Assembly (NCBI GenBank): GCA_029624765.1
Contig: JARSSO010000059.1
Coordinates: 124,001-188,000, forward strand
Direction: 5' to 3'
From: Candidatus Contendibacter sp.
Lineage (GTDB): Bacteria; Pseudomonadota; Gammaproteobacteria; Competibacterales; Competibacteraceae
Length of the DNA: 64,000 bases
Within the stretch, counting starts at the first letter, position 1; each line of letters starts with the position of its first letter. The position numbers were made by a program, and so were the translations under genes. Positions 1 to 64,000 of this stretch are shown here, piece after piece. The notes below the pieces were generated by a model, which saw only the letters and a list, made by a program, of their open reading frames with translations, was not told the DNA's origin and did no database searches.

Positions 1-986
1 TTGGCTCCCCTCTCCCCAAGTGGGAGAGGGGCTGGGGGTGAGGGGGTTCCTATACCCCGTGTCGCGAACCAGGCACGGGCGCCCCGTTCGTCCCGCTGAA
101 TTTGCGCCTGCAAGGCGGCCAGGGATTCGAAGCGTCGTTCCGGACGGAGATAGTGCAGAAAATCCACCTTGACGTGCCGGCCGTAGAGATCGCCCTGGAA
201 GTCGAGCAGGTGCACTTCCAGGCGCTCGCGCTCGCCTTCGAACGTCGGGCGACGGCCGACATTGGCGATGCCGGGCCAGGGCCGCAGGCCGGGACTGCTC
301 ATCAGCACGGCGTAGACGCCGTAAACCGGGGTGACGCGACGGTGCGGATGGATGTTGGCGGTCGGAAAACCGAGGGTGCGGCCGCGGCGGTCGCCGTGCG
401 CCACCCGCCCGCACAGGTCGTAGGGCCGGCCCAGCAGCCGCGCCGCCAGTTCCAGATCGCCCTGGGCCAGCGCCTGACGGACGCGGGTGCTGCTGACCCG
501 TTCCCCGTCCAGGAGGTAGCTGTGGTTGTCCGCCACCTCGAAATCGTGGCGCCGGCCGGCTTCGACCAGCATCGCGAAATCGCCGGCGCGGTGATGGCCG
601 AAGCGGAAGTCGTCGCCGACGACCAGATAGCGGATGCCCAGCCGCTGGACCAGCAAATCCTCGATGAATTGCTCCGCCGGCAACGCCGCCAACCGATGGT
701 CGAATTCCAGACACAACACTCGCTCGATGCCAAGGTCGTCCAGCGCCAGCAGTTTTTCCCGCAGGCGCATCAACCGGGCCGGCGGCGCGTGGGGGCCGGC
801 GAAAAATTCCTGGGGCTGGGGCTCGAAGGTGATCACCAGTTGGGGCAGGCGCAGGCGCGCGGCCTGGGCGGCCAGTTGGGCCAGGATTGCCTGGTGGCCG
901 CGATGCACGCCATCGAAATTGCCAATCGTGGCGACGCAGCCTTGGTGGCGGGGCCGCAGGTTGTGTTGGCCGCGAATCAGTTCCAT
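1..986 (-). CDS. ribF: RibF, bifunctional riboflavin kinase / FAD synthetase (3' end off the window)
   Basis: Makes FMN from riboflavin and FAD from FMN in the cytoplasm. The frame from the ATG at 986 stays open to base 1, so the stop lies outside. The N-terminal adenylyltransferase domain shows GNFDGVHRGH at residues 22-31. The C-terminal flavokinase domain carries GRTLGFPTANI, then GVYAV and EVHLLDF. About 328 codons are visible; the family is usually about 310 residues. The last visible residues (about 314 on, TPSPPAPLPLGERG) are coded by a dispersed palindromic repeat, so the native C-terminus has probably been extended or replaced. No neighbour upstream on this strand is close enough to suggest an operon. 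Confidence 0.93.
   Translation of the reverse strand, partial: MELIRGQHNLRPRHQGCVATIGNFDGVHRGHQAILAQLAAQAARLRLPQLVITFEPQPQEFFAGPHAPPARLMRLREKLLALDDLGIERVLCLEFDHRLAALPAEQFIEDLLVQRLGIRYLVVGDDFRFGHHRAGDFAMLVEAGRRHDFEVADNHSYLLDGERVSSTRVRQALAQGDLELAARLLGRPYDLCGRVAHGDRRGRTLGFPTANIHPHRRVTPVYGVYAVLMSSPGLRPWPGIANVGRRPTFEGERERLEVHLLDFQGDLYGRHVKVDFLHYLRPERRFESLAALQAQIQRDERGARAWFATRGIGTPSPPAPLPLGERGA
4..46. repeat. Short dispersed G/C palindrome inside the ribF 3' end
   Basis: The minus strand reads CCCTCACCCCCAGCCCCTCT followed by CCCACTTGGGGAGAGGGGA, so C-rich and G-rich arms can form a hairpin. A related sequence lies at 53596-53635, inside another coding region, in the same relation to the reading direction. 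It resembles intergenic palindromic repeats common in GC-rich gammaproteobacteria, here translated as part of RibF. Confidence 0.7.
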
Positions 987-1069
987 GCCGGTTTCGGATC
1001 AGGAGTGGCGAACGAAAGGCGGCATTATAGGGACAATTGACGGTTTCTTGACACCGCGCCAATGCGCGC

Positions 1070-2563
1070 TCAATCGGTCTGAAGGTCGCCACGGGCCGAC
1101 AGGCCGGCGTCTCCCGGCCACTCCCACAATTCGCGCGGGTAGTCGCGGTACAGTTCCCGAAACGCCCGCTGATAATGCCGGTCGGCGTGGACAATCCGCG
1201 CCAGTTCCCACGGGCGGGTGAGATGGCGCTCGACCCGCAACGGATTGCGCCGGCCCGCTTCGCCGATCTGCCGCGCCAGCAGCGCGCTGAACTCGCGCAA
1301 CGGCAGCGCGGTCGAGGTGAGCGGATGCATGCAATCGTGCAGGTCGTAGGCATCTCCACACCAAAACCCTGGCCGCGCCGCCTCGTAGTCGGGGGTGCCG
1401 GGCGAAGGGGTGCAGACGGTGAAGCTGCATTGCGCCGGCGGCATGGCGCCGACGTAATCGCGCAGGCGCTGGAACTCGGCGTGACCGTACTCCGGGCGGA
1501 CCATGAATGCGGCGTGGCAGGCGATGCCCAGCCGGCGCAGCGTGTCGTGGGCGCGCTCGTTGTGCGCCACCGTGCCGCCCTTGCGCGCCGCCTTCAACTC
1601 CTGATTGGTGGCGAACTCGAAGCCGACGAACACGCCGTCCAGGCCAATCTCTCGCCAGCGTCGTAACAATTCCGGTGAATGGAGCACCGTCGTGGCGCGC
1701 GCCCAGGCGAAGTACCGTTTCTTGACCCCACGCCGCGCCAGCGCCTCGGCCAGTTCGAAACCGTAAGCCTCGTCGATGAAATTTTCGTCGTCCGAAAAGT
1801 AGACGTGATCGGCGGCGATCCGCGCCAGATCTTCGGCCACCATCTCGGCTGGGCGCGGCCGATGGGCGCCGCCGCACAACAGCGGCACGATGCAGAACGA
1901 GCAGACCATCTTGCAGCCGTAGGAGGTGCGCGCCATCGCCACGGGTGGGAGCAGTACCTGCCAGTCGCGCGGGTTCTCGCACACCCAGATGCAGTAGTAG
2001 TGGCGGCGGTCCCACAGATCGCGGCGCGGGATTGGGATGGTGGCGGGGTCGGGATAACGGGGCCACGTCTTGGTGGCTTCCGCGTCGAAGCGTTCGCCGG
2101 TGAACAGCAGGTTGTCCACACCTTCCGGTTCTTCACCCCTGCTCAATGCCGCGACCAGGGCGCGAAACGGCGCGCAGCCCTCGCCGCGCACGATGTAATC
2201 AAGCGCCGGGATATTGCAATCGGCGGGGACTACGGTGGCGTGATGGCCGCCGACCACGATCCGAGCCTTCGGCAACAATTGGCGCACTATGCCGGCCAGC
2301 CGTTTCATGCTGCCCGCTTCGTGGCTGTAGGCGGTAAATCCCACCAAATCAGGCCGAAACCGGGCCAACTCCCGCCGAAATACCGCGTCGGCGAACCGGT
2401 ACAGCCGCAGATCGAGCACCCGTACCGCGTGCTCCGCCGGCAGCGCGGCGGCCAGATAACCGAATTCCAGGGGTTCCAGGCGCTGGAACCGTTCGAGGCC
2501 CCGCACGGTTTGCAGCCGGGCCTTGGGCTTGACGAGCAGAATACGGATGGCGTTGTCCTCCAT
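1070..2563 (-). CDS. B12-binding-domain radical SAM protein of unknown substrate
   Basis: 497 residues. Residues about 5-140 look like a cobalamin-binding fold (VGFTAYSHEAGSMKRLAGIV, then VVGGHHATVVP). The radical SAM core follows, with cluster cysteines C217, C221 and C224 in YGCKMVCSFC (CxxxCxxC). The C-terminal third is less conserved. This architecture is known for methyltransferases and other cobalamin-dependent radical SAM enzymes such as hopanoid, bacteriochlorophyll and fosfomycin modifiers. No hopanoid, pigment or cofactor gene is adjacent, so the substrate cannot be inferred. It starts at the ATG at 2563, just 3 bases from the stop of the decayed nuclease fragment upstream on the same strand. 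Confidence 0.85.
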   Translation of the reverse strand: MEDNAIRILLVKPKARLQTVRGLERFQRLEPLEFGYLAAALPAEHAVRVLDLRLYRFADAVFRRELARFRPDLVGFTAYSHEAGSMKRLAGIVRQLLPKARIVVGGHHATVVPADCNIPALDYIVRGEGCAPFRALVAALSRGEEPEGVDNLLFTGERFDAEATKTWPRYPDPATIPIPRRDLWDRRHYYCIWVCENPRDWQVLLPPVAMARTSYGCKMVCSFCIVPLLCGGAHRPRPAEMVAEDLARIAADHVYFSDDENFIDEAYGFELAEALARRGVKKRYFAWARATTVLHSPELLRRWREIGLDGVFVGFEFATNQELKAARKGGTVAHNERAHDTLRRLGIACHAAFMVRPEYGHAEFQRLRDYVGAMPPAQCSFTVCTPSPGTPDYEAARPGFWCGDAYDLHDCMHPLTSTALPLREFSALLARQIGEAGRRNPLRVERHLTRPWELARIVHADRHYQRAFRELYRDYPRELWEWPGDAGLSARGDLQTD

Positions 2564-2566
2564 CGG

Positions 2567-2788
2567 TTACGGCGTTCGTCGGCATTCGAACCCCGCCAGA
2601 TTGCGCGCGGCGCGGCTGAATTCCATGCCGATCAAGGTGACCGGCTGGCTGGTGTATTTCTGGGGTAGTTCCGGCTCTCGATCCGCGCCAAGGCCCGGCC
2701 CGGCTCGCTCAGTTCCACCACTTTGAGCTTCAAATGATAGGAACTCTCCGTTGCTAAGGCGATTTCCAGCAATGAAATTACCTGGCCT
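2567..2788 (-). pseudogene. Decayed C-terminal fragment of a PD-(D/E)XK-nuclease/AAA-ATPase-like protein (frameshifted)
   Basis: Two overlapping minus-strand frames join into one plausible protein tail. One reads GQVISLLEIALATESSYHLK and then LKVVELSEPGRALARIESRN. The other continues QKYTSQPVTLIGMEFSRAAR to a stop at 2567. The join needs one base restored near 2665 (tac-ccc-ag-aaa). The KVVEL...ALARI....Y..KY...V.LIG.EFS..RN pattern resembles the end of DUF1703-type nuclease domains attached to AAA ATPases. There is no 5' part: the fragment stops at the palindromic repeat beginning at 2786. The family assignment is from pattern memory and is moderate at best; the frameshift and truncation are seen directly. 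Confidence 0.45.
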
Positions 2789-2894
2789 GGCTCCCACGCT
2801 CCAGCGTGGGAGCCCCAACCGTCTCGATGCCGCGGGCGTTATGGGCCGCTGGAGTGGCCCGAACGGCGTTCCCACGCTGGAGCGTGGGAACGAG
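2786..2894. repeat. Palindromic repeat element, copy 1 (paired hairpins, BIME/MITE-like)
   Basis: The left hairpin is gctcccacgct-cc-agcgtgggagc (2790-2813). The right hairpin is gttcccacgct-gg-agcgtgggaac (2868-2891). A smaller ggcc...ggcc stem lies between. The two ends are inverted copies of each other. A second element with the same ends and orientation lies at 58062-58180. No transposase for it is in the window. Confidence 0.85.
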
Positions 2895-3018
2895 ATGTCG
2901 GTAAGGTATTTGCTGGAAATAGCCTAACAGGAGGAATGTCCGATGGATCCTTCGGATTTCAGGATTACCCCTGGCGACCAGCCGGGCCAGGTCGTTTCAT
3001 TTCTGGAAATCGCCTAAA
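2895..3018 (+). repeat. Duplicated LEIA-coding segments downstream of repeat copy 1
   Basis: At 2982-3018 the plus strand repeats, with a few changes, the minus-strand sequence of 2752-2788 (shared core TTTCATT-CTGGAAATCGCCT). Read in frame it gives GQVVSFLEIA followed by a stop; the minus-strand copy gives GQVISLLEIA. A shorter third match, ttgctggaaatagcctaa, lies at 2910-2927. A 24-codon frame from the ATG at 2943 (MDPSDFRITPGDQPGQ...) is too short and unsupported to call a gene. The stretch looks like debris of the same nuclease-like gene family, and it runs into the end of the CoA ligase gene. Confidence 0.5.
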
Positions 3019-4651
3019 GATGCTTGGCCCGCTCGCGCAGGATGAACTTCTGCATCTTGCCGGTCGAGGTCTTGGGCAGCGGGCCGAACACCACGTTTTT
3101 CGGCACTTTGAACCGCGCCAGTTGACTGCGGCAGAACTCGATGATTTCTTCCTCGGTGGTGCCTTCCTTGCCCGGCTGGAGCGTCACGAAGGCGCAGGGC
3201 GTTTCGCCCCACTTCTCGTCGGGCCGCGCCACCACCGCCACTTCCAGGATCGCCGGATGCCGGTACAGCACATCCTCGACCTCGATGGTGGAGATGTTCT
3301 CGCCGCCGGAAATGATGATGTCCTTGGAACGGTCCTTGATGTCGATATAGCCGTTCTCGTGCCAGACCGCCAGGTCGCCGCTGTGGAACCAGCCGCCTTC
3401 GAAGGCTTCCTTGCTGGCGCTGGGATTCTTGAGATAACCCTTCATCACGTTGTTGCCGCGCATGAAGATTTCGCCGATGCTCTTGCCGTCCTTCGGCAAT
3501 GGCTCCAGGGTTTGCGGATGCGCCACCATCAGCCCTTCCAGCATCGGGTAGCGCACCCCCTGGCGCGATTTCAGCAAGGCCCGTTCTTCCAGGGACTTTT
3601 CGTCCCACTCGTCGTGCCAGGCGCAGACCACCGATGGCCCGTAGGTTTCCGTCAGACCATAGGTGTGCGTGACTTCGAAGTTCATCCGCTCCATGCCTTC
3701 GATCACGGCGGCGGGCGGCGCGGCGCCGGCGGTCATCACCTTGACCCGATGATCGATGCCGGCTTTCATCTCGTCCGGGGCGTTCTTGAGGGTGTTCAGC
3801 ACGATCGGCGCGCCGCAGAAGTGATTGACCTTCTCCTGTTTGATCAGCTCGAAGATCAGGTCGGCGCGGACCTGACGCAGACAGACGTTGGTGCCGACGG
3901 TCGCGGCGATGGTCCAGGGAAAACACCAGCCGTTGCAGTGGAACATCGGCAAGGTCCATAGATAGACTGGGTGCAGGCTCATATTCCAGACCAGAGCGTT
4001 GCTGATCGCGTTCAAGTAGGCGCCGCGATGATGATAAACCACGCCCTTGGGATTGCCGGTGGTGCCGGACGTATAGTTGAGCGAAATCGCCTGCCACTCG
4101 TCGGCGGGATTCTGCCAGGCGAACTCGGGATCGCCCTCGGCCAGCAACGCTTCGTAATCCAGTTGGCCGAGCTTTTGCCCGCCGCTGTATTGCGGGTCGT
4201 CGACATCGATCACCAGCGGGCGCTTGCCGACTTCCATCAGGTTCAGCGCCTTGCCGATAGTGTCGGAGAATTCGCGGTCGGTGAATAGAATTCTGGCTTC
4301 GCCGTGTTGGAGCATGAAGGCGATGGCCTCGGCGTCCAGCCGGATGTTCAGGGTGTTGAGCACCGCTCCGCTCATCGGCACGCCGAAGTGCAATTCGAAC
4401 ATCTCGGGAATGTTGGGCAGCATCGCCGCCACCGTGTCGCCCAGGCCAATGCCGCGCCGTTGCAGCGCCGAGGCCAGGCGCCGACAGCGGGCATAGGCTT
4501 CGGCCCAGGTGCGCCGGGTGGAGCCATGCACCGCGGCGAGGCGGTTGGGATAGACCGAGGCGGCGCGCTCGATGAAGGTCAGCGGGGTCAGCGGCACGAA
4601 ATTGGCCGGGTTCCGGTCCAGGCTGATTTCGTAGGGATTGGTGGTGTTCAT
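3014..4651 (-). CDS. Fatty-acid/acyl-CoA synthetase (AMP-forming, long-chain ligase family)
   Basis: Activates a carboxylic acid to its acyl-CoA through an acyl-adenylate. 545 residues, typical length. The ATP-binding P-loop YTSGTTGNPKG is at residues 193-203. TYGLTETYGP, the YHSGD-type motif (FHSGDLAVW), KDIIISGGENIS and the C-terminal catalytic lysine in KTSTGKMQ (K532) are all present. YLWTLPMFHCNGWCFPW is typical of the medium/long-chain and methylthioalkanoate-CoA ligase branch. It lies 62 bases downstream of the ECH-like gene on the same strand, so the two probably act together in acyl-CoA metabolism. The exact chain length cannot be read from sequence. Confidence 0.9.
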   Translation of the reverse strand: MNTTNPYEISLDRNPANFVPLTPLTFIERAASVYPNRLAAVHGSTRRTWAEAYARCRRLASALQRRGIGLGDTVAAMLPNIPEMFELHFGVPMSGAVLNTLNIRLDAEAIAFMLQHGEARILFTDREFSDTIGKALNLMEVGKRPLVIDVDDPQYSGGQKLGQLDYEALLAEGDPEFAWQNPADEWQAISLNYTSGTTGNPKGVVYHHRGAYLNAISNALVWNMSLHPVYLWTLPMFHCNGWCFPWTIAATVGTNVCLRQVRADLIFELIKQEKVNHFCGAPIVLNTLKNAPDEMKAGIDHRVKVMTAGAAPPAAVIEGMERMNFEVTHTYGLTETYGPSVVCAWHDEWDEKSLEERALLKSRQGVRYPMLEGLMVAHPQTLEPLPKDGKSIGEIFMRGNNVMKGYLKNPSASKEAFEGGWFHSGDLAVWHENGYIDIKDRSKDIIISGGENISTIEVEDVLYRHPAILEVAVVARPDEKWGETPCAFVTLQPGKEGTTEEEIIEFCRSQLARFKVPKNVVFGPLPKTSTGKMQKFILRERAKHL

Positions 4652-4713
4652 GCGGGTGTTGTCCTCATTTGTTTTTGGTGGAATGGCGATGGTGGTTCAA
4701 TCAGGCGAGCGGG

Positions 4714-5511
4714 TCAGTGGCCCCGCCAGGTGGGTTTGCGCTTGGCGATGAAGGCGTCGATGCCTTCGCGGGCATCCTCGCTGTTCATGTTGCAGGCCAT
4801 GACTTCGCTGGCGCGGGCGTAGGCCGCCTCCAGGCCCAGCTCCAACTGTTGATAGAACAGTTCCTTGCCCATGGCGATAGCTAGCGGCGATTTGCCGCGG
4901 ATGGAATCCGCCAATTGCCAGACGGCGGTGTCCAGTTGATCCAGCGGGGCGATCCGGTTGATCAGTCCTTGGCGCAGGGCGGTCGGCGCGTCGATGAAGT
5001 CGCCGGTCAACAACAGCTCCAGCGCCTGCTTGCGGCTCAGGTTGCGGCTCAGCGCCACGCCGGGGGTAGCGCAGAACAAACCGACGTTGATGCCGGAAGT
5101 GGCGAAGCGGGCGTTGTCGGAAGCGACGGCGAGATCGCAGGCCGCGACCAGTTGGCAGCCAGCGGCGGTGGCGATGCCGTGGACCCGGGCGATGACCGGT
5201 TGCGGCAGGCGGTTGATGGTCAGCATCACCCGGCCACACTGGGCGAACAGCGCCTGGTGAAAGGCGGGGTCGGTCTGGGCGCGCATTTCCTTGAGGTCGT
5301 GGCCGGCGCAGAACGCCGGGCCGGCTCCGGCGATCACCACCACCCGGATCGTTTTATCGGCGGCGACGGCGTCCAGCGCCGTTTGCAATGCCCCCAGCAT
5401 GGCCCGCGACAGCGCGTTGTACTGCTTGGGGCGGTTGAGGGTCAGCGTGGCGACGCTGGCTTCATCCTGGCGTAATACGAGAGCGTCCTCGGCAAGAACG
5501 GTTGCGGTCAT
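4714..5511 (-). CDS. Enoyl-CoA hydratase/isomerase family protein, ECHDC3-like, lacking catalytic glutamates
   Basis: 265-residue crotonase fold. The oxyanion-hole segments are present (AFCAGHDLKEM near 66-76; HGIATAAGCQLVAACDLAVA at 111-130). Where active hydratases have the two catalytic glutamates, this protein has Gln120 (AAGCQLV) and Gly140 (FATSGINVG). That pattern matches the ECHDC3-like branch of the family, so classical enoyl-CoA hydration is doubtful; an acyl-CoA binding, thioesterase-like or isomerase role is possible. It is the first gene of a two-gene run with the CoA ligase downstream. The start ATG at 5511 precedes a conserved beta strand. Confidence 0.85.
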   Translation of the reverse strand: MTATVLAEDALVLRQDEASVATLTLNRPKQYNALSRAMLGALQTALDAVAADKTIRVVVIAGAGPAFCAGHDLKEMRAQTDPAFHQALFAQCGRVMLTINRLPQPVIARVHGIATAAGCQLVAACDLAVASDNARFATSGINVGLFCATPGVALSRNLSRKQALELLLTGDFIDAPTALRQGLINRIAPLDQLDTAVWQLADSIRGKSPLAIAMGKELFYQQLELGLEAAYARASEVMACNMNSEDAREGIDAFIAKRKPTWRGH

Positions 5512-5667
5512 GGTCGTTTTCCTCGAAGATGAAAAACCGTTGGTGGAAAATCGGACGGTGGCAGCGCGGCGCCGGTGCGATTTTGTTCGGGTTTATTTTA
5601 GCCTGGCGACTCCCACGACGAGATTTCACCAACCCCGCCGCTTTCCTTTTATCCAGGTCCCTCGTCC

Positions 5668-6306
5668 ATGAATCCGCCGCCGACTTCGATAGTCTATATC
5701 GTGGGCGCCGATCCCGCCCTCCACCATGCGCTTCGGGGTCTGCTGGAATCGGTCGGCTTGCGGACCCTGGCCTGCGTTGACGTGGCGGCGTTCGTGGCCG
5801 CCTATCAGCCGGACTGGCCCGGCTGCCTGCTGCTGGACGCGCGGGCCTCGGGGCCGGACGATCCCGGCGCCCTGCGCCGCCTGCGCGAGGAGGGAATCGA
5901 CGCGCCGGTGATCGTGCTCGCCGAGCACGCCAGCGTCGCCATGGTGGTGACCGCCTTGCGGCGGGGCGTGCTGGATTTCATCGAAAAGCCGTTCAACGAA
6001 CAGATTCTGCTCGATGGCGTTCACCACGCGCTGGCCGTGGGCGCCGCCCGACGACGCGCCCGCGCCCAACACCAGGAGTTGTTGCGCCGGTTCGATACCC
6101 TGACCGCGCGCGAGCAAGACGTGCTGCGTTGGGTCGTGGCGGGACTGCCCAACCGGGAAATCGCCGAAACGCTCAACCTGAGCCGCAAGACCGTGGAAAT
6201 CCACCGCGCCCGGGTCATGCGGAAAATGGAAGCGGAAACCCTGTCGCAACTGATCCAGATGACGGTGGCCATCGGCATTCTCGAACTTTACGATTCGGAT
6301 GGTTGA
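5668..6306 (+). CDS. Orphan response regulator, FixJ/NarL type, with atypical receiver
   Basis: 212 residues. The receiver domain (1-120) keeps the phospho-acceptor Asp57 (LLLDA) and Lys107 (FIEKPF). However, the first acidic pocket is reduced (VGADPAL, one Asp at 15), and the conserved Thr/Ser after strand 4 is replaced (VIVLAEHAS, Ala85). The LuxR-type HTH spans about 148-205 (LTAREQDVLRWVVAGLPNRE, then LSRKTVEIHRARVMRKM). This is a DNA-binding transcription factor. No histidine kinase lies nearby, so its partner is unknown. It is divergent from the ECH-like gene (156-base gap), which it could regulate. Confidence 0.88.
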   Translation: MNPPPTSIVYIVGADPALHHALRGLLESVGLRTLACVDVAAFVAAYQPDWPGCLLLDARASGPDDPGALRRLREEGIDAPVIVLAEHASVAMVVTALRRGVLDFIEKPFNEQILLDGVHHALAVGAARRRARAQHQELLRRFDTLTAREQDVLRWVVAGLPNREIAETLNLSRKTVEIHRARVMRKMEAETLSQLIQMTVAIGILELYDSDG

Positions 6307-6373
6307 ACCCATTACAGGCAGCGGTTTTTGTGGTGGAAGCCGAAATCGCCGCGTTGCTGTGGGAGACGACGGA

Positions 6374-8242
6374 ATGACGGCGCTTGAACTGATCCAAAAC
6401 CTCAATCTTCTTGACGAACACGAGCGCATCGAAGCCAAACGCGCTTCCGAAGCCGGTAAATCGGTTTTGGAAACGATCTGTGCCTTTGCCAACGAACCCG
6501 GTCTGGGTGGTGGTTGGATCGTGTTGGGCGTCGCACGCGAGGAGTTGGCGCTCTTCCCAGTTTACGAAGTTGAAGGTGTGGTTCATCCAGACAAGATCAC
6601 AACCGACATCGCTACTCAATGCCGCAACATGTTCAACATTCCGTGGCGTGTGGATATAGCCACCGAGAATGTCCAGGGCAAGAATGCCGTTGTGGTGTTC
6701 GCCCCCGAAGCCCAGCCCCAAGACAAGCCGGTTTTTTTCAAGTCCCAGGGCTTGCCACGGGGCGCTTTTCGCCGTGTCGGCAGTACCGACCAACACTGCA
6801 CCGAAGACGATCTGGCGGTGTTCTACCAAGGACGCCGGCAGGAAAGCTTCGATGCCGGGATCGTGGCCGATGCCACTTTCGAGGATTTTTCGCCCGACGC
6901 GATTGCTGATTACCGAAAATTTCGCGCCGAGGCGAACCCGGATGCCGAGGAATTGCGCTGGTCGGATCAGGAACTCATGCAGGCGCTCGGCTGCATTGGC
7001 CGTAATCAACGAGGCGAGTGGAAACCCACCATCGCCGGCCTGATCTTGTTTGGTACTCCGCTGGCTTTGCGCCGCTGCTTCCCCATGACCCGGGTCGATT
7101 ACATCCGCGTGCCCGGACGCGAGTGGGTGCCCGATCCCGACCGCCGTTTCGATACGGTCGAACTGCGCGATCCGCTATTCCGCCTGATCCGTCGCGCCCA
7201 AGCCGCCGTGCTGGATGACTTGCCCAAGCATTTCGGTCTCAAGGAAGGCGAGTTGCAGCGGCAGGACAAGCCGGTGATCCCGCTGCGGGTGATCCGTGAG
7301 GCGCTGGTCAACGCACTCATGCACCGCAGTTATCGCAGCCACAGCCCGGTGCAGATCATCCGCTACGCCAACCGGCTGGAAATCCGTAACCCCGGTTTTT
7401 CGCTCAAATCCCCCGAGCATCTGGGCGAACCTGGCTCTCAACCCCGCAACCCCAAGATCGCCGCCGTGCTGCACGAGACCCGCTTTGCGGAAACCAAGGG
7501 TAGCGGCATCCGCGTCATGCGCGAAGGCATGGAGCAGGCGGGATTGACCCCGCCGTTGTTCGAATCCGACCGTGCGGCCGATCAATTCGTTGCCCGCTAC
7601 TTCTTCCATCATTTTCTGGGCCACGAGGATATTGCTTGGTTGGCGCGGTTCCGGGATTTGCACTTGTCGGATGAGGAGGCTAAAGCTCTGATCGTGGTGC
7701 GGGAAGCCGGCGCCATCGACAACGCCACCTATCGGGATTTGAACAAAGTGGATGCCCTGAACGCCAGCGGCGCGTTGCGGCGGTTGCGGGATGCCGGGCT
7801 GCTTGCTCAAAAGGGGCGGGGTTCGGCAACTTACTATGTGCCGACTGACAGGCTGAACATCGAGGAGCAGGTCTTATCTAGTAACCTCCTGGCCTTATCT
7901 AGTAACCCCCCGGCCTTATCTAGTAACCCCCCGGCCTTATCTGGCAACTCCGACGACGAAGCGCGCCTTCAACTTTTGAACGAACTACCGGGAGCTTTGG
8001 CTGCTCGCTTAGGCGCGCTTGGGCAGAGACACCCACCAGATGAGGTACGTCAAGTGGTGCTCGACCTCTGCCGCCTGCGACCTTGGCGCGCTGAAGAACT
8101 CGCGATCCTGCTTCGACGCAACCCGGAGACCGTGCGCCAGAACTACTTACGCCCGCTGATGCGAGAAAAACGGTTGATGATGACCAATCCGGACGAGCCG
8201 AACGATCCACAGCAGGCGTATCGGACGGTGGAGGATCGGTAA
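6374..8242 (+). CDS. AlbA_2 (Schlafen-like) domain ATP-binding putative regulator with internal heptapeptide repeats
   Basis: 622 residues from the ATG at 6374, which has a ggga-type ribosome site just upstream; an in-frame start at 6299 would add 25 unlikely residues. The N-terminus (ESK-type: ERIEAKRASEAGKSVLETIC, then GGGWIVLGV) is the AlbA_2 fold. The middle has the HATPase_c_4-like segment IREALVNALMHRSYRSHSPV and GSGIRVMREGMEQAG. A winged-helix-like region follows. Between about residues 500 and 527 there are four 7-residue units (LSSNPPA type) coded by 21-bp tandem repeats. A second helical domain ends the protein. These proteins are often called transcriptional regulators or are found in defence islands; nothing adjacent supports a defence role here. 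Confidence 0.82.
   Translation: MTALELIQNLNLLDEHERIEAKRASEAGKSVLETICAFANEPGLGGGWIVLGVAREELALFPVYEVEGVVHPDKITTDIATQCRNMFNIPWRVDIATENVQGKNAVVVFAPEAQPQDKPVFFKSQGLPRGAFRRVGSTDQHCTEDDLAVFYQGRRQESFDAGIVADATFEDFSPDAIADYRKFRAEANPDAEELRWSDQELMQALGCIGRNQRGEWKPTIAGLILFGTPLALRRCFPMTRVDYIRVPGREWVPDPDRRFDTVELRDPLFRLIRRAQAAVLDDLPKHFGLKEGELQRQDKPVIPLRVIREALVNALMHRSYRSHSPVQIIRYANRLEIRNPGFSLKSPEHLGEPGSQPRNPKIAAVLHETRFAETKGSGIRVMREGMEQAGLTPPLFESDRAADQFVARYFFHHFLGHEDIAWLARFRDLHLSDEEAKALIVVREAGAIDNATYRDLNKVDALNASGALRRLRDAGLLAQKGRGSATYYVPTDRLNIEEQVLSSNLLALSSNPPALSSNPPALSGNSDDEARLQLLNELPGALAARLGALGQRHPPDEVRQVVLDLCRLRPWRAEELAILLRRNPETVRQNYLRPLMREKRLMMTNPDEPNDPQQAYRTVEDR
7871..7954 (+). repeat. Four 21-bp tandem repeats inside the AlbA_2 gene
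   Basis: Units start at 7871, 7892, 7913 and 7934. Units 2 and 3 are identical; 1 and 4 are degenerate. Each codes for seven residues ending in LSSN plus a short Pro/Ala linker. The length is a multiple of three, so copy-number change would keep the frame. Confidence 0.9.
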
Positions 8243-8364
8243 TGAGCTTATTGCAAAACCTTGCACGGCTTCGAAGGTGACGCGGGCTAAAGCCAGGGCA
8301 CGAACGGCGGAGCCGGAATATTTTACAGACAAATCAGTTAGATAACCAAAAGGACCTACTGTTT

Positions 8365-8946
8365 ATGCTCCTCATGATCGACAATTACGACTCTTTCACC
8401 TACAACCTGGTGCAATATCTGGGCGAGCTGGGCGAGGAGGTGCGGGTGTACCGCAACGACCGGATTACGCCCGACGAAATCGCCGTGCTGAACCCGGAGC
8501 GCATCGTGCTTTCGCCCGGCCCTTGCACGCCCACCGAGGCCGGCGTGTCGCTGGCGGTCATCGAACGGTTCGCCGGACGGATGCCGATTTTCGGGGTTTG
8601 CCTGGGCCACCAGAGCATCGGCCAGGCTTTCGGCGGCCGCATCGTCCGCGCCGGCCAGGTCATGCACGGCAAAACCTCCGCCGTCCACCACCACGGCCAG
8701 GGCGTATTCGCCGGCCTGCCCAACCCCTTCACCGTGGTGCGCTATCATTCCCTGGTGATCGAGAAAGCCAGCATCCCGGATTGCCTGGAAGTCACCGCCT
8801 GGACCGAAACCCCGGACGGCGGGCTGGACGAAATCATGGGCGTGCGGCATAAGACCCTGCCCGTCGAGGGCGTGCAGTTCCACCCGGAATCCATTCTGAC
8901 CGAGCACGGTCACGCCCTGCTGCGCAACTTTCTCAACCCGTATTGA
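8365..8946 (+). CDS. trpG: Anthranilate / aminodeoxychorismate synthase glutaminase subunit
   Basis: Class I glutamine amidotransferase that supplies ammonia for anthranilate (tryptophan) and often also for aminodeoxychorismate (folate). 193 residues, normal length. The catalytic triad is Cys79 in GVCLGHQ with His173 and Glu175 in FHPES; the oxyanion motif LSPGPCTP is at 49-56. It heads a trpG-trpD-trpC run, with only 20 bases to trpD. trpE is not in the window; upstream is an unrelated gene and a 122-base gap. Starts at the ATG at 8365, with aaggac upstream. Confidence 0.96.
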
Positions 8947-8966
8947 ACGCCCCGGAGAGCCTTTCG

Positions 8967-10001
8967 ATGTCCATCACCCCTCAGGAAGCCCTGCAACGCA
9001 CCATCGAACACCGCGAGATTTTCTACGACGAAATGCTGTCGCTGATGCGCCAGATCATGGCGGGCGATATCTCGCCGGTGATGACCGCCGCCATCCTCAC
9101 CGGTCTGCGGGTCAAGAAGGAAACCATCGGCGAGATCACCGCCGCCGCCACGGTGATGCGCGAGCTGTCCACGAAGGTCCACATCCCGCCGCCGCACCAG
9201 CATTTCGTGGACATCGTCGGCACCGGCGGCGACGGCGCGCACACCTTCAACATCTCCACCGCCGCGATGTTCGTCGCCGCCGCCGCCGGCGCCCGGGTCG
9301 CCAAGCACGGCAATCGCGGCGTCTCGTCCAAATCCGGCAGCGCCGACGTGCTGGAGGCGCTGGGCGCGCGCATCGACCTGAGCGCGGAACAGGTGGCCGA
9401 ATGCGTGCAAACCACCGGCATCGGCTTCATGTTCGCGCCGAACCATCACAGCGCCATGAAGAACGTCGCCCCGGTCCGCCGCGAGATGGGCGTGCGCACC
9501 CTCTTCAATATCCTCGGTCCGCTGACCAACCCGGCCGGCGCCCCCAATCAACTCATGGGCGTATTCCACCCCGACCTGGTCGGCATCCAGGTGCGCGTCA
9601 TGCAACGGCTCGGCGCGCACCATGTCCTCGTGGTTTGGGGCAAGGACGGCATGGACGAAATCTCGCTGGGCGCCGCCACCCTGGTCGGCGAACTCAGGAA
9701 CGGCGAGATCCTGGAATACGAAATCCATCCCGAGGATTTCGGCCTGGCCATGATGTCCAACCGCGCTCTCCGGGTCGAAAACCCGGAGCAATCCAAGGCC
9801 ATGCTGTTCGGCGCCCTGGAAAATCAGCCCGGCGCCCCGCGCGACATCGTCGCCCTCAACGCCGGCGCGGCGCTGTATGCCGCCAATCGAACCGATTCCA
9901 TCGCAGGCGGTCTTGCGCTGGCGTGGGAAGCCATCGCCAGCGGCGCGGCGCGGGCCAAGCTGGACGAATTCGTGCGCTGCACCCAGAAACTGGCGTCATG
10001 A
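8967..10001 (+). CDS. trpD: Anthranilate phosphoribosyltransferase
   Basis: Transfers phosphoribosyl from PRPP to anthranilate, the second step of tryptophan synthesis. 344 residues from the ATG at 8967, which has ggagag about 9 bases upstream. A TTG at 8943 overlapping the trpG stop is possible but adds eight non-conserved residues. The PRPP-binding glycine-rich motif [15 protein letters not shown] starts near residue 84. [33 protein letters not shown] and [11 protein letters not shown] are all family signatures. The stop overlaps the trpC start by ATGA. Confidence 0.97.
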
Positions 10002-10786
10002 GCGACATCCTGCAACGAATTCTGGCCCGCAAGACCGAGGAAATCGCCGAGCGGAGCGCCTGGTTGGGCCTGCGGGAACTGCGCCGGCGGGCCGAGCGCC
10101 TGCCGCCGCCCCGGCCGTTCCGGAACCATCTGGAACGGACCGTCGCCGGGGGCCGGCCGGCGGTCATCGCCGAAATCAAGCGCGCCTCGCCCAGCAAAGG
10201 TTTATTGCGCGACCCGTTTCTGCCGGCGGCTGTCGCCCAAAGCTACGCCGCCGCCGGTGCTTGTTGCCTGTCGGTGCTCACCGACCACGATTTCTTCCAG
10301 GGTCACGAAGATTTTTTGCGGGAAGCGCGGGCTGCCTGCGAGTTGCCGGTGCTCCGCAAGGATTTCATCATCGACCCGTATCAGGTGTACGAAGCCCGCG
10401 CCATCGGCGCCGACTGCATTCTGCTGATCGTCGCCGCGCTGAACGACGCCACCCTGGCGGCGCTGGCGGAACTGGCGGCGGACCTGGGCATGGATGTGCT
10501 GGTGGAAGTTCACGACGCCGAGGAGCTGGAGCGGGCGCTGGCCAGCGGCGCCACGTTGATCGGCGTCAACAACCGCAATTTGCGCACCTTCGAAACCCGG
10601 CTGGATACCACGCTAAACCTGCTGCCTCGCATCCCCGCCGGCCGCGCCGTGGTCACCGAAAGCGGGATTCACACCCCCGCCGACGTGGCGTTGATGCGCG
10701 CGCATGGCGTTCACGCCTTCCTGGTGGGGGAGGCCTTCATGCGCGCCTCCGACCCCGGTGCGAAACTGGCGGAACTGTTCGGCTAA
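9998..10786 (+). CDS. trpC: Indole-3-glycerol phosphate synthase
   Basis: Closes the indole ring from CdRP, the fourth step of tryptophan synthesis. 262 residues, a single-domain enzyme not fused to TrpF. Signatures: [13 protein letters not shown] near the N-terminus, [54 protein letters not shown] and [12 protein letters not shown]. The ATG at 9998 overlaps the trpD stop (ATGA), so the two are translationally coupled. trpF, trpB and trpA are not here. Confidence 0.97.
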
Positions 10787-10850
10787 ACTCCGCGTCCGGC
10801 CTCTCCCGCCAACGGCGCGGGGGAGTGATCGCCAAATTTGAGGAATCAAG

Positions 10851-11267
10851 ATGAAAACTCGCGTCGTCTGGCTGGAAAACATGACCTACGTGGCCCAGCC
10901 GCCCAGCGGTCACGCCGTGGTCATGGACGGTCCGCCGGAACTGGGCGGTCAAAACCTGGGACCGCGCCCCATGGAAATGCTGCTGATGGGCATGGGTGGC
11001 TGCACCGCGATCGATGTGGTCAACATCCTGCGTAAATCCCGACAGGATTTGCGCGGTTGCGAGGTACAACTCGAAGCCCAGCGGGCCGACAGCGACCCCA
11101 AGGTTTTCACCCAGATCCACGTGCATTTCATCCTGAGCGGCAAGAGCCTGAGCGCCAAGCACGTCGAGCGCGCGATCCTGTTGTCGGCGGAAAAGTACTG
11201 TTCGGCTTCGATCATGCTCGGCCAGACGGCCAGGATCACCCATACCTTCGAAATCCGCGACACCTGA
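10851..11267 (+). CDS. OsmC family protein, YhfA-like
   Basis: 138 residues with the OsmC fold (GPRPMEMLLMGMGGCTAIDV, then the second cysteine in AEKYCSASIML). The two conserved cysteines, C53-region GGC and KYC, are those used in thiol peroxidase-type OsmC/Ohr proteins. The YhfA subgroup has no firm function. It starts at the ATG at 10851, 64 bases after trpC. The gap holds a small imperfect GC hairpin (about 10800-10826) without a T-run, so read-through from trp is possible. Confidence 0.85.
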   Translation: MKTRVVWLENMTYVAQPPSGHAVVMDGPPELGGQNLGPRPMEMLLMGMGGCTAIDVVNILRKSRQDLRGCEVQLEAQRADSDPKVFTQIHVHFILSGKSLSAKHVERAILLSAEKYCSASIMLGQTARITHTFEIRDT

Positions 11268-11298
11268 AACTCTTCCCCATTCAGTGCTACCCTTTCAT

Positions 11299-11364
11299 CC
11301 CGCTGGGTTTGCCAGTTTTTCGAAAGAAACGCCGCCATCCCGGGCGGCGGAGCGGGTTTTTTCG
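11299..11364 (+). terminator. Hairpin plus T-run in the speD leader (terminator or attenuator)
   Basis: The inner stem cgccgcc/ggcggcg (11330-11336 with 11343-11349) sits inside an outer pair cccgct/agcggg (11299-11304 with 11351-11356). TTTTTT follows at 11357-11362, and the speD Shine-Dalgarno follows directly. It may end OsmC transcription, or control speD. Confidence 0.5.
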
Positions 11365-11384
11365 TCTGGAGGAGGATCGACGCG

Positions 11385-12206
11385 GTGTCGCTAAGGCCAA
11401 CCATGTCCAAACTGCGGCTGCAAGGGTTCAACAATCTCACCAAAACGCTCAGCTTCAACCTCTACGATATCGGCTATGCCGCGACGCCGGCGCAGCAGGA
11501 ACGCTACATCGCCTATATCGACGAGACGTACAGCATTGAGCGACTGACCCAAATCCTGACCACCGTCTCCAGGATCATCGGCGCCAACATCTTGAACATC
11601 GCTCACCAGGACTACGAGCCGAAAGGAGCCAGCATCACTCTGTTGATCGCCGAGGAATCGGCCGCCTCCGACCGCCTGTCGAATTCCGAGGCACCCGGTC
11701 CGTTGCCGGACGCGGTGGTCTGCCACCTGGACAAGAGCCATATCGCCGTGCATACCTACCCGGAAAGCCATCCCGACAACGGCATCCGCACCTTCCGGGC
11801 CGATATCGACGTATCGACCTGCGGCCGCATCTCTCCGCTCAAGGCGCTGAATTATCTGATCCACGGTTTCGAGGCGGACATCGTCACCGTCGATTACCGG
11901 GTGCGCGGCTTCACGCGGGATCTCACCGGCAAGAAGCATTTCATCGACCACCCCATCAATTCGATCCAGAATTTCTTATCCAGGGACACGCGCGAACGCT
12001 ATCAGATGATCGACGTCAACGTTTATCAGGAGAACCTCTTTCACACCAAGATGATCCTGAAGGATTTCGAGCTGAACGGTTATCTGTTCGGCGTGGACCA
12101 GCGGGATTTGCCTCCCTACGAACAGGCGGCGATCGAGCAGCGGGTGCGGCGGGAAATGGCCGAAATCTTTTACGGCGAGAATCTGCCCAAGGGCTTGCCG
12201 CTTTAA
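11385..12206 (+). CDS. speD: S-adenosylmethionine decarboxylase proenzyme (enterobacterial type)
   Basis: Makes decarboxylated SAM, the aminopropyl donor for spermidine. The sequence follows E. coli SpeD closely along its length ([38 protein letters not shown]). Self-cleavage to the pyruvoyl enzyme should occur before Ser118 in [14 protein letters not shown]. The GTG at 11385 is placed 8-9 bases after a strong GGAGGAGG. The ATG at 11403 aligns with the E. coli start but has only a weak site (aagg), so the true start is uncertain by six codons. No speE adjoins. A structured leader with a T-run lies immediately upstream. Confidence 0.94.
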
Positions 12207-12232
12207 CGGGGGGTTCGCGCGGACCTCAACCC

Positions 12233-12296
12233 GCCGTCGCCGCGGCCCCGCGCTCGAACAAGACCGAATCGGCGGCGACGGCGACCATCGCTTTTC
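12233..12296 (+). terminator. Possible terminator after speD
   Basis: A perfect 11-bp inverted repeat gccgtcgccgc / gcggcgacggc (12233-12243 and 12272-12282) with a 28-base loop, followed by a short T-run (12292-12295). The loop is long, so efficiency is doubtful. Confidence 0.35.
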
Positions 12297-13124
12297 ATGC
12301 TTCACCCGAACGACCTTCCACCCGATCCGCCGCTTGATGCCCCGCTGCTGGGTTCCGGCGATCCGCCGCCGTTCACCCTCTTCAATCCGGAGGGCCAGGC
12401 GCCGCTGGTGCTGGTCTGCGACCACGCCAGCAACGCCATTCCCGCCATGCTCGGTCGACTGGGACTGGGGCCGGCCGAATTGTCCCAACACATCGCCTGG
12501 GACATCGGCGCCGCGCGGGTGGCCCGCCGGCTGGCGGCGCGACTGGACGCGCCCGCGGTGCTCGGCGGCTATTCGCGGCTGGTCATCGACTGCAACCGTT
12601 CCCCCGGCGATCCCACCTCCATCGCCGAAATCAGCGACGGCATCGTCATTCCCGGCAACCAGGCGGTGGACGACACCCAGGCCGACCGGCGGTTGAACGA
12701 CGTGTTCTGGCCCTACCATCACGCGATTACCCAGGCGCTGGCCCACCGCTGGCGTCACGGTCGGGGCCGGGCGCCGGTGCTGATCGCCATTCACAGCTTT
12801 ACGCCCACCATGAACGGCTTTGAGCGCCCCTGGCATCTGGGCGTGCTGTGGAACCGCGATCCCCGGCTGGCCGAGCCGCTGATCGCCCGGTTCCGGGCCA
12901 GTCCCGACTTGTGCGTGGGCGACAACCAGCCCTATTCCGGCCGCGAGGTTGGCTTCACCATGGACACCCACGGCGGCGCGGCCGGCCTGCCGCACGTGGA
13001 GATCGAGATTCGTCAGGATTTGATCGCCGACGAAGCGGGCGGCGAACGCTGGGCGGCGGTGGTGGGCGAGGCGCTGGAGGCGGTGCTGCGGGACGAGACG
13101 CTGTTCCGGGTGCGGCATTATTGA
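12297..13124 (+). CDS. N-formylglutamate amidohydrolase family protein
   Basis: 275 residues of the FGase family (zinc-dependent deformylase of N-formylglutamate or related formyl-amino acids). Conserved elements: LVLVCDHASNAIP near residue 38, HIAWDIGAARVARRLAARLD, SRLVIDCNRSPGDPTSI, IAIHSFTPTMNG and MDTHGGAAGLPHVEIEIRQD. The histidine- and glutamate-containing motifs fit metal binding. No other histidine-degradation gene adjoins, so the substrate is open. Convergent with recJ 38 bases downstream. Confidence 0.88.
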   Translation: MLHPNDLPPDPPLDAPLLGSGDPPPFTLFNPEGQAPLVLVCDHASNAIPAMLGRLGLGPAELSQHIAWDIGAARVARRLAARLDAPAVLGGYSRLVIDCNRSPGDPTSIAEISDGIVIPGNQAVDDTQADRRLNDVFWPYHHAITQALAHRWRHGRGRAPVLIAIHSFTPTMNGFERPWHLGVLWNRDPRLAEPLIARFRASPDLCVGDNQPYSGREVGFTMDTHGGAAGLPHVEIEIRQDLIADEAGGERWAAVVGEALEAVLRDETLFRVRHY

Positions 13125-13161
13125 GGCCGAACCCGCCGATCCAGCCCCGAAGCGGGGTCGG

Positions 13162-14913
13162 TCAGGCCGGTTCCAGATGCTCGACGCGCAACTGCAACCG
13201 TCGCTCGCCGCGCCATTCGTTGGCGTCCAGCTTGTAGGCGATGCGCCAGCGCGTCGCGCCCGGCGCGAACTCGGCCGCCCGCTGGAAGGCGACCGCCTCC
13301 ACCGGCTGGTCCAGACCCGGCGCTCGCAACCACAGCTTCAAGTGCTGGTCCTTCATGATGCGATGGGCGGTTACCTCGAACACGCCATCGAACAGCGGCT
13401 CGGGGAAGCCCTGGCCCCAGGGACCGGCCTCCCGCAATTGCTCGGCGGTTTCCAGGGAAAAATCCGCCGGTTCCAGCTCGCCGTCGCTCCACAGACAGCC
13501 GTTAAGGTCCTCCGGCCGCAGCAAACCGCGCACTTCGGCGTCGAAGACGCTTTGAAAAGCCGGCAGGTGAGCGGCCGGCAAACTCAGGCCGGCGGCGGCG
13601 GCGTGACCCCCGAAGCCCCCGATCAGGCCCGGCTGGCGCGCGTCGATGGTCGCCAGCACGTCGCGGATGTGCACCCCCGGCGCCGAGCGCGCCGAGCCGC
13701 GCAAGTGACCGGGGTGGTTATCGGGCGCGAAGGCGATCACCGGCCGGTGCACGCGATCCCGAATCCGTCCGGCCACGATGCCGATCACGCCGGGATGCCA
13801 GTCCGGATCGAACAGACACAATCCGAACGGCAGTTCGCCCGCCCCCAGCCGACCCTGCTCCAGACTGCCGAGCGCCTGGGTCCGCATGTCGGTCTCGATC
13901 AGCCGCCGCTCGCGGTTGAGCCGATCCAGTTCCCGCGCCAGAGCCAAAGCCCGCGCTGGATCGTCGCACAACAGGCAATCGATGCTCAGGCTCATGTCGG
14001 CCAGCCGGCCGGCGGCGTTCAGGCGCGGTCCGAGTTGAAAAGCGATGTCGGCGCCGCTCGCCCGCGCCATCGAGCGGCCGGCGACGGCGAACAGCGCGGC
14101 GATGCCGGGCACGCACCGGCCTTCGCGAATTCGCCGCAGTCCGTGCTCGACCAGCACCCGGTTGGCGTGCGCCAGCGGGACCACGTCGGCCACCGTGCCC
14201 ACCGCCGCCAGATCGAGGAATTGCGCCATGTTCGGCTCGGACAGCCCGCGCGAGGCGAACCAGCCGCTCTCCCGCAGCCGGGCCCGCAGCGCCGACAGTA
14301 CGTAGAAAATCACGCCGACGCCGGCCAGTTGCTTGCAGGGAAACGCATCGCCCGGCTGATTGGGATTGACCAGGGCGTCGGCGGCCGGCAGCGTCGGGCC
14401 AGGCAGATGATGATCGGTGATCAGCACCCGCATCCCCAGCGTCTGGGCCGCTCGCACGCCCTCGTGGCTGGAAACGCCATTGTCCACGGTAATCAGCAGA
14501 TCGGGCCGATCCTGGGCGGCGACCGCGACGATTTCCGGGGTCAGGCCGTAGCCATGGACGAAGCGATTGGGCACCACGTAGCGCACGTCCACCGCGCCCA
14601 GCGCCCGCAGCGCCCGCACCGCCAACGCGCAACTGGTGGCGCCGTCGGCGTCGAGGTCGGCGACGATGGTGATCCGCCGGCGCTGGCGGAGGGCGTCTTC
14701 CAACAGCGTCACCGCCTCGGTCAGACCGGCCAGCGACGCGGGCGAGGGCAACATTTGCAAGCGCCGGTCCAGTTGATCCGCCGAATCGACGCCGCGCGCG
14801 GCGTAGATGCGTTGCAGCAGGGGGGAGACGGGCAAGGCCGCGCCAGGGGGGCTGGGACGGCGGACGATGACGGAGGGCATGGGGTGCTGAAAAGGCCGGT
14901 TCGATCCAGTCAT
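13162..14913 (-). CDS. recJ: Single-stranded-DNA-specific exonuclease RecJ
   Basis: 5'-3' ssDNA exonuclease of the DHH family, acting in recombination and mismatch repair. 583 residues, normal length. Motifs: DLDADGATSCALAVRAL (motif I), LLITVDNGVSSHEG (II), LITDHHLPG (DHH, III) and GTVADVVPL (IV). The DHHA1 part has GGFGGHAAAAGLSL, and an OB-like C-terminus contains LKLWLRAPG. The start at 14913 is chosen for the upstream-most ATG; an internal ATG 11 codons later (MPSVIVRRP) may be the real start. Last gene of the alaC-hom-RpfE-like-recJ run. Confidence 0.95.
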   Translation of the reverse strand: MTGSNRPFQHPMPSVIVRRPSPPGAALPVSPLLQRIYAARGVDSADQLDRRLQMLPSPASLAGLTEAVTLLEDALRQRRRITIVADLDADGATSCALAVRALRALGAVDVRYVVPNRFVHGYGLTPEIVAVAAQDRPDLLITVDNGVSSHEGVRAAQTLGMRVLITDHHLPGPTLPAADALVNPNQPGDAFPCKQLAGVGVIFYVLSALRARLRESGWFASRGLSEPNMAQFLDLAAVGTVADVVPLAHANRVLVEHGLRRIREGRCVPGIAALFAVAGRSMARASGADIAFQLGPRLNAAGRLADMSLSIDCLLCDDPARALALARELDRLNRERRLIETDMRTQALGSLEQGRLGAGELPFGLCLFDPDWHPGVIGIVAGRIRDRVHRPVIAFAPDNHPGHLRGSARSAPGVHIRDVLATIDARQPGLIGGFGGHAAAAGLSLPAAHLPAFQSVFDAEVRGLLRPEDLNGCLWSDGELEPADFSLETAEQLREAGPWGQGFPEPLFDGVFEVTAHRIMKDQHLKLWLRAPGLDQPVEAVAFQRAAEFAPGATRWRIAYKLDANEWRGERRLQLRVEHLEPA

Positions 14914-14960
14914 GGCCGTTTCGCGCGAGTCGTCCGCGCCCGGCCGGGATGGTGGAAAAA

Positions 14961-15995
14961 TCAGCGCGGATCATCGACCAGTGGTCGGGACCGCCGCCAG
15001 AACCGCCAGCGGGCGGCGCCGGTCACTGTGTAAACCCGCCCGTCGCCAGGGTAGAGATGCAGGGTCGCCAGTCTCCCGGTTTGCAGCCATCGCCGGCAAC
15101 CCGAGAACCAGGTCCGCTCCAATTCCGCGACGTGATCGGCCCATCGGGCCGGATCGTCCTCCGCCAGATCGTAGCGCATCGTTTCCAGGACCACCAGGCT
15201 GTCGGGTTCTCCGCTCGCGCCGTCCAGCCAATCGTCGGCGTGTTCGGGGACCGGGCCGACCGTCGCGTTGGTCAGCCGCGCCAAACCCCGAGTCAGCGGA
15301 TCGTTGGCGTACAGGTCGGCGGCGGGGGCGCGGGCGCCGGCTGGACACCTCCCACCACCCCAAAACCAGACGCTGTTGATCAAGGGTTGATTACGCGCCT
15401 CGCGCGCTCGATTAATTGGATGTTGATGAAACAGCATCTGGATTTCGGTGAGCAGGGCATGCCAGCGCCCACTCGCCGGACCGTGGGGCAGCAACGGGTT
15501 GATGTCGCGGCCGATGGCGTCAACCAGGGGATGGGTGCGTAAGCCCGGATCGGCCGGCAATCGCAGATACCAGCGGTCGGGGCGTGGAACGTGCAGCTGC
15601 AGCCCGTCGGCGGCGAAGGTTTGGTCGAACGCCGCCGCCAGCAGCGCCGCCTCGACCGGCTCGATGGCCAGCGCCCGGGCATCCACCAGCAGGACCCCAT
15701 GCAGATCGGGGCGCAGATGCACCGGGTCGGTCCGCAGCCACCAGCCGTCGTCGGGCTCGCCGCCATCGGCCAGCCGGCTCACCGCCGCGACGGGCAGGTC
15801 AGCGGCCTCGGGAACCGGCGCGTCGAACAACCGAAACAGCGTTGCATCCGTGGTGGCCGAGGCCGGACGCGCATCGCCGCGGGCCAGCAACCAGCGCAAC
15901 GCCGGCGCGGCGGGCACGGGAACCGCCGGATTGGCGAATCCAAATCGTCCGGTCGCCAGCAAACCGGGGACGAGCAGGTGCAGGGTCGGCGCCAC
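14961..15995 (-). CDS. RpfE-like / phosphoglycerate-mutase-related conserved protein (COG4255)
   Basis: 344 residues. Recognised from the typical start (LHLLVPGLL) and the signatures WYLRLPADPGLRTHPL, INPLLPHGPASGRWHALLTE, QMLFHQHPINRAREARNQPLINSVWFWGGG and GCRRWLQTG. The family has been annotated as a regulatory protein RpfE or a phosphoglycerate-mutase-like protein, without a defined reaction. It lies 22 bases after hom and 47 bases before recJ; recJ adjacency is common for this family in gammaproteobacteria. The start ATG at 15995 fits the conserved N-terminus. Confidence 0.8.
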   Translation of the reverse strand: MAPTLHLLVPGLLATGRFGFANPAVPVPAAPALRWLLARGDARPASATTDATLFRLFDAPVPEAADLPVAAVSRLADGGEPDDGWWLRTDPVHLRPDLHGVLLVDARALAIEPVEAALLAAAFDQTFAADGLQLHVPRPDRWYLRLPADPGLRTHPLVDAIGRDINPLLPHGPASGRWHALLTEIQMLFHQHPINRAREARNQPLINSVWFWGGGRCPAGARAPAADLYANDPLTRGLARLTNATVGPVPEHADDWLDGASGEPDSLVVLETMRYDLAEDDPARWADHVAELERTWFSGCRRWLQTGRLATLHLYPGDGRVYTVTGAARWRFWRRSRPLVDDPR

Positions 15996-16017
15996 GGTCG
16001 TCTATCGCCCGCGCGAT

Positions 16018-17346
16018 TCAGTCCGAATCAAGGTATTCCAGCCGGATGCGCACGACCGGCGCGGGGATGCTGTCCAGCGCCTCGATGGCCGCGATCGCCG
16101 CGTTCATCCGCTGCTCCCGAACCCGGTTGATCAACAGCACAATCGGCACCACGCTGGCGCTGGGCGGCGCTTCCTTCTGCATGAGGGCTTCGATGCCGAT
16201 GCCGCAGTCGGCGAGGATGCGGGTGATGTCGGCCAGCACGCCGGGACGATCCAGCGCCTGCAAGCGCAGGTAACAGGCGGTTTCCACCTCGCCCATCGGC
16301 AGAACCGGCAAGTCCGAGAGGGCGTCCGGTTGAAACGCCAGATGCGGAACCCGATTGTCCGGATCGGCAGTCAGGGTGCGCGCCACGTCGATGATGTCGG
16401 CCACCACCGCCGAGGCGGTCGGTTCGGCCCCGGCGCCGGCGCCGTAGAACAGGCTTTGCCCGACGGCGTCGCCCTTGACCAGCACCGCGTTCATGACGCC
16501 GTTGACGTTGGCCAGCAACTGCCGCTGCGGGATCAGGGTCGGGTGAACCCGCAACTGCGCGCCGCGGGCGTCGCGCCGGGCGATGCCCAGATGCTTGATG
16601 CGGTAGCCGAGCTGTTCGGCGTAGGCCACGTCCTCGCGGGTGATGCGGCTGATGCCCTCGACATAGACCTGGTCGAACCGCAGGGGGATGCCGAAGGCGA
16701 TGGAGGCGAGGATGGTCAGCTTGTGGGCGGCGTCGATGCCTTCGATGTCGAAGGTCGGGTCGGCCTCGGCGTAGCCCAGCGCCTGCGCCTCGGCCAGCGC
16801 CTCCGGAAAATCGCGGCCCTTGTCATGCATTTCGGACAGGATGAAATTGGCCGTGCCGTTGATGATGCCCGCCACCCATTCCAGCCGATTGCCGGCCAGC
16901 CCTTCGCGGATGGCCTTGATGATCGGGATGCCGCCGGCGACCGCCGCCTCGAAGCCGACCATCGTCCCGGCGGCGCGGGCGGCGGCGAAAATTTCGTTGC
17001 CGTGCCGGGCGATCAGCGCCTTGTTGGCGGTAACCACGTGCTTGCCGTTGGCCAGCGCCCGCAGCGCCAGGCTACGCGCCGGTTCGTACCCCCCCATCAG
17101 CTCGACCAGGATCGACACCTCGGGATCGTCCACCACCTCCAGGGCCTCCCTGGTCAGTTTCATGCCGGCGGTATTGGCCGTGGTGGTGTCCAGATTGTGG
17201 GCGGCGGCGTGGGTAATGACGATCTCGCGCCCGGCGCGGCGGCTGATTTCCCCGGCGTTGCGGGCCAGCACGCGGGTGACGCCGCCGCCGACCGTGCCAA
17301 GCCCGAGCAGGCCGACCTTGACCGGGGGATAGGTTTGCGCGCTCAT
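16018..17346 (-). CDS. hom: Homoserine dehydrogenase
   Basis: Reduces aspartate semialdehyde to homoserine for threonine, methionine and isoleucine. 442 residues. The N-terminal Rossmann motif [12 protein letters not shown] is at 11-22. [18 protein letters not shown] and [40 protein letters not shown] form the catalytic core. The C-terminal ACT domain (about 350-430) suits feedback control by threonine. The ATG at 17346 overlaps the alaC stop by four bases. thrC, often next in other gammaproteobacteria, is absent; an RpfE-like gene follows instead. Confidence 0.96.
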
Positions 17347-18575
17347 CGCGCGGCCGCCCGGGCAACCGGGAACGGGTGAACGTCCCGCTCGTCCCGGCGA
17401 AACATCTCGCGGATGCCGCGCAACGCCTGCCGGGTGCGGTGCTCGTTCTCGATCAGGCCGAAGCGCACGTGATCGTCGCCGTATTCGCCGAAGCCGATGC
17501 CGGGCGATACCGCGACCTTGGCCTCGGCCAGCAGTTTCTTGCAGAATTCCAGCGAGCCGAGCGCCCGATACTGCTCCGGGATCGGCGCCCAGACGAACAT
17601 GGTCGCCCTGGGTTTGTCCAGTTTCCAGCCGAGCGCGTTCAAGCCGTCGCACAGCACGTCGCGGCGCTTCTGGTACAGGTCGCGGATCTCGCCGACGCAG
17701 TCCTGCGGGCCTTCCAGCGCGGCGATGGCGGCGACCTGGATCGGGGTGAACATGCCGTAGTCGAGATAGGATTTCATCCGGGCCAGCGCCCCGACCAGCG
17801 TGGGATTGCCGCACATGAAGCCCACGCGCCAGCCGGGCATGTTGTAGCTCTTGGACAGAGTGAAGGACTCGACCGCGATGTCCTTGGCGCCCGGCACTTG
17901 CAGGATCGAGGGCGCGACGTAGCCGTCGAACACCAGATCGGCGTAGGCCAGATCGTGGATGACCCAGATGTCGTGTTCGCGGGCGATGGCGACCACCTTT
18001 TCGAAAAAGTCGAGTTCGACGCACTGGGTGGTGGGGTTGGCCGGGAAATTCAGCACCAGCATCTTGGGCCGGGGCCAGGAATCCTTGATCGCTTTTTCCA
18101 GTTCGGCGAAGAAATCGACGCCCGGCGCAAGCGGCACGTGGCGGATGTCGGCGCCGGCGATCACGAAGCCGTAGGGATGAATCGGATAGGCGGGGTTGGG
18201 GACCAGCACCGCGTCGCCCGGACCCATGGTCGCCAGCGCCAGATGCGCCAGCCCTTCCTTGGAGCCGATGGTGACGATGGCCTCCGTCTCGCAGTCGAGC
18301 GCCACGGCGTAGCGGGTCTGATACCAGCGGCAGATGGCCCGGCGCAGGCGCGGAATGCCGCGCGACACCGAATAGCGGTGGGTATCGTCGCGCTGGGCGA
18401 CTTCGACCAGTTTTTCAACGATATGCCTTGGAGTCGGCTGGTCGGGATTGCCCATGCCGAAATCGATGATGTCCTCGCCGCGCGCGCGGGCCTGGGCTTT
18501 CAACTCGTTGACGATGTTGAAGACGTAGGGCGGCAGGCGTTTGATGCGTTGAAAGTCGGCGTTCAAGGTGGTCAT
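17343..18575 (-). CDS. alaC: Alanine/valine-type PLP aminotransferase AlaC
   Basis: Class I aminotransferase, likely glutamate-pyruvate. 410 residues from the ATG at 18575 ([20 protein letters not shown]), the usual family start; a longer frame up to 18755 gives 60 residues with no similarity. [53 protein letters not shown] and the PLP lysine in [20 protein letters not shown] are all present. Immediately upstream of and coupled to hom, the standard arrangement in this class of bacteria. Confidence 0.93.
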
Positions 18576-18909
18576 TCCCAGGGGCGGTGTCACGAGCGAC
18601 AGCATCGGGCGATCCGTGCCGGCTTCGAAGAGCGATGGGCAAGACGGGCGGTGGTTGAGCGAGCGTGCAAGTTTACCGGTGGGGGCGAGGTGGTTCAACC
18701 GCGTCATGGCGCGCGCCAGGGCAATCGCGCCAGTTGGCGGCCAGGCCGGTTTCAATTCGAACCCATTTGCGTTTCATCTTGGAAGCGTTGTTTGGAAGCG
18801 CCAAACGAAAAATCCCTTCCTCAAGTATCGAGGAAGGGATTTGGTCATCATCAGCCTACTCCCACCCGCCCGCCGCGTTCGGCGACGGGCGGATAGAAAA
18901 CCCGGCGGT
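18576..18909. other. Intergenic region between alaC and prpE
   Basis: 334 bases. It holds the prpE terminator (18808-18842) and should hold the alaC promoter, which I could not define. No gene with support is present. Confidence 0.6.
18808..18842 (-). terminator. Intrinsic terminator downstream of prpE
   Basis: The 13-bp stem aaatcccttcctc / gaggaagggattt (18810-18822 with 18830-18842, ends approximate) is followed on the minus strand by TTTTTCGTTT. Confidence 0.85.
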
Positions 18910-20802
18910 TCAGTGCTGCCCGACCGCCCGCCGGACTTCCTCCAGCGAATTCGGGTCGTCCAGGGTGGACAGATCGCCCGGATCGCGGCCTTCGGCCAGG
19001 GCCTGGATCGACCGCCGCAGCAGCTTGCCGGAACGGGTCTTGGGCAGGGCGCTGACGAAATGGACGTTGTGCGGCTTGGCGACCGCGCCCAGCAGTTCCT
19101 GCACCTTGTTGATGATTTCCTTCTCCAGCTTCTCGGCGGCACCCGGTACGTCGAGCTGGGTCGGATCCTTCAGCCGGGCGAAACCGACCGGCACCTGACC
19201 CTTGACCTTGTCGGCCAGACCGACCACCGCCACCTCGGCGACCGCTGGATGGGCCTGGATCGCCTCCTCGATCTCGCGGGTGCCCAGCCGGTGACCCGCC
19301 ACGTTGATCACGTCGTCGGTGCGGCCCAGGATGAAGAAGTAGCCGTCCTCGTCTCGCACCGCCCAGTCGGAGGAGGTGTACAGCATCTCCTTGAAGCTGG
19401 AGAAATAGCTCTTGACGAAACGCGAGTCGTCGCCCCACACCGTGCTCAGGCAGCCCGGCGGCAGCGGCGGCTCGACCACCAGCACGCCCTTCTCGCCGCG
19501 CGGCACTTCCTCGCCGGTGCCTTCGCTGATGACCCGAATGTCGTAGCCGTAGACCGGGAAGCCCGGCGAGCCGAAGCGGTTGGGCTTGAGATCGACGCCC
19601 GGCAGGTAGGAGAGCATCGGCCAGCCGGTCTCGGTCTGCCAGTAGTGGTCGATGACCGGAATCTTCAGCGCGTCGGTGATCCAGCGCGAAGTCGGCTCGT
19701 CCAGCGGCTCGCCGGCCAGGAACAGGTAGCGCAGGCACGACACGTCGTGCATCGTCATGTACTTCTGATCCTGTCCCTTCAGCACCCGCACCGCCGTCGG
19801 CGACGAGAACATCGACCGTACCTGATATTCGTTGACGATCTTCCACCAGATACCCGGATCCGGGCGGATCGGCAGTCCCTCGTAGAAAATCGTGGGCGAG
19901 CCGTTCATCAACGGGGCATAGACGATGTAGGAGTGGCCCACCACCCAGCCGATGTCGGAGGTGGCGAACATGGTCTCGCCGGGGTTGATGTGATAGAGAT
20001 GCTTCATGGTCGAGGCCAGCGCCACCGCGTAGCCGCCGACATCGCGCTGCACGCCCTTGGGAATGCCGGTCGTGCCGGAGGTGTAGAGGATGTAGCTCGG
20101 CTCGTTGGATTCCAGCCAGGTGATCGGCACCTCGGCGTCCATGTGCTGGGCGCGCAGGGTCGCGTAATCCAGATCGCGGCCCTCGACCAGCGTCAGCCCC
20201 TTGTCGAGGCCGCGATTGCAAATGACCACCTTCTCCGGCGGGAACTTGGCCAGGCTGCACGACTCGTCCACCAGATGCTTGTAGGGCACCGCCTTGCCGC
20301 CGCGCATGCCGGCGTCGGAGGTGACCATGACCTTGGGCTTGGCGTCGTCGATGCGCACCGCCAGGTTGTAGGCCGCGAACCCGCCGAACACGACGGAGTG
20401 AATCGCGCCGATCCGGGCGCAGGCCAGCATGGCGAAGGCGGCCTCGGCGATCATCGGCATGTAGATGATGACCCGGTCGCCCTTGCCCACGCCCAGCGAC
20501 TGCAACACCGCCGCGAACCGGTTCACCTCGCGGTGCAGCTCGGCGTAGGTGTAAATCTTGGTTTCGTCGGTTTCGGTCGAGATGTAGATCACCGCCCGCT
20601 GGTCGGCGCGGTCGGCCAGGTGCCGGTCCACGGCGTTGTAGCAGAGATTGGTTTCGCCGCCGACGAACCACTTGCAAAACGGGGGCTTGCTGTAATCACG
20701 GATTTTCTGCGGCGGCTTGTTCCAATGGATCAGCTTGGCCTGCTCGCCCCAGAAACCCTCTGGGTCGGTGATGGACCAGCGATGAAATTCTTCGTAATTC
20801 AT
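18910..20802 (-). CDS. prpE: Propionate-CoA ligase (acetyl/propionyl-CoA synthetase family)
   Basis: Forms propionyl-CoA from propionate, ATP and CoA. 630 residues, matching PrpE (628 in E. coli) rather than Acs (about 650). The match runs throughout: FWGEQAKLIHW, FVGGETNLCYNAVDRHLADR, YMPMIAEAAFAMLACARIGA, ILYTSGTTGIPKGVQRDVGG, WVVGHSYIVYAPL, DHYWQTETGWP and GRTDDVINVAGHRLGTREIE. The acetylatable lysine lies in KTRSGKLLRR. prpB, prpC and prpD are not nearby, so propionyl-CoA may feed another route such as methylmalonyl-CoA or PHA synthesis (inference). A terminator follows. Confidence 0.93.
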   Translation of the reverse strand: MNYEEFHRWSITDPEGFWGEQAKLIHWNKPPQKIRDYSKPPFCKWFVGGETNLCYNAVDRHLADRADQRAVIYISTETDETKIYTYAELHREVNRFAAVLQSLGVGKGDRVIIYMPMIAEAAFAMLACARIGAIHSVVFGGFAAYNLAVRIDDAKPKVMVTSDAGMRGGKAVPYKHLVDESCSLAKFPPEKVVICNRGLDKGLTLVEGRDLDYATLRAQHMDAEVPITWLESNEPSYILYTSGTTGIPKGVQRDVGGYAVALASTMKHLYHINPGETMFATSDIGWVVGHSYIVYAPLMNGSPTIFYEGLPIRPDPGIWWKIVNEYQVRSMFSSPTAVRVLKGQDQKYMTMHDVSCLRYLFLAGEPLDEPTSRWITDALKIPVIDHYWQTETGWPMLSYLPGVDLKPNRFGSPGFPVYGYDIRVISEGTGEEVPRGEKGVLVVEPPLPPGCLSTVWGDDSRFVKSYFSSFKEMLYTSSDWAVRDEDGYFFILGRTDDVINVAGHRLGTREIEEAIQAHPAVAEVAVVGLADKVKGQVPVGFARLKDPTQLDVPGAAEKLEKEIINKVQELLGAVAKPHNVHFVSALPKTRSGKLLRRSIQALAEGRDPGDLSTLDDPNSLEEVRRAVGQH

Positions 20803-20889
20803 TCGGAGACATCCTCCAATGGTAAGGGTTGAGGGCGACGTTATGATTGTCGTGCAGTGAAGTGTAGTCGCCCAAACTGAAATTTCTCG

Positions 20890-20922
20890 CCCGCCGCCCT
20901 CGAAATCGTCGAGGGCGGCGGG
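20890..20922 (-). terminator. Strong GC hairpin after mdh
   Basis: The perfect 14-bp stem cccgccgccctcga / tcgagggcggcggg (20890-20903, 20909-20922) has a 5-base loop and lies 7 bases after the mdh stop. On the minus strand it is followed by cgagaaatttcag, not a T-run. It may therefore protect mRNA or pause RNA polymerase rather than act as a classical terminator. Confidence 0.6.
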
Positions 20923-20929
20923 ATGCTGC

Positions 20930-21910
20930 CTACTTCAGCAGGTCTTCGATGCTGGCGCGTTCCTCGCGCAGCTCCTGCTCGGTGGCCTTCATCTTCTCGC
21001 GGCTGAACTCGTCGACCGGCAGACCCTGCACGATCTGATAATCGCCGTTCTTGCAGACGCAGGGATAGGAGTAAATCACGCCTTCGCCGATACCATAGGA
21101 ACCGTCGGACGGGATCGACATGCTGACCCAGTCGCCGTCAGGGGTGCCCAGCGCCCAGTCGCGCATATGGTCGATGGCCGCCGAGGCGGCGGAAGCGGCG
21201 GAGGACGCGCCGCGCGCCTTGATGATCGCCGCGCCGCGCTGCTGCACGTCGGGGATGAAGGTGTTGCGGTACCAACCCTGGTCGACCAAACCGGTCGCCG
21301 CCTGGCCCTTGACCGCGCACTGGCTGATGTCGGGGTACTGGGTCGAGGAATGGTTGCCCCAGATCGTCATCTTCTTGATGTCGTTGACGTGGGCGCCGGT
21401 CTTCTCGGCCAACTGGCTCAGGGCGCGGTTGTGATCGAGCCGGGTCATGGCGTGGAAGCGGCGGCGATCCCGGTCCGGCGCGTTGCTGGCGGCGATCAAC
21501 GAGTTGGTGTTGGCGGGGTTGCCGACCACCAGCACCCGGATGTCGGCGGCGGCATGGTCGTTGATCGCCCGGCCCTGGGGCCCGAAGATGGCGCCGTTGG
21601 CGGTCAGCAGATCCTTGCGTTCCATGCCGGGGCCGCGCGGCCGGGCGCCGACCAGCATGGCGAAGTTGGCGTCCTTGAACGCCGTTTCCAGCTTGTCGGT
21701 GGCGACGATGCCGGCCAGCAGCGGGAACGCGCAGTCGTTCAGTTCCATCACCACGCCTTGCAGGGCTTGCAGCGCCGGGGTGATTTCCAGCAGTTGCAGG
21801 ATCACCGGCTGATCGGGACCCAACATGCTGCCCGAGGCGATCCGGAAGGCCATGGCATAACCGATGTTACCAGCAGCGCCGGTGATGACGACGCGGACGG
21901 GTGCTTTCAT
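20930..21910 (-). CDS. mdh: Malate dehydrogenase
   Basis: NAD-dependent interconversion of malate and oxaloacetate in the TCA cycle. 326 residues, of the cytosolic/plastid-like (group 2) type rather than the E. coli 312-residue type. [20 protein letters not shown] is the NAD-binding loop. [16 protein letters not shown] carries substrate arginines, and [10 protein letters not shown] and MTRLDHNRA follow. The catalytic His is in [12 protein letters not shown]. Upstream of prpE on the same strand, with a strong hairpin between them. Start ATG at 21910, preceded by aggag on the minus strand. Confidence 0.96.
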
Positions 21911-22177
21911 GCGTGTGCTCCTTTGACGTTAGCGAGGATGCCAGTACGGCTGGGAATGCTCCGGGGCCGTAGTCGAAGTACGTTCCTGGAGCTGGGTGGG
22001 ACGACGATGAACATGGGGTGGCGGAAACCTGCCAGGCGACGGACGGGGCCGTGGCCATAATTTTTATAATGGAACGCCAACCGCCCGCGGCGGCTGGCTT
22101 TAAAGTTGAAAAATAGTAACGTAGATTGCCGTGTTTTGAAACGAAAGCCGGTTTCGCCGGCGGGGATGTCTGTCGCG

Positions 22178-22915
22178 ATGAGCAATTCCTTTACCCAAGG
22201 CGCCGGTTATGTCCTGACTGGCCTGCGCTGGTTGCCCAGGGCCGGCCTGCGCGGTTTCGTGGCGGTTCCACTATTGATCAACACCCTTCTGTTCGGTGGA
22301 GGGATCTGGTGGGGCGCGAACCGGTTGCAGCGGCTCGACCAGGCGATTCAGGGCTGGTTGCCGGACTGGTTGGCCTGGTTGCACTGGCTGTTGTGGCCGC
22401 TCTTCGTTCTGACCGTGCTGGTGGTGGTCTTTTACACTTTTTCCCTGGTGGCCAACCTCATCGCCGCGCCTTTCAACGACCTGCTGGCCGCACGGGTCGA
22501 GCGGATGGTCAACCCCACCGGTCGGATTTCGCCACCGCCGACCGAGCCGTCGTGGCGCGAGTTGTTGTTCAGTCCGCTGACGGAACTGCGCAAGCTGCTG
22601 TACTTCTTGACCTGGGCGATTCCGCCGTTGGTGCTCTCGTTCGTGCCGGCGGTCAACGTGGTCGCGCCGGTAATATGGGCGGTCTCCACAGCCTGGATGC
22701 TGGCGCTGGAGTACGCCGACTATCCGCTCGGTAACCGGGGCCTGGCCCTTCGAGCGCAGCGCCGGTTACTGCGTCAGCACTGGTTGCTTACTCTGGGCTT
22801 CGGCGGCATGACCTTGTTGCTCACCCTGATTCCGGGGCTGAATTTCCTGGCGATGCCGGCGGCGGTGATCGGCGCGACGTTGATGTGGAACAAAGAGTTG
22901 TCCGATTCCGCATGA
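22178..22915 (+). CDS. cysZ: CysZ-like (EI24/DUF540) integral membrane protein
   Basis: 245 residues from the ATG at 22178 (MSNSFTQGAGY, the conserved CysZ start). Several hydrophobic segments: about 28-48, 68-100, 150-180 and 205-235. GFVAVPLLINTLLF, FYTFSLVANLIAAPFNDLLA and LEYADYPLGN are family features. CysZ is a sulfate-uptake protein in E. coli; the family is broad, so transport of sulfate here is inferred. The last codon overlaps waaA by ATGA. Upstream starts at 22106 or 22166 add non-conserved residues. Confidence 0.85.
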   Translation: MSNSFTQGAGYVLTGLRWLPRAGLRGFVAVPLLINTLLFGGGIWWGANRLQRLDQAIQGWLPDWLAWLHWLLWPLFVLTVLVVVFYTFSLVANLIAAPFNDLLAARVERMVNPTGRISPPPTEPSWRELLFSPLTELRKLLYFLTWAIPPLVLSFVPAVNVVAPVIWAVSTAWMLALEYADYPLGNRGLALRAQRRLLRQHWLLTLGFGGMTLLLTLIPGLNFLAMPAAVIGATLMWNKELSDSA

Positions 22916-24201
22916 GGGAAAGGGGGACTTGGCGGGAGCCAATCTTGCGCCTGCTGTATACCGGCCTGCTGTACCTGCTGCTGCCGGTGGCGCTGCTGCG
23001 GCTGTACTGGCGTGGCCGGCGAGACGCGGGACACCGCCGCCGCTGGGCCGAGCGGTTCGGTTTTGTCCCAGCGGCGCCGTCGACCGGCTGTCTGTGGCTG
23101 CACGCCGTGTCGGTGGGCGAAACCCGCGCCGCGCTGCCATTGATTCGCGCCCTGCTGGAGCGTTATCCCGGGTTGCCGCTGCTGGTGACCACCACCACCC
23201 TGACTGGTTCCCGCCAGGTACGGGCGGCGCTGGGCGAGCGGGTTGGTCATGTTTACGCGCCTTACGATTTGCCTGGGGCGGTGACGCGGTTCCTGCGTCG
23301 GACCCGGCCCCGGCTGGCGGTGATCATGGAAACCGAATTGTGGCCCAATCTGCTGCGCCAATGCGCGGTCGCCGGCGTCCCGGTACTGATCGCCAACGCC
23401 CGGCTGTCGGAACGTTCGGCGCGCGGCTATGGGTGGGTTGGCTGGTTGACCGCCGTCATGCTGCGCGACATTACCCTGGTCGCCGCCCAGGCCGAGGCCG
23501 ACGCCGAACGGTTTCGCGCCCTGGGCGCACCCAGGGTGCGGGTGACCGGCAATCTCAAGTACGACCTGACGTTACCGGACGATCTGCCGGAGCGGGGATG
23601 GCGATTGCGGCGGGAATGGCTGGGAGAGAGCCGGCCGGTCTGGATCGCCGCCAGCACCCATGCCGGCGAGGATGAGCACGTTCTGGAGGCCTTCGCCCGC
23701 CTCCGCGCCCGCTGGCCGGAATTGCTGCTCTTCCTCGTGCCGCGCCATCCCGAGCGTTTCGACGCGGTGGCGGCGCTGTGCCGACAGCGGGGTTTCGACG
23801 TGGTCCGACGTAGCGAACAGCGGTCCCGCGCGCCGGATACCACCGTGTTCCTCGGCGACAGCATGGGCGAGTTGCTGCTGTTCTACGCCGCCGCCGATCT
23901 GGCCTTCGTCGGCGGCAGCCTGGTTCCCACCGGCGGCCATAACGTGCTGGAGCCGGCGCTGCTGGGCTTGCCGGTCCTGTTCGGCCCGCAGATGTTCAAC
24001 TTTACCGAAGCCAGCGAGCGGCTGCTGGCGGCGAAAGCGGCTTGGCGGGTCGCCGACGCCGTGGAACTGGCGGCGGCGGTGGACCGGTTGCTGGCCGATC
24101 CGGAATTGCGTCAAGGGGCGGGGCAGCGTGGCCGGGCGGTGGTGGAACGGCATCGCGGGGCGCTGGTGGCGCTGTTGAGCTGCATTGAAGCCTTGCTTTG
24201 A
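22912..24201 (+). CDS. waaA: 3-deoxy-D-manno-octulosonic acid (Kdo) transferase
   Basis: Adds Kdo to lipid IVA during LPS core assembly at the inner membrane. 429 residues, usual length. N-terminal membrane anchor (LRLLYTGLLYLLLPVALLRL), then RWAERFGF, WLHAVSVGETRAALPLIRAL and TTTLTGSRQVR. The conserved METELWPNLLRQC, NARLSERS, GNLKYDL, ASTHAGEDEHVL and VGGSLVPTGGHNVLEPA follow. Coupled to cysZ by a 4-base overlap. It shows that the cell makes Kdo-containing LPS. Confidence 0.96.
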   Translation: MRERGTWREPILRLLYTGLLYLLLPVALLRLYWRGRRDAGHRRRWAERFGFVPAAPSTGCLWLHAVSVGETRAALPLIRALLERYPGLPLLVTTTTLTGSRQVRAALGERVGHVYAPYDLPGAVTRFLRRTRPRLAVIMETELWPNLLRQCAVAGVPVLIANARLSERSARGYGWVGWLTAVMLRDITLVAAQAEADAERFRALGAPRVRVTGNLKYDLTLPDDLPERGWRLRREWLGESRPVWIAASTHAGEDEHVLEAFARLRARWPELLLFLVPRHPERFDAVAALCRQRGFDVVRRSEQRSRAPDTTVFLGDSMGELLLFYAAADLAFVGGSLVPTGGHNVLEPALLGLPVLFGPQMFNFTEASERLLAAKAAWRVADAVELAAAVDRLLADPELRQGAGQRGRAVVERHRGALVALLSCIEALL

Positions 24202-24252
24202 CAAAGCCCGTTTCTGTTGTGCTGGAATCGTCGCGCATTGGGATATCGAGAC

Positions 24253-27200
24253 ATGAATATTGCCTGGCTACGCTGCCTCGCGCCGCTGGTTCCCCTTCTG
24301 CTGATATTGTGGATGGGCAACGCCGCCGCGCAGTCCAACTCCACCCCGGCGTCGCCCGCCGCGTCCGCCACACCCACGCTGGAAGAGGCGCAGGCCAAGC
24401 TGGCCGCGCTCGCCACCCTCCGCGATTTGCCGGAGAACGAGCGTACCCAGGCGCAAGGACTTTATCAGCAGGCGATCAGCCAGTTGCAGGCGGCGAGAAA
24501 TTACGCCGACACCGCTGCCTCTCACCAGCAACTCCAGCAATCGGCCCCGCTGGAAACCACCCGTCTCCAACAGACCCTGACCGGCGAATCACCGGCTCCA
24601 CCGTCGCCATCGCTCTCCACCGAGGAACTGACCCAGCAACTGGCGCAGACCCAAGTCGGCTTGAGCGATGCCCAGAAGCGCCTGGGCGACTTGGACCAGC
24701 AACTGGTGACGCAACAGGCCCGCCCCAAGAACATTCCCGCCGAATTGATCGCCTTGAAGGAGCAGGCGGCCGATCTTGAAAGCAAACTGCAGGCCGCCGC
24801 CCCGGCCGTCACCACCCCCTTGCTGGCCGATGCGCGGCTGTTGGCGCTGACGACCCAGCGGCAAGCGCTGAACCAGCAAATCGCCATGCTGGAGCAGGAG
24901 CGGCTGAGCTACGACGTGCGCTACGCCCTGCTGAACGCCCAGCGGGCGGTGGCGGCGCGGGAAGTCGCGCAGGCCCAGACCCAGGCGCAGCACCTGCAAA
25001 GCCTGCTGAGCGCCCGCCGTCGCGACGAAGCAACCGCGGTGATGCAGCAAACCGACCAGACCAAGCAGGAAGCCGCCGCCAAGCCTGCGGTGGTCCAGGC
25101 CGTCGCCGCCGAGAATGCCGCCATCAGCCGCCGCTTGGCCGAACTGGTCCAAAGCAGCGACGAAGTCAATGACCGCCAGGCCGATTTCAACGCGCGTTTG
25201 ACACAATTGACGGAACGAGTACGGGGAATCCGTCAGCAGCTCGGCATTGCCGGGTTCAGCGACGCGATCGGGCCGATCCTGTTGAAAGAGCGGCGCAACT
25301 TACCCGACGTGCGCCAGTACCAGCGCAACGCCAGCGAACGCCAGCAAGGCATCGTCCAGGCCCGTTTGGAGCAGTTCCAGACCGAGGAACAGCTCCGGCG
25401 CGTTCGGGCCATCAAGGAGAATCTTCAGGAACTGGCGGCCCAATTCGACCCGCAATGGTCGGAGGCGCAACGGCGGGCGGTCGTCGCCGAACTGCGGCCC
25501 TTGCTCGTCGAGCGCCAGCAATTGCTGGAAAAACTCAGCGGCGGCTACTCCAACCTCACCACCGACTTGGTCGCGTTGGACGAGGCCCAGCGCAAGTTGA
25601 TCGATCAAGCCGAACTGTACGGGACGTTGCTGGACCGGCATCTGCTGTGGATTCGCAGCAGTCCGCGGCTTGGCGCCGAATGGCTGAAGGCGCTGGGAGG
25701 GGCGTTGGACTGGCTGGTCGCACCGGCCAACTGGGGGGAAGCGGGGCAAAACCTGGAGCGCGGAGCGCGCAATCAGCCGGAGATGGCGATTCTCGGCGCG
25801 CTGATTTTTCTGGGGCTGCTGTATTACCGCCGGTCGCTGATCAAACGGCTGAGCGACGGGGTGGATACCATCGGCGACGTGCGCCGCGACCGCTTTGGAC
25901 TGACCGGCCGCGCCCTGGTGATCACCGCGTTGCTGGCGCTACCCTGGCCCTGGCTGTTGGCTTGGCTAGCTTGGTTGTTGTTCGTCTCCGGTAACGCCGC
26001 CGACTTCTCACGGGGGCTGGGTCTTGGCCTGGTCGCCGGCGCGATCCTGACCGTGAATATCACCTTCCTGCGCCAGTTTTGCCGTCCCCAGGGACTGGCG
26101 ATGGCGCATTTTGGCTGGAGCGAGGCGGGGTGCCGGCTGCTGCGCCGCCACCTTGGCTGGTTTTTATGGATTGGCCCATGGGGTCCAATCATCGTCGGGC
26201 TTTGCGAAACGCAACCCGATCCGGTGTACGGCGATACCCTGGGACGGCTGGCTTTCTCCATCAGTTCGCTGGCGCTGACCGGCGTGCTTTGGCGGGTGCT
26301 GGACCCGCGTCAATCGTTACTTGCCGGCCTGGCGGCGGGTCGCGCCGGCGCGACCTGGCGGTTTCGTTACCTGTGGTATCCCTTGATCGTCGGAACGTAT
26401 GTGTTGATTGTTTTGCTGGCATTGGCCGGTTACTACTACACCGCGATGCAATTGCGCGGCCGCATGATGCTGACAGCCTGGTTGCTGCTGGGCGCCGTGC
26501 TGTTGGTCAATCTGTTCTTGCGCTGGCTGAACATCAGCCAGCGCCGTCTGGCGTTGCAACAGGCCCTCGCCAAACGCGAGGCGCGGCTGGCGGCCCGCGC
26601 CAGCAAGGATACCGCGTTGGCGTCCGGAGAGGGCGTGCCGGAAATCCTGAGTCTGCCGGACCTGGATTTGACCACCATCAGTGAACAGACCCGCAGCCTG
26701 ATGAACTTGACCGTTCTGCTGGGGCTGGGCTTCGGGTTGTGGCAAGTCTGGGGAGGATTGCTGCCGGCCTTCTCCATCCTCAACGAAATCACCCTTTGGC
26801 AACAAACCGTTCAGACCGCCACGGGAGCGCGGGTCGCGGACATCACCCTGGGCAGCATCGTAGTGGCCGGGGTGTTGCTAGGGCTGATCGGCTTCCTGGC
26901 CCGCAATCTGCCCGGCGTGTTGGAACTGGTGGTGTTGCAAAGATTGGCGGTGGACCCAGGCAACCGTAACGCCATCATCACCATCAGCCGCTATCTGATT
27001 ACCGCCATTGGGCTGGTGGTGGCGCTGGACATCATCGGCATCGGCTGGGATCAGGTGCAGTGGCTGGTCGCCGCCCTCGGTTTGGGCTTGGGGTTTGGGT
27101 TGAAGGAAATTTTCAGCAATTTCTTTTCCGGCTTAATCTTGCTGCTGGAACGGCCGATCCGGGTGGGGGATACCGTGACGCTCGATCAGTTGAGCGGCAC

Positions 27201-27666
27201 GGTGTCGCGCATCAACATCCGTGCCACCACCATCACCGACTGGGATCGCAAGGAAATCATCGTCCCCAACAACACCTTCATCACCAGTTCGCTGATCAAC
27301 TGGGCCCGGAGCGATCCCATCACCCGCCTGGTGATTCCGGTGGGGGTCGGTTACGACAGCGATCCGGCGCGGGTCCACGAGGTATTGTTGGCGGCGGCGA
27401 CCGCGCATCCGCTGGTGCTCAAGGACCCGGCTCCGGCGGTTCTGTTCCTCAAATTCGGCGAGAGCGCGCTGGAGTTCGAGCTGCGGGTGTTCGTGCGGGA
27501 AGTGGCCAACCGCCTGCCGGTGACCCACGACTTGCACAACGGCATCTTGCGGGCGCTGCGCGAAAACGGTATCGAGATACCCTTCCCGCAGCGGGATGTG
27601 CGTTTGCGTAGCGCGCCAGTAGAGCCGCGAAATCCGCCGGACAGGGATGCGAATTCCCCGCCCTGA
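24253..27666 (+). CDS. Large MscS-family mechanosensitive channel (MscK/KefA-like)
   Basis: 1137 residues from the ATG at 24253. A signal peptide ends near AAAQS (about residue 28). A long periplasmic coiled-coil region (about 45-480) is rich in Gln, Ala and Leu. Multiple membrane segments run from about 510 to 900. The C-terminal MscS pore and beta domain has VAALGLGLGFGLKEIFSNFFSG, then LLERPIRVGDTV, TTITDWDRKEIIVPN and FITSSLINW. It opens under membrane tension to release solutes. The length and periplasmic domain match MscK/MscM; which paralog cannot be decided. 51 bases after waaA, convergent with the ABC permease gene. Confidence 0.9.
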   Translation: MNIAWLRCLAPLVPLLLILWMGNAAAQSNSTPASPAASATPTLEEAQAKLAALATLRDLPENERTQAQGLYQQAISQLQAARNYADTAASHQQLQQSAPLETTRLQQTLTGESPAPPSPSLSTEELTQQLAQTQVGLSDAQKRLGDLDQQLVTQQARPKNIPAELIALKEQAADLESKLQAAAPAVTTPLLADARLLALTTQRQALNQQIAMLEQERLSYDVRYALLNAQRAVAAREVAQAQTQAQHLQSLLSARRRDEATAVMQQTDQTKQEAAAKPAVVQAVAAENAAISRRLAELVQSSDEVNDRQADFNARLTQLTERVRGIRQQLGIAGFSDAIGPILLKERRNLPDVRQYQRNASERQQGIVQARLEQFQTEEQLRRVRAIKENLQELAAQFDPQWSEAQRRAVVAELRPLLVERQQLLEKLSGGYSNLTTDLVALDEAQRKLIDQAELYGTLLDRHLLWIRSSPRLGAEWLKALGGALDWLVAPANWGEAGQNLERGARNQPEMAILGALIFLGLLYYRRSLIKRLSDGVDTIGDVRRDRFGLTGRALVITALLALPWPWLLAWLAWLLFVSGNAADFSRGLGLGLVAGAILTVNITFLRQFCRPQGLAMAHFGWSEAGCRLLRRHLGWFLWIGPWGPIIVGLCETQPDPVYGDTLGRLAFSISSLALTGVLWRVLDPRQSLLAGLAAGRAGATWRFRYLWYPLIVGTYVLIVLLALAGYYYTAMQLRGRMMLTAWLLLGAVLLVNLFLRWLNISQRRLALQQALAKREARLAARASKDTALASGEGVPEILSLPDLDLTTISEQTRSLMNLTVLLGLGFGLWQVWGGLLPAFSILNEITLWQQTVQTATGARVADITLGSIVVAGVLLGLIGFLARNLPGVLELVVLQRLAVDPGNRNAIITISRYLITAIGLVVALDIIGIGWDQVQWLVAALGLGLGFGLKEIFSNFFSGLILLLERPIRVGDTVTLDQLSGTVSRINIRATTITDWDRKEIIVPNNTFITSSLINWARSDPITRLVIPVGVGYDSDPARVHEVLLAAATAHPLVLKDPAPAVLFLKFGESALEFELRVFVREVANRLPVTHDLHNGILRALRENGIEIPFPQRDVRLRSAPVEPRNPPDRDANSPP

Positions 27667-27689
27667 TTGCGCTTGAAATCCTTCTCCGG

Positions 27690-28490
27690 CTACTCCCCCG
27701 ACTGCAGCAGCGAACCGCGTTCCCGCGCTGTATGGACGGTGGCCAGGAACACGCCGATGCCAAGGCCGAGATAGCCGGCGTTCAGCAGCAGGGCATGGAG
27801 CAGATCATCCAACCGGAACGCATGGTCCAGCAGCACCGCCCGCATCCCCTCGAACACGTAACTGGCCGGCAACGCCCAAGCCAATGGCTGTAGCCAGCCG
27901 GGCAGGGTGGCGATGGGGTAATAAATGCCGCACAACGGCGCCAGGGCGAAAATCGCCGCCCAGGCGATGCTTTCCGCGCCCATGCCGTAGCGCAGCACCA
28001 GCGCCGACACCAGCAGGCCGATGGCCCAGCCCATCAGCAGCAGGTTGAGGAAGAATCCCGCCAGCGGCAAGCCGAGACTGAACAGGTTGAAGCCGTAGAA
28101 CGGGATCGCCAACAAGACCGCGATGCCGACGCCGAGCACGGTCCGCACCAGGCTGATGGCCATCAGCGCGATGATCAGTTCGATGGGTTGCAGCGGGCTG
28201 ATGAGTAATTGCGCCAGATTGCGGGCGTGCAGTTCCTCGAAGAACACCACCGACAGGCCCAGTTGGCTGCGAAACAGGATGTCCCACAGCAGCACGCCCG
28301 ACAGCAACAGGCCCGTCGCCTGGTTCAACACGTCGCTGTGGCCGGCCAGATAGCGGGTGATGAAACCCCACAGGATCATCTGCACCGTCGGCCAGTAGGC
28401 CAGTTCGATGATGCGAATCCGCGAACTGCGCAGCAGATAGAGATAGCGGAGCGCCAGCGCGCCGATCCGGCGGGGGGAAATGCCGTTCAT
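27690..28490 (-). CDS. ABC-2 type transporter permease
   Basis: 266 residues with about six hydrophobic segments. The ABC-2 signature region has LLSGVLLWDILFRSQLGLSV, then FFEELHARNLAQLLISPLQP and IYYPIATLPGWLQPLAWALP. This is the NodJ/DrrB-like exporter fold. The start overlaps the upstream ATPase stop (ATGA at 28487-28490), so the two form one transporter. The substrate is unknown. Confidence 0.87.
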   Translation of the reverse strand: MNGISPRRIGALALRYLYLLRSSRIRIIELAYWPTVQMILWGFITRYLAGHSDVLNQATGLLLSGVLLWDILFRSQLGLSVVFFEELHARNLAQLLISPLQPIELIIALMAISLVRTVLGVGIAVLLAIPFYGFNLFSLGLPLAGFFLNLLLMGWAIGLLVSALVLRYGMGAESIAWAAIFALAPLCGIYYPIATLPGWLQPLAWALPASYVFEGMRAVLLDHAFRLDDLLHALLLNAGYLGLGIGVFLATVHTARERGSLLQSGE

Positions 28491-29242
28491 GCGACGACCT
28501 CCCCGCTCTGGATGCCGCGGGCGATGTCGAGGAACACTTCCTCCATGTCCTTGCGGCCGTAACGATGAATCAACTCGCGCGGAGCGCCGGTGGCGACGAT
28601 CCGCCCCGCGCGCAGCATGATCACCTGATCGCAGAGCCGCTCGACTTCGCTCATGTTGTGCGAGGCCAGCAGCAACGTTGCTCCGCTGCGCCGCTGGTAA
28701 TCGGTCAAGATGCCGCGCATCCGGTCGGCGGTGTCGGGATCGAGCGAGGCGGTCGGCTCGTCCAGCAACAGGATTTCCGGCGCGTTCAACAGCGCCTTGG
28801 CCAGGGCCACGCGGGTTTTCTGGCCGGCGGACAGACTGCCGTAGGGGCGGTTGAAGAAGGCGTCGATGTCCAAATCCCGTCCCAGCGTCGCCAGTCGCTC
28901 CCGCACGCGGCGCACCCCATACAGGCGGGCGTAGACGGTCAGGTTTTCCGCGACGGTCAACCGCTGCGGCAGGTCGACATAGGGCGAGGAAAAATTCATG
29001 CGCGGCAGCACCCGCTGGCGATGGCGCGGCATGTCCTCGCCGAGAATGCGAATCCGGCCGCCGGTCGGCAGCAGCAGGCCCAGCAGCATGGCGATAGTCG
29101 TGGTCTTGCCGGCGCCGTTGCCGCCGAGCAGGGCGCAGGTCGTGCCCCGGGCGACGGCGAAGGTGATTTCGTCCACCGCCCGTACCGGGCCGTAGTGCTT
29201 GCTGAGGTCCGTGACCTGGATAACGAGGGATTCAGTCACCAA
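28487..29242 (-). CDS. ABC transporter ATP-binding protein (CcmA/DrrA-like)
   Basis: 251 residues. Walker A GGNGAGKTTTIA near 39-50, Q-loop FSSPYVDLPQRL, signature LSAGQKTRVALAKALL, Walker B LLLDEPTASLD and switch His in ASHNM. It energises the permease encoded next. It follows the ubiquinone hydroxylase and HicB-like genes by 45 bases on the same strand and may share their transcript. The cargo cannot be inferred. Confidence 0.92.
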   Translation of the reverse strand: MVTESLVIQVTDLSKHYGPVRAVDEITFAVARGTTCALLGGNGAGKTTTIAMLLGLLLPTGGRIRILGEDMPRHRQRVLPRMNFSSPYVDLPQRLTVAENLTVYARLYGVRRVRERLATLGRDLDIDAFFNRPYGSLSAGQKTRVALAKALLNAPEILLLDEPTASLDPDTADRMRGILTDYQRRSGATLLLASHNMSEVERLCDQVIMLRAGRIVATGAPRELIHRYGRKDMEEVFLDIARGIQSGEVVA

Positions 29243-29287
29243 TACAATCCAGCGAGCTTCCCGGCAAGCCGATGAAAAACCGGTGCT

Positions 29288-29533
29288 TCACGAAATCGAA
29301 CCCGACAGGATTCGTTCGGTGAGTTGCCGGTTGACGGTGGGCGGTGGCGGATCCTTGTGATCGTTCTTAAGAAGTTCCAGCCATTCTTCGACGATCCGGC
29401 AAAGTTCCGCGTAGACTTGCGCCTCGTCGTCGCCATGGCAGCAGGGACCGATCAAACCCGGACAGTGACCGATGAAACATTGGTCTTCTTCCGACCATTC
29501 GACGATTTTCAAATAACGCGCGCTATCCTTCAT
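29288..29533 (-). CDS. HicB-like antitoxin-family small protein without HicA partner
   Basis: 81 residues from the ATG at 29533, which overlaps the stop of the visC-like gene (ATGA). It has the HicB partial RNase H-like fold: YLKIVEWSEEDQCFIGHCPG, then a conserved G-rich turn GPCCHGDDEAQVYAELCRIV. The C-terminal DNA-binding domain of full HicB proteins is missing or very short (TVNRQLTERILSGSI). No HicA toxin frame is seen on either side. It may be a solitary regulator or adaptor; a role with the ubiquinone genes is only positional inference. Confidence 0.7.
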   Translation of the reverse strand: MKDSARYLKIVEWSEEDQCFIGHCPGLIGPCCHGDDEAQVYAELCRIVEEWLELLKNDHKDPPPPTVNRQLTERILSGSIS

Positions 29534-30771
29534 GACTGGACTTTCCAACCCGTTGCTTGCGCCAGCTTCGGCAAATCGCCCTCCAGCCCCATCGCCCGGC
29601 GGGCGATCAGGTTCTTGAGCGGCCCGACGGCGTCGGTCAGATTCAGGCCGACGTTCCGCAACAGCCGCACCGGCGGCAGCGAAGTACCGAACAACCGCTT
29701 GAAGCCGTCCATCACCCCCAACATCAGCAGGTTGTCGCCCTTGCGCCAGCGTTCGTAGCGACGCAGCGTCTTGAGCGAGGCGAAATCCTGGCCGGCGGCG
29801 AGCGCGTCCAGCACAATCTCAGCCAGCGTGGCCGCGTCCAGCAGACCCAGATTCACGCCTTGGCCGGCCAGTGGATGCACGACATGGGCGGCGTCGCCGA
29901 TCAGGGCAACGCCAGGCTTGACGTAGGCATGGGCATGTTGCAGTCGCAGCGGGAACGCCGCTCTGGGTCCAACCTCGACGATGGCGCCCAGCCGCGCATC
30001 GAAGGCCACCGCCAGCGCCGCGCCGAAATCGCGTTCGTCCAGGGCCAGCAGCGCATCGGCCTGCTCGGGCGTGGTGGACCAGACGATGGAGCAACGCCCG
30101 TCGGACAGCGGCAGGAACGCCAGCGGCCCGGTCGGCAGAAACCGCTGCCAGGCCGTCTCCTGATGTGGCTCGGCGGTGCGCACGTTGGCGACCACCGCAT
30201 GCTGGTCGTAGCTCCAGCCGCCGGTCTGGATATCGGCCAGTTGCCGGACCCTGGACTGTGCTCCATCCGCGCCGACCAGCAGGCGCGTGGTAAATTCGCG
30301 CCCGTCGTTCAAGCGTACCCGCCAGCCGTTTCCAGGCAGAGGCTCGGCGGTTTCCAGCGCCGCTGGGCAGAGCAGTTCGACTGTCGGCAGTTGCCGCGCC
30401 CGTTCCAGCAGAGCGTATTGGATCACTCGATTTTCGATGATCCAGCCCAGCAGCGGTTCACCCAAGTCGGCGCTGTCGAAATGGATGCCGCCGAAACCGG
30501 TCGCGTCCCACACCCGCATGTCGCGGAACGGACTGACCCGCCAGGCGGCGATGCCGTCCCAGGCGCCCACGGCGGCGAAGATGCGCTGCGAGGCGCGGCC
30601 GATGGCGGACACCCGCGAATCGAGGTTCACGCCTGGACGAACCCGCTCCAACGGCAAGCCTTCCAGCAAGGCGATGCGCAGATCACCTTGTCCCAGCGCG
30701 CAGGCCAGCGCCGAACCGACCATGCCGCCGCCGGCGATGATGATGTCGTAGTCGGTCTCGGGCATCTTCAT
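29530..30771 (-). CDS. UbiH/UbiI/VisC family FAD-dependent hydroxylase
   Basis: 413 residues. FAD-binding GxGxxG DIIIAGGGMVGSALACALG near the N-terminus, VGADGAQSRVRQ in the middle, and GDAAHVVHPLAGQGVNLGLLD toward the C-terminal part. These are flavin monooxygenases that hydroxylate the ubiquinone ring. Its position after ubiH matches E. coli visC (ubiI), the C5 hydroxylase, but regiospecificity cannot be read from sequence. It overlaps both neighbours by four bases. Confidence 0.88.
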   Translation of the reverse strand: MKMPETDYDIIIAGGGMVGSALACALGQGDLRIALLEGLPLERVRPGVNLDSRVSAIGRASQRIFAAVGAWDGIAAWRVSPFRDMRVWDATGFGGIHFDSADLGEPLLGWIIENRVIQYALLERARQLPTVELLCPAALETAEPLPGNGWRVRLNDGREFTTRLLVGADGAQSRVRQLADIQTGGWSYDQHAVVANVRTAEPHQETAWQRFLPTGPLAFLPLSDGRCSIVWSTTPEQADALLALDERDFGAALAVAFDARLGAIVEVGPRAAFPLRLQHAHAYVKPGVALIGDAAHVVHPLAGQGVNLGLLDAATLAEIVLDALAAGQDFASLKTLRRYERWRKGDNLLMLGVMDGFKRLFGTSLPPVRLLRNVGLNLTDAVGPLKNLIARRAMGLEGDLPKLAQATGWKVQS

Positions 30772-31994
30772 AACGTCAGCCCCCGCGCCAGTTTCGGCAG
30801 CCGCCCCTCCAATCCCATCGCCTGCCGGGCGAACCAGTGTTTGGCGGGCGGCAGCAGATCGAAGGCCAGCAAACCCAGATTGCGGGCGGCGCGCACCGGC
30901 GGCAGGGGATTGGCGAACAGCCGGTTCAGGGCGTCGGTGAACGCAATCGTTTGGCGCTGATCCCAGCGCCGCCAGTCGGCATAGCGGTTCAACGCCCGCG
31001 GGTCGCCGATATCTTCTCCCGCCTGTCGGGCGTCGGTGATCACTTCCGCCAGCGCCGCCACGTCGCGCATTCCGAGATTGAAACCCTGGCCGGCAATGGG
31101 ATGCAGGGTGTGGGCGGCGTTGCCGACGATGGCGACACGGGCGCGGGCGTGTTCGCGGGATTTCAGCAGAAACAGCGGATACGCTTGGCGGCGGCCCACC
31201 CGTAGCAAAGGTCCCAGCCGGTCGCCGAACCGCTCGCTCAGCAAGGCCAGAAAACCGGCATCGTCCAAACCCATGACTGCTGGAGTCTCGGCCTCGTTTA
31301 CCGTGCAGACCACCGCGCAGCGGTTCTCGCTCATGGGCAGGAACGCCACCGGACCATCGGTGGTGAATCGCTCGTAGGCGACGTTGTCGTGGGGCAGGGT
31401 CGGCGTGACGTTGGCGATGACCGCCTGCTGGCCATAATCCCAGCGCAAGGCGGCGATGCCGAGTTGCTCGCGCACCGGTGAGTGGGCGCCGTCAGCGGCG
31501 ACCAGCAGCCGGGCGCGCAGTTCGACGGTCCGTTCATCGCTGAAGCGGATGGTGGCAAGGGCGGCCTCCGGTTCCACAGTGACGGTTTCCAGTCGGGCCG
31601 GGCACAATAGTTCGACGTCGGGCAGGGTCGGCAATTTCGCCAGCAGGGCCGCACCGATTATGCGGGCCTCGACCACGTAGCCCAGCGCGTCCACGCCTTC
31701 CTCGCCGCTGTCGAGACGGGCGAAGCCGGGACCGCCGCGCTCGGAGATGTGAATCCAGCAGATCGGGGTGGCGGTCGCCGCCAGTGCGTCCCACAGGCCC
31801 AGGGTCTGGAAAATGCGGCGGGTTCCCTGCGCCAGGGCCAGGGTGCGGTCGTCGTAGCTGGGATGCTGGCTGACGGTCAGCGGCGCGGCCTCGACCAAAC
31901 CGATGCGCAAGTTCCGACCACTCAGGGCGCAGGCCAGGCTGGCGCCGACCAGGCCGCCGCCGATGATGAGCAGATCGTAATCGCTGGTCGTCAT
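30768..31994 (-). CDS. ubiH: 2-octaprenyl-6-methoxyphenol hydroxylase UbiH
   Basis: 408 residues, paralogous to the next gene. LLIIGGGLVGASLACALSGR binds FAD, VAADGAHSPVREQLGI is the DG motif, and GNAAHTLHPIAGQGFNLGMRDV is the GD-type motif with Asp replaced by Asn, as in UbiH proteins. It hydroxylates the ubiquinone precursor ring at the membrane. It lies between pepP and the visC-like gene, as in E. coli, with 4-base overlaps on both sides. Confidence 0.9.
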   Translation of the reverse strand: MTTSDYDLLIIGGGLVGASLACALSGRNLRIGLVEAAPLTVSQHPSYDDRTLALAQGTRRIFQTLGLWDALAATATPICWIHISERGGPGFARLDSGEEGVDALGYVVEARIIGAALLAKLPTLPDVELLCPARLETVTVEPEAALATIRFSDERTVELRARLLVAADGAHSPVREQLGIAALRWDYGQQAVIANVTPTLPHDNVAYERFTTDGPVAFLPMSENRCAVVCTVNEAETPAVMGLDDAGFLALLSERFGDRLGPLLRVGRRQAYPLFLLKSREHARARVAIVGNAAHTLHPIAGQGFNLGMRDVAALAEVITDARQAGEDIGDPRALNRYADWRRWDQRQTIAFTDALNRLFANPLPPVRAARNLGLLAFDLLPPAKHWFARQAMGLEGRLPKLARGLTL

Positions 31995-33358
31995 CGCCCT
32001 TCCCGCATCAGCGCTTCGATATCGGCAATCTCCTTGGGGGCGGCGGCGGTCAGCACCTCGTGGCCTTCGGTAGTGACCAACACATCGTCCTCGATGCGGA
32101 CGCCGATCCGCTGCCAGCGCTCGTCCAGTTCGATTTCCAGATCAACCCCCAGCCGCGCCCAATGGGCGTCCAGAATCTTGCCGCCGGCGGGGATGTACAG
32201 GCCGGGTTCGATGGTGGTGACCATGCCCGGTTCGAACAGCCGCCAGTCATCGCCGGTCTTGTAATCGCCCACGTCGTGCACATCCATGCCCAGCCAGTGG
32301 CCGGTGCGATGCATGTAGAACGATTTGTGCCGTTCCGCCGCGATCAGTTCCTCGACGTCGCCCTGCAATAGACCGAGCGCCGCCAGTCCCTCGGTCAGGG
32401 TTCGCACCGCCGCGTCGTGCGGTTCGTTGAAATGGCAACCCGGTAAGACCTTGGCGATGGCGGCTTTCTGCGCGGCCAGCACCAGTTCGTAGATGACGCG
32501 CTGCTCGCCGGAAAAGCGGCCGTTGACCGGGAAGCTGCGGGTGATGTCGGAGGCATAGCCGTCCACTTCGGCGCCGGCGTCGATCAGAACGATGTCACCG
32601 TCGCGCAGCGGGGCGTTGTTTTCGGTGTAGTGCAGGATGCAACTGTTGTCGCCGCCGCCGACGATGGACGGATAGGCCCAGCCAGCCCCATTTCGAATGA
32701 AGGTGTGCAGGATTTCCGCTTCAAGCTCATATTCCATGATCCCTGGTCGGCAGGCGCGCATCGCCCGTCGATGGGCCTCGGCGGCGATCCGGGCGGATTC
32801 GCGCATCACCGCGATTTCCTCCGGCTCCTTGCGCAGGCGCATGGCGTGCAGCAGATGTTCCAGGGCGACGAACGTCACCGGCGCCCGCACCCCGGTCCGG
32901 GCCTTGCCGCGCACCTGGTTGATCCAGTCCATCACCCGCCGGTCGAAGTCGGGGTTGCAGCCGATGGCGTAGAACACCCGCTCGCGATTTTCCAGGAGCG
33001 GCGGCAATAACCGGTCGATCTCGGCGATGGGATGGGCGTTGTTCGCGCCGTAGCGCTCCCGCGCGCCTTGCGGTCCGGCGCGGCGACCATGCCAGATTTC
33101 CATGTGGGGATCGCGGTCACGGCAAAACAACAGGAATTCGTGCTCGCCGCCAGGCACGAGCACGGCGATGGCTTCCGGTTCGGGAAAGCCGGTCAGGTAA
33201 TAAAAATCGCTGTCCTGGCGGAAGGGGTGGTGGACATCGCGGTTGCGGGGCGTCGACGGCGCGGCGGGCAGCAATGCGATTGAACCTGGTCCCATGCGTT
33301 CCATCAGGGCGCGGCGACGCCGGGCGAACACGGCGGCGGGGATGGCGCGGGCAAGCAT
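31991..33358 (-). CDS. pepP: Xaa-Pro aminopeptidase
   Basis: Removes N-terminal residues preceding proline; dimetal (Mn) pita-bread enzyme. 455 residues, normal. Metal ligands are seen in IVLIDAGAEVDGYASDITRS (two Asp), GHWLGMDVHDVGDY (His), TTIEPGLYIPAG (Glu) and GVRIEDDVLVT (Glu). The N-terminal creatinase-like domain starts with FARRRRALMERMG. 14 bases after ygfB and overlapping ubiH, the same order as in E. coli. Start ATG at 33358. Confidence 0.96.
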   Translation of the reverse strand: MLARAIPAAVFARRRRALMERMGPGSIALLPAAPSTPRNRDVHHPFRQDSDFYYLTGFPEPEAIAVLVPGGEHEFLLFCRDRDPHMEIWHGRRAGPQGARERYGANNAHPIAEIDRLLPPLLENRERVFYAIGCNPDFDRRVMDWINQVRGKARTGVRAPVTFVALEHLLHAMRLRKEPEEIAVMRESARIAAEAHRRAMRACRPGIMEYELEAEILHTFIRNGAGWAYPSIVGGGDNSCILHYTENNAPLRDGDIVLIDAGAEVDGYASDITRSFPVNGRFSGEQRVIYELVLAAQKAAIAKVLPGCHFNEPHDAAVRTLTEGLAALGLLQGDVEELIAAERHKSFYMHRTGHWLGMDVHDVGDYKTGDDWRLFEPGMVTTIEPGLYIPAGGKILDAHWARLGVDLEIELDERWQRIGVRIEDDVLVTTEGHEVLTAAAPKEIADIEALMREGR

Positions 33359-33372
33359 CGATGGATTCCGGT

Positions 33373-33924
33373 TCAGTGCAGGCGGGAGGAAGGGGCGAAA
33401 CGGCGCAGATCCTCCAGGATCATCAACAACCCGACCCGCAGGTATTCGACCACTTCGGCGTAGGCGATTTCATCGGCTTCGCTGGCGGTGTCGGTCTCGA
33501 AACCGACCTGGGCGATCTGCGTGGCGTCGCGGAGAAATTCCTGGCTTTCCTCCGATAACAGGCCGCGCCGCTCCACTTGGCCCAGCCCCAGTCCATACAG
33601 TAAACCGTGGCACCAGGCGCCGAGCGCGTCGGTGCGCTGGCGCAGCGGCGCGTCGTCGTCGGGCAACAGCGGAGTCACCGAACCGTCGGCGGCGTTCAAT
33701 TGGGCGACGCCAAACTCGAACAGCTTGGACAGCAGGCCGCGAACCGGTTCGGTGAGTTCGACACCATCGGTCAGTTCGCCGCGCGCCAAGGCCAGCCAGT
33801 GGTCGCGCGCCAAGGTGGAATCGGCGCAAAGAAGGCCGCACAAGAAACCGTGAACTTCGGCGGGATCCAGTGGATTGAGCAGGCGGGACAGGCGTTCGAA
33901 CAGGGGCAGGTGAGCCGTGGACAT
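33373..33924 (-). CDS. ygfB: UPF0149 family protein YgfB
   Basis: 183 residues of the YgfB/YecA N-terminal family: PAEVHGFLCGLLCADSTLAR, LPDDDAPLRQRTDALGAWCHGLLYGLGL and EADEIAYAEVVEYLRVG. Function not firmly known in general. First gene of the pepP-ubiH run and divergent from the TIGR02449/zapA genes (131-base gap), the standard gammaproteobacterial arrangement. Confidence 0.9.
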   Translation of the reverse strand: MSTAHLPLFERLSRLLNPLDPAEVHGFLCGLLCADSTLARDHWLALARGELTDGVELTEPVRGLLSKLFEFGVAQLNAADGSVTPLLPDDDAPLRQRTDALGAWCHGLLYGLGLGQVERRGLLSEESQEFLRDATQIAQVGFETDTASEADEIAYAEVVEYLRVGLLMILEDLRRFAPSSRLH

Positions 33925-34018
33925 GCGCGGACACTCCAGCGTGGACGGCGGGATGCGCGATCATCGTAGCATTCCGCGCCCAGGCGGCGAAATTGTGGTT
34001 AATGAGGAGCAGCTGAAA

Positions 34019-34048
34019 TTGACCAACGTGGAAGGGCCGCTCTATAGT
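34019..34048 (+). promoter_or_regulatory. Sigma70 promoter of the TIGR02449-zapA genes, giving a predicted leaderless mRNA
   Basis: -35 TTGACC (34019-34024), 18-base spacer, -10 TATAGT (34043-34048). The ATG at 34056 lies 7 bases after the -10 box, at the expected transcription start. No Shine-Dalgarno lies between. Confidence 0.65.
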
Positions 34049-34055
34049 AATCGAC

Positions 34056-34343
34056 ATGGAAAGTAATAATCTTGCTGAAAACGAACCGCTCGCCGAGGCG
34101 GACAGCTTCGACGAGATGCCGGAAACTGCCGAAACCGTCGAAACCAACTTGATCATTCTCACCGAGCGGGTGGATCAGTTGGTGGGATGGTGCGAGCGCC
34201 TGGCGCGGGAGAATCAATCCCTGCGCGAGCGAATCGCTGCTGTTCAGGTCGAACGCGATGCGTTGCGTGGGAAAAACGAACAACTGCGCGCGCGGATCGA
34301 CACCATGATCGTGCGGTTGAAAGGGTTGGGGCAAAACCTGTGA
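34056..34343 (+). CDS. TIGR02449 family small coiled-coil protein
   Basis: 95 residues. An acidic N-terminus (1-30) precedes a long coiled coil (LIILTERVDQLVGWCERLAR, then ENQSLRERIAAV and KNEQLRARIDTMIVRLKGLG). The family is recognised by this pattern and by its fixed place between ygfB and zapA. The ZapB-like appearance suggests a cell-division link (inference). Its stop overlaps the zapA GTG. It appears to be translated from a leaderless message. Confidence 0.85.
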   Translation: MESNNLAENEPLAEADSFDEMPETAETVETNLIILTERVDQLVGWCERLARENQSLRERIAAVQVERDALRGKNEQLRARIDTMIVRLKGLGQNL

Positions 34344-34657
34344 GCCAGAAAACCATCAGTGTGGCCGTGCATCTGGCCGGTTGCGATTACCGCTTCGCCT
34401 GTTCGCCCGCCGAGCGGGAGGAGCTTGTGGAGGCGGCCTGCCATCTCGACCAGAAGATGCGGGAGATTCGCGATCACAGTGGCAAGTCCCTCGCCCTGGA
34501 ATCGGTCGCGATGATGGCCGCGTTGAATCTCAGTCACGAATTGTTGCGACAGCAACGGCAGGCCACCGAGACGGAAACCTTCCTTAACCGCCGCCTGCGG
34601 GATTTATCGCGAAAAGTCGACGCGGCCCTAAGCCAAGCAACCTTGGGTGAGGTATAA
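34340..34657 (+). CDS. zapA: Cell division protein ZapA
   Basis: Binds FtsZ and bundles protofilaments at midcell. 105 residues from the GTG at 34340, which overlaps the preceding stop (GTGA). The N-terminal head has ISVAVHLAGCDYRFACSPAE. EELVEAACHLDQKMREIRDH and ESVAMMAALNLSHELL are conserved, followed by the coiled-coil tail. The last codons contain the -10 box of the 6S RNA gene. Confidence 0.93.
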   Translation: MSQKTISVAVHLAGCDYRFACSPAEREELVEAACHLDQKMREIRDHSGKSLALESVAMMAALNLSHELLRQQRQATETETFLNRRLRDLSRKVDAALSQATLGEV

Positions 34658-34658
34658 T
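34653..34658 (+). promoter_or_regulatory. -10 box of the 6S RNA gene, overlapping the zapA stop codon
   Basis: A perfect TATAAT includes the zapA TAA stop. No good -35 hexamer is seen 16-18 bases upstream. Transcription would start near 34665. Confidence 0.6.
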
Positions 34659-34681
34659 GCGCGTGGGGCATGATCTTAAGT

Positions 34682-34881
34682 TCGGGCGCTCGCTGCGGTG
34701 TTCGAGTAATGAGCCGGACAACCCCTTGATCCTAATTAATCTGACCCAGGGTGTGCGGTTGTCGACGCAAGTGTGCATGTCCGCCTTGCCGCGGAAAGCC
34801 TGATGCGTCGCTCTGCTCCCCACTTGAACCTCACGGTTCAAGGGTAACGGCTCAAGACGGCACAGGCGGAGAGCGCCCCCT
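34682..34881 (+). ncRNA. ssrS: 6S RNA (ends approximate)
   Basis: Regulatory RNA that mimics an open promoter and sequesters sigma70 RNA polymerase in stationary phase. The 3' half has the diagnostic hairpin acttgaacc-tcac-ggttcaaggg (34822-34843), followed by taacggc as in the E. coli and Pseudomonas RNAs. The 5' gggcgct (34684-34690) pairs with agcgccc near 34872-34878 to close the terminal stem. Its location between zapA and the 5-formyl-THF cyclo-ligase gene is the conserved one. The primary transcript may begin near 34665 and be trimmed. Confidence 0.88.
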
Positions 34882-34894
34882 CCTTGCAACTCAG

Positions 34895-34920
34895 GCGACG
34901 TCTCAACGTCGCTTTATTTT
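34895..34920 (+). terminator. Intrinsic terminator after 6S RNA
   Basis: Stem gcgacgt / acgtcgc (34895-34901, 34906-34912) with loop ctca, followed by tttattttt. It lies 21 bases before ygfA, so 6S and ygfA may be partly uncoupled. Confidence 0.85.
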
Positions 34921-34941
34921 TGCCGCTGCACAGCCTTGGAC

Positions 34942-35640
34942 ATGAACGACGATCCGCCCGCCCGGCGCCGGCGGTTACGCGCCCGGCGCCGCGCCTTGTC
35001 GCCCATCGAGCGGGATCGGGCGGCACTGGCCGTCGCCCGCCGCCTGGAAGATTGGCCGGCGTGGGACGGCGCGATCCGGGTGGCCGGTTATTGGGCTTGC
35101 GACGGCGAATTGGACCCGGCGCCACTGCTGGAGCGCGCCTGGGCCACCCACCGGCAGGTCTATCTTCCCGTGCTGGACGGCGAATGCTCGCTCCGCTTCG
35201 CGCCGTATCTCCCCGGCACGCCCTTGCGCCGCAATCGGTTCCATATCCCCGAACCCGACGTTTCGCCGATGGAATGGCTGGAACCGTCGCGGTTGGATGT
35301 CGTGTTGCTGCCGTTGGTGGCTTTCGACTCCGCCGGAACACGCCTGGGCATGGGTGGAGGATGGTACGACCGCGCCTTTGCGTTCTTGCGCGATCCGGCT
35401 TGCCGGAGCGGCCATCGACCAGTGCTGCTGGGGCTGGGTTACGAGTTTCAGCGCGTGGCCGCGTTGGTTCGGCAAGCCTGGGATGTGCCGCTGGACGCGG
35501 CGGTCACGGAAACGGCGCTTTCCGTGTTCTCCGCCGTCGAAGGTTCGGCTCTTGCATCCAAGCTTTCACTCCAGTCGGTGGGCAAGGGGAGTAAGAGGGT
35601 TCCCGCCGCTCAACGATGCCCATCCAGAAACATCCGATAA
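34942..35640 (+). CDS. ygfA: 5-formyltetrahydrofolate cyclo-ligase, C-terminally extended
   Basis: Converts 5-formyl-THF to 5,10-methenyl-THF. 233 residues from the ATG at 34942. An Arg-rich N-terminus (RRRRLRARRRALS) binds the substrate phosphate/ATP; VLLPLVAFDSAGTRLGMGGG followed by WYDRAF is the MgATP motif. The family core ends at ETALSVF. About 35 more residues follow (SAVEGSALASKLSLQSVGKG and beyond), of low complexity, and the last 31 bases overlap the 3' end of ilvA on the other strand. The tail probably arose from loss of the native stop. Confidence 0.92.
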   Translation: MNDDPPARRRRLRARRRALSPIERDRAALAVARRLEDWPAWDGAIRVAGYWACDGELDPAPLLERAWATHRQVYLPVLDGECSLRFAPYLPGTPLRRNRFHIPEPDVSPMEWLEPSRLDVVLLPLVAFDSAGTRLGMGGGWYDRAFAFLRDPACRSGHRPVLLGLGYEFQRVAALVRQAWDVPLDAAVTETALSVFSAVEGSALASKLSLQSVGKGSKRVPAAQRCPSRNIR

Positions 35641-37130
35641 GCCGGATTCTGGGTTTCGTCGCGCCAGGGATAGCCCAATTCGCGAATGTACCGAACGAAC
35701 CGCGGCCGTTCGGTTTCCGGCACCTGAATGCCGACCAGCACCCGGCCATAATCGGAACCGTGATTGCGGTAGTGGAACAGGCTGATGTTCCAGCCGTGCG
35801 CCATCCCGTTCAGGAATTTCAGCAGCGCGCCGGGCCGTTCGGGAAACTGGAAGCGGTAAAGGATTTCGTCGCGAATGCCGGGGGCGTGGCCGCCCACCAT
35901 GTAGCGCACGTGCAGCTTGGCCATTTCGTTGTCGCTCATGTCGATCACGGGATAGCCGTGTTCGCGCAAGGCGGCGATGAGGCGATTCTTTTCCTCTTCG
36001 CCCTCGGTCAGTTGCACGCCGACGAACACCTGGGCCCGCTGGGAGTCGGCGTAACGGTAGTTGAATTCGGTGATCGAGCGCCGGCCGATGACCTGGCAGA
36101 ACTTGCGGAAGCTGCCGGGCTGCTCGGGGATGGTCGCCGCCAGCAGTGCTTCGCGCCGCTCGCCCAGTTCGGCCCGTTCGGCGATGTGGCGCAGACGGTC
36201 GAAATTGAGATTGGCGCCGCAATGGATCGCGATCAGATTCGCGTCGACGACGCTGGTTCGTTCCACGTATCTTTTCAGGCCGGCGGTTCCCAGCGCGCCG
36301 GCCGGTTCGGCGATGGAGCGGGTATCGTCGAAAATATCCTTGGTGGCGGCGCAAATCTCGTCGGTCGAGACCGTGATGATATCGTCCACCAGATCCCGCG
36401 CCAGCCGAAAGGTTTCCTCGCCCACTTGGCGCACCGCCACGCCATCGGCGAAGAGACCCACTTGATCGAGGGTTACCCGATGGCCTTGTTTAAGCGCTTC
36501 GTGCATGGAGGCGGCATCGTCCGGCTCCACCCCGATGATCTTGATCTCGGGCCGCAGGAACTTGACGTAAGCCGCGACCCCGGCGATCAGGCCGCCGCCG
36601 CCAACCGCGACAAAGATCGCTTCGATGGGATTCGGATGCTGGCGCAGGATCTCCATGCCGATGGTGCCCTGGCCGGCGATCACGTCCGGGTCGTCGTAGG
36701 GGTGAATGAAGACCATGCCCTTTTCCGCTTCCAGTTGGCGGGCGTGCTGGTAGGCTTCATCGTAGGTATCGCCGAACAACACGATTCGACCGCCCCGGTC
36801 GCGCACCGCCTGGACCTTGATCGCCGGGGTGGTGCGGGGCATGACGATGGTGGCCTTGGCGCCGAGTTTCTGGGCGGCCAGGGCCACACCCTGGGCATGG
36901 TTGCCGGCCGAGGCGCAGAGGATGCCTTTTTCCAGAGCCTCGCGCGGTAGTCCAGCGATTTTGTTATAGGCGCCGCGCAGCTTGAACGAGAATACCGGCT
37001 GCAGATCTTCGCGTTTGAGCAGCGCCCGGTTATTCAACCGCCGCGAGAGCCGGCTCATGACCTCCAGCGGCGATTCGATGGCGACATCGTAGACACGGGC
37101 GGTCAGAATTTTCCTGATGTAGTCGTGCAT
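35610..37130 (-). CDS. ilvA: Threonine ammonia-lyase (biosynthetic)
   Basis: Deaminates threonine to 2-oxobutyrate, the first step of isoleucine synthesis. 506 residues from the ATG at 37130, close to the 514 of E. coli. The PLP lysine is K50 in FSFKLRGAYNK. The phosphate loop is SAGNHAQGVAL; VAVGGGGLIAGVAAYVK follows. Two C-terminal ACT-like regulatory domains (about 325-500; EQPGSFRKFCQVIGRRSITE and ERPGALLKFLNGM) fit isoleucine feedback. Divergent from rpiA (36-base gap between start codons); overlaps ygfA tail to tail. Confidence 0.96.
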   Translation of the reverse strand: MHDYIRKILTARVYDVAIESPLEVMSRLSRRLNNRALLKREDLQPVFSFKLRGAYNKIAGLPREALEKGILCASAGNHAQGVALAAQKLGAKATIVMPRTTPAIKVQAVRDRGGRIVLFGDTYDEAYQHARQLEAEKGMVFIHPYDDPDVIAGQGTIGMEILRQHPNPIEAIFVAVGGGGLIAGVAAYVKFLRPEIKIIGVEPDDAASMHEALKQGHRVTLDQVGLFADGVAVRQVGEETFRLARDLVDDIITVSTDEICAATKDIFDDTRSIAEPAGALGTAGLKRYVERTSVVDANLIAIHCGANLNFDRLRHIAERAELGERREALLAATIPEQPGSFRKFCQVIGRRSITEFNYRYADSQRAQVFVGVQLTEGEEEKNRLIAALREHGYPVIDMSDNEMAKLHVRYMVGGHAPGIRDEILYRFQFPERPGALLKFLNGMAHGWNISLFHYRNHGSDYGRVLVGIQVPETERPRFVRYIRELGYPWRDETQNPAYRMFLDGHR

Positions 37131-37166
37131 GGGGATTGAGTGGCGAAATTTGGAGGAGAACGGTCG

Positions 37167-37835
37167 ATGTCCACAGAAGACATGAAAAAGCGCGCCGCTG
37201 AAGCGGCATTGCGGTATATCGAAGACAATACGGTCCTCGGAGTCGGCACGGGTTCGACGGTCAGCTATTTTATTGACGCCCTGGCGCGCATCAAGCACCG
37301 ACTCGATGGCGTGGTGTCGAGTTCCGAGGCGACCACGCGGCAGTTGAAAGCCTGCAAGATTCCGGTGCTGGATTTGAACGCCGCCGGCCCGTTGCCGCTG
37401 TACGTGGATGGCGCCGACGAAGTGAATCGTCAATTGCAAATGATTAAAGGCGGCGGCGGCGCGTTGACTCGCGAGAAAATCATCGCCGCCGCCAGCGAGG
37501 TGTTCGTTTGTATTGCTGACCAATCAAAGCTGGTCGACGTGTTGGGAGCTTTTCCGCTGCCGGTCGAGGTGATTCCGATGGCGCGCAGCCATGTCGGTCG
37601 AGAACTGCTCAAGCAAGGCGGCCAACCGGTATTGCGCGAGAATGTCGTCACCGACAACGGCAACCTGATCATCGATGTCTATAACCTGAAAATTCTGGAG
37701 CCGGCCAGGCTGGAGGCGGAACTGAACAACATCCCCGGCGTCGTCACGGTGGGATTGTTCGCGTTGCGGCCGGCGGACGTGCTGCTGCTGGGTACGGAAC
37801 AGGGCGTTCGGGAGATTGGGAGCGATGATGGCTAA
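37167..37835 (+). CDS. rpiA: Ribose-5-phosphate isomerase A
   Basis: Interconverts ribose-5-P and ribulose-5-P. 222 residues from the ATG at 37167, with ggagga upstream. [61 protein letters not shown] and [11 protein letters not shown] are the family signatures. Divergent from ilvA, as in E. coli and relatives. Confidence 0.97.
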
Positions 37836-37874
37836 GCTGAGAATTTGCGTCATTTCATTGTTAAGGCCAACGGT

Positions 37875-38537
37875 ATGAATACAGAACTTTCCTTTGAGGA
37901 TATTCGGGCTTTATTTGCCGAAACCGCGCTTCGGTTTCAGGAAACCGACCGCAAGTTTCAGGAAACCGACCGCAGGTTTCAGGAAACCGACCGCAAGTTT
38001 CAGGAAACCGACCGCAAGTTTCAGGAAACCGACCGATTAATCGAGAAGCTGTCACGGGAAACCAGTCAGAAAATTCGCGAGCTTGGCCAGCAAATCGGCG
38101 GTTTGGGCAATAAATTCGGCAGCTTCACCGAAGGTCTGGCCTTGCCTTCCATGGAAAAGATCCTGCGCCAGCGTTTCGGTGTGGATACGGTTGGTCCCAG
38201 CGTCCGGATTTTCCGAAACGGGAAACACTTGGAAATCGACGTGCTGGCGTATGCGAATGGTGAACTCAATGCTGCATACGTGGTGGAGGTCAAAAGCCAT
38301 CTGCGCGAGGAGAACATTCAGCAACTTCTGGATATCCTTGAGCATTTCGCTGAGTGGTTTCCAGAGCACGGCGACAAGAAGCTTTACGGTATTCTGGCCG
38401 CCGTCCATATCCCTGAAGCGCTGCGCGAGCGGGTTCTGGAACAGGGTCTCTATCTGGCGCAGATTCATGATGATCTATTTGAACTGCAAGTACCCGACAA
38501 TTTCCAGCCTCGGCGCTTCGATCATCGGGCGCAATAA
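37875..38537 (+). CDS. Coiled-coil heptad-repeat protein with PD-(D/E)XK-like domain
   Basis: 220 residues from the ATG at 37875. An N-terminal helix is followed by five near-identical heptads (FQETDRK type, about residues 20-55), then LIEKLSRETSQKIRELGQQI, a predicted long coiled coil. The C-terminal half looks like a restriction-like nuclease fold: LEIDVLAYANGELNAAYVVE followed by VKSH gives D...ExK. Similar DUF3782-type proteins are common in cyanobacteria and some proteobacteria; function unknown. It lies 39 bases after rpiA. Its 3' end overlaps the T-run side of the terminator of the convergent porin gene. Confidence 0.75.
   Translation: MNTELSFEDIRALFAETALRFQETDRKFQETDRRFQETDRKFQETDRKFQETDRLIEKLSRETSQKIRELGQQIGGLGNKFGSFTEGLALPSMEKILRQRFGVDTVGPSVRIFRNGKHLEIDVLAYANGELNAAYVVEVKSHLREENIQQLLDILEHFAEWFPEHGDKKLYGILAAVHIPEALRERVLEQGLYLAQIHDDLFELQVPDNFQPRRFDHRAQ
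37934..38038 (+). repeat. Five 21-bp tandem repeats coding for coiled-coil heptads
   Basis: Units begin at 37934, 37955, 37976, 37997 and 38018. The first four differ by a single base (aag/agg), and the last diverges at its end. The period of 21 bp equals one heptad, so gain or loss of units would change coiled-coil length without a frameshift. An imperfect unit may precede them. Confidence 0.93.
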
Positions 38538-38562
38538 AAACGGGCGCTGTCGCCAGCGCCCG
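38535..38562 (-). terminator. Intrinsic terminator of porin 1
   Basis: Stem cgggcgctg / cagcgcccg (38541-38549, 38554-38562) with loop tcgc; TTTTT follows on the minus strand (38536-38540). On the plus strand there is no T-run, so it serves the porin. Confidence 0.9.
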
Positions 38563-38596
38563 TCGCTGCCCTTACGCCTGATGTCAGGCTTTGGTG

Positions 38597-39778
38597 TTAG
38601 AAGTCCACGCGCGTGCCGATGGAAATTCCGTTCTGATCGCCGTAGAAGATGGTGCCTGGATCAGATATGAAAACAGTACCGCCGGATACGCTGGTTATGG
38701 TGGGTTGCTGAGCGTCACGGCCGACATATTCAATCCATAGCCGGGTCCGCTTGCTGAAGTTGTACTGATAGCCCAAGGCGTAGTTTTGGATGGGGTCGGC
38801 CCCAGAAAGACCCGTGTCCAGTTGACCATAGGCGGCGCTGATGACATTGTTGCCGAAGGTATAGGAACCGGTCAGATAGGCGCTCCAAGGGGTGTCAAGT
38901 CCACCGAAAGCCGCGAACAAGGGCTCGTAGACCCCCCACTGATTCAGTGTGCCTTGTTCGTAGGTCAAGCCAATGCTGAACGCTCCAGTCTGATAGCCCA
39001 CGCCGATACCCCACTGATCCCGATCCAGATCAACGACGGGAATGCCCGCGCTATCATAGAGCGTCCTTCCATTCAGGGCGATATACGTGGCGCCGACGAA
39101 GAACGGTCCATTGGTGTATTTCAGGGCGACCGTCCATTCATCAATCCCATCCGACCATCCATCCCGCTCATTGGTGGGGAAAGTTCCTACGCCATCCCTG
39201 GTGATGCTACTTGCCATGACCAGCATGGCCGAGGCGCTGAATCCACCGAAATCCGGCGTCGAATAGTAAACGCTGCTCGGCAGGCGTTCCAAGGTCCCTC
39301 CGGATTGCGCATTGGAAACATCCGTGGTGGAAGAACGGACGAAGCCGTTGTTGGAACCCCCCAGCCATACCGTTGGGCCAAAGCTTAAGGAAGTGTTAAA
39401 GATATCGTTGATACCCACGACTTCGTAGTAGGGGGTGACTTGCGTGCCGACCGTCAACTGACCAAAACCACCCTTCAGGCCAACGAACTTGGGCCGATCT
39501 CCCTGTAGATTGCCGCCGTCGGTGACATCGACGCCAAACTCATATTGGTAGACGGCGCTCAAACCGCCACCCAGATCCTCGGAACCCTGGACGCCGAGCC
39601 GGGAGGCATTGTTGACCACATCCCAATTGGCGTCGCCTTCAAAGAGATTGAAAAGGTTATCATCGTCGTTGTAATCCACCGACACCCGCGCCGAGCCATA
39701 CAGGATGGTATCGGCCTGCGCGGCTAGGGGAGCGGCAAGGGTGGCGGCAACCGCCAAGGCAAGAACAGACTTTTTCAT
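38597..39778 (-). CDS. Gram-negative outer-membrane porin (paralog 1)
   Basis: 393 residues from the ATG at 39778. Signal peptide MKKSVLALAVAATLAAPLAA, cleaved before Asp of ADTILYG. A beta-barrel pattern of alternating aromatic and polar strands ends in the typical C-terminal Phe (GTRVDF), which the BAM machinery recognises. DLGGGLSAVYQYEFGVDVTD, then LKGGFGQLTVGTQVTPYYEV and GYQYNFSKRTRLWIEYVGRD are shared with the upstream paralog. General trimeric porin of the betaproteobacterial/Neisseria-like porin_4 family; the solute is unknown. It has its own promoter and terminator. Confidence 0.93.
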   Translation of the reverse strand: MKKSVLALAVAATLAAPLAAQADTILYGSARVSVDYNDDDNLFNLFEGDANWDVVNNASRLGVQGSEDLGGGLSAVYQYEFGVDVTDGGNLQGDRPKFVGLKGGFGQLTVGTQVTPYYEVVGINDIFNTSLSFGPTVWLGGSNNGFVRSSTTDVSNAQSGGTLERLPSSVYYSTPDFGGFSASAMLVMASSITRDGVGTFPTNERDGWSDGIDEWTVALKYTNGPFFVGATYIALNGRTLYDSAGIPVVDLDRDQWGIGVGYQTGAFSIGLTYEQGTLNQWGVYEPLFAAFGGLDTPWSAYLTGSYTFGNNVISAAYGQLDTGLSGADPIQNYALGYQYNFSKRTRLWIEYVGRDAQQPTITSVSGGTVFISDPGTIFYGDQNGISIGTRVDF

Positions 39779-39886
39779 GGCATGATTCCCAAGTTGTGGC
39801 GCATGTCCAACCAAGCTCAAAATCCGCTTTCCAATCAAATAGATGGGCTGATTGGAAAACAGTCTTGAATCACTATTTGGAATGAA

Positions 39887-39915
39887 TTTATATACTGATC
39901 GCGGCAAAAAAGCAA
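39887..39915 (-). promoter_or_regulatory. Promoter of porin 1
   Basis: On the minus strand: -35 TTGCTT (39910-39915), 17-base spacer, -10 TATAAA (39887-39892). A CAGTTGC element spans the -35, as it does in the porin 2 promoter. Confidence 0.65.
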
Positions 39916-39984
39916 CTGTTTTTTATAAAAGATACAACTTTTTGTTTCAATACAACGGTCTGGAATGGAAACAAGGAAATTGGA

Positions 39985-40018
39985 ACAGAAAAAAAACGGA
40001 CGCCCGAAGGCGTCCGTT
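39985..40018 (-). terminator. Intrinsic terminator of porin 2
   Basis: Stem aacggacgcc / ggcgtccgtt (39995-40004, 40009-40018) with loop cgaa; an uninterrupted T-run follows on the minus strand (A-run 39989-39996). Confidence 0.92.
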
Positions 40019-40045
40019 GGGTTCAGGCGGATTCAGGCGGGTGAA

Positions 40046-41194
40046 TCAGAAGTCGACGCGGGTACCGATGGAAACGGTCTGCTTGCTGCCAACCAACTCA
40101 GAGTCAACGTCCTGGCCGATGTATTCAACCCAAACCCGGGTGCGCTTGCTGAAGTTGTACTGGTAACCCAAGGCCCAGTTGTTGATGTCGCTTTGCGTGA
40201 GAATATTCCCATTGGCAAGGAAGAGCTGGCCATCGTCGGGGGTCATGTAGCCATACGCACCCCGGATGACATTGTTGCCAAAGGTGTACTGACCGGTCAG
40301 ATAAAAGTTATCGGTCTGGCCGAAGTACTGAGTGTTGACATCACCCCGTTCCCAATTGACGGTAACGGCAAAGGGGCCCGCGTTATAACCAAACGCCAAG
40401 CCATATTGTTCACCGTCCCAGGTGGGCCGGGTGAAGAAAGCATCAAAACCAGGACCTTCAAGCGCCATGTAGGTGCCACCCGCGAAGAACGGCCCGTTCT
40501 TGTAGGAGGCCGAGATGCCCCACATGTCGATGTCGCTGGAAAGATTGGCGGGAACCAGATTGGTCGTGCCGGAGATGCGAGTATCGCCGCAGCCCGTGCC
40601 GTAGCGAAGTTCCGTGGGCACCTGCGGATCGGTGGGCGGGCACTGGCCGTTCATCACCAGCATCAACTGGGCGCTGAAGCCGCTCCAGTTGGGCGAAGTG
40701 TAGATCAGGCTGTTGTCCATGCGCGTGCCGAAGGTGTTGCCCAGATAGACGCTGTCGCTACTGAACAGCTTGGTGCTGTTGAAGATATCGGCGATGCCCA
40801 TCACGTTGTAGTAGGGAGTCCATTGGGTGCCGATAGTCACCGAACCCCAGCTCGAACCCTTCAGACCGACCCACTTCGGGCGGTTGCTGTTAAGATTGCC
40901 GCCATCGGTGACGTCCACGCCGAACTCGTACTGATAGATGGCGCTCAGACCACCGCCCAGATCTTCCTCACCCCGCACGCCCAGGCGAGACGCGTTGTTG
41001 AAGACATCCCACGAATCGGTGCCGGCGGTGAGCCGAACCAGCGAGCCGTCGGGCGCCCGAGCATAGTTGGAGTTGAAATCGCTGTAATCGACCGACACCC
41101 GGGCGGAACCATACAAGGTCGTGTCGGCGTGGGCGGCGGAACCAAAACCAACCAGCGCAGCGGCGACGGCCAGCGCAAGAGCAGACTTTTTCAT
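40046..41194 (-). CDS. Gram-negative outer-membrane porin (paralog 2)
   Basis: 382 residues from the ATG at 41194, with aggag 6 bases upstream. Signal peptide MKKSALALAVAAALVGFGSA, cleaved near AHA-DTTLYG. Same architecture as paralog 1: NNASRLGVRGEEDLGGGLSA, then IYQYEFGVDVTDGGNLNSNR, WGSVTIGTQWTPYYNVMGIA and NFSKRTRVWVEYIGQD, ending in RVDF. The surface-loop regions differ between the two paralogs, suggesting different pore selectivity. A terminator separates them, so they are transcribed independently. Confidence 0.94.
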   Translation of the reverse strand: MKKSALALAVAAALVGFGSAAHADTTLYGSARVSVDYSDFNSNYARAPDGSLVRLTAGTDSWDVFNNASRLGVRGEEDLGGGLSAIYQYEFGVDVTDGGNLNSNRPKWVGLKGSSWGSVTIGTQWTPYYNVMGIADIFNSTKLFSSDSVYLGNTFGTRMDNSLIYTSPNWSGFSAQLMLVMNGQCPPTDPQVPTELRYGTGCGDTRISGTTNLVPANLSSDIDMWGISASYKNGPFFAGGTYMALEGPGFDAFFTRPTWDGEQYGLAFGYNAGPFAVTVNWERGDVNTQYFGQTDNFYLTGQYTFGNNVIRGAYGYMTPDDGQLFLANGNILTQSDINNWALGYQYNFSKRTRVWVEYIGQDVDSELVGSKQTVSIGTRVDF

Positions 41195-41213
41195 GACTGA
41201 ACTCCTAGGTTTG

Positions 41214-41231
41214 TGTTGTATTTACACAACA
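41214..41231. promoter_or_regulatory. Inverted repeat TGTTGT-N6-ACAACA in the porin 2 leader
   Basis: Arms 41214-41219 and 41226-41231. It lies about 20-40 bases after the predicted start of transcription, so it could be an operator or an RNA structure. Confidence 0.5.
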
Positions 41232-41259
41232 AAAGGGCATTCGCAACTCATGGGGTAAA

Positions 41260-41288
41260 TTTATACGCATTCTGAAGCGGAAACGCAA
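41260..41288 (-). promoter_or_regulatory. Promoter of porin 2
   Basis: On the minus strand: -35 TTGCGT (41283-41288), 17-base spacer, -10 TATAAA (41260-41265). CAGTTGC spans the -35, as in porin 1. Confidence 0.7.
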
Positions 41289-41331
41289 CTGATATTTTCA
41301 AAAAAAACACAAAACCTTCGTTTTGTTATAA

Positions 41332-41354
41332 AAAAACAACTGACTGTTGTTTTT
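41332..41354. promoter_or_regulatory. Upstream inverted repeat AAAAACAAC-N5-GTTGTTTTT
   Basis: Perfect 9-bp arms 41332-41340 and 41346-41354, about 45 bases upstream of the porin 2 -35. It contains the same ACAAC/GTTGT core as the leader repeat; a further ACAACA lies at 41364-41369. Probably a regulator binding region. Confidence 0.5.
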
Positions 41355-41468
41355 CTGATTATGACAACAAATTCCGCGCGCTTCAACTTAAAGTAGTCGC
41401 CCGGACGTTGGGTTTGGAGGAGTTACCATCGTTGATGTGGTACTGGAGCGGTCCAGGCGTCGATGGGA

Positions 41469-42260
41469 TCAATGGGGGTTGGGATCGCGGGGATCACCCA
41501 GCAAATACAGTCCAGTCAGCTTGTGAAACGCGCTTGAGGTTCGTGGACCGGCCAAACCGTCGACTTTCAGATAAATTCCGGGCAAAGTGTTCAAAAATTG
41601 TTGCAGTATTTTCACTCCCGGCGAGCTTTCGGTTTCGGCGTAGCGCAGCGGCCCAGGAGCGGATTCGCCATCGGCGGCGAACTCGACCAAATCCCGTTCC
41701 GCCAGTCGTCGCAGCAACACCGCTGCGCCGCAACGCTGGGCGACGGCGGTTTCGTTCCAAACGTCATCGGTCACGTATTTGCCTTGCTGGTAGTGGGTGG
41801 AATAGTTCCACAGGTAGGGCGAGGGCACTTCGGGATGATGCAGTCGGTAATTCCAGCCGCCATGGCCTTCCAGCTTGAACAGCGCGCCGGTGATGCTCCA
41901 GTCCGACCACTGGTCGAAGTGGTACAGGCACAACGCGTCGGCGGTGCTGTCCTCCCAGGTGAACGGGGGCTCGCCTTCGGCCGGCCGGCCATCCGGCAGG
42001 TGGCGGGTACGCGCGGTCAGCGGGTCGCCGTTATGCAAATGGACGGTGAAATCGCGACCGGTGTCGACTTCGTGGAGCACCGCCACTACGAACCAGGGTA
42101 CGTTCAATCGCCGGCCCACCGTCCAGTACCGATCACGGTCGGCCATGATGGCGTCTACCCGTTCCTCCACCTCGGCGACCCGCTCCAAGCGAATCGGGCA
42201 GGTGGCGAACAGGCGCTGGTATTCGTGCTGCAATTCCGGTGTTAGAGTGATGCGGCTCAC
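41469..42260 (-). CDS. Lysozyme-like protein with peptidoglycan-binding-like C-terminus
   Basis: 263 residues from a GTG at 42260. The segment NVPWFVVAVLHEVDTGRDFT followed by HLHNGDPLTARTRHLPDGRP and PPFTWEDSTADAL is typical of predicted lysozyme-family proteins, with a Glu in LHEVD as candidate catalytic residue. YFDQW-type and GGWNYRLHHPEVPSPYLWNY motifs follow. The last 55 residues (VKILQQFLNTLPGIYLKVDG, then TSSAFHKLTG) resemble a peptidoglycan-binding_1 repeat. No signal peptide is obvious, so export is uncertain. Isolated between the porin promoter region and the pigment locus. Confidence 0.7.
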   Translation of the reverse strand: MSRITLTPELQHEYQRLFATCPIRLERVAEVEERVDAIMADRDRYWTVGRRLNVPWFVVAVLHEVDTGRDFTVHLHNGDPLTARTRHLPDGRPAEGEPPFTWEDSTADALCLYHFDQWSDWSITGALFKLEGHGGWNYRLHHPEVPSPYLWNYSTHYQQGKYVTDDVWNETAVAQRCGAAVLLRRLAERDLVEFAADGESAPGPLRYAETESSPGVKILQQFLNTLPGIYLKVDGLAGPRTSSAFHKLTGLYLLGDPRDPNPH

Positions 42261-42339
42261 TGGGGATTTCCCTTCTTTGGCTCCAGGGGAGCGGACGGTG
42301 GGCGTGAAGCGATGCTAAATTCTGCTAAATTTGCAGGCC

Positions 42340-43656
42340 ATGATACCAGCCCTATTCCCCCTGCTGGCGCGGGCCGCGCCAAACACGCCCATCGCCTGGC
42401 GGCATGGCCAGCCTGTCGTCCGCGCGGCCTTTCTGCGCCATGTCGCCGGTGTCGCTGGTCGGCTGCCGCCCGCGCGCTTCATCTTCAATCTGTGCGAGGA
42501 TCGCTATCGGTTTCTGGTTGCGTTCGCCGCCGTGGGCGTGAATGGTCAGACCAACCTCCTGCCATCTAGCCGCGCCAGCCTGCACCTGCGCCAACTGGCC
42601 GAGGATTATCCCGACAGCGCCCCGATCACGAATGACGACCTTGATGCGTGGTTGGCGTTGGAGGGGGTTGCCGAGCCTGTTCCCGCCATGCCCGAACTAC
42701 CAGCCGAGCAGGTTGTAGCCATCGCCTTCACCTCGGGCAGCACCGGCCGCGCCAGACCCAATACCAAAACCTGGGGTGAATTGATCAACGGCGCGGCGCA
42801 GGCGCGGCAACGGTTTGGCTTCGCGCCGGGCATGACGATCGTGGCGACCGTACCCCCGCAACATATGTACGGCCTGGAAACCTCGATCATGGCGCCGCTG
42901 GCGAGCGGTGTCAGCGTTCATGGCGGACGGCCCTTCTTTCCGGACGACGTGCGCGCCGCGCTGGAGGCCGTGCCGCCGCCGCGGGTACTGGTCACCACGC
43001 CGGTTCATCTCCAAGCCTGTGTCCAGGCTGACCTGTCCTGGCCGCAATCGACTTTCCTGATTTCGGCGACCGCGCCCCTGTCCCCGACGCTCGCCGCCCG
43101 GGCCGAGGCCGTGTTCGCCGCTCCGGTGCTGGAAATCTACGGCTGCACCGAGGCCGGTTCCATCGCCAGTCGCCGCACCCTGGACGGTGACCGCTGGCGA
43201 CTGTACGAGGGGTTCCGGTTGCATGACGGCTGCTTGTCCGGCGCGCATCTGCCGGAGCCGGTCGCCTTGAACGATATGGTCGAGGAATGCGGCCCAACCG
43301 AATTCAAGCTGCTCGGTCGCCGGGAAGACCTGGTTAATATCGCCGGCAAGCGAACCTCGCTGGGGTATCTGAATCATCAACTCAACGCCATCGAAGGCGT
43401 GGTGGAGGGTGTGTTCGTGATCCCCGACGCCGCAGGAACCGAGGTTCGGCGGTTGCTGGCCGTGGTGGTCGCGCCCGGACTGGACGAACGGCGATTGCTC
43501 GCCGCGCTGGCCGAGCGGCTCGATCCGGTGTTTCTGCCCCGGCCTCTCGTCAAGGTGGATGCGCTGCCGCGCAACGAGACCGGCAAGGTGACGCGCGCCG
43601 CCTTGCTGGCCCTGATCGCCATTGCTCACCCCTCCCCGAGCACCCATGAATTCTAA
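42340..43656 (+). CDS. AMP-dependent ligase of the aryl-polyene locus (hydroxybenzoate/acyl-activating)
   Basis: 438 residues from the ATG at 42340. Shorter than general CoA ligases; this is the form seen in aryl-polyene clusters. FTSGSTGRARPNTKTWGELI is the P-loop, VPPQHMYGLETSIMAPL, YGCTEAGSIASRR and GRREDLVNIAGKRTSL follow, and the catalytic Lys is in NETGKVTR. Expected to activate the aryl starter acid as an adenylate and load it on the carrier protein. First gene of the locus; the next gene starts inside its last codons. Confidence 0.85.
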   Translation: MIPALFPLLARAAPNTPIAWRHGQPVVRAAFLRHVAGVAGRLPPARFIFNLCEDRYRFLVAFAAVGVNGQTNLLPSSRASLHLRQLAEDYPDSAPITNDDLDAWLALEGVAEPVPAMPELPAEQVVAIAFTSGSTGRARPNTKTWGELINGAAQARQRFGFAPGMTIVATVPPQHMYGLETSIMAPLASGVSVHGGRPFFPDDVRAALEAVPPPRVLVTTPVHLQACVQADLSWPQSTFLISATAPLSPTLAARAEAVFAAPVLEIYGCTEAGSIASRRTLDGDRWRLYEGFRLHDGCLSGAHLPEPVALNDMVEECGPTEFKLLGRREDLVNIAGKRTSLGYLNHQLNAIEGVVEGVFVIPDAAGTEVRRLLAVVVAPGLDERRLLAALAERLDPVFLPRPLVKVDALPRNETGKVTRAALLALIAIAHPSPSTHEF

Positions 43657-43999
43657 ATCGCCGTGCTCCGTCGCTCCGCCTCCGCCGTTTCCAAATCCCG
43701 CCAGACGCCAGGTGATCGCCGCCGACCATCCCAGCCTGAAGGGGCATTTCCCCGGTCATCCGATTGTGCCGGGCGTGGTGATTTTGGAGGAGGTAATCCA
43801 GGCGTTCGAGGATTGGCGGCCGGAGAGCCGGGTGGTCGGAATGCCGGTGGTAAAGTTTCTGGCGCCGTTGCGGCCGGGGCAGCCGTTCGTTATCCGGTTC
43901 GCCGAGTCAGGCGTTCGCGGCGTTCGGTTCGAGTGCGTCCGCGACGACGGTCGGGCGGTCGCGCAAGGTTGCCTGACCATGGCGTGCGATGAGAATTAG
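43646..43999 (+). CDS. FabZ-like hotdog dehydratase (ApeI-like)
   Basis: 117 residues from the ATG at 43646, overlapping the ligase gene by 11 bases. HPSLKGHFPGHPIVPGVVIL followed by EEV is the FabA/FabZ active-site helix with its His. MPVVKFLAPLRPGQPFVIRF follows. Predicted 3-hydroxyacyl-ACP dehydratase making the conjugated double bonds. In studied aryl-polyene systems such a protein pairs with a second hotdog subunit; the likely partner here is at 48847. Its stop overlaps the stop of the convergent methyltransferase gene by four bases. Confidence 0.82.
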   Translation: MNSKSPCSVAPPPPFPNPARRQVIAADHPSLKGHFPGHPIVPGVVILEEVIQAFEDWRPESRVVGMPVVKFLAPLRPGQPFVIRFAESGVRGVRFECVRDDGRAVAQGCLTMACDEN

Positions 44000-44766
44000 G
44001 CGTGTGAGATGGGGATTGCACCGTCCTTGCGCCCGAAATAAGCCCGGAACAGATCGAATTCCACGTCGCAGCCCGCCTCGGCGAAGCCGGCGGCGCGGAT
44101 CGCTTGAAGGATGGTTTCGGGGGGAACGCAGTTCTCGATGGTATCCCAGTAATAATGCATGAGGGTTTGCAGGTCGCGCTGGCCGGTGGTCAGCCAGCCG
44201 AGCAGCGGCACCAGTCGCCCCAGATAGAGTTTGAGCAGGGCGCGCTTGACCGGATGAGCGGGCCGGGTAATTTCCAGGATCAGGAGCACGCCGCCTGGCC
44301 GCAACGCGCGGTAAAATTCACGGAACGTGACGTTGAGATCGGCGACATGGCGCAGCGCGTAGCCCATGCTGACCAGATCGCAGCAGGCGTCGGCGACCGG
44401 CAACCGCTCCATCAGGCTCTGCATCAGCGGAATGCCCAACAGCCGGCGGACTTCGGCCAGCATCCCGGCGCTGATATCCAACCCGATCACGGCGCGCGGG
44501 TCGCCGGTGATGGCCAGCGCCTGCCGCGCCACCAGGCCGGTGCCGGTGGCGACATCGAGCACGGTCATGCCGGGGCGCAGCCCCGCCCGCAACAGGGCTC
44601 GGCGGCGGTACCAGTTGCCGGAGCCGAGCGACAACAGCCGGTTGACGTGATCGTAGTAGCGGGCGGTGCGGTCGAACAACCCACGCACGAAGGCCGGTCG
44701 TTGCGCCAGATCGGAATAATAGTCTGGCAGTGTCGGATGCGGTTGCAGCGGTTGGTCGGATTTCAA
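43996..44766 (-). CDS. Class I SAM-dependent methyltransferase (UbiE-like) of the pigment locus
   Basis: 256 residues starting at a TTG (44766) that overlaps the chorismatase stop (TTGA), so it is translationally coupled. Motif I is TVLDVATGTGLVARQAL; VIGLDISAGMLAEV, MGYALRHVADLNVTFREFYR and LRPGGVLLILEITRP are UbiE/COQ5-like. In some aryl-polyene loci a methyltransferase decorates the phenolic head group. That role fits here, because it is transcribed with the enzyme that should make the aryl starter. A ubiquinone or menaquinone role is the alternative. Confidence 0.78.
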   Translation of the reverse strand: MKSDQPLQPHPTLPDYYSDLAQRPAFVRGLFDRTARYYDHVNRLLSLGSGNWYRRRALLRAGLRPGMTVLDVATGTGLVARQALAITGDPRAVIGLDISAGMLAEVRRLLGIPLMQSLMERLPVADACCDLVSMGYALRHVADLNVTFREFYRALRPGGVLLILEITRPAHPVKRALLKLYLGRLVPLLGWLTTGQRDLQTLMHYYWDTIENCVPPETILQAIRAAGFAEAGCDVEFDLFRAYFGRKDGAIPISHA

Positions 44767-45761
44767 GGGGCGTGGTTCCGGCGGTGGTGGGTGGTGACGC
44801 TGGTCGCCAGCCCTTCGATTTCGATCAGCAGTTCCCGGCGGCAGATGTCGGCGCGCAGAAAAAGCAATGGGGTATCCGACCCGAACGCCCGCGCGATCCG
44901 CGCGCGCGCCAGCACTGGATCGAGGTTTGGCCGAACGTATACCCGAAGCAGCGCGGGGTGCAGCGGCGCCGACGTCCGCTGGTTGGCTTGGGCGATGAGC
45001 GCCTCCAAATTCAGCAGGGTCTCATCCAATTGCGCCATCGGATCAAGATGCTGGCTGGCGTGACCAACCACGCTGGCGGTGCCGGAAATGTACAGGTGAT
45101 CGTCCCGTTCCCCCCAGTGTTTGAGGATGGCCCGCGAGAACGAAGGGCTTTGCGGGCCATACCGAACTGGGTAATGAAAAGCGCTGACCTGGCGAGGATT
45201 TTCGATTTGCCAGCCGGGTTCCCGGGCGGCCAGGGCATACAGCCGCAGGCCGGGTTCGCAAGTTCCGATGGCGGATGCCGCCGGCAGACGGGTTTCCAGT
45301 TCCACTTGTTCCGCCCCCAAAGCCGCGTGCCGGCCCACGCAAAACGCCCGGTACCGCTCCAGGCCGTCAACCTCCTGGTTGATGGCGGGAAAATAATTCC
45401 AAATTCGCAGCGGATGCGGATAGCCCAGAGCACGGGCCGCCGCGAACAGCCGTTGGTAGGCGGCGACGGTGAGGGATCTCAGGGCGTCCGGAGCCGATTC
45501 GTCCAGACGAAGATGCAGGAACAGGACGGCGCCGTTGTCCGCGTAATGCACCCCATCCAGAACGCCGGTCCGCGCCGGTTGCGCGCCGAGCCAGACTTCG
45601 GCGGTGGCGCCGCCCAGTTCCGGCAAGGGAACAGCGCAAATCCGCGGGTCGGTGGGGGAAGCGGTTGGCGAGCCAAAGTGGAGCAGCGCCAGCAGACGGT
45701 CGTCATTCAGCCAAGCGTCCGCCGACGCGGCGTCGCAATAAAGAATGGTGAAGGGCGTCAT
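44763..45761 (-). CDS. Chorismatase (XanB2/FkbO/Hyg5 family)
   Basis: 332 residues from the ATG at 45761; an open frame up to 45965 adds non-conserved sequence. Family features: YHYPVRYGPQSPSFSRA-like segment (FHYPVRYGPQSPSFSRAILK), YISGTASVVGHASQHLDPMA, QLDETLLNLEALI and YRAFCVGRHAAL. Chorismatases convert chorismate to 3- and/or 4-hydroxybenzoate (or a dihydrodiol) plus pyruvate. In Xanthomonas, XanB2 supplies hydroxybenzoate for xanthomonadin. This enzyme therefore probably makes the aryl starter unit; product specificity needs assay. Divergent from the main operon (221-base gap). Confidence 0.83.
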   Translation of the reverse strand: MTPFTILYCDAASADAWLNDDRLLALLHFGSPTASPTDPRICAVPLPELGGATAEVWLGAQPARTGVLDGVHYADNGAVLFLHLRLDESAPDALRSLTVAAYQRLFAAARALGYPHPLRIWNYFPAINQEVDGLERYRAFCVGRHAALGAEQVELETRLPAASAIGTCEPGLRLYALAAREPGWQIENPRQVSAFHYPVRYGPQSPSFSRAILKHWGERDDHLYISGTASVVGHASQHLDPMAQLDETLLNLEALIAQANQRTSAPLHPALLRVYVRPNLDPVLARARIARAFGSDTPLLFLRADICRRELLIEIEGLATSVTTHHRRNHAP

Positions 45762-45982
45762 GCGGTGGGATTGCGTGCATCGGGTCGATCCAGCGCGGGG
45801 CGGCGGAACGGAACGGCCAGTCCTGGCGATGGGGCAGGGAGTTTGATGGGCATGCGCGGTGAGCTTGGACGTTGCGGGCGTTGGCCATGGGACATGATAT
45901 AGTTTAAAGGCGAACTTGCAAAAGCCGATAGCACCGCCGCTCGCCGATACCCTGTCCCATCCCAATACTTAAGAGGTTACCC

Positions 45983-46252
45983 ATGGAAGCTCTCTCGCCA
46001 TTCGAGTTGGAGGTGGCTCGACTGTTGGTTGAGACCCTGCATCTGGAAGACGTCCAGCCGGAAGACATCGTGCCGGAAGCACCGTTGTTCGGCGGCGGGT
46101 TGGGCCTGGATTCCATCGATGCGTTGGAACTGGCGCTGGCGATTTCGAAAGTTTACGGCTTTCAACTGCGTTCCGAGGACAAGGACAACCTGCGCGTTTT
46201 CGCTTCGCTGCGAGCACTGAGTCAGCACGTCGCGCAAGAACGCACCCGCTGA
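45983..46252 (+). CDS. Acyl carrier protein of the aryl-polyene locus
   Basis: 89 residues from the ATG at 45983, with aagagg upstream. The phosphopantetheine Ser44 is in GLDSIDALEL. An acidic helical protein. It should carry the growing aryl-polyene chain. Some known loci have two carrier proteins; only one is seen here. First gene of an 11-gene plus-strand run. Confidence 0.9.
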   Translation: MEALSPFELEVARLLVETLHLEDVQPEDIVPEAPLFGGGLGLDSIDALELALAISKVYGFQLRSEDKDNLRVFASLRALSQHVAQERTR

Positions 46253-46333
46253 GGACCGGTTGATCGGAGAATCGTTTCCGCGCCGGATCGGGATAGTGGG
46301 ATTCTGATCGTCACCGCATTCGATAAGCAGCTT

Positions 46334-47254
46334 ATGAGCCGGTTTGCATGGAGTACCGTGTGGGTATTGGTCGCGTTGGGATCGATCCTGGCGCTGGCGG
46401 AGCCCGATTGGCGTCAAGCCTGTGCCCTGATCGGTGTGGGCGGCTGTTATATCGTGCTGCTGGCGGCGGGTTCGTTGACACCGCGCCTGGATTTCTATCT
46501 GCGCGCGGCGCGGCGCGGATCGGCTAGCCGGCCATGGGTGGCGTTGACCTTCGACGATGGTCCCGATCCGGTCACCACCCCGTTATTGCTGGAGTTGCTG
46601 CGACGCGAGCGGATATCCGCCGCGTTTTTTTTTGTGGGCGAGGCGGCGCGTCATTACCCGGATCTGGTCGCGCGAACGGCCGCCGACGGTCACCTGATCG
46701 GCAATCACTCCGACCGGCACGGTTATGGCTGGACAGTGTCGTCCACCGAGCGACTGTTCGCCGAATTTGCGGCCGCCAACCGAACCCTTGCCGATATTTT
46801 GGGTTACCCGCCGCGTTTCGCGCGGATGCCGGCCGGGATATCCCGCCCGCGGTTGGACGATGTATTGCGGCGATTGCAACTTCGTAACGTTGCCTGGGAC
46901 GTGCGGGGCCTGGAAGGTTTTTATCGCGATCCCGAACGCATCGCGGCCCGGGTCGCCCGCCGGGCGCGCAATGGTTCGATCATCCTGCTGCATGAACTTT
47001 ATTACGGAACGTCGTGCTTCAAACCCCGCCAGGCGTTGGCGACCGCGCAAGCGACCATCGATCAATTGCGCGCGCGTGGTTTTCATTTCGTGCGCTTGGA
47101 CCGGTTGCTGGAGCAGGCGGATCCCACGGTTGTGTCGAGCGACCAGAAATCGCCGCTGGAGGCGGGTGTGCTGCTGCTTGAGAATGGCGTGGACAAAGCG
47201 ATGGGTTACCGTGGCGCCGCCCCGGTCGCCCCCCGGGCAAGACGCGCCGCATGA
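46334..47254 (+). CDS. NodB-type polysaccharide deacetylase within the aryl-polyene operon
   Basis: 306 residues. Two N-terminal hydrophobic segments (about 5-50) anchor it in the inner membrane. The NodB domain follows: VALTFDDGPDPVTTPLLLEL (catalytic Asp pair), GNHSDRHGYGW (metal HxxxH), RFARMPAGISRP (variant of the RxP motif), NVAWDVRG and SIILLHELY (motif 5 with Glu for Asp). Metal-dependent de-N/O-acetylation is expected. Its target here is unknown: an amino sugar on the glycolipid carrier would fit the nearby glycosyltransferase and acyltransferase (inference). It overlaps the next gene by ATGA. Confidence 0.87.
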   Translation: MSRFAWSTVWVLVALGSILALAEPDWRQACALIGVGGCYIVLLAAGSLTPRLDFYLRAARRGSASRPWVALTFDDGPDPVTTPLLLELLRRERISAAFFFVGEAARHYPDLVARTAADGHLIGNHSDRHGYGWTVSSTERLFAEFAAANRTLADILGYPPRFARMPAGISRPRLDDVLRRLQLRNVAWDVRGLEGFYRDPERIAARVARRARNGSIILLHELYYGTSCFKPRQALATAQATIDQLRARGFHFVRLDRLLEQADPTVVSSDQKSPLEAGVLLLENGVDKAMGYRGAAPVAPRARRAA

Positions 47255-48147
47255 GTCAGGATTGGGCGCGGTTGCCGGAACGGGGCAACTTGCTGGTGTT
47301 GCGGCTGATTGTATGGATCGCCCTGCGGATCGGCCGGCCGGCGGGCCGCGCCCTGCTGTACCCCATCACTCTGTATTTCCTGGTGACCGCCCCGGCGGCG
47401 CGGCGCGGGTCCTGGTTGTTCCTGCGGCGGACGCTGGGCCGCGAGCCGGGTTGGCGGGAGCTGTTTCGCCACATCCACTGTTTCGCCGCGACCATTCTGG
47501 ATCGCGTGTATTTTCTGACCGGACGACTGCGGCCGTTCGACATCGAGATCTTCGGCGACCGATGGGTTGTGGAGCAGGCGATGTCCGGGCGGGGCTGCAT
47601 TCTGCTGGGATCGCATTTGGGCAGCTTTGAAGCGCTGCGGGCGATTGGCGTCACCTTGCGGCGATTTCCGATCAAAATCCTGATGAACACCGGCCATAAC
47701 CGCGGCATTACCGGGTTCCTTAACCGGCTGAATCCTGATCTGGCCCAGGCCATCCTTCCCATCGGCGGGCCCGATACCCTGCTCCGGGTTCAGGAAAGTG
47801 TGGCCCAGGGTTATATGGTTGGTGTGCTGGGTGATCGGGTGACGGGGGGCGAAAGAACGGTGCGCGTCCGTTTTTTCGACCGGGAGACGGCGTTTCCAGC
47901 CGGGCCGCTGTTGCTGGCGGCGCTGGCCGATTGTCCGGTCATCCTGTTCTTCGGCCTGTATCGCGGTGGCCATCGCTACGAAATCCACTTCGAGCGACTG
48001 GCGGAACGGATCGCGCTGGATCGGTGCCAGCGCCAGGAACAACTGGTCGTCTGGGCGCAACGCTACGCTGACCGGCTGGAGCATTACACCCGTCTCGCAC
48101 CCTATAACTGGTTCAATTTCTACGATTACTGGCAGGAGGAGGCATGA
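47251..48147 (+). CDS. LPLAT-type acyltransferase (COG4261, aryl-polyene type)
   Basis: 298 residues. It has the lysophospholipid acyltransferase / LpxL-like fold with the HxxxxE motif GSHLGSFEAL near residue 125; VGVLGDRVTGGERTVRVRFF, FPAGPLLLAALADCPVILFF and LAPYNWFNFYDYW follow. Such acyltransferases are standard in aryl-polyene loci, where they are thought to transfer the polyene to a lipid or glycan acceptor. The N-terminal hydrophobic helix (about 15-45) fits membrane association. Overlaps both neighbours by four bases. Confidence 0.86.
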   Translation: MSQDWARLPERGNLLVLRLIVWIALRIGRPAGRALLYPITLYFLVTAPAARRGSWLFLRRTLGREPGWRELFRHIHCFAATILDRVYFLTGRLRPFDIEIFGDRWVVEQAMSGRGCILLGSHLGSFEALRAIGVTLRRFPIKILMNTGHNRGITGFLNRLNPDLAQAILPIGGPDTLLRVQESVAQGYMVGVLGDRVTGGERTVRVRFFDRETAFPAGPLLLAALADCPVILFFGLYRGGHRYEIHFERLAERIALDRCQRQEQLVVWAQRYADRLEHYTRLAPYNWFNFYDYWQEEA

Positions 48148-48833
48148 AGGTGGGAGCAGCGTCCCGGCGCTTCGCCCGGCAACTGGGCATGGGCTGGGAC
48201 GGCCTGGCGATGCTGGCGCTGTCGAATCTGTTGTTGCTGGCGACCCTGGGTTTGAGCGGGTTGTGGTTGCTGCGCCGGGTCTGGCGCATCGCGCGGGACA
48301 CGCCGATTGCCGGAATGGAGGGGGACTGGGTGGTGGTGCTGGGCGCCCGGCTGCTCCACGACCGGGTCGCGCCCGGTTATGCCCGCCGGCTGCGCCGCGC
48401 CGCCGCGCTGCACCAGGCCGATCCCCGGCGGCGGATTCTGCTGGTCGGCGGCTACACCGGCGGCAGCGTCAGCGAGGCCGAGCGTGGTCGAGAGTTTCTC
48501 CGCGCGCTGGGCCTGCCGGCATCCTGTCTGTTTATCGAGGACCAGTCCTTGAACACCCTCGACAACCTGCGTCAGGCGCGGCGTTTGCTGGCGGGGGACG
48601 GTGCGTGGCCCTTCGTGCTGGTGACGAGCCGTTATCATTTGGCGCGCGGCGAGGCGCTGGCGCGTGGCCTGGGCCTGCGGCCAACGCCGTGCGCCGCCGA
48701 GGAGCGCCTGCGTCTGAATCCGTGGACGCTGTGGCGGCTTGGTCTGGAAGCCTGGTACCTGCATTGGTATGAGGTGGGCAAGGCCTGGTCGCGCTGGACC
48801 GGCAACCGCCACAGTCTGGCGCGGATTACCTGA
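48144..48833 (+). CDS. DUF218 (YdcF/ElyC/SanA-like) membrane-anchored protein in the operon
   Basis: 229 residues. One hydrophobic segment (about 15-40), then the DUF218 fold: WVVVLGARLLHDRVAPGYAR, ILLVGGYTGGSVSEAERGRE, LFIEDQSLNTLDNLRQA and FVLVTSRYHLARGEALARGL. Members such as ElyC and SanA affect envelope and vancomycin phenotypes, but no reaction is settled. Its place inside the polyene operon with ATGA coupling suggests an envelope step in delivery of the product (inference). Confidence 0.82.
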   Translation: MKVGAASRRFARQLGMGWDGLAMLALSNLLLLATLGLSGLWLLRRVWRIARDTPIAGMEGDWVVVLGARLLHDRVAPGYARRLRRAAALHQADPRRRILLVGGYTGGSVSEAERGREFLRALGLPASCLFIEDQSLNTLDNLRQARRLLAGDGAWPFVLVTSRYHLARGEALARGLGLRPTPCAAEERLRLNPWTLWRLGLEAWYLHWYEVGKAWSRWTGNRHSLARIT

Positions 48834-48846
48834 CCCGGTTGCAACC

Positions 48847-49296
48847 ATGCTGCTCGACAAGGCGCGAATTCACACCTTGATTCCTCACGCGGACGCCATG
48901 TGTCTGCTGGAGGCGGTGATCGCCTGGAATGAGGACAGTATCCTGTGCCTGACCCAGACGCATCGCGATCTCGCCAATCCGTTACGTCGGCAGGGTCGGC
49001 TGGCGATGGTGCACGCTTGCGAATATGGGGCGCAGGCGGCGGCGATTCACGGCAGTCTGCGCGCCCAGGCGGCGGGGCAAAGCGCCCCGGCCGGCTACCT
49101 GGCGGCGTTGCGCGACGTGCGCTGGTTCGCCGCCGACCTGGCGGATGTGGACGCACCGCTGGAAGTCGCCGCCTGCTTGGTGCTGGGCGACGCCGACTAT
49201 TGCATCTACGCGATCCAGATCAGCGCCGCCGACCGGGTGTTGGCGGAAGCCCGGATCACCATCGCGCCGCAGCCGAAAAACGGAGCCTGCGGGTGA
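48847..49296 (+). CDS. ApeP-like hotdog dehydratase subunit
   Basis: 149 residues from the ATG at 48847. LIPHADAMCLLEAVIAW carries the catalytic-type His; LANPLRRQGRLAMVHACEYG and AQAAAIHG follow. This matches the second 3-hydroxyacyl-ACP dehydratase of aryl-polyene loci, expected to pair with the ApeI-like protein at 43646. The stop overlaps the next start by GTGA. Confidence 0.83.
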   Translation: MLLDKARIHTLIPHADAMCLLEAVIAWNEDSILCLTQTHRDLANPLRRQGRLAMVHACEYGAQAAAIHGSLRAQAAGQSAPAGYLAALRDVRWFAADLADVDAPLEVAACLVLGDADYCIYAIQISAADRVLAEARITIAPQPKNGACG

Positions 49297-49853
49297 GATA
49301 CTGGATATGGCTGCCGCTGGCGTGCTGGCCGTTGGTGGGCATGGCCGACGATGCTGCGCTGGCCCAGGTGATGCGGGCGCTGGCGGCGGTGCCGGCGGTG
49401 GAAGCGACGTTTCGGGAGGAAAAGACCTTGGCGGTGCTGGACGCGCCGCTGGTCGCCACAGGGGTGTTGTACTACCGCGCGCCCGATTTTCTGCGCAAGC
49501 GAACCCTGCGTCCGCAAGCCGAGGATTACGAGGCCGACGGCCACTGGCTGACGGTCGAAACGCCGGATGCCGGCCGGCGCCAGTTCGATCTCAATGGCTA
49601 TCCGCAACTGCGTCCCTTCGTCGAGGCGATCCGGGCGGCCCAGGCCGGCGACCAGGCGGCGCTGGAGCGTTACTACCAGTTGGAATTTCAAGGGACGTCC
49701 GCCGCCTGGAGCTTGCGCCTGACGCCCCGCGCCGCCGACGCGCAACGCTACGTCGCCGCCATCGTGCTGCGCGGCCGGAACGGCCGGATCGACAGCATGG
49801 AGACGCTGGAACCGAACGGCGACCGTGGCTTGATGACGATCACGCCGCGCTGA
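49293..49853 (+). CDS. LolA-like outer-membrane lipoprotein carrier of the locus
   Basis: 186 residues from the GTG at 49293. Signal peptide RYWIWLPLACWPLVGMAD. Mature domain LolA-like: ALAQVMRALAAVPAVEATFR, TLAVLDAPLVATGVLYYRAP and MTITP near the end. Probably ferries the lipid-linked polyene across the periplasm to the outer membrane, as proposed for aryl-polyene loci. Confidence 0.83.
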   Translation: MRYWIWLPLACWPLVGMADDAALAQVMRALAAVPAVEATFREEKTLAVLDAPLVATGVLYYRAPDFLRKRTLRPQAEDYEADGHWLTVETPDAGRRQFDLNGYPQLRPFVEAIRAAQAGDQAALERYYQLEFQGTSAAWSLRLTPRAADAQRYVAAIVLRGRNGRIDSMETLEPNGDRGLMTITPR

Positions 49854-49864
49854 GGCAAATTTCC

Positions 49865-52186
49865 GTGCACCGCTGGCCCGTTCCACTGCTCTGGTTGCTG
49901 GCCGCTCTGGGTTGCGGCTGGATCGTGCTGACCACGCCGGTCGCCGCCGATCTGACCCTGTTTGCCTCCCGCGCCGATCCGGTGGCGGAACTGCTGCTGG
50001 ATCAGTTGCGCAGCGGCCCGACCACCCGCTTGATCCTGCTTGGACTGGCCGGCGGCGCGGAAACCGAGCGTGCCGCCGTCAGCCAGCGGCTGGCCGAACG
50101 GCTGCAAGCCGGCGACGGATTCGCCCGGGTGGCCAACGGCGCGGACGCGCTGTCCGAAACCGAGTTGCGGGCGCTGTTCGCCCACCGTTATCGACTGAGC
50201 CCGACCGTCGCCCCGGAACGCTTCACGGTGGACGGCCTGCGCGCCGGGTTGCGACAACGCCTGGCGGAACTGCAATCGCCGTTGGCGGTGTTCCAGAAAC
50301 GCTGGCTGGCCGGCGACCCGACCGGCGAACTGCTGAATCTGCTCAAGCAGTGGCAGGGTGGTTTGCGCGAACCGGTGAAACGGCTGGGCGTCTGGTTCTC
50401 GCCAGACAGCGACCGCGCGCTGCTGCTGGTCGAGACCCGCGCTTCCGGTTACGATCTCGCCGCCCAGCGCGAAGCGGTGACCACCATCCGCGCGGCGTTC
50501 GCCGCCGCTGGCGCGGAAACCGGCGTGCGGCTGGAGATGAGCGGCCCTGGCGTGCTGGCGACGCTGGCGGCGGATGCGATCCACGCCCAGGCGGAGTTTC
50601 TCAGCGCGCTGGCGCTGGCGGCGGTGGTGCTGATTCTGCTGCTGGTCTACCGCTCGGCGCGCACCGTCTGGCTTGGGGCGTTGCCGATGCTGGCGGCGTT
50701 GCTGGCCGGCGCGGCGGCGGTGGACCTGATGTTCGGCAAGATGTACCTCATTACCCTGGCGTTCAGCATGACCCTGCTGGGGGAGACGCTGGACTATCCC
50801 ACGTACCTGTTCAGCCATCGACGGGCGGCGGAAACGGTGACGGACACCTTGCGCCAGTTGTGGCCGACCTTGCGGCTGTGCATGGCGACCACAATGCTGG
50901 GTTGTCTGGCGATGCTCGACGCCGATTTTCCCGGCCTGAGCCAGTTGGGCGTGTTTACCGTCGCCGGCATCGCCGCCGCCATGGCGACCACCCGCTGGCT
51001 GTTGCCGGCCCTGTTGCCGTCGACCTGGACACCGCCAAGACCGACTGCCATCGGCCCGTGGGCGGACCGGGCGTTGCAGCCCCGGCCCCGGTTGGCCCTG
51101 GCGCTGGGAGGGTGCGGCTTGCTGGCGCTGCTGGCCTTGATCGTCAAAGCTCCGCCGCTGTGGGAAAACGATCTGGCCGCGCTCAGCCCGGTGCCGCGCG
51201 AACTGATGCGGCTTGACCAGGAACTGCGCGCCGCGCTGGGCGCCCCGGAGGTCGGCCATTTGATCGCGGTCACCGCGCCGGACGCCGAAACCGCGCTGCG
51301 CCACGGCGAAACCATCGCGGCTTATCTGGATGACCGTCGGCGGGAAGGTCTGCTGGCCGGCTACGACGGCGCGATGCGCTATCTACCCAGCGCGTGGACG
51401 CAGGAACAGCGCCTGGCGGCATTGCCGGAGGCGGCGACCCTGACCGCCAACCTGGACGCCGCTTTGGAGGGCTTGCCGTTCAAACCGGGACTGTTCGCGC
51501 CGTTTCTCGACGCCGTCGCCGCCGCCCGCGCCGCGCCACCGCTGCGGCCTGAGGATTTGCGCGGTACGCTGCTCGGAACACGGGTCAGCGCACTGCTGTT
51601 TCCCGGCGCGCGCGGCTGGACCGCGCTGCTGCCGCTGAGCGGCGTGCGCGACGCGCGCGCCTTGGCCGCCGGCTTGCCGCAAGTTCAATCCAGCCAGGCG
51701 TACTACCTCGACCTGCGGGCCGAAACCAACCGGCTCGTAGCCGGCTTTCGTGAAGCGACCCTGGTTCGGCTGGCCTGGGGCGTGGCGCTGATCGTGGCGG
51801 TGGTCTGGCTCGGGCTGCGTTCCTGGCGCGGGGTTGCCGCCGCGCTCTTGCCGGTCGGATTGGCGCTGGTGTTCACCGTGGCCGCCCTGCTGGCGCTGGG
51901 CGAACGGTTGTCGCTGTTCCATCTGGTCTCGCTGCTGCTGGTGTTGGGAGTTGGCGTCGATTACGGGCTGTTCTTCAGCCGGCCGGACGCCGATCCGGAG
52001 TTGCGTCGCCGCACCCTGCACGCGCTCCTGGTCTGCTGCGGTTCGGCTCTGACCGTTTTTGGTATGCTTTCCCTGTCCGCGCTGCCGGCGCTGCGGGCCA
52101 TCGGCTTGACCGTGAGCCTGGGCGTGGCTGCCAGTTTCATCGCCGCCCTGGTGGCGGCCAGACCTTTGCTGACGAAGATGAGTTGA
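49865..52186 (+). CDS. MMPL/RND-family exporter of the aryl-polyene locus
   Basis: 773 residues from the GTG at 49865 (gagg about 9 bases upstream). Two RND repeats: an N-terminal helix (PLLWLLAALGCGWIVLTTPV), a periplasmic loop (about 30-240), a helix block (about 245-430: LALAAVVLILLLVYRSARTV, ITLAFSMTLLGETLDYPTYL), a second loop, and a C-terminal helix block (LVSLLLVLGVGVDYGLFFSR). Predicted to move the product to the periplasm, where the LolA-like protein would accept it. The frame continues upstream but only shadows the preceding genes. Confidence 0.88.
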   Translation: MHRWPVPLLWLLAALGCGWIVLTTPVAADLTLFASRADPVAELLLDQLRSGPTTRLILLGLAGGAETERAAVSQRLAERLQAGDGFARVANGADALSETELRALFAHRYRLSPTVAPERFTVDGLRAGLRQRLAELQSPLAVFQKRWLAGDPTGELLNLLKQWQGGLREPVKRLGVWFSPDSDRALLLVETRASGYDLAAQREAVTTIRAAFAAAGAETGVRLEMSGPGVLATLAADAIHAQAEFLSALALAAVVLILLLVYRSARTVWLGALPMLAALLAGAAAVDLMFGKMYLITLAFSMTLLGETLDYPTYLFSHRRAAETVTDTLRQLWPTLRLCMATTMLGCLAMLDADFPGLSQLGVFTVAGIAAAMATTRWLLPALLPSTWTPPRPTAIGPWADRALQPRPRLALALGGCGLLALLALIVKAPPLWENDLAALSPVPRELMRLDQELRAALGAPEVGHLIAVTAPDAETALRHGETIAAYLDDRRREGLLAGYDGAMRYLPSAWTQEQRLAALPEAATLTANLDAALEGLPFKPGLFAPFLDAVAAARAAPPLRPEDLRGTLLGTRVSALLFPGARGWTALLPLSGVRDARALAAGLPQVQSSQAYYLDLRAETNRLVAGFREATLVRLAWGVALIVAVVWLGLRSWRGVAAALLPVGLALVFTVAALLALGERLSLFHLVSLLLVLGVGVDYGLFFSRPDADPELRRRTLHALLVCCGSALTVFGMLSLSALPALRAIGLTVSLGVAASFIAALVAARPLLTKMS

Positions 52187-52189
52187 TCC

Positions 52190-53401
52190 ATGGCGATCAA
52201 GCCGCTGGCGATGGCCGCCTGTACCCTGACCAATGCCCTGGGGCGCGGCCTCGCGGCCTCGCGGCGCGCGCTGCGGGACGGTGAAAGCGGGTTGCGGCCC
52301 TGCGATTTCGAGGACGCCGCCCTGAACACCTGGATCGGCCGGGTCGCCGGCCTGGAGGAGGAGCCGTTGCGCGGCGCGTTTGCGCCCTTCGATTGCCGCA
52401 ACAACCGGCTGGCGCGGCTGAGCCTGGAGCAGGACCATTTCGGCGAAACCGTGCGCCAGGCCAGCGACCGTTACGGTCCCGACCGGATCGGCGTGTTCGT
52501 CGGCACCAGCACGTCCGGCATCGGCGCCACCGAGCGCGCCTATCGCCAGCGTGACCCCATCACCGGAAGCTTGCCGGCGACCTTCGATTATCGGCACACC
52601 CACAACGTATTTTCGGTGGCCGATTTCACCAGGCGCTGGTTGGATTTGACCGGGGTGGCGATAGCCATTTCCACCGCCTGTTCCTCCAGCGCCAAGGCCT
52701 TCGCCTCGGCCTGGCGGCAGATGCGGGCCGGATTTTGCGACGCCGCCGTGGTCGGAGGGGTGGACAGTCTGTGTTTGACCACCTTGCATGGCTTCAACGC
52801 CCTGGGGCTGACGTCCACCCAACCCTGCCGACCGTGGGATGTCGACCGCGATGGCCTGAACGTCGGCGAGGGGGCCGGCTTCACGTTGCTGGAATGGGCC
52901 GAACCCGGCGATGACCGGGTTCTGCTGCTCGGTTACGGCGAAAGCAGCGACGCCTATCACATGACCGCCGCGCACCCCGAGGGAACGGGAGCGGCGCTGG
53001 CGATGCAACAGGCGCTGGCGCGGGCGGATGTCGCCCCGGACCAGGTGGACTATGTCAACCTGCATGGGACCGCCACGCCGTTGAACGACGCCGCCGAGGA
53101 CCGGGCGGTGCTGCGCGTGTTCGGGCCGGACACGCCGTGCAGCTCCACCAAGGGCTGGACCGGGCACACGCTGGGCGCGGCGGGCGTCACCGAGGCCATT
53201 TTCGTTCTCTTGTGCCTGGAACAGGGACTGCTTCCCGGCACGCTCAATACCCGCCGACGCGATCCGAGACTGGGCGCGGGCATCGTCCTGGAGAACCGGA
53301 AACGCCCACTGCGGCTGGCGCTGAGCAACTCCTTCGGTTTCGGCGGCACCAATTGCAGCCTGCTATTTGGACGGGGGGTCCATGAATCCGCTTGCCGTTG
53401 A
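52190..53401 (+). CDS. Beta-ketoacyl-ACP synthase (catalytic KS of the locus)
   Basis: 403 residues, FabF/FabB fold. Catalytic Cys164 in STACSSSAK, His292 in NLHGTATPLND and His326 in KGWTGHTLGAAG form the Cys-His-His triad. FGGTNCSLLFG ends the fold. Condenses the ACP-bound aryl chain with malonyl-ACP. It should pair with the Cys-less partner encoded next, whose start lies 20 bases inside this gene. Confidence 0.93.
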   Translation: MAIKPLAMAACTLTNALGRGLAASRRALRDGESGLRPCDFEDAALNTWIGRVAGLEEEPLRGAFAPFDCRNNRLARLSLEQDHFGETVRQASDRYGPDRIGVFVGTSTSGIGATERAYRQRDPITGSLPATFDYRHTHNVFSVADFTRRWLDLTGVAIAISTACSSSAKAFASAWRQMRAGFCDAAVVGGVDSLCLTTLHGFNALGLTSTQPCRPWDVDRDGLNVGEGAGFTLLEWAEPGDDRVLLLGYGESSDAYHMTAAHPEGTGAALAMQQALARADVAPDQVDYVNLHGTATPLNDAAEDRAVLRVFGPDTPCSSTKGWTGHTLGAAGVTEAIFVLLCLEQGLLPGTLNTRRRDPRLGAGIVLENRKRPLRLALSNSFGFGGTNCSLLFGRGVHESACR

Positions 53402-54206
53402 AGCCGTCGGCCTCATGGCGCCAGGACTGGCGGGCTGGTCCGCCAGCCAGGCGGTGCTCACCGGCCAACGACCTTACGTCGCCGAACCGATGCCGGCGAC
53501 CATGGCCACGCTGCTGCCGGCCAACGAGCGACGGCGCGTTACCGCCACGATCAAGCTGGCGCTTCATGTCGCGCAGGAGGCGATGGCCCAGGCAGCCCTC
53601 ACCCCCGACCCCGCTCCCAGCAACGGGCGAGGGGAGTTGTCGGTGCGGACGGTGTTTGCGTCCTCGGGCGGGGATAGCGAGATCCTGGACAAGATCTGCG
53701 TGGCGCTGACCCAGCCCGACCGGCCGGTTTCGCCGACCCATTTTCATCAGTCGGTCCATAATACGCCCGCCGGCTACTGGGCCATTGCCACGGGATGCAT
53801 GGAACCCTCGCTCAGCCTCTCGGCCTACGATGGCAGCTTGGTCGCTGGATTGCGGGAGGCGGCGGCGCTGGCTTGGACGGATCAGGCGCGGGTTTTGCTG
53901 GTCGTCTACGATCCGCCGATGCCGTTTCCGCTGGCCGAGCGCCGCCAGATCGTCGCGCCGTTTGGCGTCGCGCTGCTACTGAATCCGGCGGCGACGGCCA
54001 GCCGGCTGGCGCTGCTGCGGCTGGAATCCGGCGCGAGCGAACAGGCAGCGGATCGGCTGGAAGACGAGGGCCTGGAGCGATTGCGCGCCGGCAATCCCGC
54101 CGCGCGTGGGTTGCCGTTGCTATGCGCCATCGCCCGGCGAGCGGCCGGGCGGGTGATATTGTCCGCTGGCGCGGACGTCGCCCTGCGCGTGGAGGTCGAG
54201 CCGTGA
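53382..54206 (+). CDS. KS-like chain-length-factor-type subunit lacking the active-site cysteine
   Basis: 274 residues from the ATG at 53382, overlapping the KS gene by 20 bases. It has the beta-ketoacyl synthase N-terminal fold (FASSGGDSEILDKICVAL, SPTHFHQSVHNTPAGYWAIA) but is about 130 residues short. Where a KS has its Cys it reads SLSAYDGSLVAGL, so Tyr replaces Cys, and no catalytic His motifs follow. In known aryl-polyene loci such a protein forms a KS:CLF heterodimer. Residues about 72-86 are coded by a dispersed palindromic repeat, an in-frame insertion. Stop overlaps the FabG start. Confidence 0.82.
   Translation: MNPLAVEAVGLMAPGLAGWSASQAVLTGQRPYVAEPMPATMATLLPANERRRVTATIKLALHVAQEAMAQAALTPDPAPSNGRGELSVRTVFASSGGDSEILDKICVALTQPDRPVSPTHFHQSVHNTPAGYWAIATGCMEPSLSLSAYDGSLVAGLREAAALAWTDQARVLLVVYDPPMPFPLAERRQIVAPFGVALLLNPAATASRLALLRLESGASEQAADRLEDEGLERLRAGNPAARGLPLLCAIARRAAGRVILSAGADVALRVEVEP
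53596..53635. repeat. G/C palindrome inserted in the chain-length-factor-like gene
   Basis: CCCTCACCCCCGACCCCGCT followed by CCCAGCAACGGGCGAGGGGA, clearly related to the sequence at 4-46 (minus strand). It codes for ALTPDPAPSNGRGE in frame. C-rich and G-rich arms are self-complementary. Confidence 0.75.
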
Positions 54207-54922
54207 AGCGCGCCCTGGTCACCGGCGGCAGCGGCGACATCGGTCGCGCCATCAGTCAGCGGCTGGCGCGCGACGGCTTCCACGTCATCGTGCACGCCCG
54301 CCAGCATCCCGAGCGGGCGGCGGAGGTCGTCGATGCCATTCGAACCGAGGGTGGCTCGGCGGAAACGGCGACCTTCGATGTCGTCGACGCCGATCAGACT
54401 GGCCGTGTCCTCGTGGAACTGCTCGAAACCGGACCGATTCAGGTGTTGGTCAACAACGCCGGCATTCACGACGACGCTCCCATGGCCGGGATGTCGTCGG
54501 CGCAATGGCGACGGGTGATCGACGTGTGCCTGCACGGCTTCTTCAACGTGACCCAGCCGCTGCTGTTGCCGATGATGGCCACCCGCTGGGGCCGGATCGT
54601 CAACATCTCCTCGCTGGCCGGGGTGACCGGCAATCGCGGCCAGGCTAATTACGCCGCCGCCAAGGCCGGTTTGCACGGCGCCACCAGGGCGCTGGCGCTG
54701 GAACTGGCCTCGCGCGGGATCACCGTCAACGCCGTCGCGCCGGGCATCGTCGCCGGTTCGGCCACGGCGGCGACATTCGACCCGGCGACGATCAAAACCC
54801 TGGTGCCGATGCGGCGCGCGGGCACGCCGGCCGAGGTCGCCGATCTGGTGGGGTTCCTGGCGTCCGAGCAGGCCGCTTATCTGACCGGACAAATCATCGG
54901 TCTCAACGGCGGCGTCGTCTGA
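54203..54922 (+). CDS. 3-oxoacyl-ACP reductase (FabG/SDR)
   Basis: 239 residues from the GTG at 54203, coupled to the preceding stop (GTGA). NADPH loop VTGGSGDIGRAI (7-18), NNAG at 84-87, catalytic Ser137, Tyr150 and Lys154 (ANYAAAKAG), VNAVAPGIV and TGQIIGLNGG. The beta-keto reduction step of polyene elongation. The longer open frame upstream is only the shifted frame of the preceding gene. Confidence 0.93.
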   Translation: MKRALVTGGSGDIGRAISQRLARDGFHVIVHARQHPERAAEVVDAIRTEGGSAETATFDVVDADQTGRVLVELLETGPIQVLVNNAGIHDDAPMAGMSSAQWRRVIDVCLHGFFNVTQPLLLPMMATRWGRIVNISSLAGVTGNRGQANYAAAKAGLHGATRALALELASRGITVNAVAPGIVAGSATAATFDPATIKTLVPMRRAGTPAEVADLVGFLASEQAAYLTGQIIGLNGGVV

Positions 54923-54931
54923 AGAGCGCCG

Positions 54932-55720
54932 ATGACCGTCGCCGTCGTCATCCCCGCCTACAACGAGGCCGCCACCATCGCCGACATCGTTCGCCGTGCC
55001 CGGCAACAGGTGGAGTGGGTGATCGTGGTGGACGACGGTTCCCGCGACGACACCGCCGCGTGGGCCGAGGCGGCGGGCGCGGTGGTGGTGCGCCAGCCCG
55101 TCAATCAGGGCAAGGGCGCCTGTCTGTGGCGCGGGATGCAAACGGCGCTGGCGGGGGGCGCGGAAGCGGTCATCACCCTGGACGCCGACGGTCAGCATCG
55201 GCCCGAGGATATTCCAAAACTGCTGGAAGCCCGCCCGCGCTGGCCCGGTTGCCCCATCGTCGCCGCCCGCCTGCAATGCCGCGCGGCCGCTCCCCGGCTG
55301 CGGCGCTTCGCCAATGGCATGGCCGACTTCTGGGTATCCTGGGCGGCTGGCTGTCCGATCCCCGACACCCAGTCCGGCTTCCGGTTGTATCCGGCCGAGT
55401 TTCTGCGCCAGGCGAACGGACCTGAACCGGGACGGCGCGGTTTCGCCTTTGAAAGCGCCCTGTTGATGCAGGCGGGTTGCCAGCGGCGCTATCCGGGGAT
55501 GGTCCCCATCGAAACGATTTACCTCGCCCAGAGCCGCCCCAGCCATTACCGGCCCTGGCGGGATACGTTGCGCATCGTGGATTTGGTGGCGTGGTCGCTG
55601 TTGAGGCGCGGGATGTATCCACTGGGTTTACTGCGTTCCCTGCGGCTACTACCATTACCCACGTTTAGCAGGGAAACCTTTTTGCAACACGAAGAAACGG
55701 GGGGAAAACATGAAATTTAG
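54932..55720 (+). CDS. Glycosyltransferase family 2 of the locus
   Basis: 262 residues, DPM1-like GT2: VVIPAYNEAATIADIV, VIVVDDGSRDDTAAW, ITLDADGQHRPEDIPKLLEA (DxD-type) and GCPIPDTQSGFRLYP. No large membrane domain follows. Probably adds a sugar to the lipid or aryl head group of the pigment, a step known in aryl-polyene loci. The next gene starts 11 bases before its stop. Confidence 0.85.
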   Translation: MTVAVVIPAYNEAATIADIVRRARQQVEWVIVVDDGSRDDTAAWAEAAGAVVVRQPVNQGKGACLWRGMQTALAGGAEAVITLDADGQHRPEDIPKLLEARPRWPGCPIVAARLQCRAAAPRLRRFANGMADFWVSWAAGCPIPDTQSGFRLYPAEFLRQANGPEPGRRGFAFESALLMQAGCQRRYPGMVPIETIYLAQSRPSHYRPWRDTLRIVDLVAWSLLRRGMYPLGLLRSLRLLPLPTFSRETFLQHEETGGKHEI

Positions 55721-56099
55721 AACATGGGTCGCGCTGGTCGGCATCCTGGCCCTGGCGCTGGTGGGTTGCAGGAGCAACCCGGTTTACAACGTCGAGAACG
55801 CGCCGGTCAGCACCAGCACGCGCGCCTATAACCTGAGAGACGTGCGCAACGCCATCCTGCAGGCGGGGGCGTCGCTGGGCTGGCAGATGAAGGATGCTCA
55901 GTCCGGGCTGATCGTCGGCACGCTCTATGTGCGCGATCACATGGCTCAGGTCGAGATTCCGTATGACCGGACCAGCTACAGCATCGTCTACCGGGACAGC
56001 CAAAACCTCGGTTACGACGGCGTCAACATCCACAGCAACTACAACGGTTGGGTCCAACGCCTGAGTGGCGCGATCAACGCGCAACTCAGCCGGCTCTGA
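55710..56099 (+). CDS. Small predicted lipoprotein at the end of the aryl-polyene operon
   Basis: 129 residues. Signal peptide with lipobox ALALVGC (Cys20), then a compact domain: YNLRDVRNAILQAGASLGWQ, SGLIVGTLYVRDHMAQVEIP and YDRTSYSIVYRDSQNLGYDG. Similar small lipoproteins are known in gammaproteobacterial envelopes but without a defined role. Overlapping the glycosyltransferase gene by 11 bases ties it to the pigment operon; it may anchor or receive the product at the outer membrane (inference). Confidence 0.82.
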   Translation: MKFRTWVALVGILALALVGCRSNPVYNVENAPVSTSTRAYNLRDVRNAILQAGASLGWQMKDAQSGLIVGTLYVRDHMAQVEIPYDRTSYSIVYRDSQNLGYDGVNIHSNYNGWVQRLSGAINAQLSRL

Positions 56100-56417
56100 C
56101 GCGCGACGCCGGGGAGGAAACGATTCAGGTTCAACCCCCGGCATCCTCATCCTTCGCTTTATCGGCCCGATTAGGTAAATCGCGCGCGGCGTGGTACATT
56201 CGACGCCGAGTTTGTCGCGGCGCGATCCGGTTCGCGCCCCGAGGTTCCCGTCGTTCCTCCTGGAATTGTCGCTAGCGGGTCATTCAGCCCTCTGTTCCTC
56301 CCGCAAACCCGCCGTGGTTCGTCCCTGTTGGGGTTTTCCGCACCCTCCATTTCCAAATTATTCCGCCTGGACCGGTTCCTTGCGCCACGCATGGGCGGGC
56401 GGATTCAGGAGTCGTGA
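56100..56417 (+). other. 318-base leader/intergenic region before the DEAD-box gene
   Basis: No supported gene. The second half is pyrimidine-rich, and a long untranslated leader for the helicase mRNA is likely. No clear promoter hexamers were identified. caggag (56407-56412) serves as ribosome site for the ATG at 56418. Confidence 0.5.
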
Positions 56418-57758
56418 ATGCCATTTGTTGCTCTCGGCCTGGTTGCCGACCTGGCGCGCGCCGTCGCCGCCCAAGGCTATGCCGCGCCCACCCCGATTCA
56501 ATCCCAAGCCATTCCCCTGATTCTGGCGGGGCGCGATCTTCTCGCCGCCGCCCAGACCGGCACCGGCAAGACCGCCGCCTTCACCCTGCCGCTATTGCAA
56601 CGCCTGCAACTTCACCGGAATGGGCCGTTGCCCGCCGGTCGGCCGCGCGCCCTGGTGTTGACCCCGACCCGTGAACTGGCCGCTCAGATCGCCGACAGCG
56701 TGCGTGTCCATGGCCGCCATGTCGCGCCCCGCGCCGCGCTGCTGGTCGGGGGCGTCAGCATGGGACCGCAGTTCGACGCCCTGCGCCGCCGGGTCGATGT
56801 CCTGGTCGCGACGCCGGGGCGGTTGCTGGACCATCTGAGCCAAAAGACCGTCAGTCTGGCCGGGGTCGAGATTCTGGTGCTCGACGAGGCCGACCGGATG
56901 CTGGACCTGGGCTTCCTGCCAGCGATCCGGCGCCTGTTGGCGCTGGTGCCCGAGCGGCGGCAGACCCTGCTGTTCTCGGCCACCTTCGCCGAGCCGATCC
57001 GTCAGTTGGCGGGCGATTTTCTGCGCGACCCGGCGGTGATCGACATAGCCCCCCGCAACGCGCCCGCCGACCGGGTGGAGCAGCAGGTGCATCCAGTGGA
57101 TGCGGAGCAGAAAACCGCTTTGCTCAGCCATCTGCTGAGCGCTGGCGAGCGTGATGCGACCCTGGTGTTCACTCGCACCAAGCACGGCGCCGACCGGCTG
57201 AGTCGCCAGCTTGAACGCGACGGCATCCGCACCGCGGCCTTGCATGGCAACAAAAGCCAGTCGGCCCGCACTCGCGCCCTCGACGATTTCAAGCAGGGCC
57301 GGATTCAGGTTCTGGTGGCTACCGACATCGCCGCCCGTGGCCTGGATATCGTCCAGTTGCCGCGAGTGGTGAATTACGAACTGCCGCACGTACCGGAGGA
57401 CTACGTCCATCGCATCGGCCGCACCGGCCGCGCCGGCCGCGCCGGATTGGCGATTTCGCTGGTCAGCGCCGACGAGGTTGCGCGCCTGCGCGATATTCAG
57501 CGGCTGCTGGGCCGACAATTGCCGTCGTCGGTGGTCGAAGGATTCGCGCCCAACGGCGCGCGCCCGGTGCCCGCGCCCGGCGGGCCCACCGCGCGACGTC
57601 ACCCGACGCATCGCGTGGTCCCGCCAACTGGAGAGCGATCCATCCTATCGCCTCCACGCCAGCCCGCGCGCCCGGAAGCCGGGGCCGGAAATGCTTCCCG
57701 GCGCCGCCATCACCCCAACCCGCCCCGGCGGGTCGCAACCACAGGAGACCGCGCATGA
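56418..57758 (+). CDS. DEAD-box RNA helicase (RhlE-like)
   Basis: 446 residues. Q motif [25 protein letters not shown] (motif I), PTRELAAQI (Ia), TPGRLLDHL (Ib), [13 protein letters not shown] (II), SATF (III), [12 protein letters not shown] (IV), [11 protein letters not shown] (V) and [11 protein letters not shown] (VI). The C-terminal 70 residues are Pro/Arg-rich and disordered, typical of RNA-binding tails. Unwinds structured RNA in ribosome assembly or mRNA decay. The stop overlaps the start of an RRM protein, a probable functional partner. Confidence 0.95.
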
Positions 57759-58021
57759 AAACCGTCTGCATCGGCAATCTGCCCTCGGACGCCACCGAGC
57801 AGGAGGTGACGGATTTGTTCGCCGCCTACGGGCGAGTTCACGGGTTGCGGCTGACTCGGGATGTGTTTTCCGGTCTTTGTCGCGGCTTCGGCTTCGTCAA
57901 GATGGAAGGCCACGAGGCGCGCGCCGCCATCGGCGGACTGAACGGCCTGGAATTGCGCGGTCGGCGCTTGAAAGTCAGCGAGGAGCGTCCGCCCACCGCG
58001 CGGGGCGGACGCCGCCGCTAG
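57755..58021 (+). CDS. Single-RRM RNA-binding protein
   Basis: 88 residues. RNP2 VCIGNL (4-9) and RNP1 CRGFGFVKM (about 45-53) are intact; a basic Arg/Gly-rich tail (ARGGRRR) ends the protein. Same type as the cyanobacterial and proteobacterial cold-inducible RNA-binding proteins. ATGA coupling with the DEAD-box helicase suggests that they bind the same RNAs. Confidence 0.93.
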
Positions 58022-58061
58022 TGGATTGACGCATAAATTCTGACAGGTAGCGCTTAGCGAG

Positions 58062-58180
58062 CCTGGCTCCCACGCTCCAGCGTGGGAGCACGTCCAGACG
58101 CTCCAGCATCGCGATTTTATTGGGAATTCGGGCCGCTGGAGCGGCTTGTCAGCATTCCCACGCTGGAGCGTGGGAACGAG
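58062..58180. repeat. Palindromic repeat element, copy 2
   Basis: Left hairpin gctcccacgct-cc-agcgtgggagc (58066-58089), right hairpin ttcccacgct-gg-agcgtgggaa (58155-58176), with a central ggccgctggagcggctt-type stem. Same orientation and ends as copy 1 at 2786-2894; the middle differs and is 10 bases longer. Confidence 0.85.
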
Positions 58181-58269
58181 AACCTATCAAAACTTGTGCG
58201 GCGGCCCACTAGGCGGTTCTCGTAAAGCCGGGTGGCGCGGGCGGCCGCCAGCGTTGCGCGGAGTTGTTC

Positions 58270-60378
58270 GTGGGCGGGTTCCGTCGTTTCATCCGGCCTT
58301 CCCGGCGGGTCGTCGGCGGGTTGGCGGCGCTGATCCCGGCGGCGGGCTTGCTGCTGGCGCTGGACGCGGCGTTGCCGCCACCGCTGGATCGCGCCCGCCA
58401 AGTCTCGACGCTGGCGCTGGATCGTCAGGGCCGCATTCTGCGTGCGTTCGCCACGGCGCCGGGCGTCTGGCGGTTGCCGGCGCGGCCGGGGGACGTCGAT
58501 CCGCTGTACCTGCGGATGTTGCGGGCTTACGAGGACCAGCGGTTCGATGCCCATCCCGGCGTGGATCCACTGGCGACGGCGCGGGCACTGGGGCAGTGGT
58601 TGCGCCATGGCCGGGTCGTGTCGGGCGCCTCGACCCTGACCATGCAGGCGGCCCGGTTGCTGGAGCCGCACGCGCGCGATCTGATCGGCAAGCTCGGCGA
58701 GATGCTGCGCGCCCTGCAACTGGAACGGCGCCACCCCAAGGATGAAATTCTCGGCTTCTACCTGACGCTGGCGCCGTTCGGCGGCAATCTGGAAGGCGTT
58801 CGCGCGGGGGCGCTGGCCTGGTTCGGCAAGGAACCGGCCCGGCTGACGGCGGCGGAAGCGGCGCTGCTGGTGGTGTTGCCACAGGCGCCGTCGCGGTTGC
58901 GTCCGGACCGCTTTCCCGACCGGGCGAAGGCGGCGCGCGACAAGGTGCTGACGCGCATGGGTCAGCTTGGCGTGCTGACCGGGCGGCAGGTCGAGGAAGC
59001 CCGGCAGGAACCGTTGCCGATCCGCTTGCATCCCTTGCCCTTCCTGGCCCCTCATCTCGCCGACCGGCTGCGGACTTCCCGGCCCGGCGCGGCCCTGCAC
59101 CCCACCTTCATCGACCGGGGTTTGCAGCAGACCCTGGAAACCCTGGCCCGCCAGCAGCAGTCCGTGCTGGAGCCGGAAAGCAGCCTGGCGATTCTGGTGA
59201 TCACCCACCGCGACCGGCGGGTGCTGGCCTACGTCGGCGCCAGCGATTTCCGCGATCCGCGCCGCGCCGGGCAGGTGGACATGGTCCGCGCGGTGCGCTC
59301 GCCCGGTTCGACCCTGAAGCCGCTGGTCTACGGTCTCGGCTTCGACGATCTGCTGATCCATCCCGAAACCTTGATCGAGGATGTGCCGACCCGCTTCGGC
59401 GACTACAGCCCCAGCAATTTTCGCAATACCTATGCCGGGCAGTTGACGGTGCGCGAGGCCCTGCAACAATCGTTGAACGTTCCGGCGGTGGCGGTCTTGG
59501 AGCAGGTGGGGCCGGCGCGGCTGGCGGCGCGGCTGCGCGAGGTCGGCCTGCCCTTGCACTGGAGCGCCGCGGCCCATCCCCGGCCGGGGCTGCCGCTGGC
59601 GCTCGGTGGCGTCGGCACGACCCTGGAGGAACTGGTGACTTTGTACGCCGGCTTCGCCAACGGCGGCCTGGTGGCGCCGCTGCGGTTCGGTCCCGCCGAT
59701 CCCGAGGAACCCGGTCGTCGCCTGTTGACGGAAACGGCCTGCTGGTACCTGGAAGACATCCTCCGCCATGGACCGATCCCGCAAAACGCGGTGGGGCCGG
59801 CCAGCGTCGCCCGGCCGCGCGCCATCGCCCATAAGACCGGTACCTCCTACGGGTTCCGCGACGCCTGGGCCCTGGGTTTCGACCCCGACTACACGGTAGG
59901 CGTCTGGGTTGGCCGGCCGGACGGCTCGCCCAGCCCGGGCCACTATGGCCGCAACACCGCCGCGCCGCTATTGTTTCGGGTGTTCGACCTGCTGCCGGAG
60001 CCGGCGTCTCGACCGGCCGCGCCGCCCCCGGGCGTCCTTCGGGTCGGCCGCGACCGGTTGCCGGAGCGGTTGCGCTACTTCCACACCCGACCAGCGGCGG
60101 AAACCCTCGATGCGCCGCCACTGACTCTCACCTTTCCCGTGGCCGGCTCGACGGTGGAATTGCCCGAACGCGGCGGCGCTCTGGCCGAACTGCCGCTGGT
60201 GGCCAAGGGCGGGGTCAGACCACTGCGCTGGCTGGTGAACGGTCGGCCGCTGGCGGCGGACCCGTGGCGGCGGGATGCGTTCTGGTCGCCGGATGGCGTC
60301 GGGCTGGTCCGGATCACCGTGCTGGATCAGTCCGGCCAAACCGCCAGCGCCGAGGCATGGATCAATCGGGGTGAGTGA
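58270..60378 (+). CDS. pbpC: Penicillin-binding protein 1C
   Basis: 702 residues from the GTG at 58270 (ggag 7 bases upstream; a TTG at 58264 is the alternative). N-terminal membrane anchor (VVGGLAALIPAAGLLLALDA). GT51 transglycosylase domain: YEDQRFDAHPGVDPLATARA, SGASTLTMQAARLL. Transpeptidase: SPGSTLKPLVYGLG (SxxK), QQSLNVPAV (SxN) and HKTGTSYGFRD (KTG). The C-terminal BiPBP_C domain is about 615-700. The alpha-2-macroglobulin gene often paired with pbpC is absent; the repeat element lies just upstream. Confidence 0.94.
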   Translation: MGGFRRFIRPSRRVVGGLAALIPAAGLLLALDAALPPPLDRARQVSTLALDRQGRILRAFATAPGVWRLPARPGDVDPLYLRMLRAYEDQRFDAHPGVDPLATARALGQWLRHGRVVSGASTLTMQAARLLEPHARDLIGKLGEMLRALQLERRHPKDEILGFYLTLAPFGGNLEGVRAGALAWFGKEPARLTAAEAALLVVLPQAPSRLRPDRFPDRAKAARDKVLTRMGQLGVLTGRQVEEARQEPLPIRLHPLPFLAPHLADRLRTSRPGAALHPTFIDRGLQQTLETLARQQQSVLEPESSLAILVITHRDRRVLAYVGASDFRDPRRAGQVDMVRAVRSPGSTLKPLVYGLGFDDLLIHPETLIEDVPTRFGDYSPSNFRNTYAGQLTVREALQQSLNVPAVAVLEQVGPARLAARLREVGLPLHWSAAAHPRPGLPLALGGVGTTLEELVTLYAGFANGGLVAPLRFGPADPEEPGRRLLTETACWYLEDILRHGPIPQNAVGPASVARPRAIAHKTGTSYGFRDAWALGFDPDYTVGVWVGRPDGSPSPGHYGRNTAAPLLFRVFDLLPEPASRPAAPPPGVLRVGRDRLPERLRYFHTRPAAETLDAPPLTLTFPVAGSTVELPERGGALAELPLVAKGGVRPLRWLVNGRPLAADPWRRDAFWSPDGVGLVRITVLDQSGQTASAEAWINRGE

Positions 60379-60478
60379 AGGTCAAATCGTTTTTTTCAGC
60401 TTGGAAGCGGAAATTTCCAGACCGGTGATTTTAACGCCCGCGCCGCGCGGGGAATCGCGGCGGGCTTCATGAAAAACG

Positions 60479-60506
60479 CGGGCAAGCTTCGTTGCCCGTG
60501 TATAAT
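60479..60506 (+). promoter_or_regulatory. Hairpin and TATAAT upstream of yajC
   Basis: A small hairpin cgggcaa-gcttc(g)-ttgcccg (60479-60498) is followed directly by TATAAT at 60501-60506. The -10 box is perfect, but no fitting -35 is seen. The hairpin lacks a T-run. Likely the yajC-secDF promoter region; a TTGACA at 60515-60520 has no matching -10. Confidence 0.4.
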
Positions 60507-60620
60507 GCCGCCCTTTGACAATGATTCCCATCGCCCACCCCGCGCTGTCTTGACCGCTGAGAGCGGCGGCGCTTTTCCGCATGACGCCAAGGCGTGGCGA
60601 ACAATCAACGAGGCACTTGC

Positions 60621-60971
60621 ATGGACAGTATTCTGAATTTCCTGATCCCGGCCGCCCTGGCCCAGGCTGAAGGCCCCCCCGGCGGCGCCCAGATGGGTTT
60701 GATGAACCTGCTGTTTCCCATCGTCCTGATCGCGGCATTCTATTTCCTGCTGATTCGCCCACAGACCAAGCGCGCCAAGGAACACAAGCAGATGGTCGAA
60801 GGACTCAAGAAAGGCGACGAAATCGTAACCGGCGGTGGCGTGCTGGGCCGCGTCACCGATATCGGCGAAAATTTCATCCAGGTGGAAATCGCCGACGGTG
60901 TGCAGATCAAGGTTCAAAAAGCTTCCGTGGGATCGCTGATGCCCAAGGGCACCTACAAGGGCAATCTCTAA
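60621..60971 (+). CDS. yajC: Preprotein translocase accessory subunit YajC
   Basis: 116 residues from the ATG at 60621 (gagg upstream). One membrane helix (NLLFPIVLIAAFYFLLIRPQ), then the conserved QTKRAKEHKQMVEGLKKGDE, GGGVLGRVTDIGENFIQVEI. Forms the SecDF-YajC complex. The usual upstream tgt and queA are missing; pbpC lies there instead, so the operon likely starts at the promoter just upstream. Confidence 0.95.
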   Translation: MDSILNFLIPAALAQAEGPPGGAQMGLMNLLFPIVLIAAFYFLLIRPQTKRAKEHKQMVEGLKKGDEIVTGGGVLGRVTDIGENFIQVEIADGVQIKVQKASVGSLMPKGTYKGNL

Positions 60972-61017
60972 TCCAGCGCCAGCGCGCCGCCCGGCGCCTG
61001 GCGGGAACCGCTGCGTC

Positions 61018-62889
61018 ATGTCCACTCCGTACACCCTCAATCAATATCCCTGGTGGAAGTACCTGCTGATCGGCCTGGTGATGCTTTGGGGCCTGATCTT
61101 CGCTTTGCCCAATCTGTTCGGCGAGGATCCCGCCGTGCAGATTTCCGGCGCGCGCGCCAACATCGCCATCGACGCGGCGTTCCAGAACCGGGTCGCCGCC
61201 CTGCTCGACGCCGACAAGCTGTCTCCCAAACGGTTGGAACTGGAGGGCGGCCGTCTGCTGATCCGCTTCCCCGACACCGAAGCGCAACTCAAGGCCGCCG
61301 ACATCCTCAAGGACCGGTTGGGCCGCGACCACATCGTGGCCTTGAACCTGGCCTCATCGGCGCCGGGCTTCCTGCGGGCCATGGGCCTGAATCCGATGTA
61401 TCTGGGCCTCGATCTGCGCGGCGGCGTGCATTTTCTGATGCAGGTCGACATGGACGCCACCCTCAAGCAGATCGAGGATAGCTACGTCGATGAGATTCGC
61501 GTCCAGTTGCGCGATGCGAAAGTGCAATATGCGTCGGTGGGCCGCGCCGCCGGCGGCGGCGTGCAGGTGGAATTCAAGGATGAAGCCGAACGCGACAAGG
61601 CCGCTCAGGCGCTGGCCAAGCAACTGCCGAACCTGCAACGGAGCGAACCCGATCCGTTGAGCCTGAAACTGACCCTTGGCGAGCGCGAGATCAAGGAAAA
61701 GCGTGACTTCGCCCTACAGCAGAACATCACGACCCTGCGCAACCGGGTCAACGAACTGGGCGTGGCCGAGCCGATCATCCAGCAGCAGGGCAGCGACCGC
61801 ATCGTGGTGCAGCTCCCCGGCGTGCAAGACACCGCCCGCGCCAAGGAAATCCTCGGAGCCACCGCCACCCTGGAATTCCGCCTGGCGGACGAGGAGAACG
61901 ACTGGAACCAGGCCGCTTCCACTGGTCGCGCCCCAATTAATTCACGACTTTACAAGGACCGTAACGGCCGGCCGGTCCTGCTGCAAAAGCGGGTGATGCT
62001 GACCGGCGACTCCATCGTCGACGCCGCCTCCGGCCTCGACCAGCAGAGCGGTGGGCCGGCGGTGTACGTGACCCTGGACGGCAAGGGCGCCAAGCGCATG
62101 GAAGACGCCACCAAGGACAACATCGGCAAGCGCATGGGCGTGGTGTTCATCGAGAACAAGACCGAAACCAAGCGGGTGGACGGCGAGTTGAAGAAGACCG
62201 CCTACACCGTCGAGGAAGTGATCAACGTCGCCACCATCCGCGACCGGTTGAGCCGGCGCTTCCAGATCACCGGTCTGGACAGCACCCGCGAGGCGCGCGA
62301 TCTGGCGTTGCTGTTGCGGGCCGGGGCGCTGGCCAGTCCCATCGAGATCATCGAGGAGCGCACGGTCGGTCCGAGCGCCGGCAAGGAGAACATCGCTCAG
62401 GGCTTCCGCGCCGCGGTGATCGCCCTGGTGGTCATCGCCGTCTTCATGACCTGGCGCTACAAGAACTTCGGCCTGATCGCCACCGCCGCGCTGGCCGCGA
62501 ACGTGGTGCTGATCATCGCTGCCCTGTCCATGCTGCAAGCGACGCTCACCCTGCCTGGCATCGCCGGCATCGTATTGACCATGGGCATGGCGGTGGACGC
62601 CAACGTGCTGATCTACGAGCGCATCCGCGAAGAGCTGCGCAACGGCAACACTCCGCAGGCGGCGATTCACGCCGGCTTCGACCGGGCCTTCGACACCATC
62701 CTCGACTCCAACCTGACCACTCTGATCGCGGCGATCATGCTGTTCGGCTTCGGCACCGGCCCGATCAAGGGCTTCGCGGTGACGCTCAGCATCGGCATCC
62801 TGACCTCGATGTTCACGGCGGTCACCGGCTCGCGGGCGCTGGTCAATCTCATCTACGGCGGCCGCAAGCTGCAAAAACTGACCGTCTGA
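61018..62889 (+). CDS. secD: Protein translocase subunit SecD
   Basis: 623 residues, six-helix RND-type subunit that uses proton motive force to pull proteins through SecYEG. First helix at about 12-30 (LLIGLVMLWGLIFALPNLFG). The large periplasmic P1 domain begins with YLGLDLRGGVHFLMQVDMDA, and the head region includes LRNRVNELGVAEPIIQQQGS. Membrane block from about 460 includes GIVLTMGMAVDANVLIYERI, the conserved D-x-N motif. 46 bases after yajC and 18 before secF. Confidence 0.97.
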   Translation: MSTPYTLNQYPWWKYLLIGLVMLWGLIFALPNLFGEDPAVQISGARANIAIDAAFQNRVAALLDADKLSPKRLELEGGRLLIRFPDTEAQLKAADILKDRLGRDHIVALNLASSAPGFLRAMGLNPMYLGLDLRGGVHFLMQVDMDATLKQIEDSYVDEIRVQLRDAKVQYASVGRAAGGGVQVEFKDEAERDKAAQALAKQLPNLQRSEPDPLSLKLTLGEREIKEKRDFALQQNITTLRNRVNELGVAEPIIQQQGSDRIVVQLPGVQDTARAKEILGATATLEFRLADEENDWNQAASTGRAPINSRLYKDRNGRPVLLQKRVMLTGDSIVDAASGLDQQSGGPAVYVTLDGKGAKRMEDATKDNIGKRMGVVFIENKTETKRVDGELKKTAYTVEEVINVATIRDRLSRRFQITGLDSTREARDLALLLRAGALASPIEIIEERTVGPSAGKENIAQGFRAAVIALVVIAVFMTWRYKNFGLIATAALAANVVLIIAALSMLQATLTLPGIAGIVLTMGMAVDANVLIYERIREELRNGNTPQAAIHAGFDRAFDTILDSNLTTLIAAIMLFGFGTGPIKGFAVTLSIGILTSMFTAVTGSRALVNLIYGGRKLQKLTV

Positions 62890-62907
62890 ACGGAACGGGA
62901 TACGGTT

Positions 62908-63849
62908 ATGGGACGATTCAGTCTCTACAACACCAACATCGATTTTCTGCGCTGGCGCAAGCTGGCGATGGCCTGGTCGATCATCGTGCTGCTGATTGCA
63001 GTCGGCTCGCTGCTGGTCCGAGGCATGGACTTGGGGCTGGACTTCACCGGCGGCACGGTGATCGAAGTGCAATATCCGCAGCCGGTGGAAATTCCCAAGG
63101 TCCGCGAGACCCTGGCCAAGGTCGGCTTCGGCGACGCCCAGACTCAGCATTTCGGCACCTCGCGCGACGTGCTGATCCGCATCCCCCCTCGTCACGGTCA
63201 GGGTAACGCCGCCACGTTGAGCAACGACGTGTTGCACGCCCTGCAAGCTGCCGAGGGCGGGGCTGGGGCCATGTTGGCGCGGGCGGAGTTCGTCGGCCCC
63301 CAGGTGGGCCAGGAACTGGTCGAACAGGGCGGACTGGCGGCCCTGGGCGCGCTGGCGGGTATCCTGATCTACGTGATGTTTCGCTTCGAATGGCGACTGG
63401 CGCTTGGCACCATCGCCGCCACCGTCCACGACGTGATCTTCACCGTCGGCTGGTTTTCGCTGTTCCAGATCGAGTTCGATCTGACGGTGCTGGCGGCGGT
63501 GCTGGCGGTGATCGGCTACTCGGTCAACGATACCGTGGTGGTGCTGGACCGCATCCGTGAGAATTTCCGCAAGCGGCGCAAGGGCACCGCCATGGAAATC
63601 ATGAATCTGTCGATCAACGAAACGCTCTCGCGCACCATCATGACCAGTTTCGTCACCCTGCTGTCGGTCATCGTGATGTATTTCTTTGGCGGTGTCGTGA
63701 TGCGAGGTTTCTCGATCGCCATGATCGTCGGCATCGTGGTGGGCACCTACTCGTCCATCTACATCGCCAGCGCCAGCGCCCTGTATCTGGGCGTCAGCCG
63801 CGAGGATCTGCTGCCCCGCGCGCGGGAGGCGGTGGACGACCGCCCCTGA
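62908..63849 (+). CDS. secF: Protein translocase subunit SecF
   Basis: 313 residues. First helix AMAWSIIVLLIAVGSLLVRG, then GLDFTGGTVIEV. Membrane block with AVLAVIGYSVNDTVVVLDRI, RENFRKRR, NETLSRTIMTSFVTLLSVIV and FFGGVVMRGFSIAMIVGIVV. Partner of SecD. After the stop, 151 bases to the window edge show no supported gene. Confidence 0.97.
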   Translation: MGRFSLYNTNIDFLRWRKLAMAWSIIVLLIAVGSLLVRGMDLGLDFTGGTVIEVQYPQPVEIPKVRETLAKVGFGDAQTQHFGTSRDVLIRIPPRHGQGNAATLSNDVLHALQAAEGGAGAMLARAEFVGPQVGQELVEQGGLAALGALAGILIYVMFRFEWRLALGTIAATVHDVIFTVGWFSLFQIEFDLTVLAAVLAVIGYSVNDTVVVLDRIRENFRKRRKGTAMEIMNLSINETLSRTIMTSFVTLLSVIVMYFFGGVVMRGFSIAMIVGIVVGTYSSIYIASASALYLGVSREDLLPRAREAVDDRP

Positions 63850-64000
63850 ATCGAACTGGGAGAGAGATCGAGTTCTCCACGCTGGCCTCGGGCACGGGTC
63901 CGGTCGAGAACCCGTCGCGACACGGCCAGGCATGATCGTTGCGGGGAGCCGCGCGATTGGGGTTCTTTTCGCGACATGGTTCCCCGGAGGGATTTGGCTT

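Follow-up and report, generated by a model that had tools for sequence, protein, structure and literature searches.

Few bacterial natural products are as widespread as the aryl polyenes (APEs), and how they are attached to the outer membrane is, to our knowledge, largely unsolved. The head group of the APE lipid is said, after Grammbitter 2020, to be galactosamine-phosphate-glycerol, and no conclusion here is built on it. The arcuflavin cluster of Azoarcus sp. BH72 contains arcN (azo0254), a polysaccharide deacetylase by annotation (PMC3949708), and the flexirubin cluster of Chitinophaga pinensis has a putative polysaccharide deacetylase in flxP-flxU, for which a part in export by unspecified means has been suggested (PMC3992019); a deacetylase was thus already listed in pigment loci, where the preliminary description of the present locus, made from the sequence alone, had known of no described role for it. 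The 18-gene ape cluster of E. coli CFT073 lacks both a deacetylase and a DUF218 protein, yet the APE lipid is still made (PMC8253772). Outside the pigment loci, the pair ArnC/ArnD comprises a GT2 glycosyltransferase followed by a CE4-type deformylase, both acting on undecaprenyl phosphate (PMC12748117), and the DUF218 protein ElyC regulates phosphoglyceride-linked common antigen (PMC8609368).

The DNA analysed here, termed the window, is a 64,000-nucleotide stretch of a Competibacteraceae genome, in which the genes of a NodB deacetylase, an LpxL-like acyltransferase and a DUF218 protein form a contiguous trio inside a xanthomonadin/APE locus. This trio may well be part of the anchor-building module of the aryl-polyene (xanthomonadin-type) locus, a proposition that we regard as evenly balanced. 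The locus spans about 42331 to 55720 of the window; its first half runs from the aryl ligase to DUF218, and the genes after DUF218 run from the second dehydratase to the GT2, in the following order:

42331..43656, + strand, AMP-forming aryl acid:ACP/CoA ligase with an ArcT-type role (PF00501, 3e-22)
43625..43999, + strand, FabA/FabZ-like dehydratase 1 (PF07977, 2.8e-6)
43996..44766, - strand, UbiE-like methyltransferase (PF01209, 2.3e-28)
44763..45965, - strand, XanB2-type chorismatase for the hydroxybenzoate starter (PF21168, 1.1e-37; TIGR04444, 1.2e-63), whose true start probably lies inside this ORF
45983..46252, + strand, acyl carrier protein, ACP (NF006617, 2.9e-38)
46334..47254, + strand, NodB/CE4 family deacetylase of the polyene-pigment subfamily, ArcN-like, 306 aa (PF01522, 1.4e-24)
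47251..48147, + strand, LpxL/HtrB-like lysophospholipid acyltransferase of the ApeJ C-terminal domain type, 298 aa (PF03279, 1.2e-8), with the HX4E motif kept as HLGSFE
48144..48833, + strand, DUF218 protein (ElyC/SanA/YdcF-like) with an N-terminal hydrophobic segment, 229 aa (PF02698, 2.4e-24)
48847..49296, + strand, ApeP-like dehydratase 2 (PF22817, 9.6e-5, below the gathering score)
49245..49853, + strand, LolA-like carrier (PF19574, 1e-18)
49853..52186, + strand, MMPL/RND exporter, ApeM-like, start approximate (TIGR03480, 3.2e-26)
52190..53401, + strand, ketosynthase (KS), ApeO/ArcK-like (NF006618, 5.9e-159, above the cut-off)
53382..54206, + strand, KS/chain-length-factor (CLF)-like protein, ArcJ/ApeC-like (weak beta-ketoacyl synthase matches)
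54203..54922, + strand, ketoreductase (KR), FabG-like (its profile detects KR genes in the majority of APE loci)
54932..55720, + strand, GT2 glycosyltransferase of the polyprenyl-phosphate-sugar synthase type (best NCBIfam match PpgS, 1e-27, below the cut-off)

Altogether, the locus has the KS and its KS/CLF-like partner, the ACP, aryl ligase, dehydratases and KR of an APE/xanthomonadin locus, as well as the export and anchor genes, namely the LolA-like and MMPL genes, the GT2 and a COG4261-type acyltransferase. DarA, a mark of the polyene-dialkylresorcinol type, has no match in the window genome. Only the methyltransferase and the chorismatase lie on the minus strand of the locus. The order deacetylase, acyltransferase, DUF218 with four-base overlaps on both sides, as given by the preliminary description, agrees with the ORF coordinates, and both joints of the trio share the sequence ATGA. 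Before the locus, a 21-base tandem repeat of 4.9 copies (37934-38035) encodes FQETDRK repeats close to the N-terminal end of a protein of 230 aa (37845-38537), and two related porin-like genes adjoin at 38597-39907 and 40046-41194 (-).

The deacetylase belongs to the CE4/NodB family (PF01522, 86.9 bits against a gathering score of 23.1) and falls below the cut-off of the nodulation NodB model TIGR04243 (91.5 versus 240 bits). The Asp pair and HxxxH motif that had been read from its sequence are indeed present, D74 and D75 providing the base and metal Asp of CE4 motif 1 and H125 and H129 the motif 2, in addition to the motif 5 His H220. The AlphaFold2 model (pLDDT 84.9) comprises two helices, residues 4-22 and 26-48, followed by the NodB fold. 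Among solved structures, VIA-align placed the model nearest to peptidoglycan GlcNAc deacetylases, with a Z-score of 28.5 for the Bc1960 deacetylase (PDB 4l1g). Identity with ArnD was considered and rejected on the far weaker structural match (PDB 8t0j, Z 18.7), and arn genes are absent among the locus genes scanned. A simple hydropathy scan found the two-helix hairpin in 91/103 NodBs; its loop is poor in Lys and Arg and more of these residues lie outside the loop, which by the positive-inside rule predicts an N-in/C-in topology and suggests that the catalytic domain faces the cytoplasm.

The canonical CE4 motif 4 (DxxDW), on which the preliminary description is silent, is not kept in the window NodB, which has R191, E194 and G195 instead, R191 taking the Asp position of SpPgdA and G195 the position of the Trp. 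The main pigment clade has R/D/T in this motif, and the Trp is usually Thr in polyene NodBs. Alignment counts gave Arg at the motif-4 Asp in 65/65 sequences of the main pigment clade, including 14 without an observed pigment context, in 16/16 from Bacteroidota and in 5/6 of the window clade, or 86/87 polyene-type sequences from Proteobacteria and Bacteroidota overall. Ten long paralogues of another build retain both the Asp and the Trp. The Arg might reduce or alter the activity of NodB.

How often the two additional genes accompany the pigment genes was counted at several scales. The acyltransferase was detected at E<=1e-8 in 86 of 369 genomes from the class, and a NodB at E<=1e-20 occurs in 22 of these 86 versus 13 of the 283 others, an excess over chance (Fisher 1.4e-7, kinship uncorrected). 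A strong NodB was found in 24/80 acyltransferase genomes, and 14 of the 24 carry it no more than about 11 kb away from the acyltransferase; in ten APE genomes it is located away from the main locus, and no second pigment locus was found around these unlinked NodBs, except for a GT2 neighbour in L244. Next, 60 sites, of which nearly all were acyltransferase loci, were retrieved with up to 20 kb of surrounding sequence and scanned with profiles of the window genes, which yielded 56 loci (window included) with at least 4 of 6 core genes. At a NodB threshold of 170 bits, this gammaproteobacterial set has NodB in 11/56 and DUF218 in 15/56 loci, with the two combined solely in the family to which the window belongs. 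DUF218 is the rarer of the two genes in pigment loci. The co-occurrence with acyltransferase and KS genes, whose count the preliminary description had proposed as a check, is frequent for NodB and amounts to about a quarter of gammaproteobacterial loci for DUF218, and the pair as such is confined to the family of the window.

Moreover, a genome-contig search whose profile came from ten aligned locus NodBs gave Candidatus Competibacteraceae as the nearest named relatives. Among its best 80 relatives, 61 have at least three strong pigment-core genes of APE or flexirubin-type loci within 10 kb, a share biased upwards because the search patterns were drawn from locus NodBs. The hosts of these 61 are Burkholderiales and other betaproteobacteria, gammaproteobacteria, and Chryseobacterium/Epilithonimonas with flexirubin-type loci; the plasmid collection searched contained distant NodBs only. 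The deacetylase is common in related pigment clusters and no oddity. A tie between NodB and dialkylresorcinol genes was rejected for the gammaproteobacterial sample, where DarA occurs in 17/80 APE genomes and none of the 17 is among the 24/80 with a strong NodB (hypergeometric about 0.001, kinship uncorrected); the two do coexist in loci L202 and L209, in Azoarcus BH72 and in flexirubin producers.

In a tree of 127 NodB domains, the window clade sits on a long branch and its placement is unsure. A single clade of all pigment NodBs was rejected, with 12 label changes on the tree, and constraining the window clade to join the main pigment clade is compatible with the data (AU p 0.337). A clearly separate CE4-like protein beside the KR gene in the f158 family (L116:5124-5846, L120:5133-5855 and L121:5180-5929) is a second, independent recruitment. 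In genome G199, of the same genus as G068, locus L076 (G199:C94:30700-50600) has NodB cleanly missing between the ACP and acyltransferase genes. This natural deletion was rejected as evidence that NodB is dispensable, since the locus looks decayed: the G199 genome lacks any match to the pigment ketosynthase, and an additional ORF of 930 aa separates its LolA and MMPL genes.

The partners of NodB differ among loci, being the acyltransferase in the window family, PAP2, a methyltransferase, LolA in Chryseobacterium, or a DUF2062-methyltransferase protein in L078 and L119. A PAP2 lipid phosphatase adjoins NodB in 16 loci; in many betaproteobacterial loci this PAP2-superfamily membrane protein adjoins, and often overlaps, the pigment NodB (for example L140:10716-11387, L176:10669-11367, L178, L160, L149, L151, L168 and L173). 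GT2 lies next to NodB in L129 and L192 and, by position, also in L244.

The DUF218 protein is a clear member of its family (PF02698, 86.2 bits against a gathering score of 27.6) and stays below the cut-off of the ElyC model NF007794 (38.9 versus 205 bits); its structure model, with a pLDDT of 57, was too poor for a fold search. Single-ORF fusions of GT2 and DUF218 occur in APE loci of two families (L097:13494-14891 on the minus strand and L118:3939-5330 on the plus strand), and DUF218 adjoins GT2 in L087, L094, L095 and L123 and the acyltransferase in nine loci. Elsewhere, GT2 forms a fusion with the acyltransferase (9 other APE loci) or with DUF2062 (Chryseobacterium). For the window GT2, the polyprenyl-phospho-GalNAc synthase (PpgS) model NF058614 is the best match yet remains far below its cut-off (97 versus 370 bits), and its relatives in the PDB are DPM synthase, ArnC and GpgS. 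Taken together, these fusions and adjacencies indicate that GT2, DUF218, the acyltransferase and NodB share one job. None of the literature consulted links DUF218 to aryl polyenes.

We propose that this job would be the building of a glycolipid anchor, a reading favoured by the precedents of ArnC/ArnD for a pair of GT2 and NodB-fold enzymes and of ElyC for DUF218. In the proposed model, the GT2 would work on the cytoplasmic side of the inner membrane, attaching an N-acetylated hexosamine to a lipid phosphate, and the hairpin-held NodB would strip the acetyl group at the same face to leave an amino sugar. The LpxL-like acyltransferase would then transfer an acyl chain, polyene or fatty, from the ACP to the glycolipid, DUF218 might aid the GT2 or acyltransferase with the lipid-linked sugar, in the way that ElyC acts for the phosphoglyceride-linked common antigen, and the MMPL and LolA proteins would export the product to the outer membrane. 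The gene order, overlaps, family assignments, predicted fold, kept residues, pigment-locus association and fusions were observed or computed directly; we infer the cytoplasmic orientation, substrate, order of steps and DUF218 role. The extra glycolipid step of the preliminary description finds support in so far as both genes belong with the envelope and glycolipid genes of the pigment locus and the core CE4 residues are kept.

That description went further and suggested that NodB frees an amine for attachment of the polyene by N-acylation. The translational coupling of NodB and acyltransferase in the window family, together with the retained core CE4 residues, would fit such a step; however, the coupling is limited to that family (7 loci), and elsewhere NodB is paired with PAP2, a methyltransferase or LolA. 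The LpxL family is best known for O-acylation, and its members are mainly O-acyltransferases. Since E. coli makes the APE lipid from a deacetylase-free cluster (PMC8253772), polyene N-acylation on a free amine is not needed. We thus regard N-acylation as decidedly improbable; it is one version of the glycolipid-anchor module, with no preference over a head group whose amine stays free. NodB often adjoins or is fused to a methyltransferase, which raises tailoring as an alternative to the anchor model: NodB would act with the SAM methyltransferase on the pigment or head group, for example by removing an O-acetyl group before methylation, and not on a sugar anchor. A methyltransferase is adjacent in 25 cases and fused to NodB in L101:2644-4248 (-) by the Pfam run, with a matching long ORF in L106:18305-19901, and in the gammaproteobacterial sample it accompanies NodB in 9/11 versus 10/45 loci (p 4e-4), an association that is partly phylogeny. 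PAP2- and LolA-coupled NodBs have no methyltransferase neighbour, and we know of no acetylated aryl intermediate in aryl-polyene pathways, which makes tailoring distinctly unlikely.

NodB could also act on peptidoglycan or exopolysaccharide, its place in the locus being accidental. The closest structures, peptidoglycan deacetylases, and the ten genomes with an off-locus NodB speak for this possibility, whereas the strong association with pigment loci across phyla, the common alteration of motif 4 and the predicted cytoplasmic side of NodB speak against it, and we consider it very improbable. The almost invariant Arg at motif 4 could instead mean that polyene NodBs have lost the deacetylase function and serve in binding or scaffolding; but nearly every sequence retains the metal triad, the catalytic base and the motif-5 His, which a decaying site would not be expected to do; this is the most improbable of the explanations weighed here.

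Building on the glycolipid-anchor module, a bolder and rather unlikely reading is that a CE4 subfamily facing the cytoplasm and marked by the change of the motif-4 Asp to Arg is dedicated to polyene loci in several phyla, where it would deacetylate a lipid-linked hexosamine, and that DUF218, which two families have as a GT2 fusion, would be an enzyme of the sugar-phosphate-glycerol anchor step. ElyC and SanA have envelope phenotypes, yet we know of no agreed reaction for either. If this reading holds, DUF218 would gain a biochemical role, with a handle on the synthesis of phosphoglyceride-linked glycans, and the pigment, a coloured and dispensable product, suits the testing of the DUF218 reaction. 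Concrete candidate enzymes for polyene anchoring are a deacetylase subfamily marked by a distinctive active site and a DUF218 protein linked to the GT2.

Compared to the known systems, the locus follows the same plan as the E. coli CFT073 ape cluster in polyene synthase, ligase, LolA carrier, RND exporter and the GT2/acyltransferase logic; however, E. coli ApeJ combines the GT2 and acyltransferase functions in one gene, the cluster also has ApeG, ApeD, ApeK and ApeN, and the lipid made from it without NodB or DUF218 shows that these two are not generally required. ElyC and SanA are inner-membrane DUF218 proteins, whereas the DUF218 of the window is tied to GT2 and acyltransferase genes. ArnC/ArnD similarly unite a GT2 of related type with a NodB-fold enzyme on a lipid-linked N-acylated amino sugar (undecaprenyl-phosphate-Ara4FN), but belong to another operon and pathway, and the ArnD structure is more distant from the window NodB. 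The deacetylase also resembles ArcN, whose surroundings are likewise xanthomonadin-type polyene genes together with an exporter, LolA, acyltransferase, ligase and ACP; Azoarcus arcN is flanked by a methyltransferase and a hypothetical gene in a strain with dialkylresorcinol genes, whereas the window NodB adjoins the acyltransferase, sits on a long branch and comes from a DarA-free genome. The flexirubin cluster likewise combines a deacetylase with acyltransferase, LolA, glycosyltransferase and exporter. Although flexirubin carries a dialkylresorcinol ester and the Chryseobacterium NodB is coupled to LolA, unlike that of the window, the flexirubin-type NodBs of Chryseobacterium carry the same Arg signature in motif 4 as the pigment NodBs.
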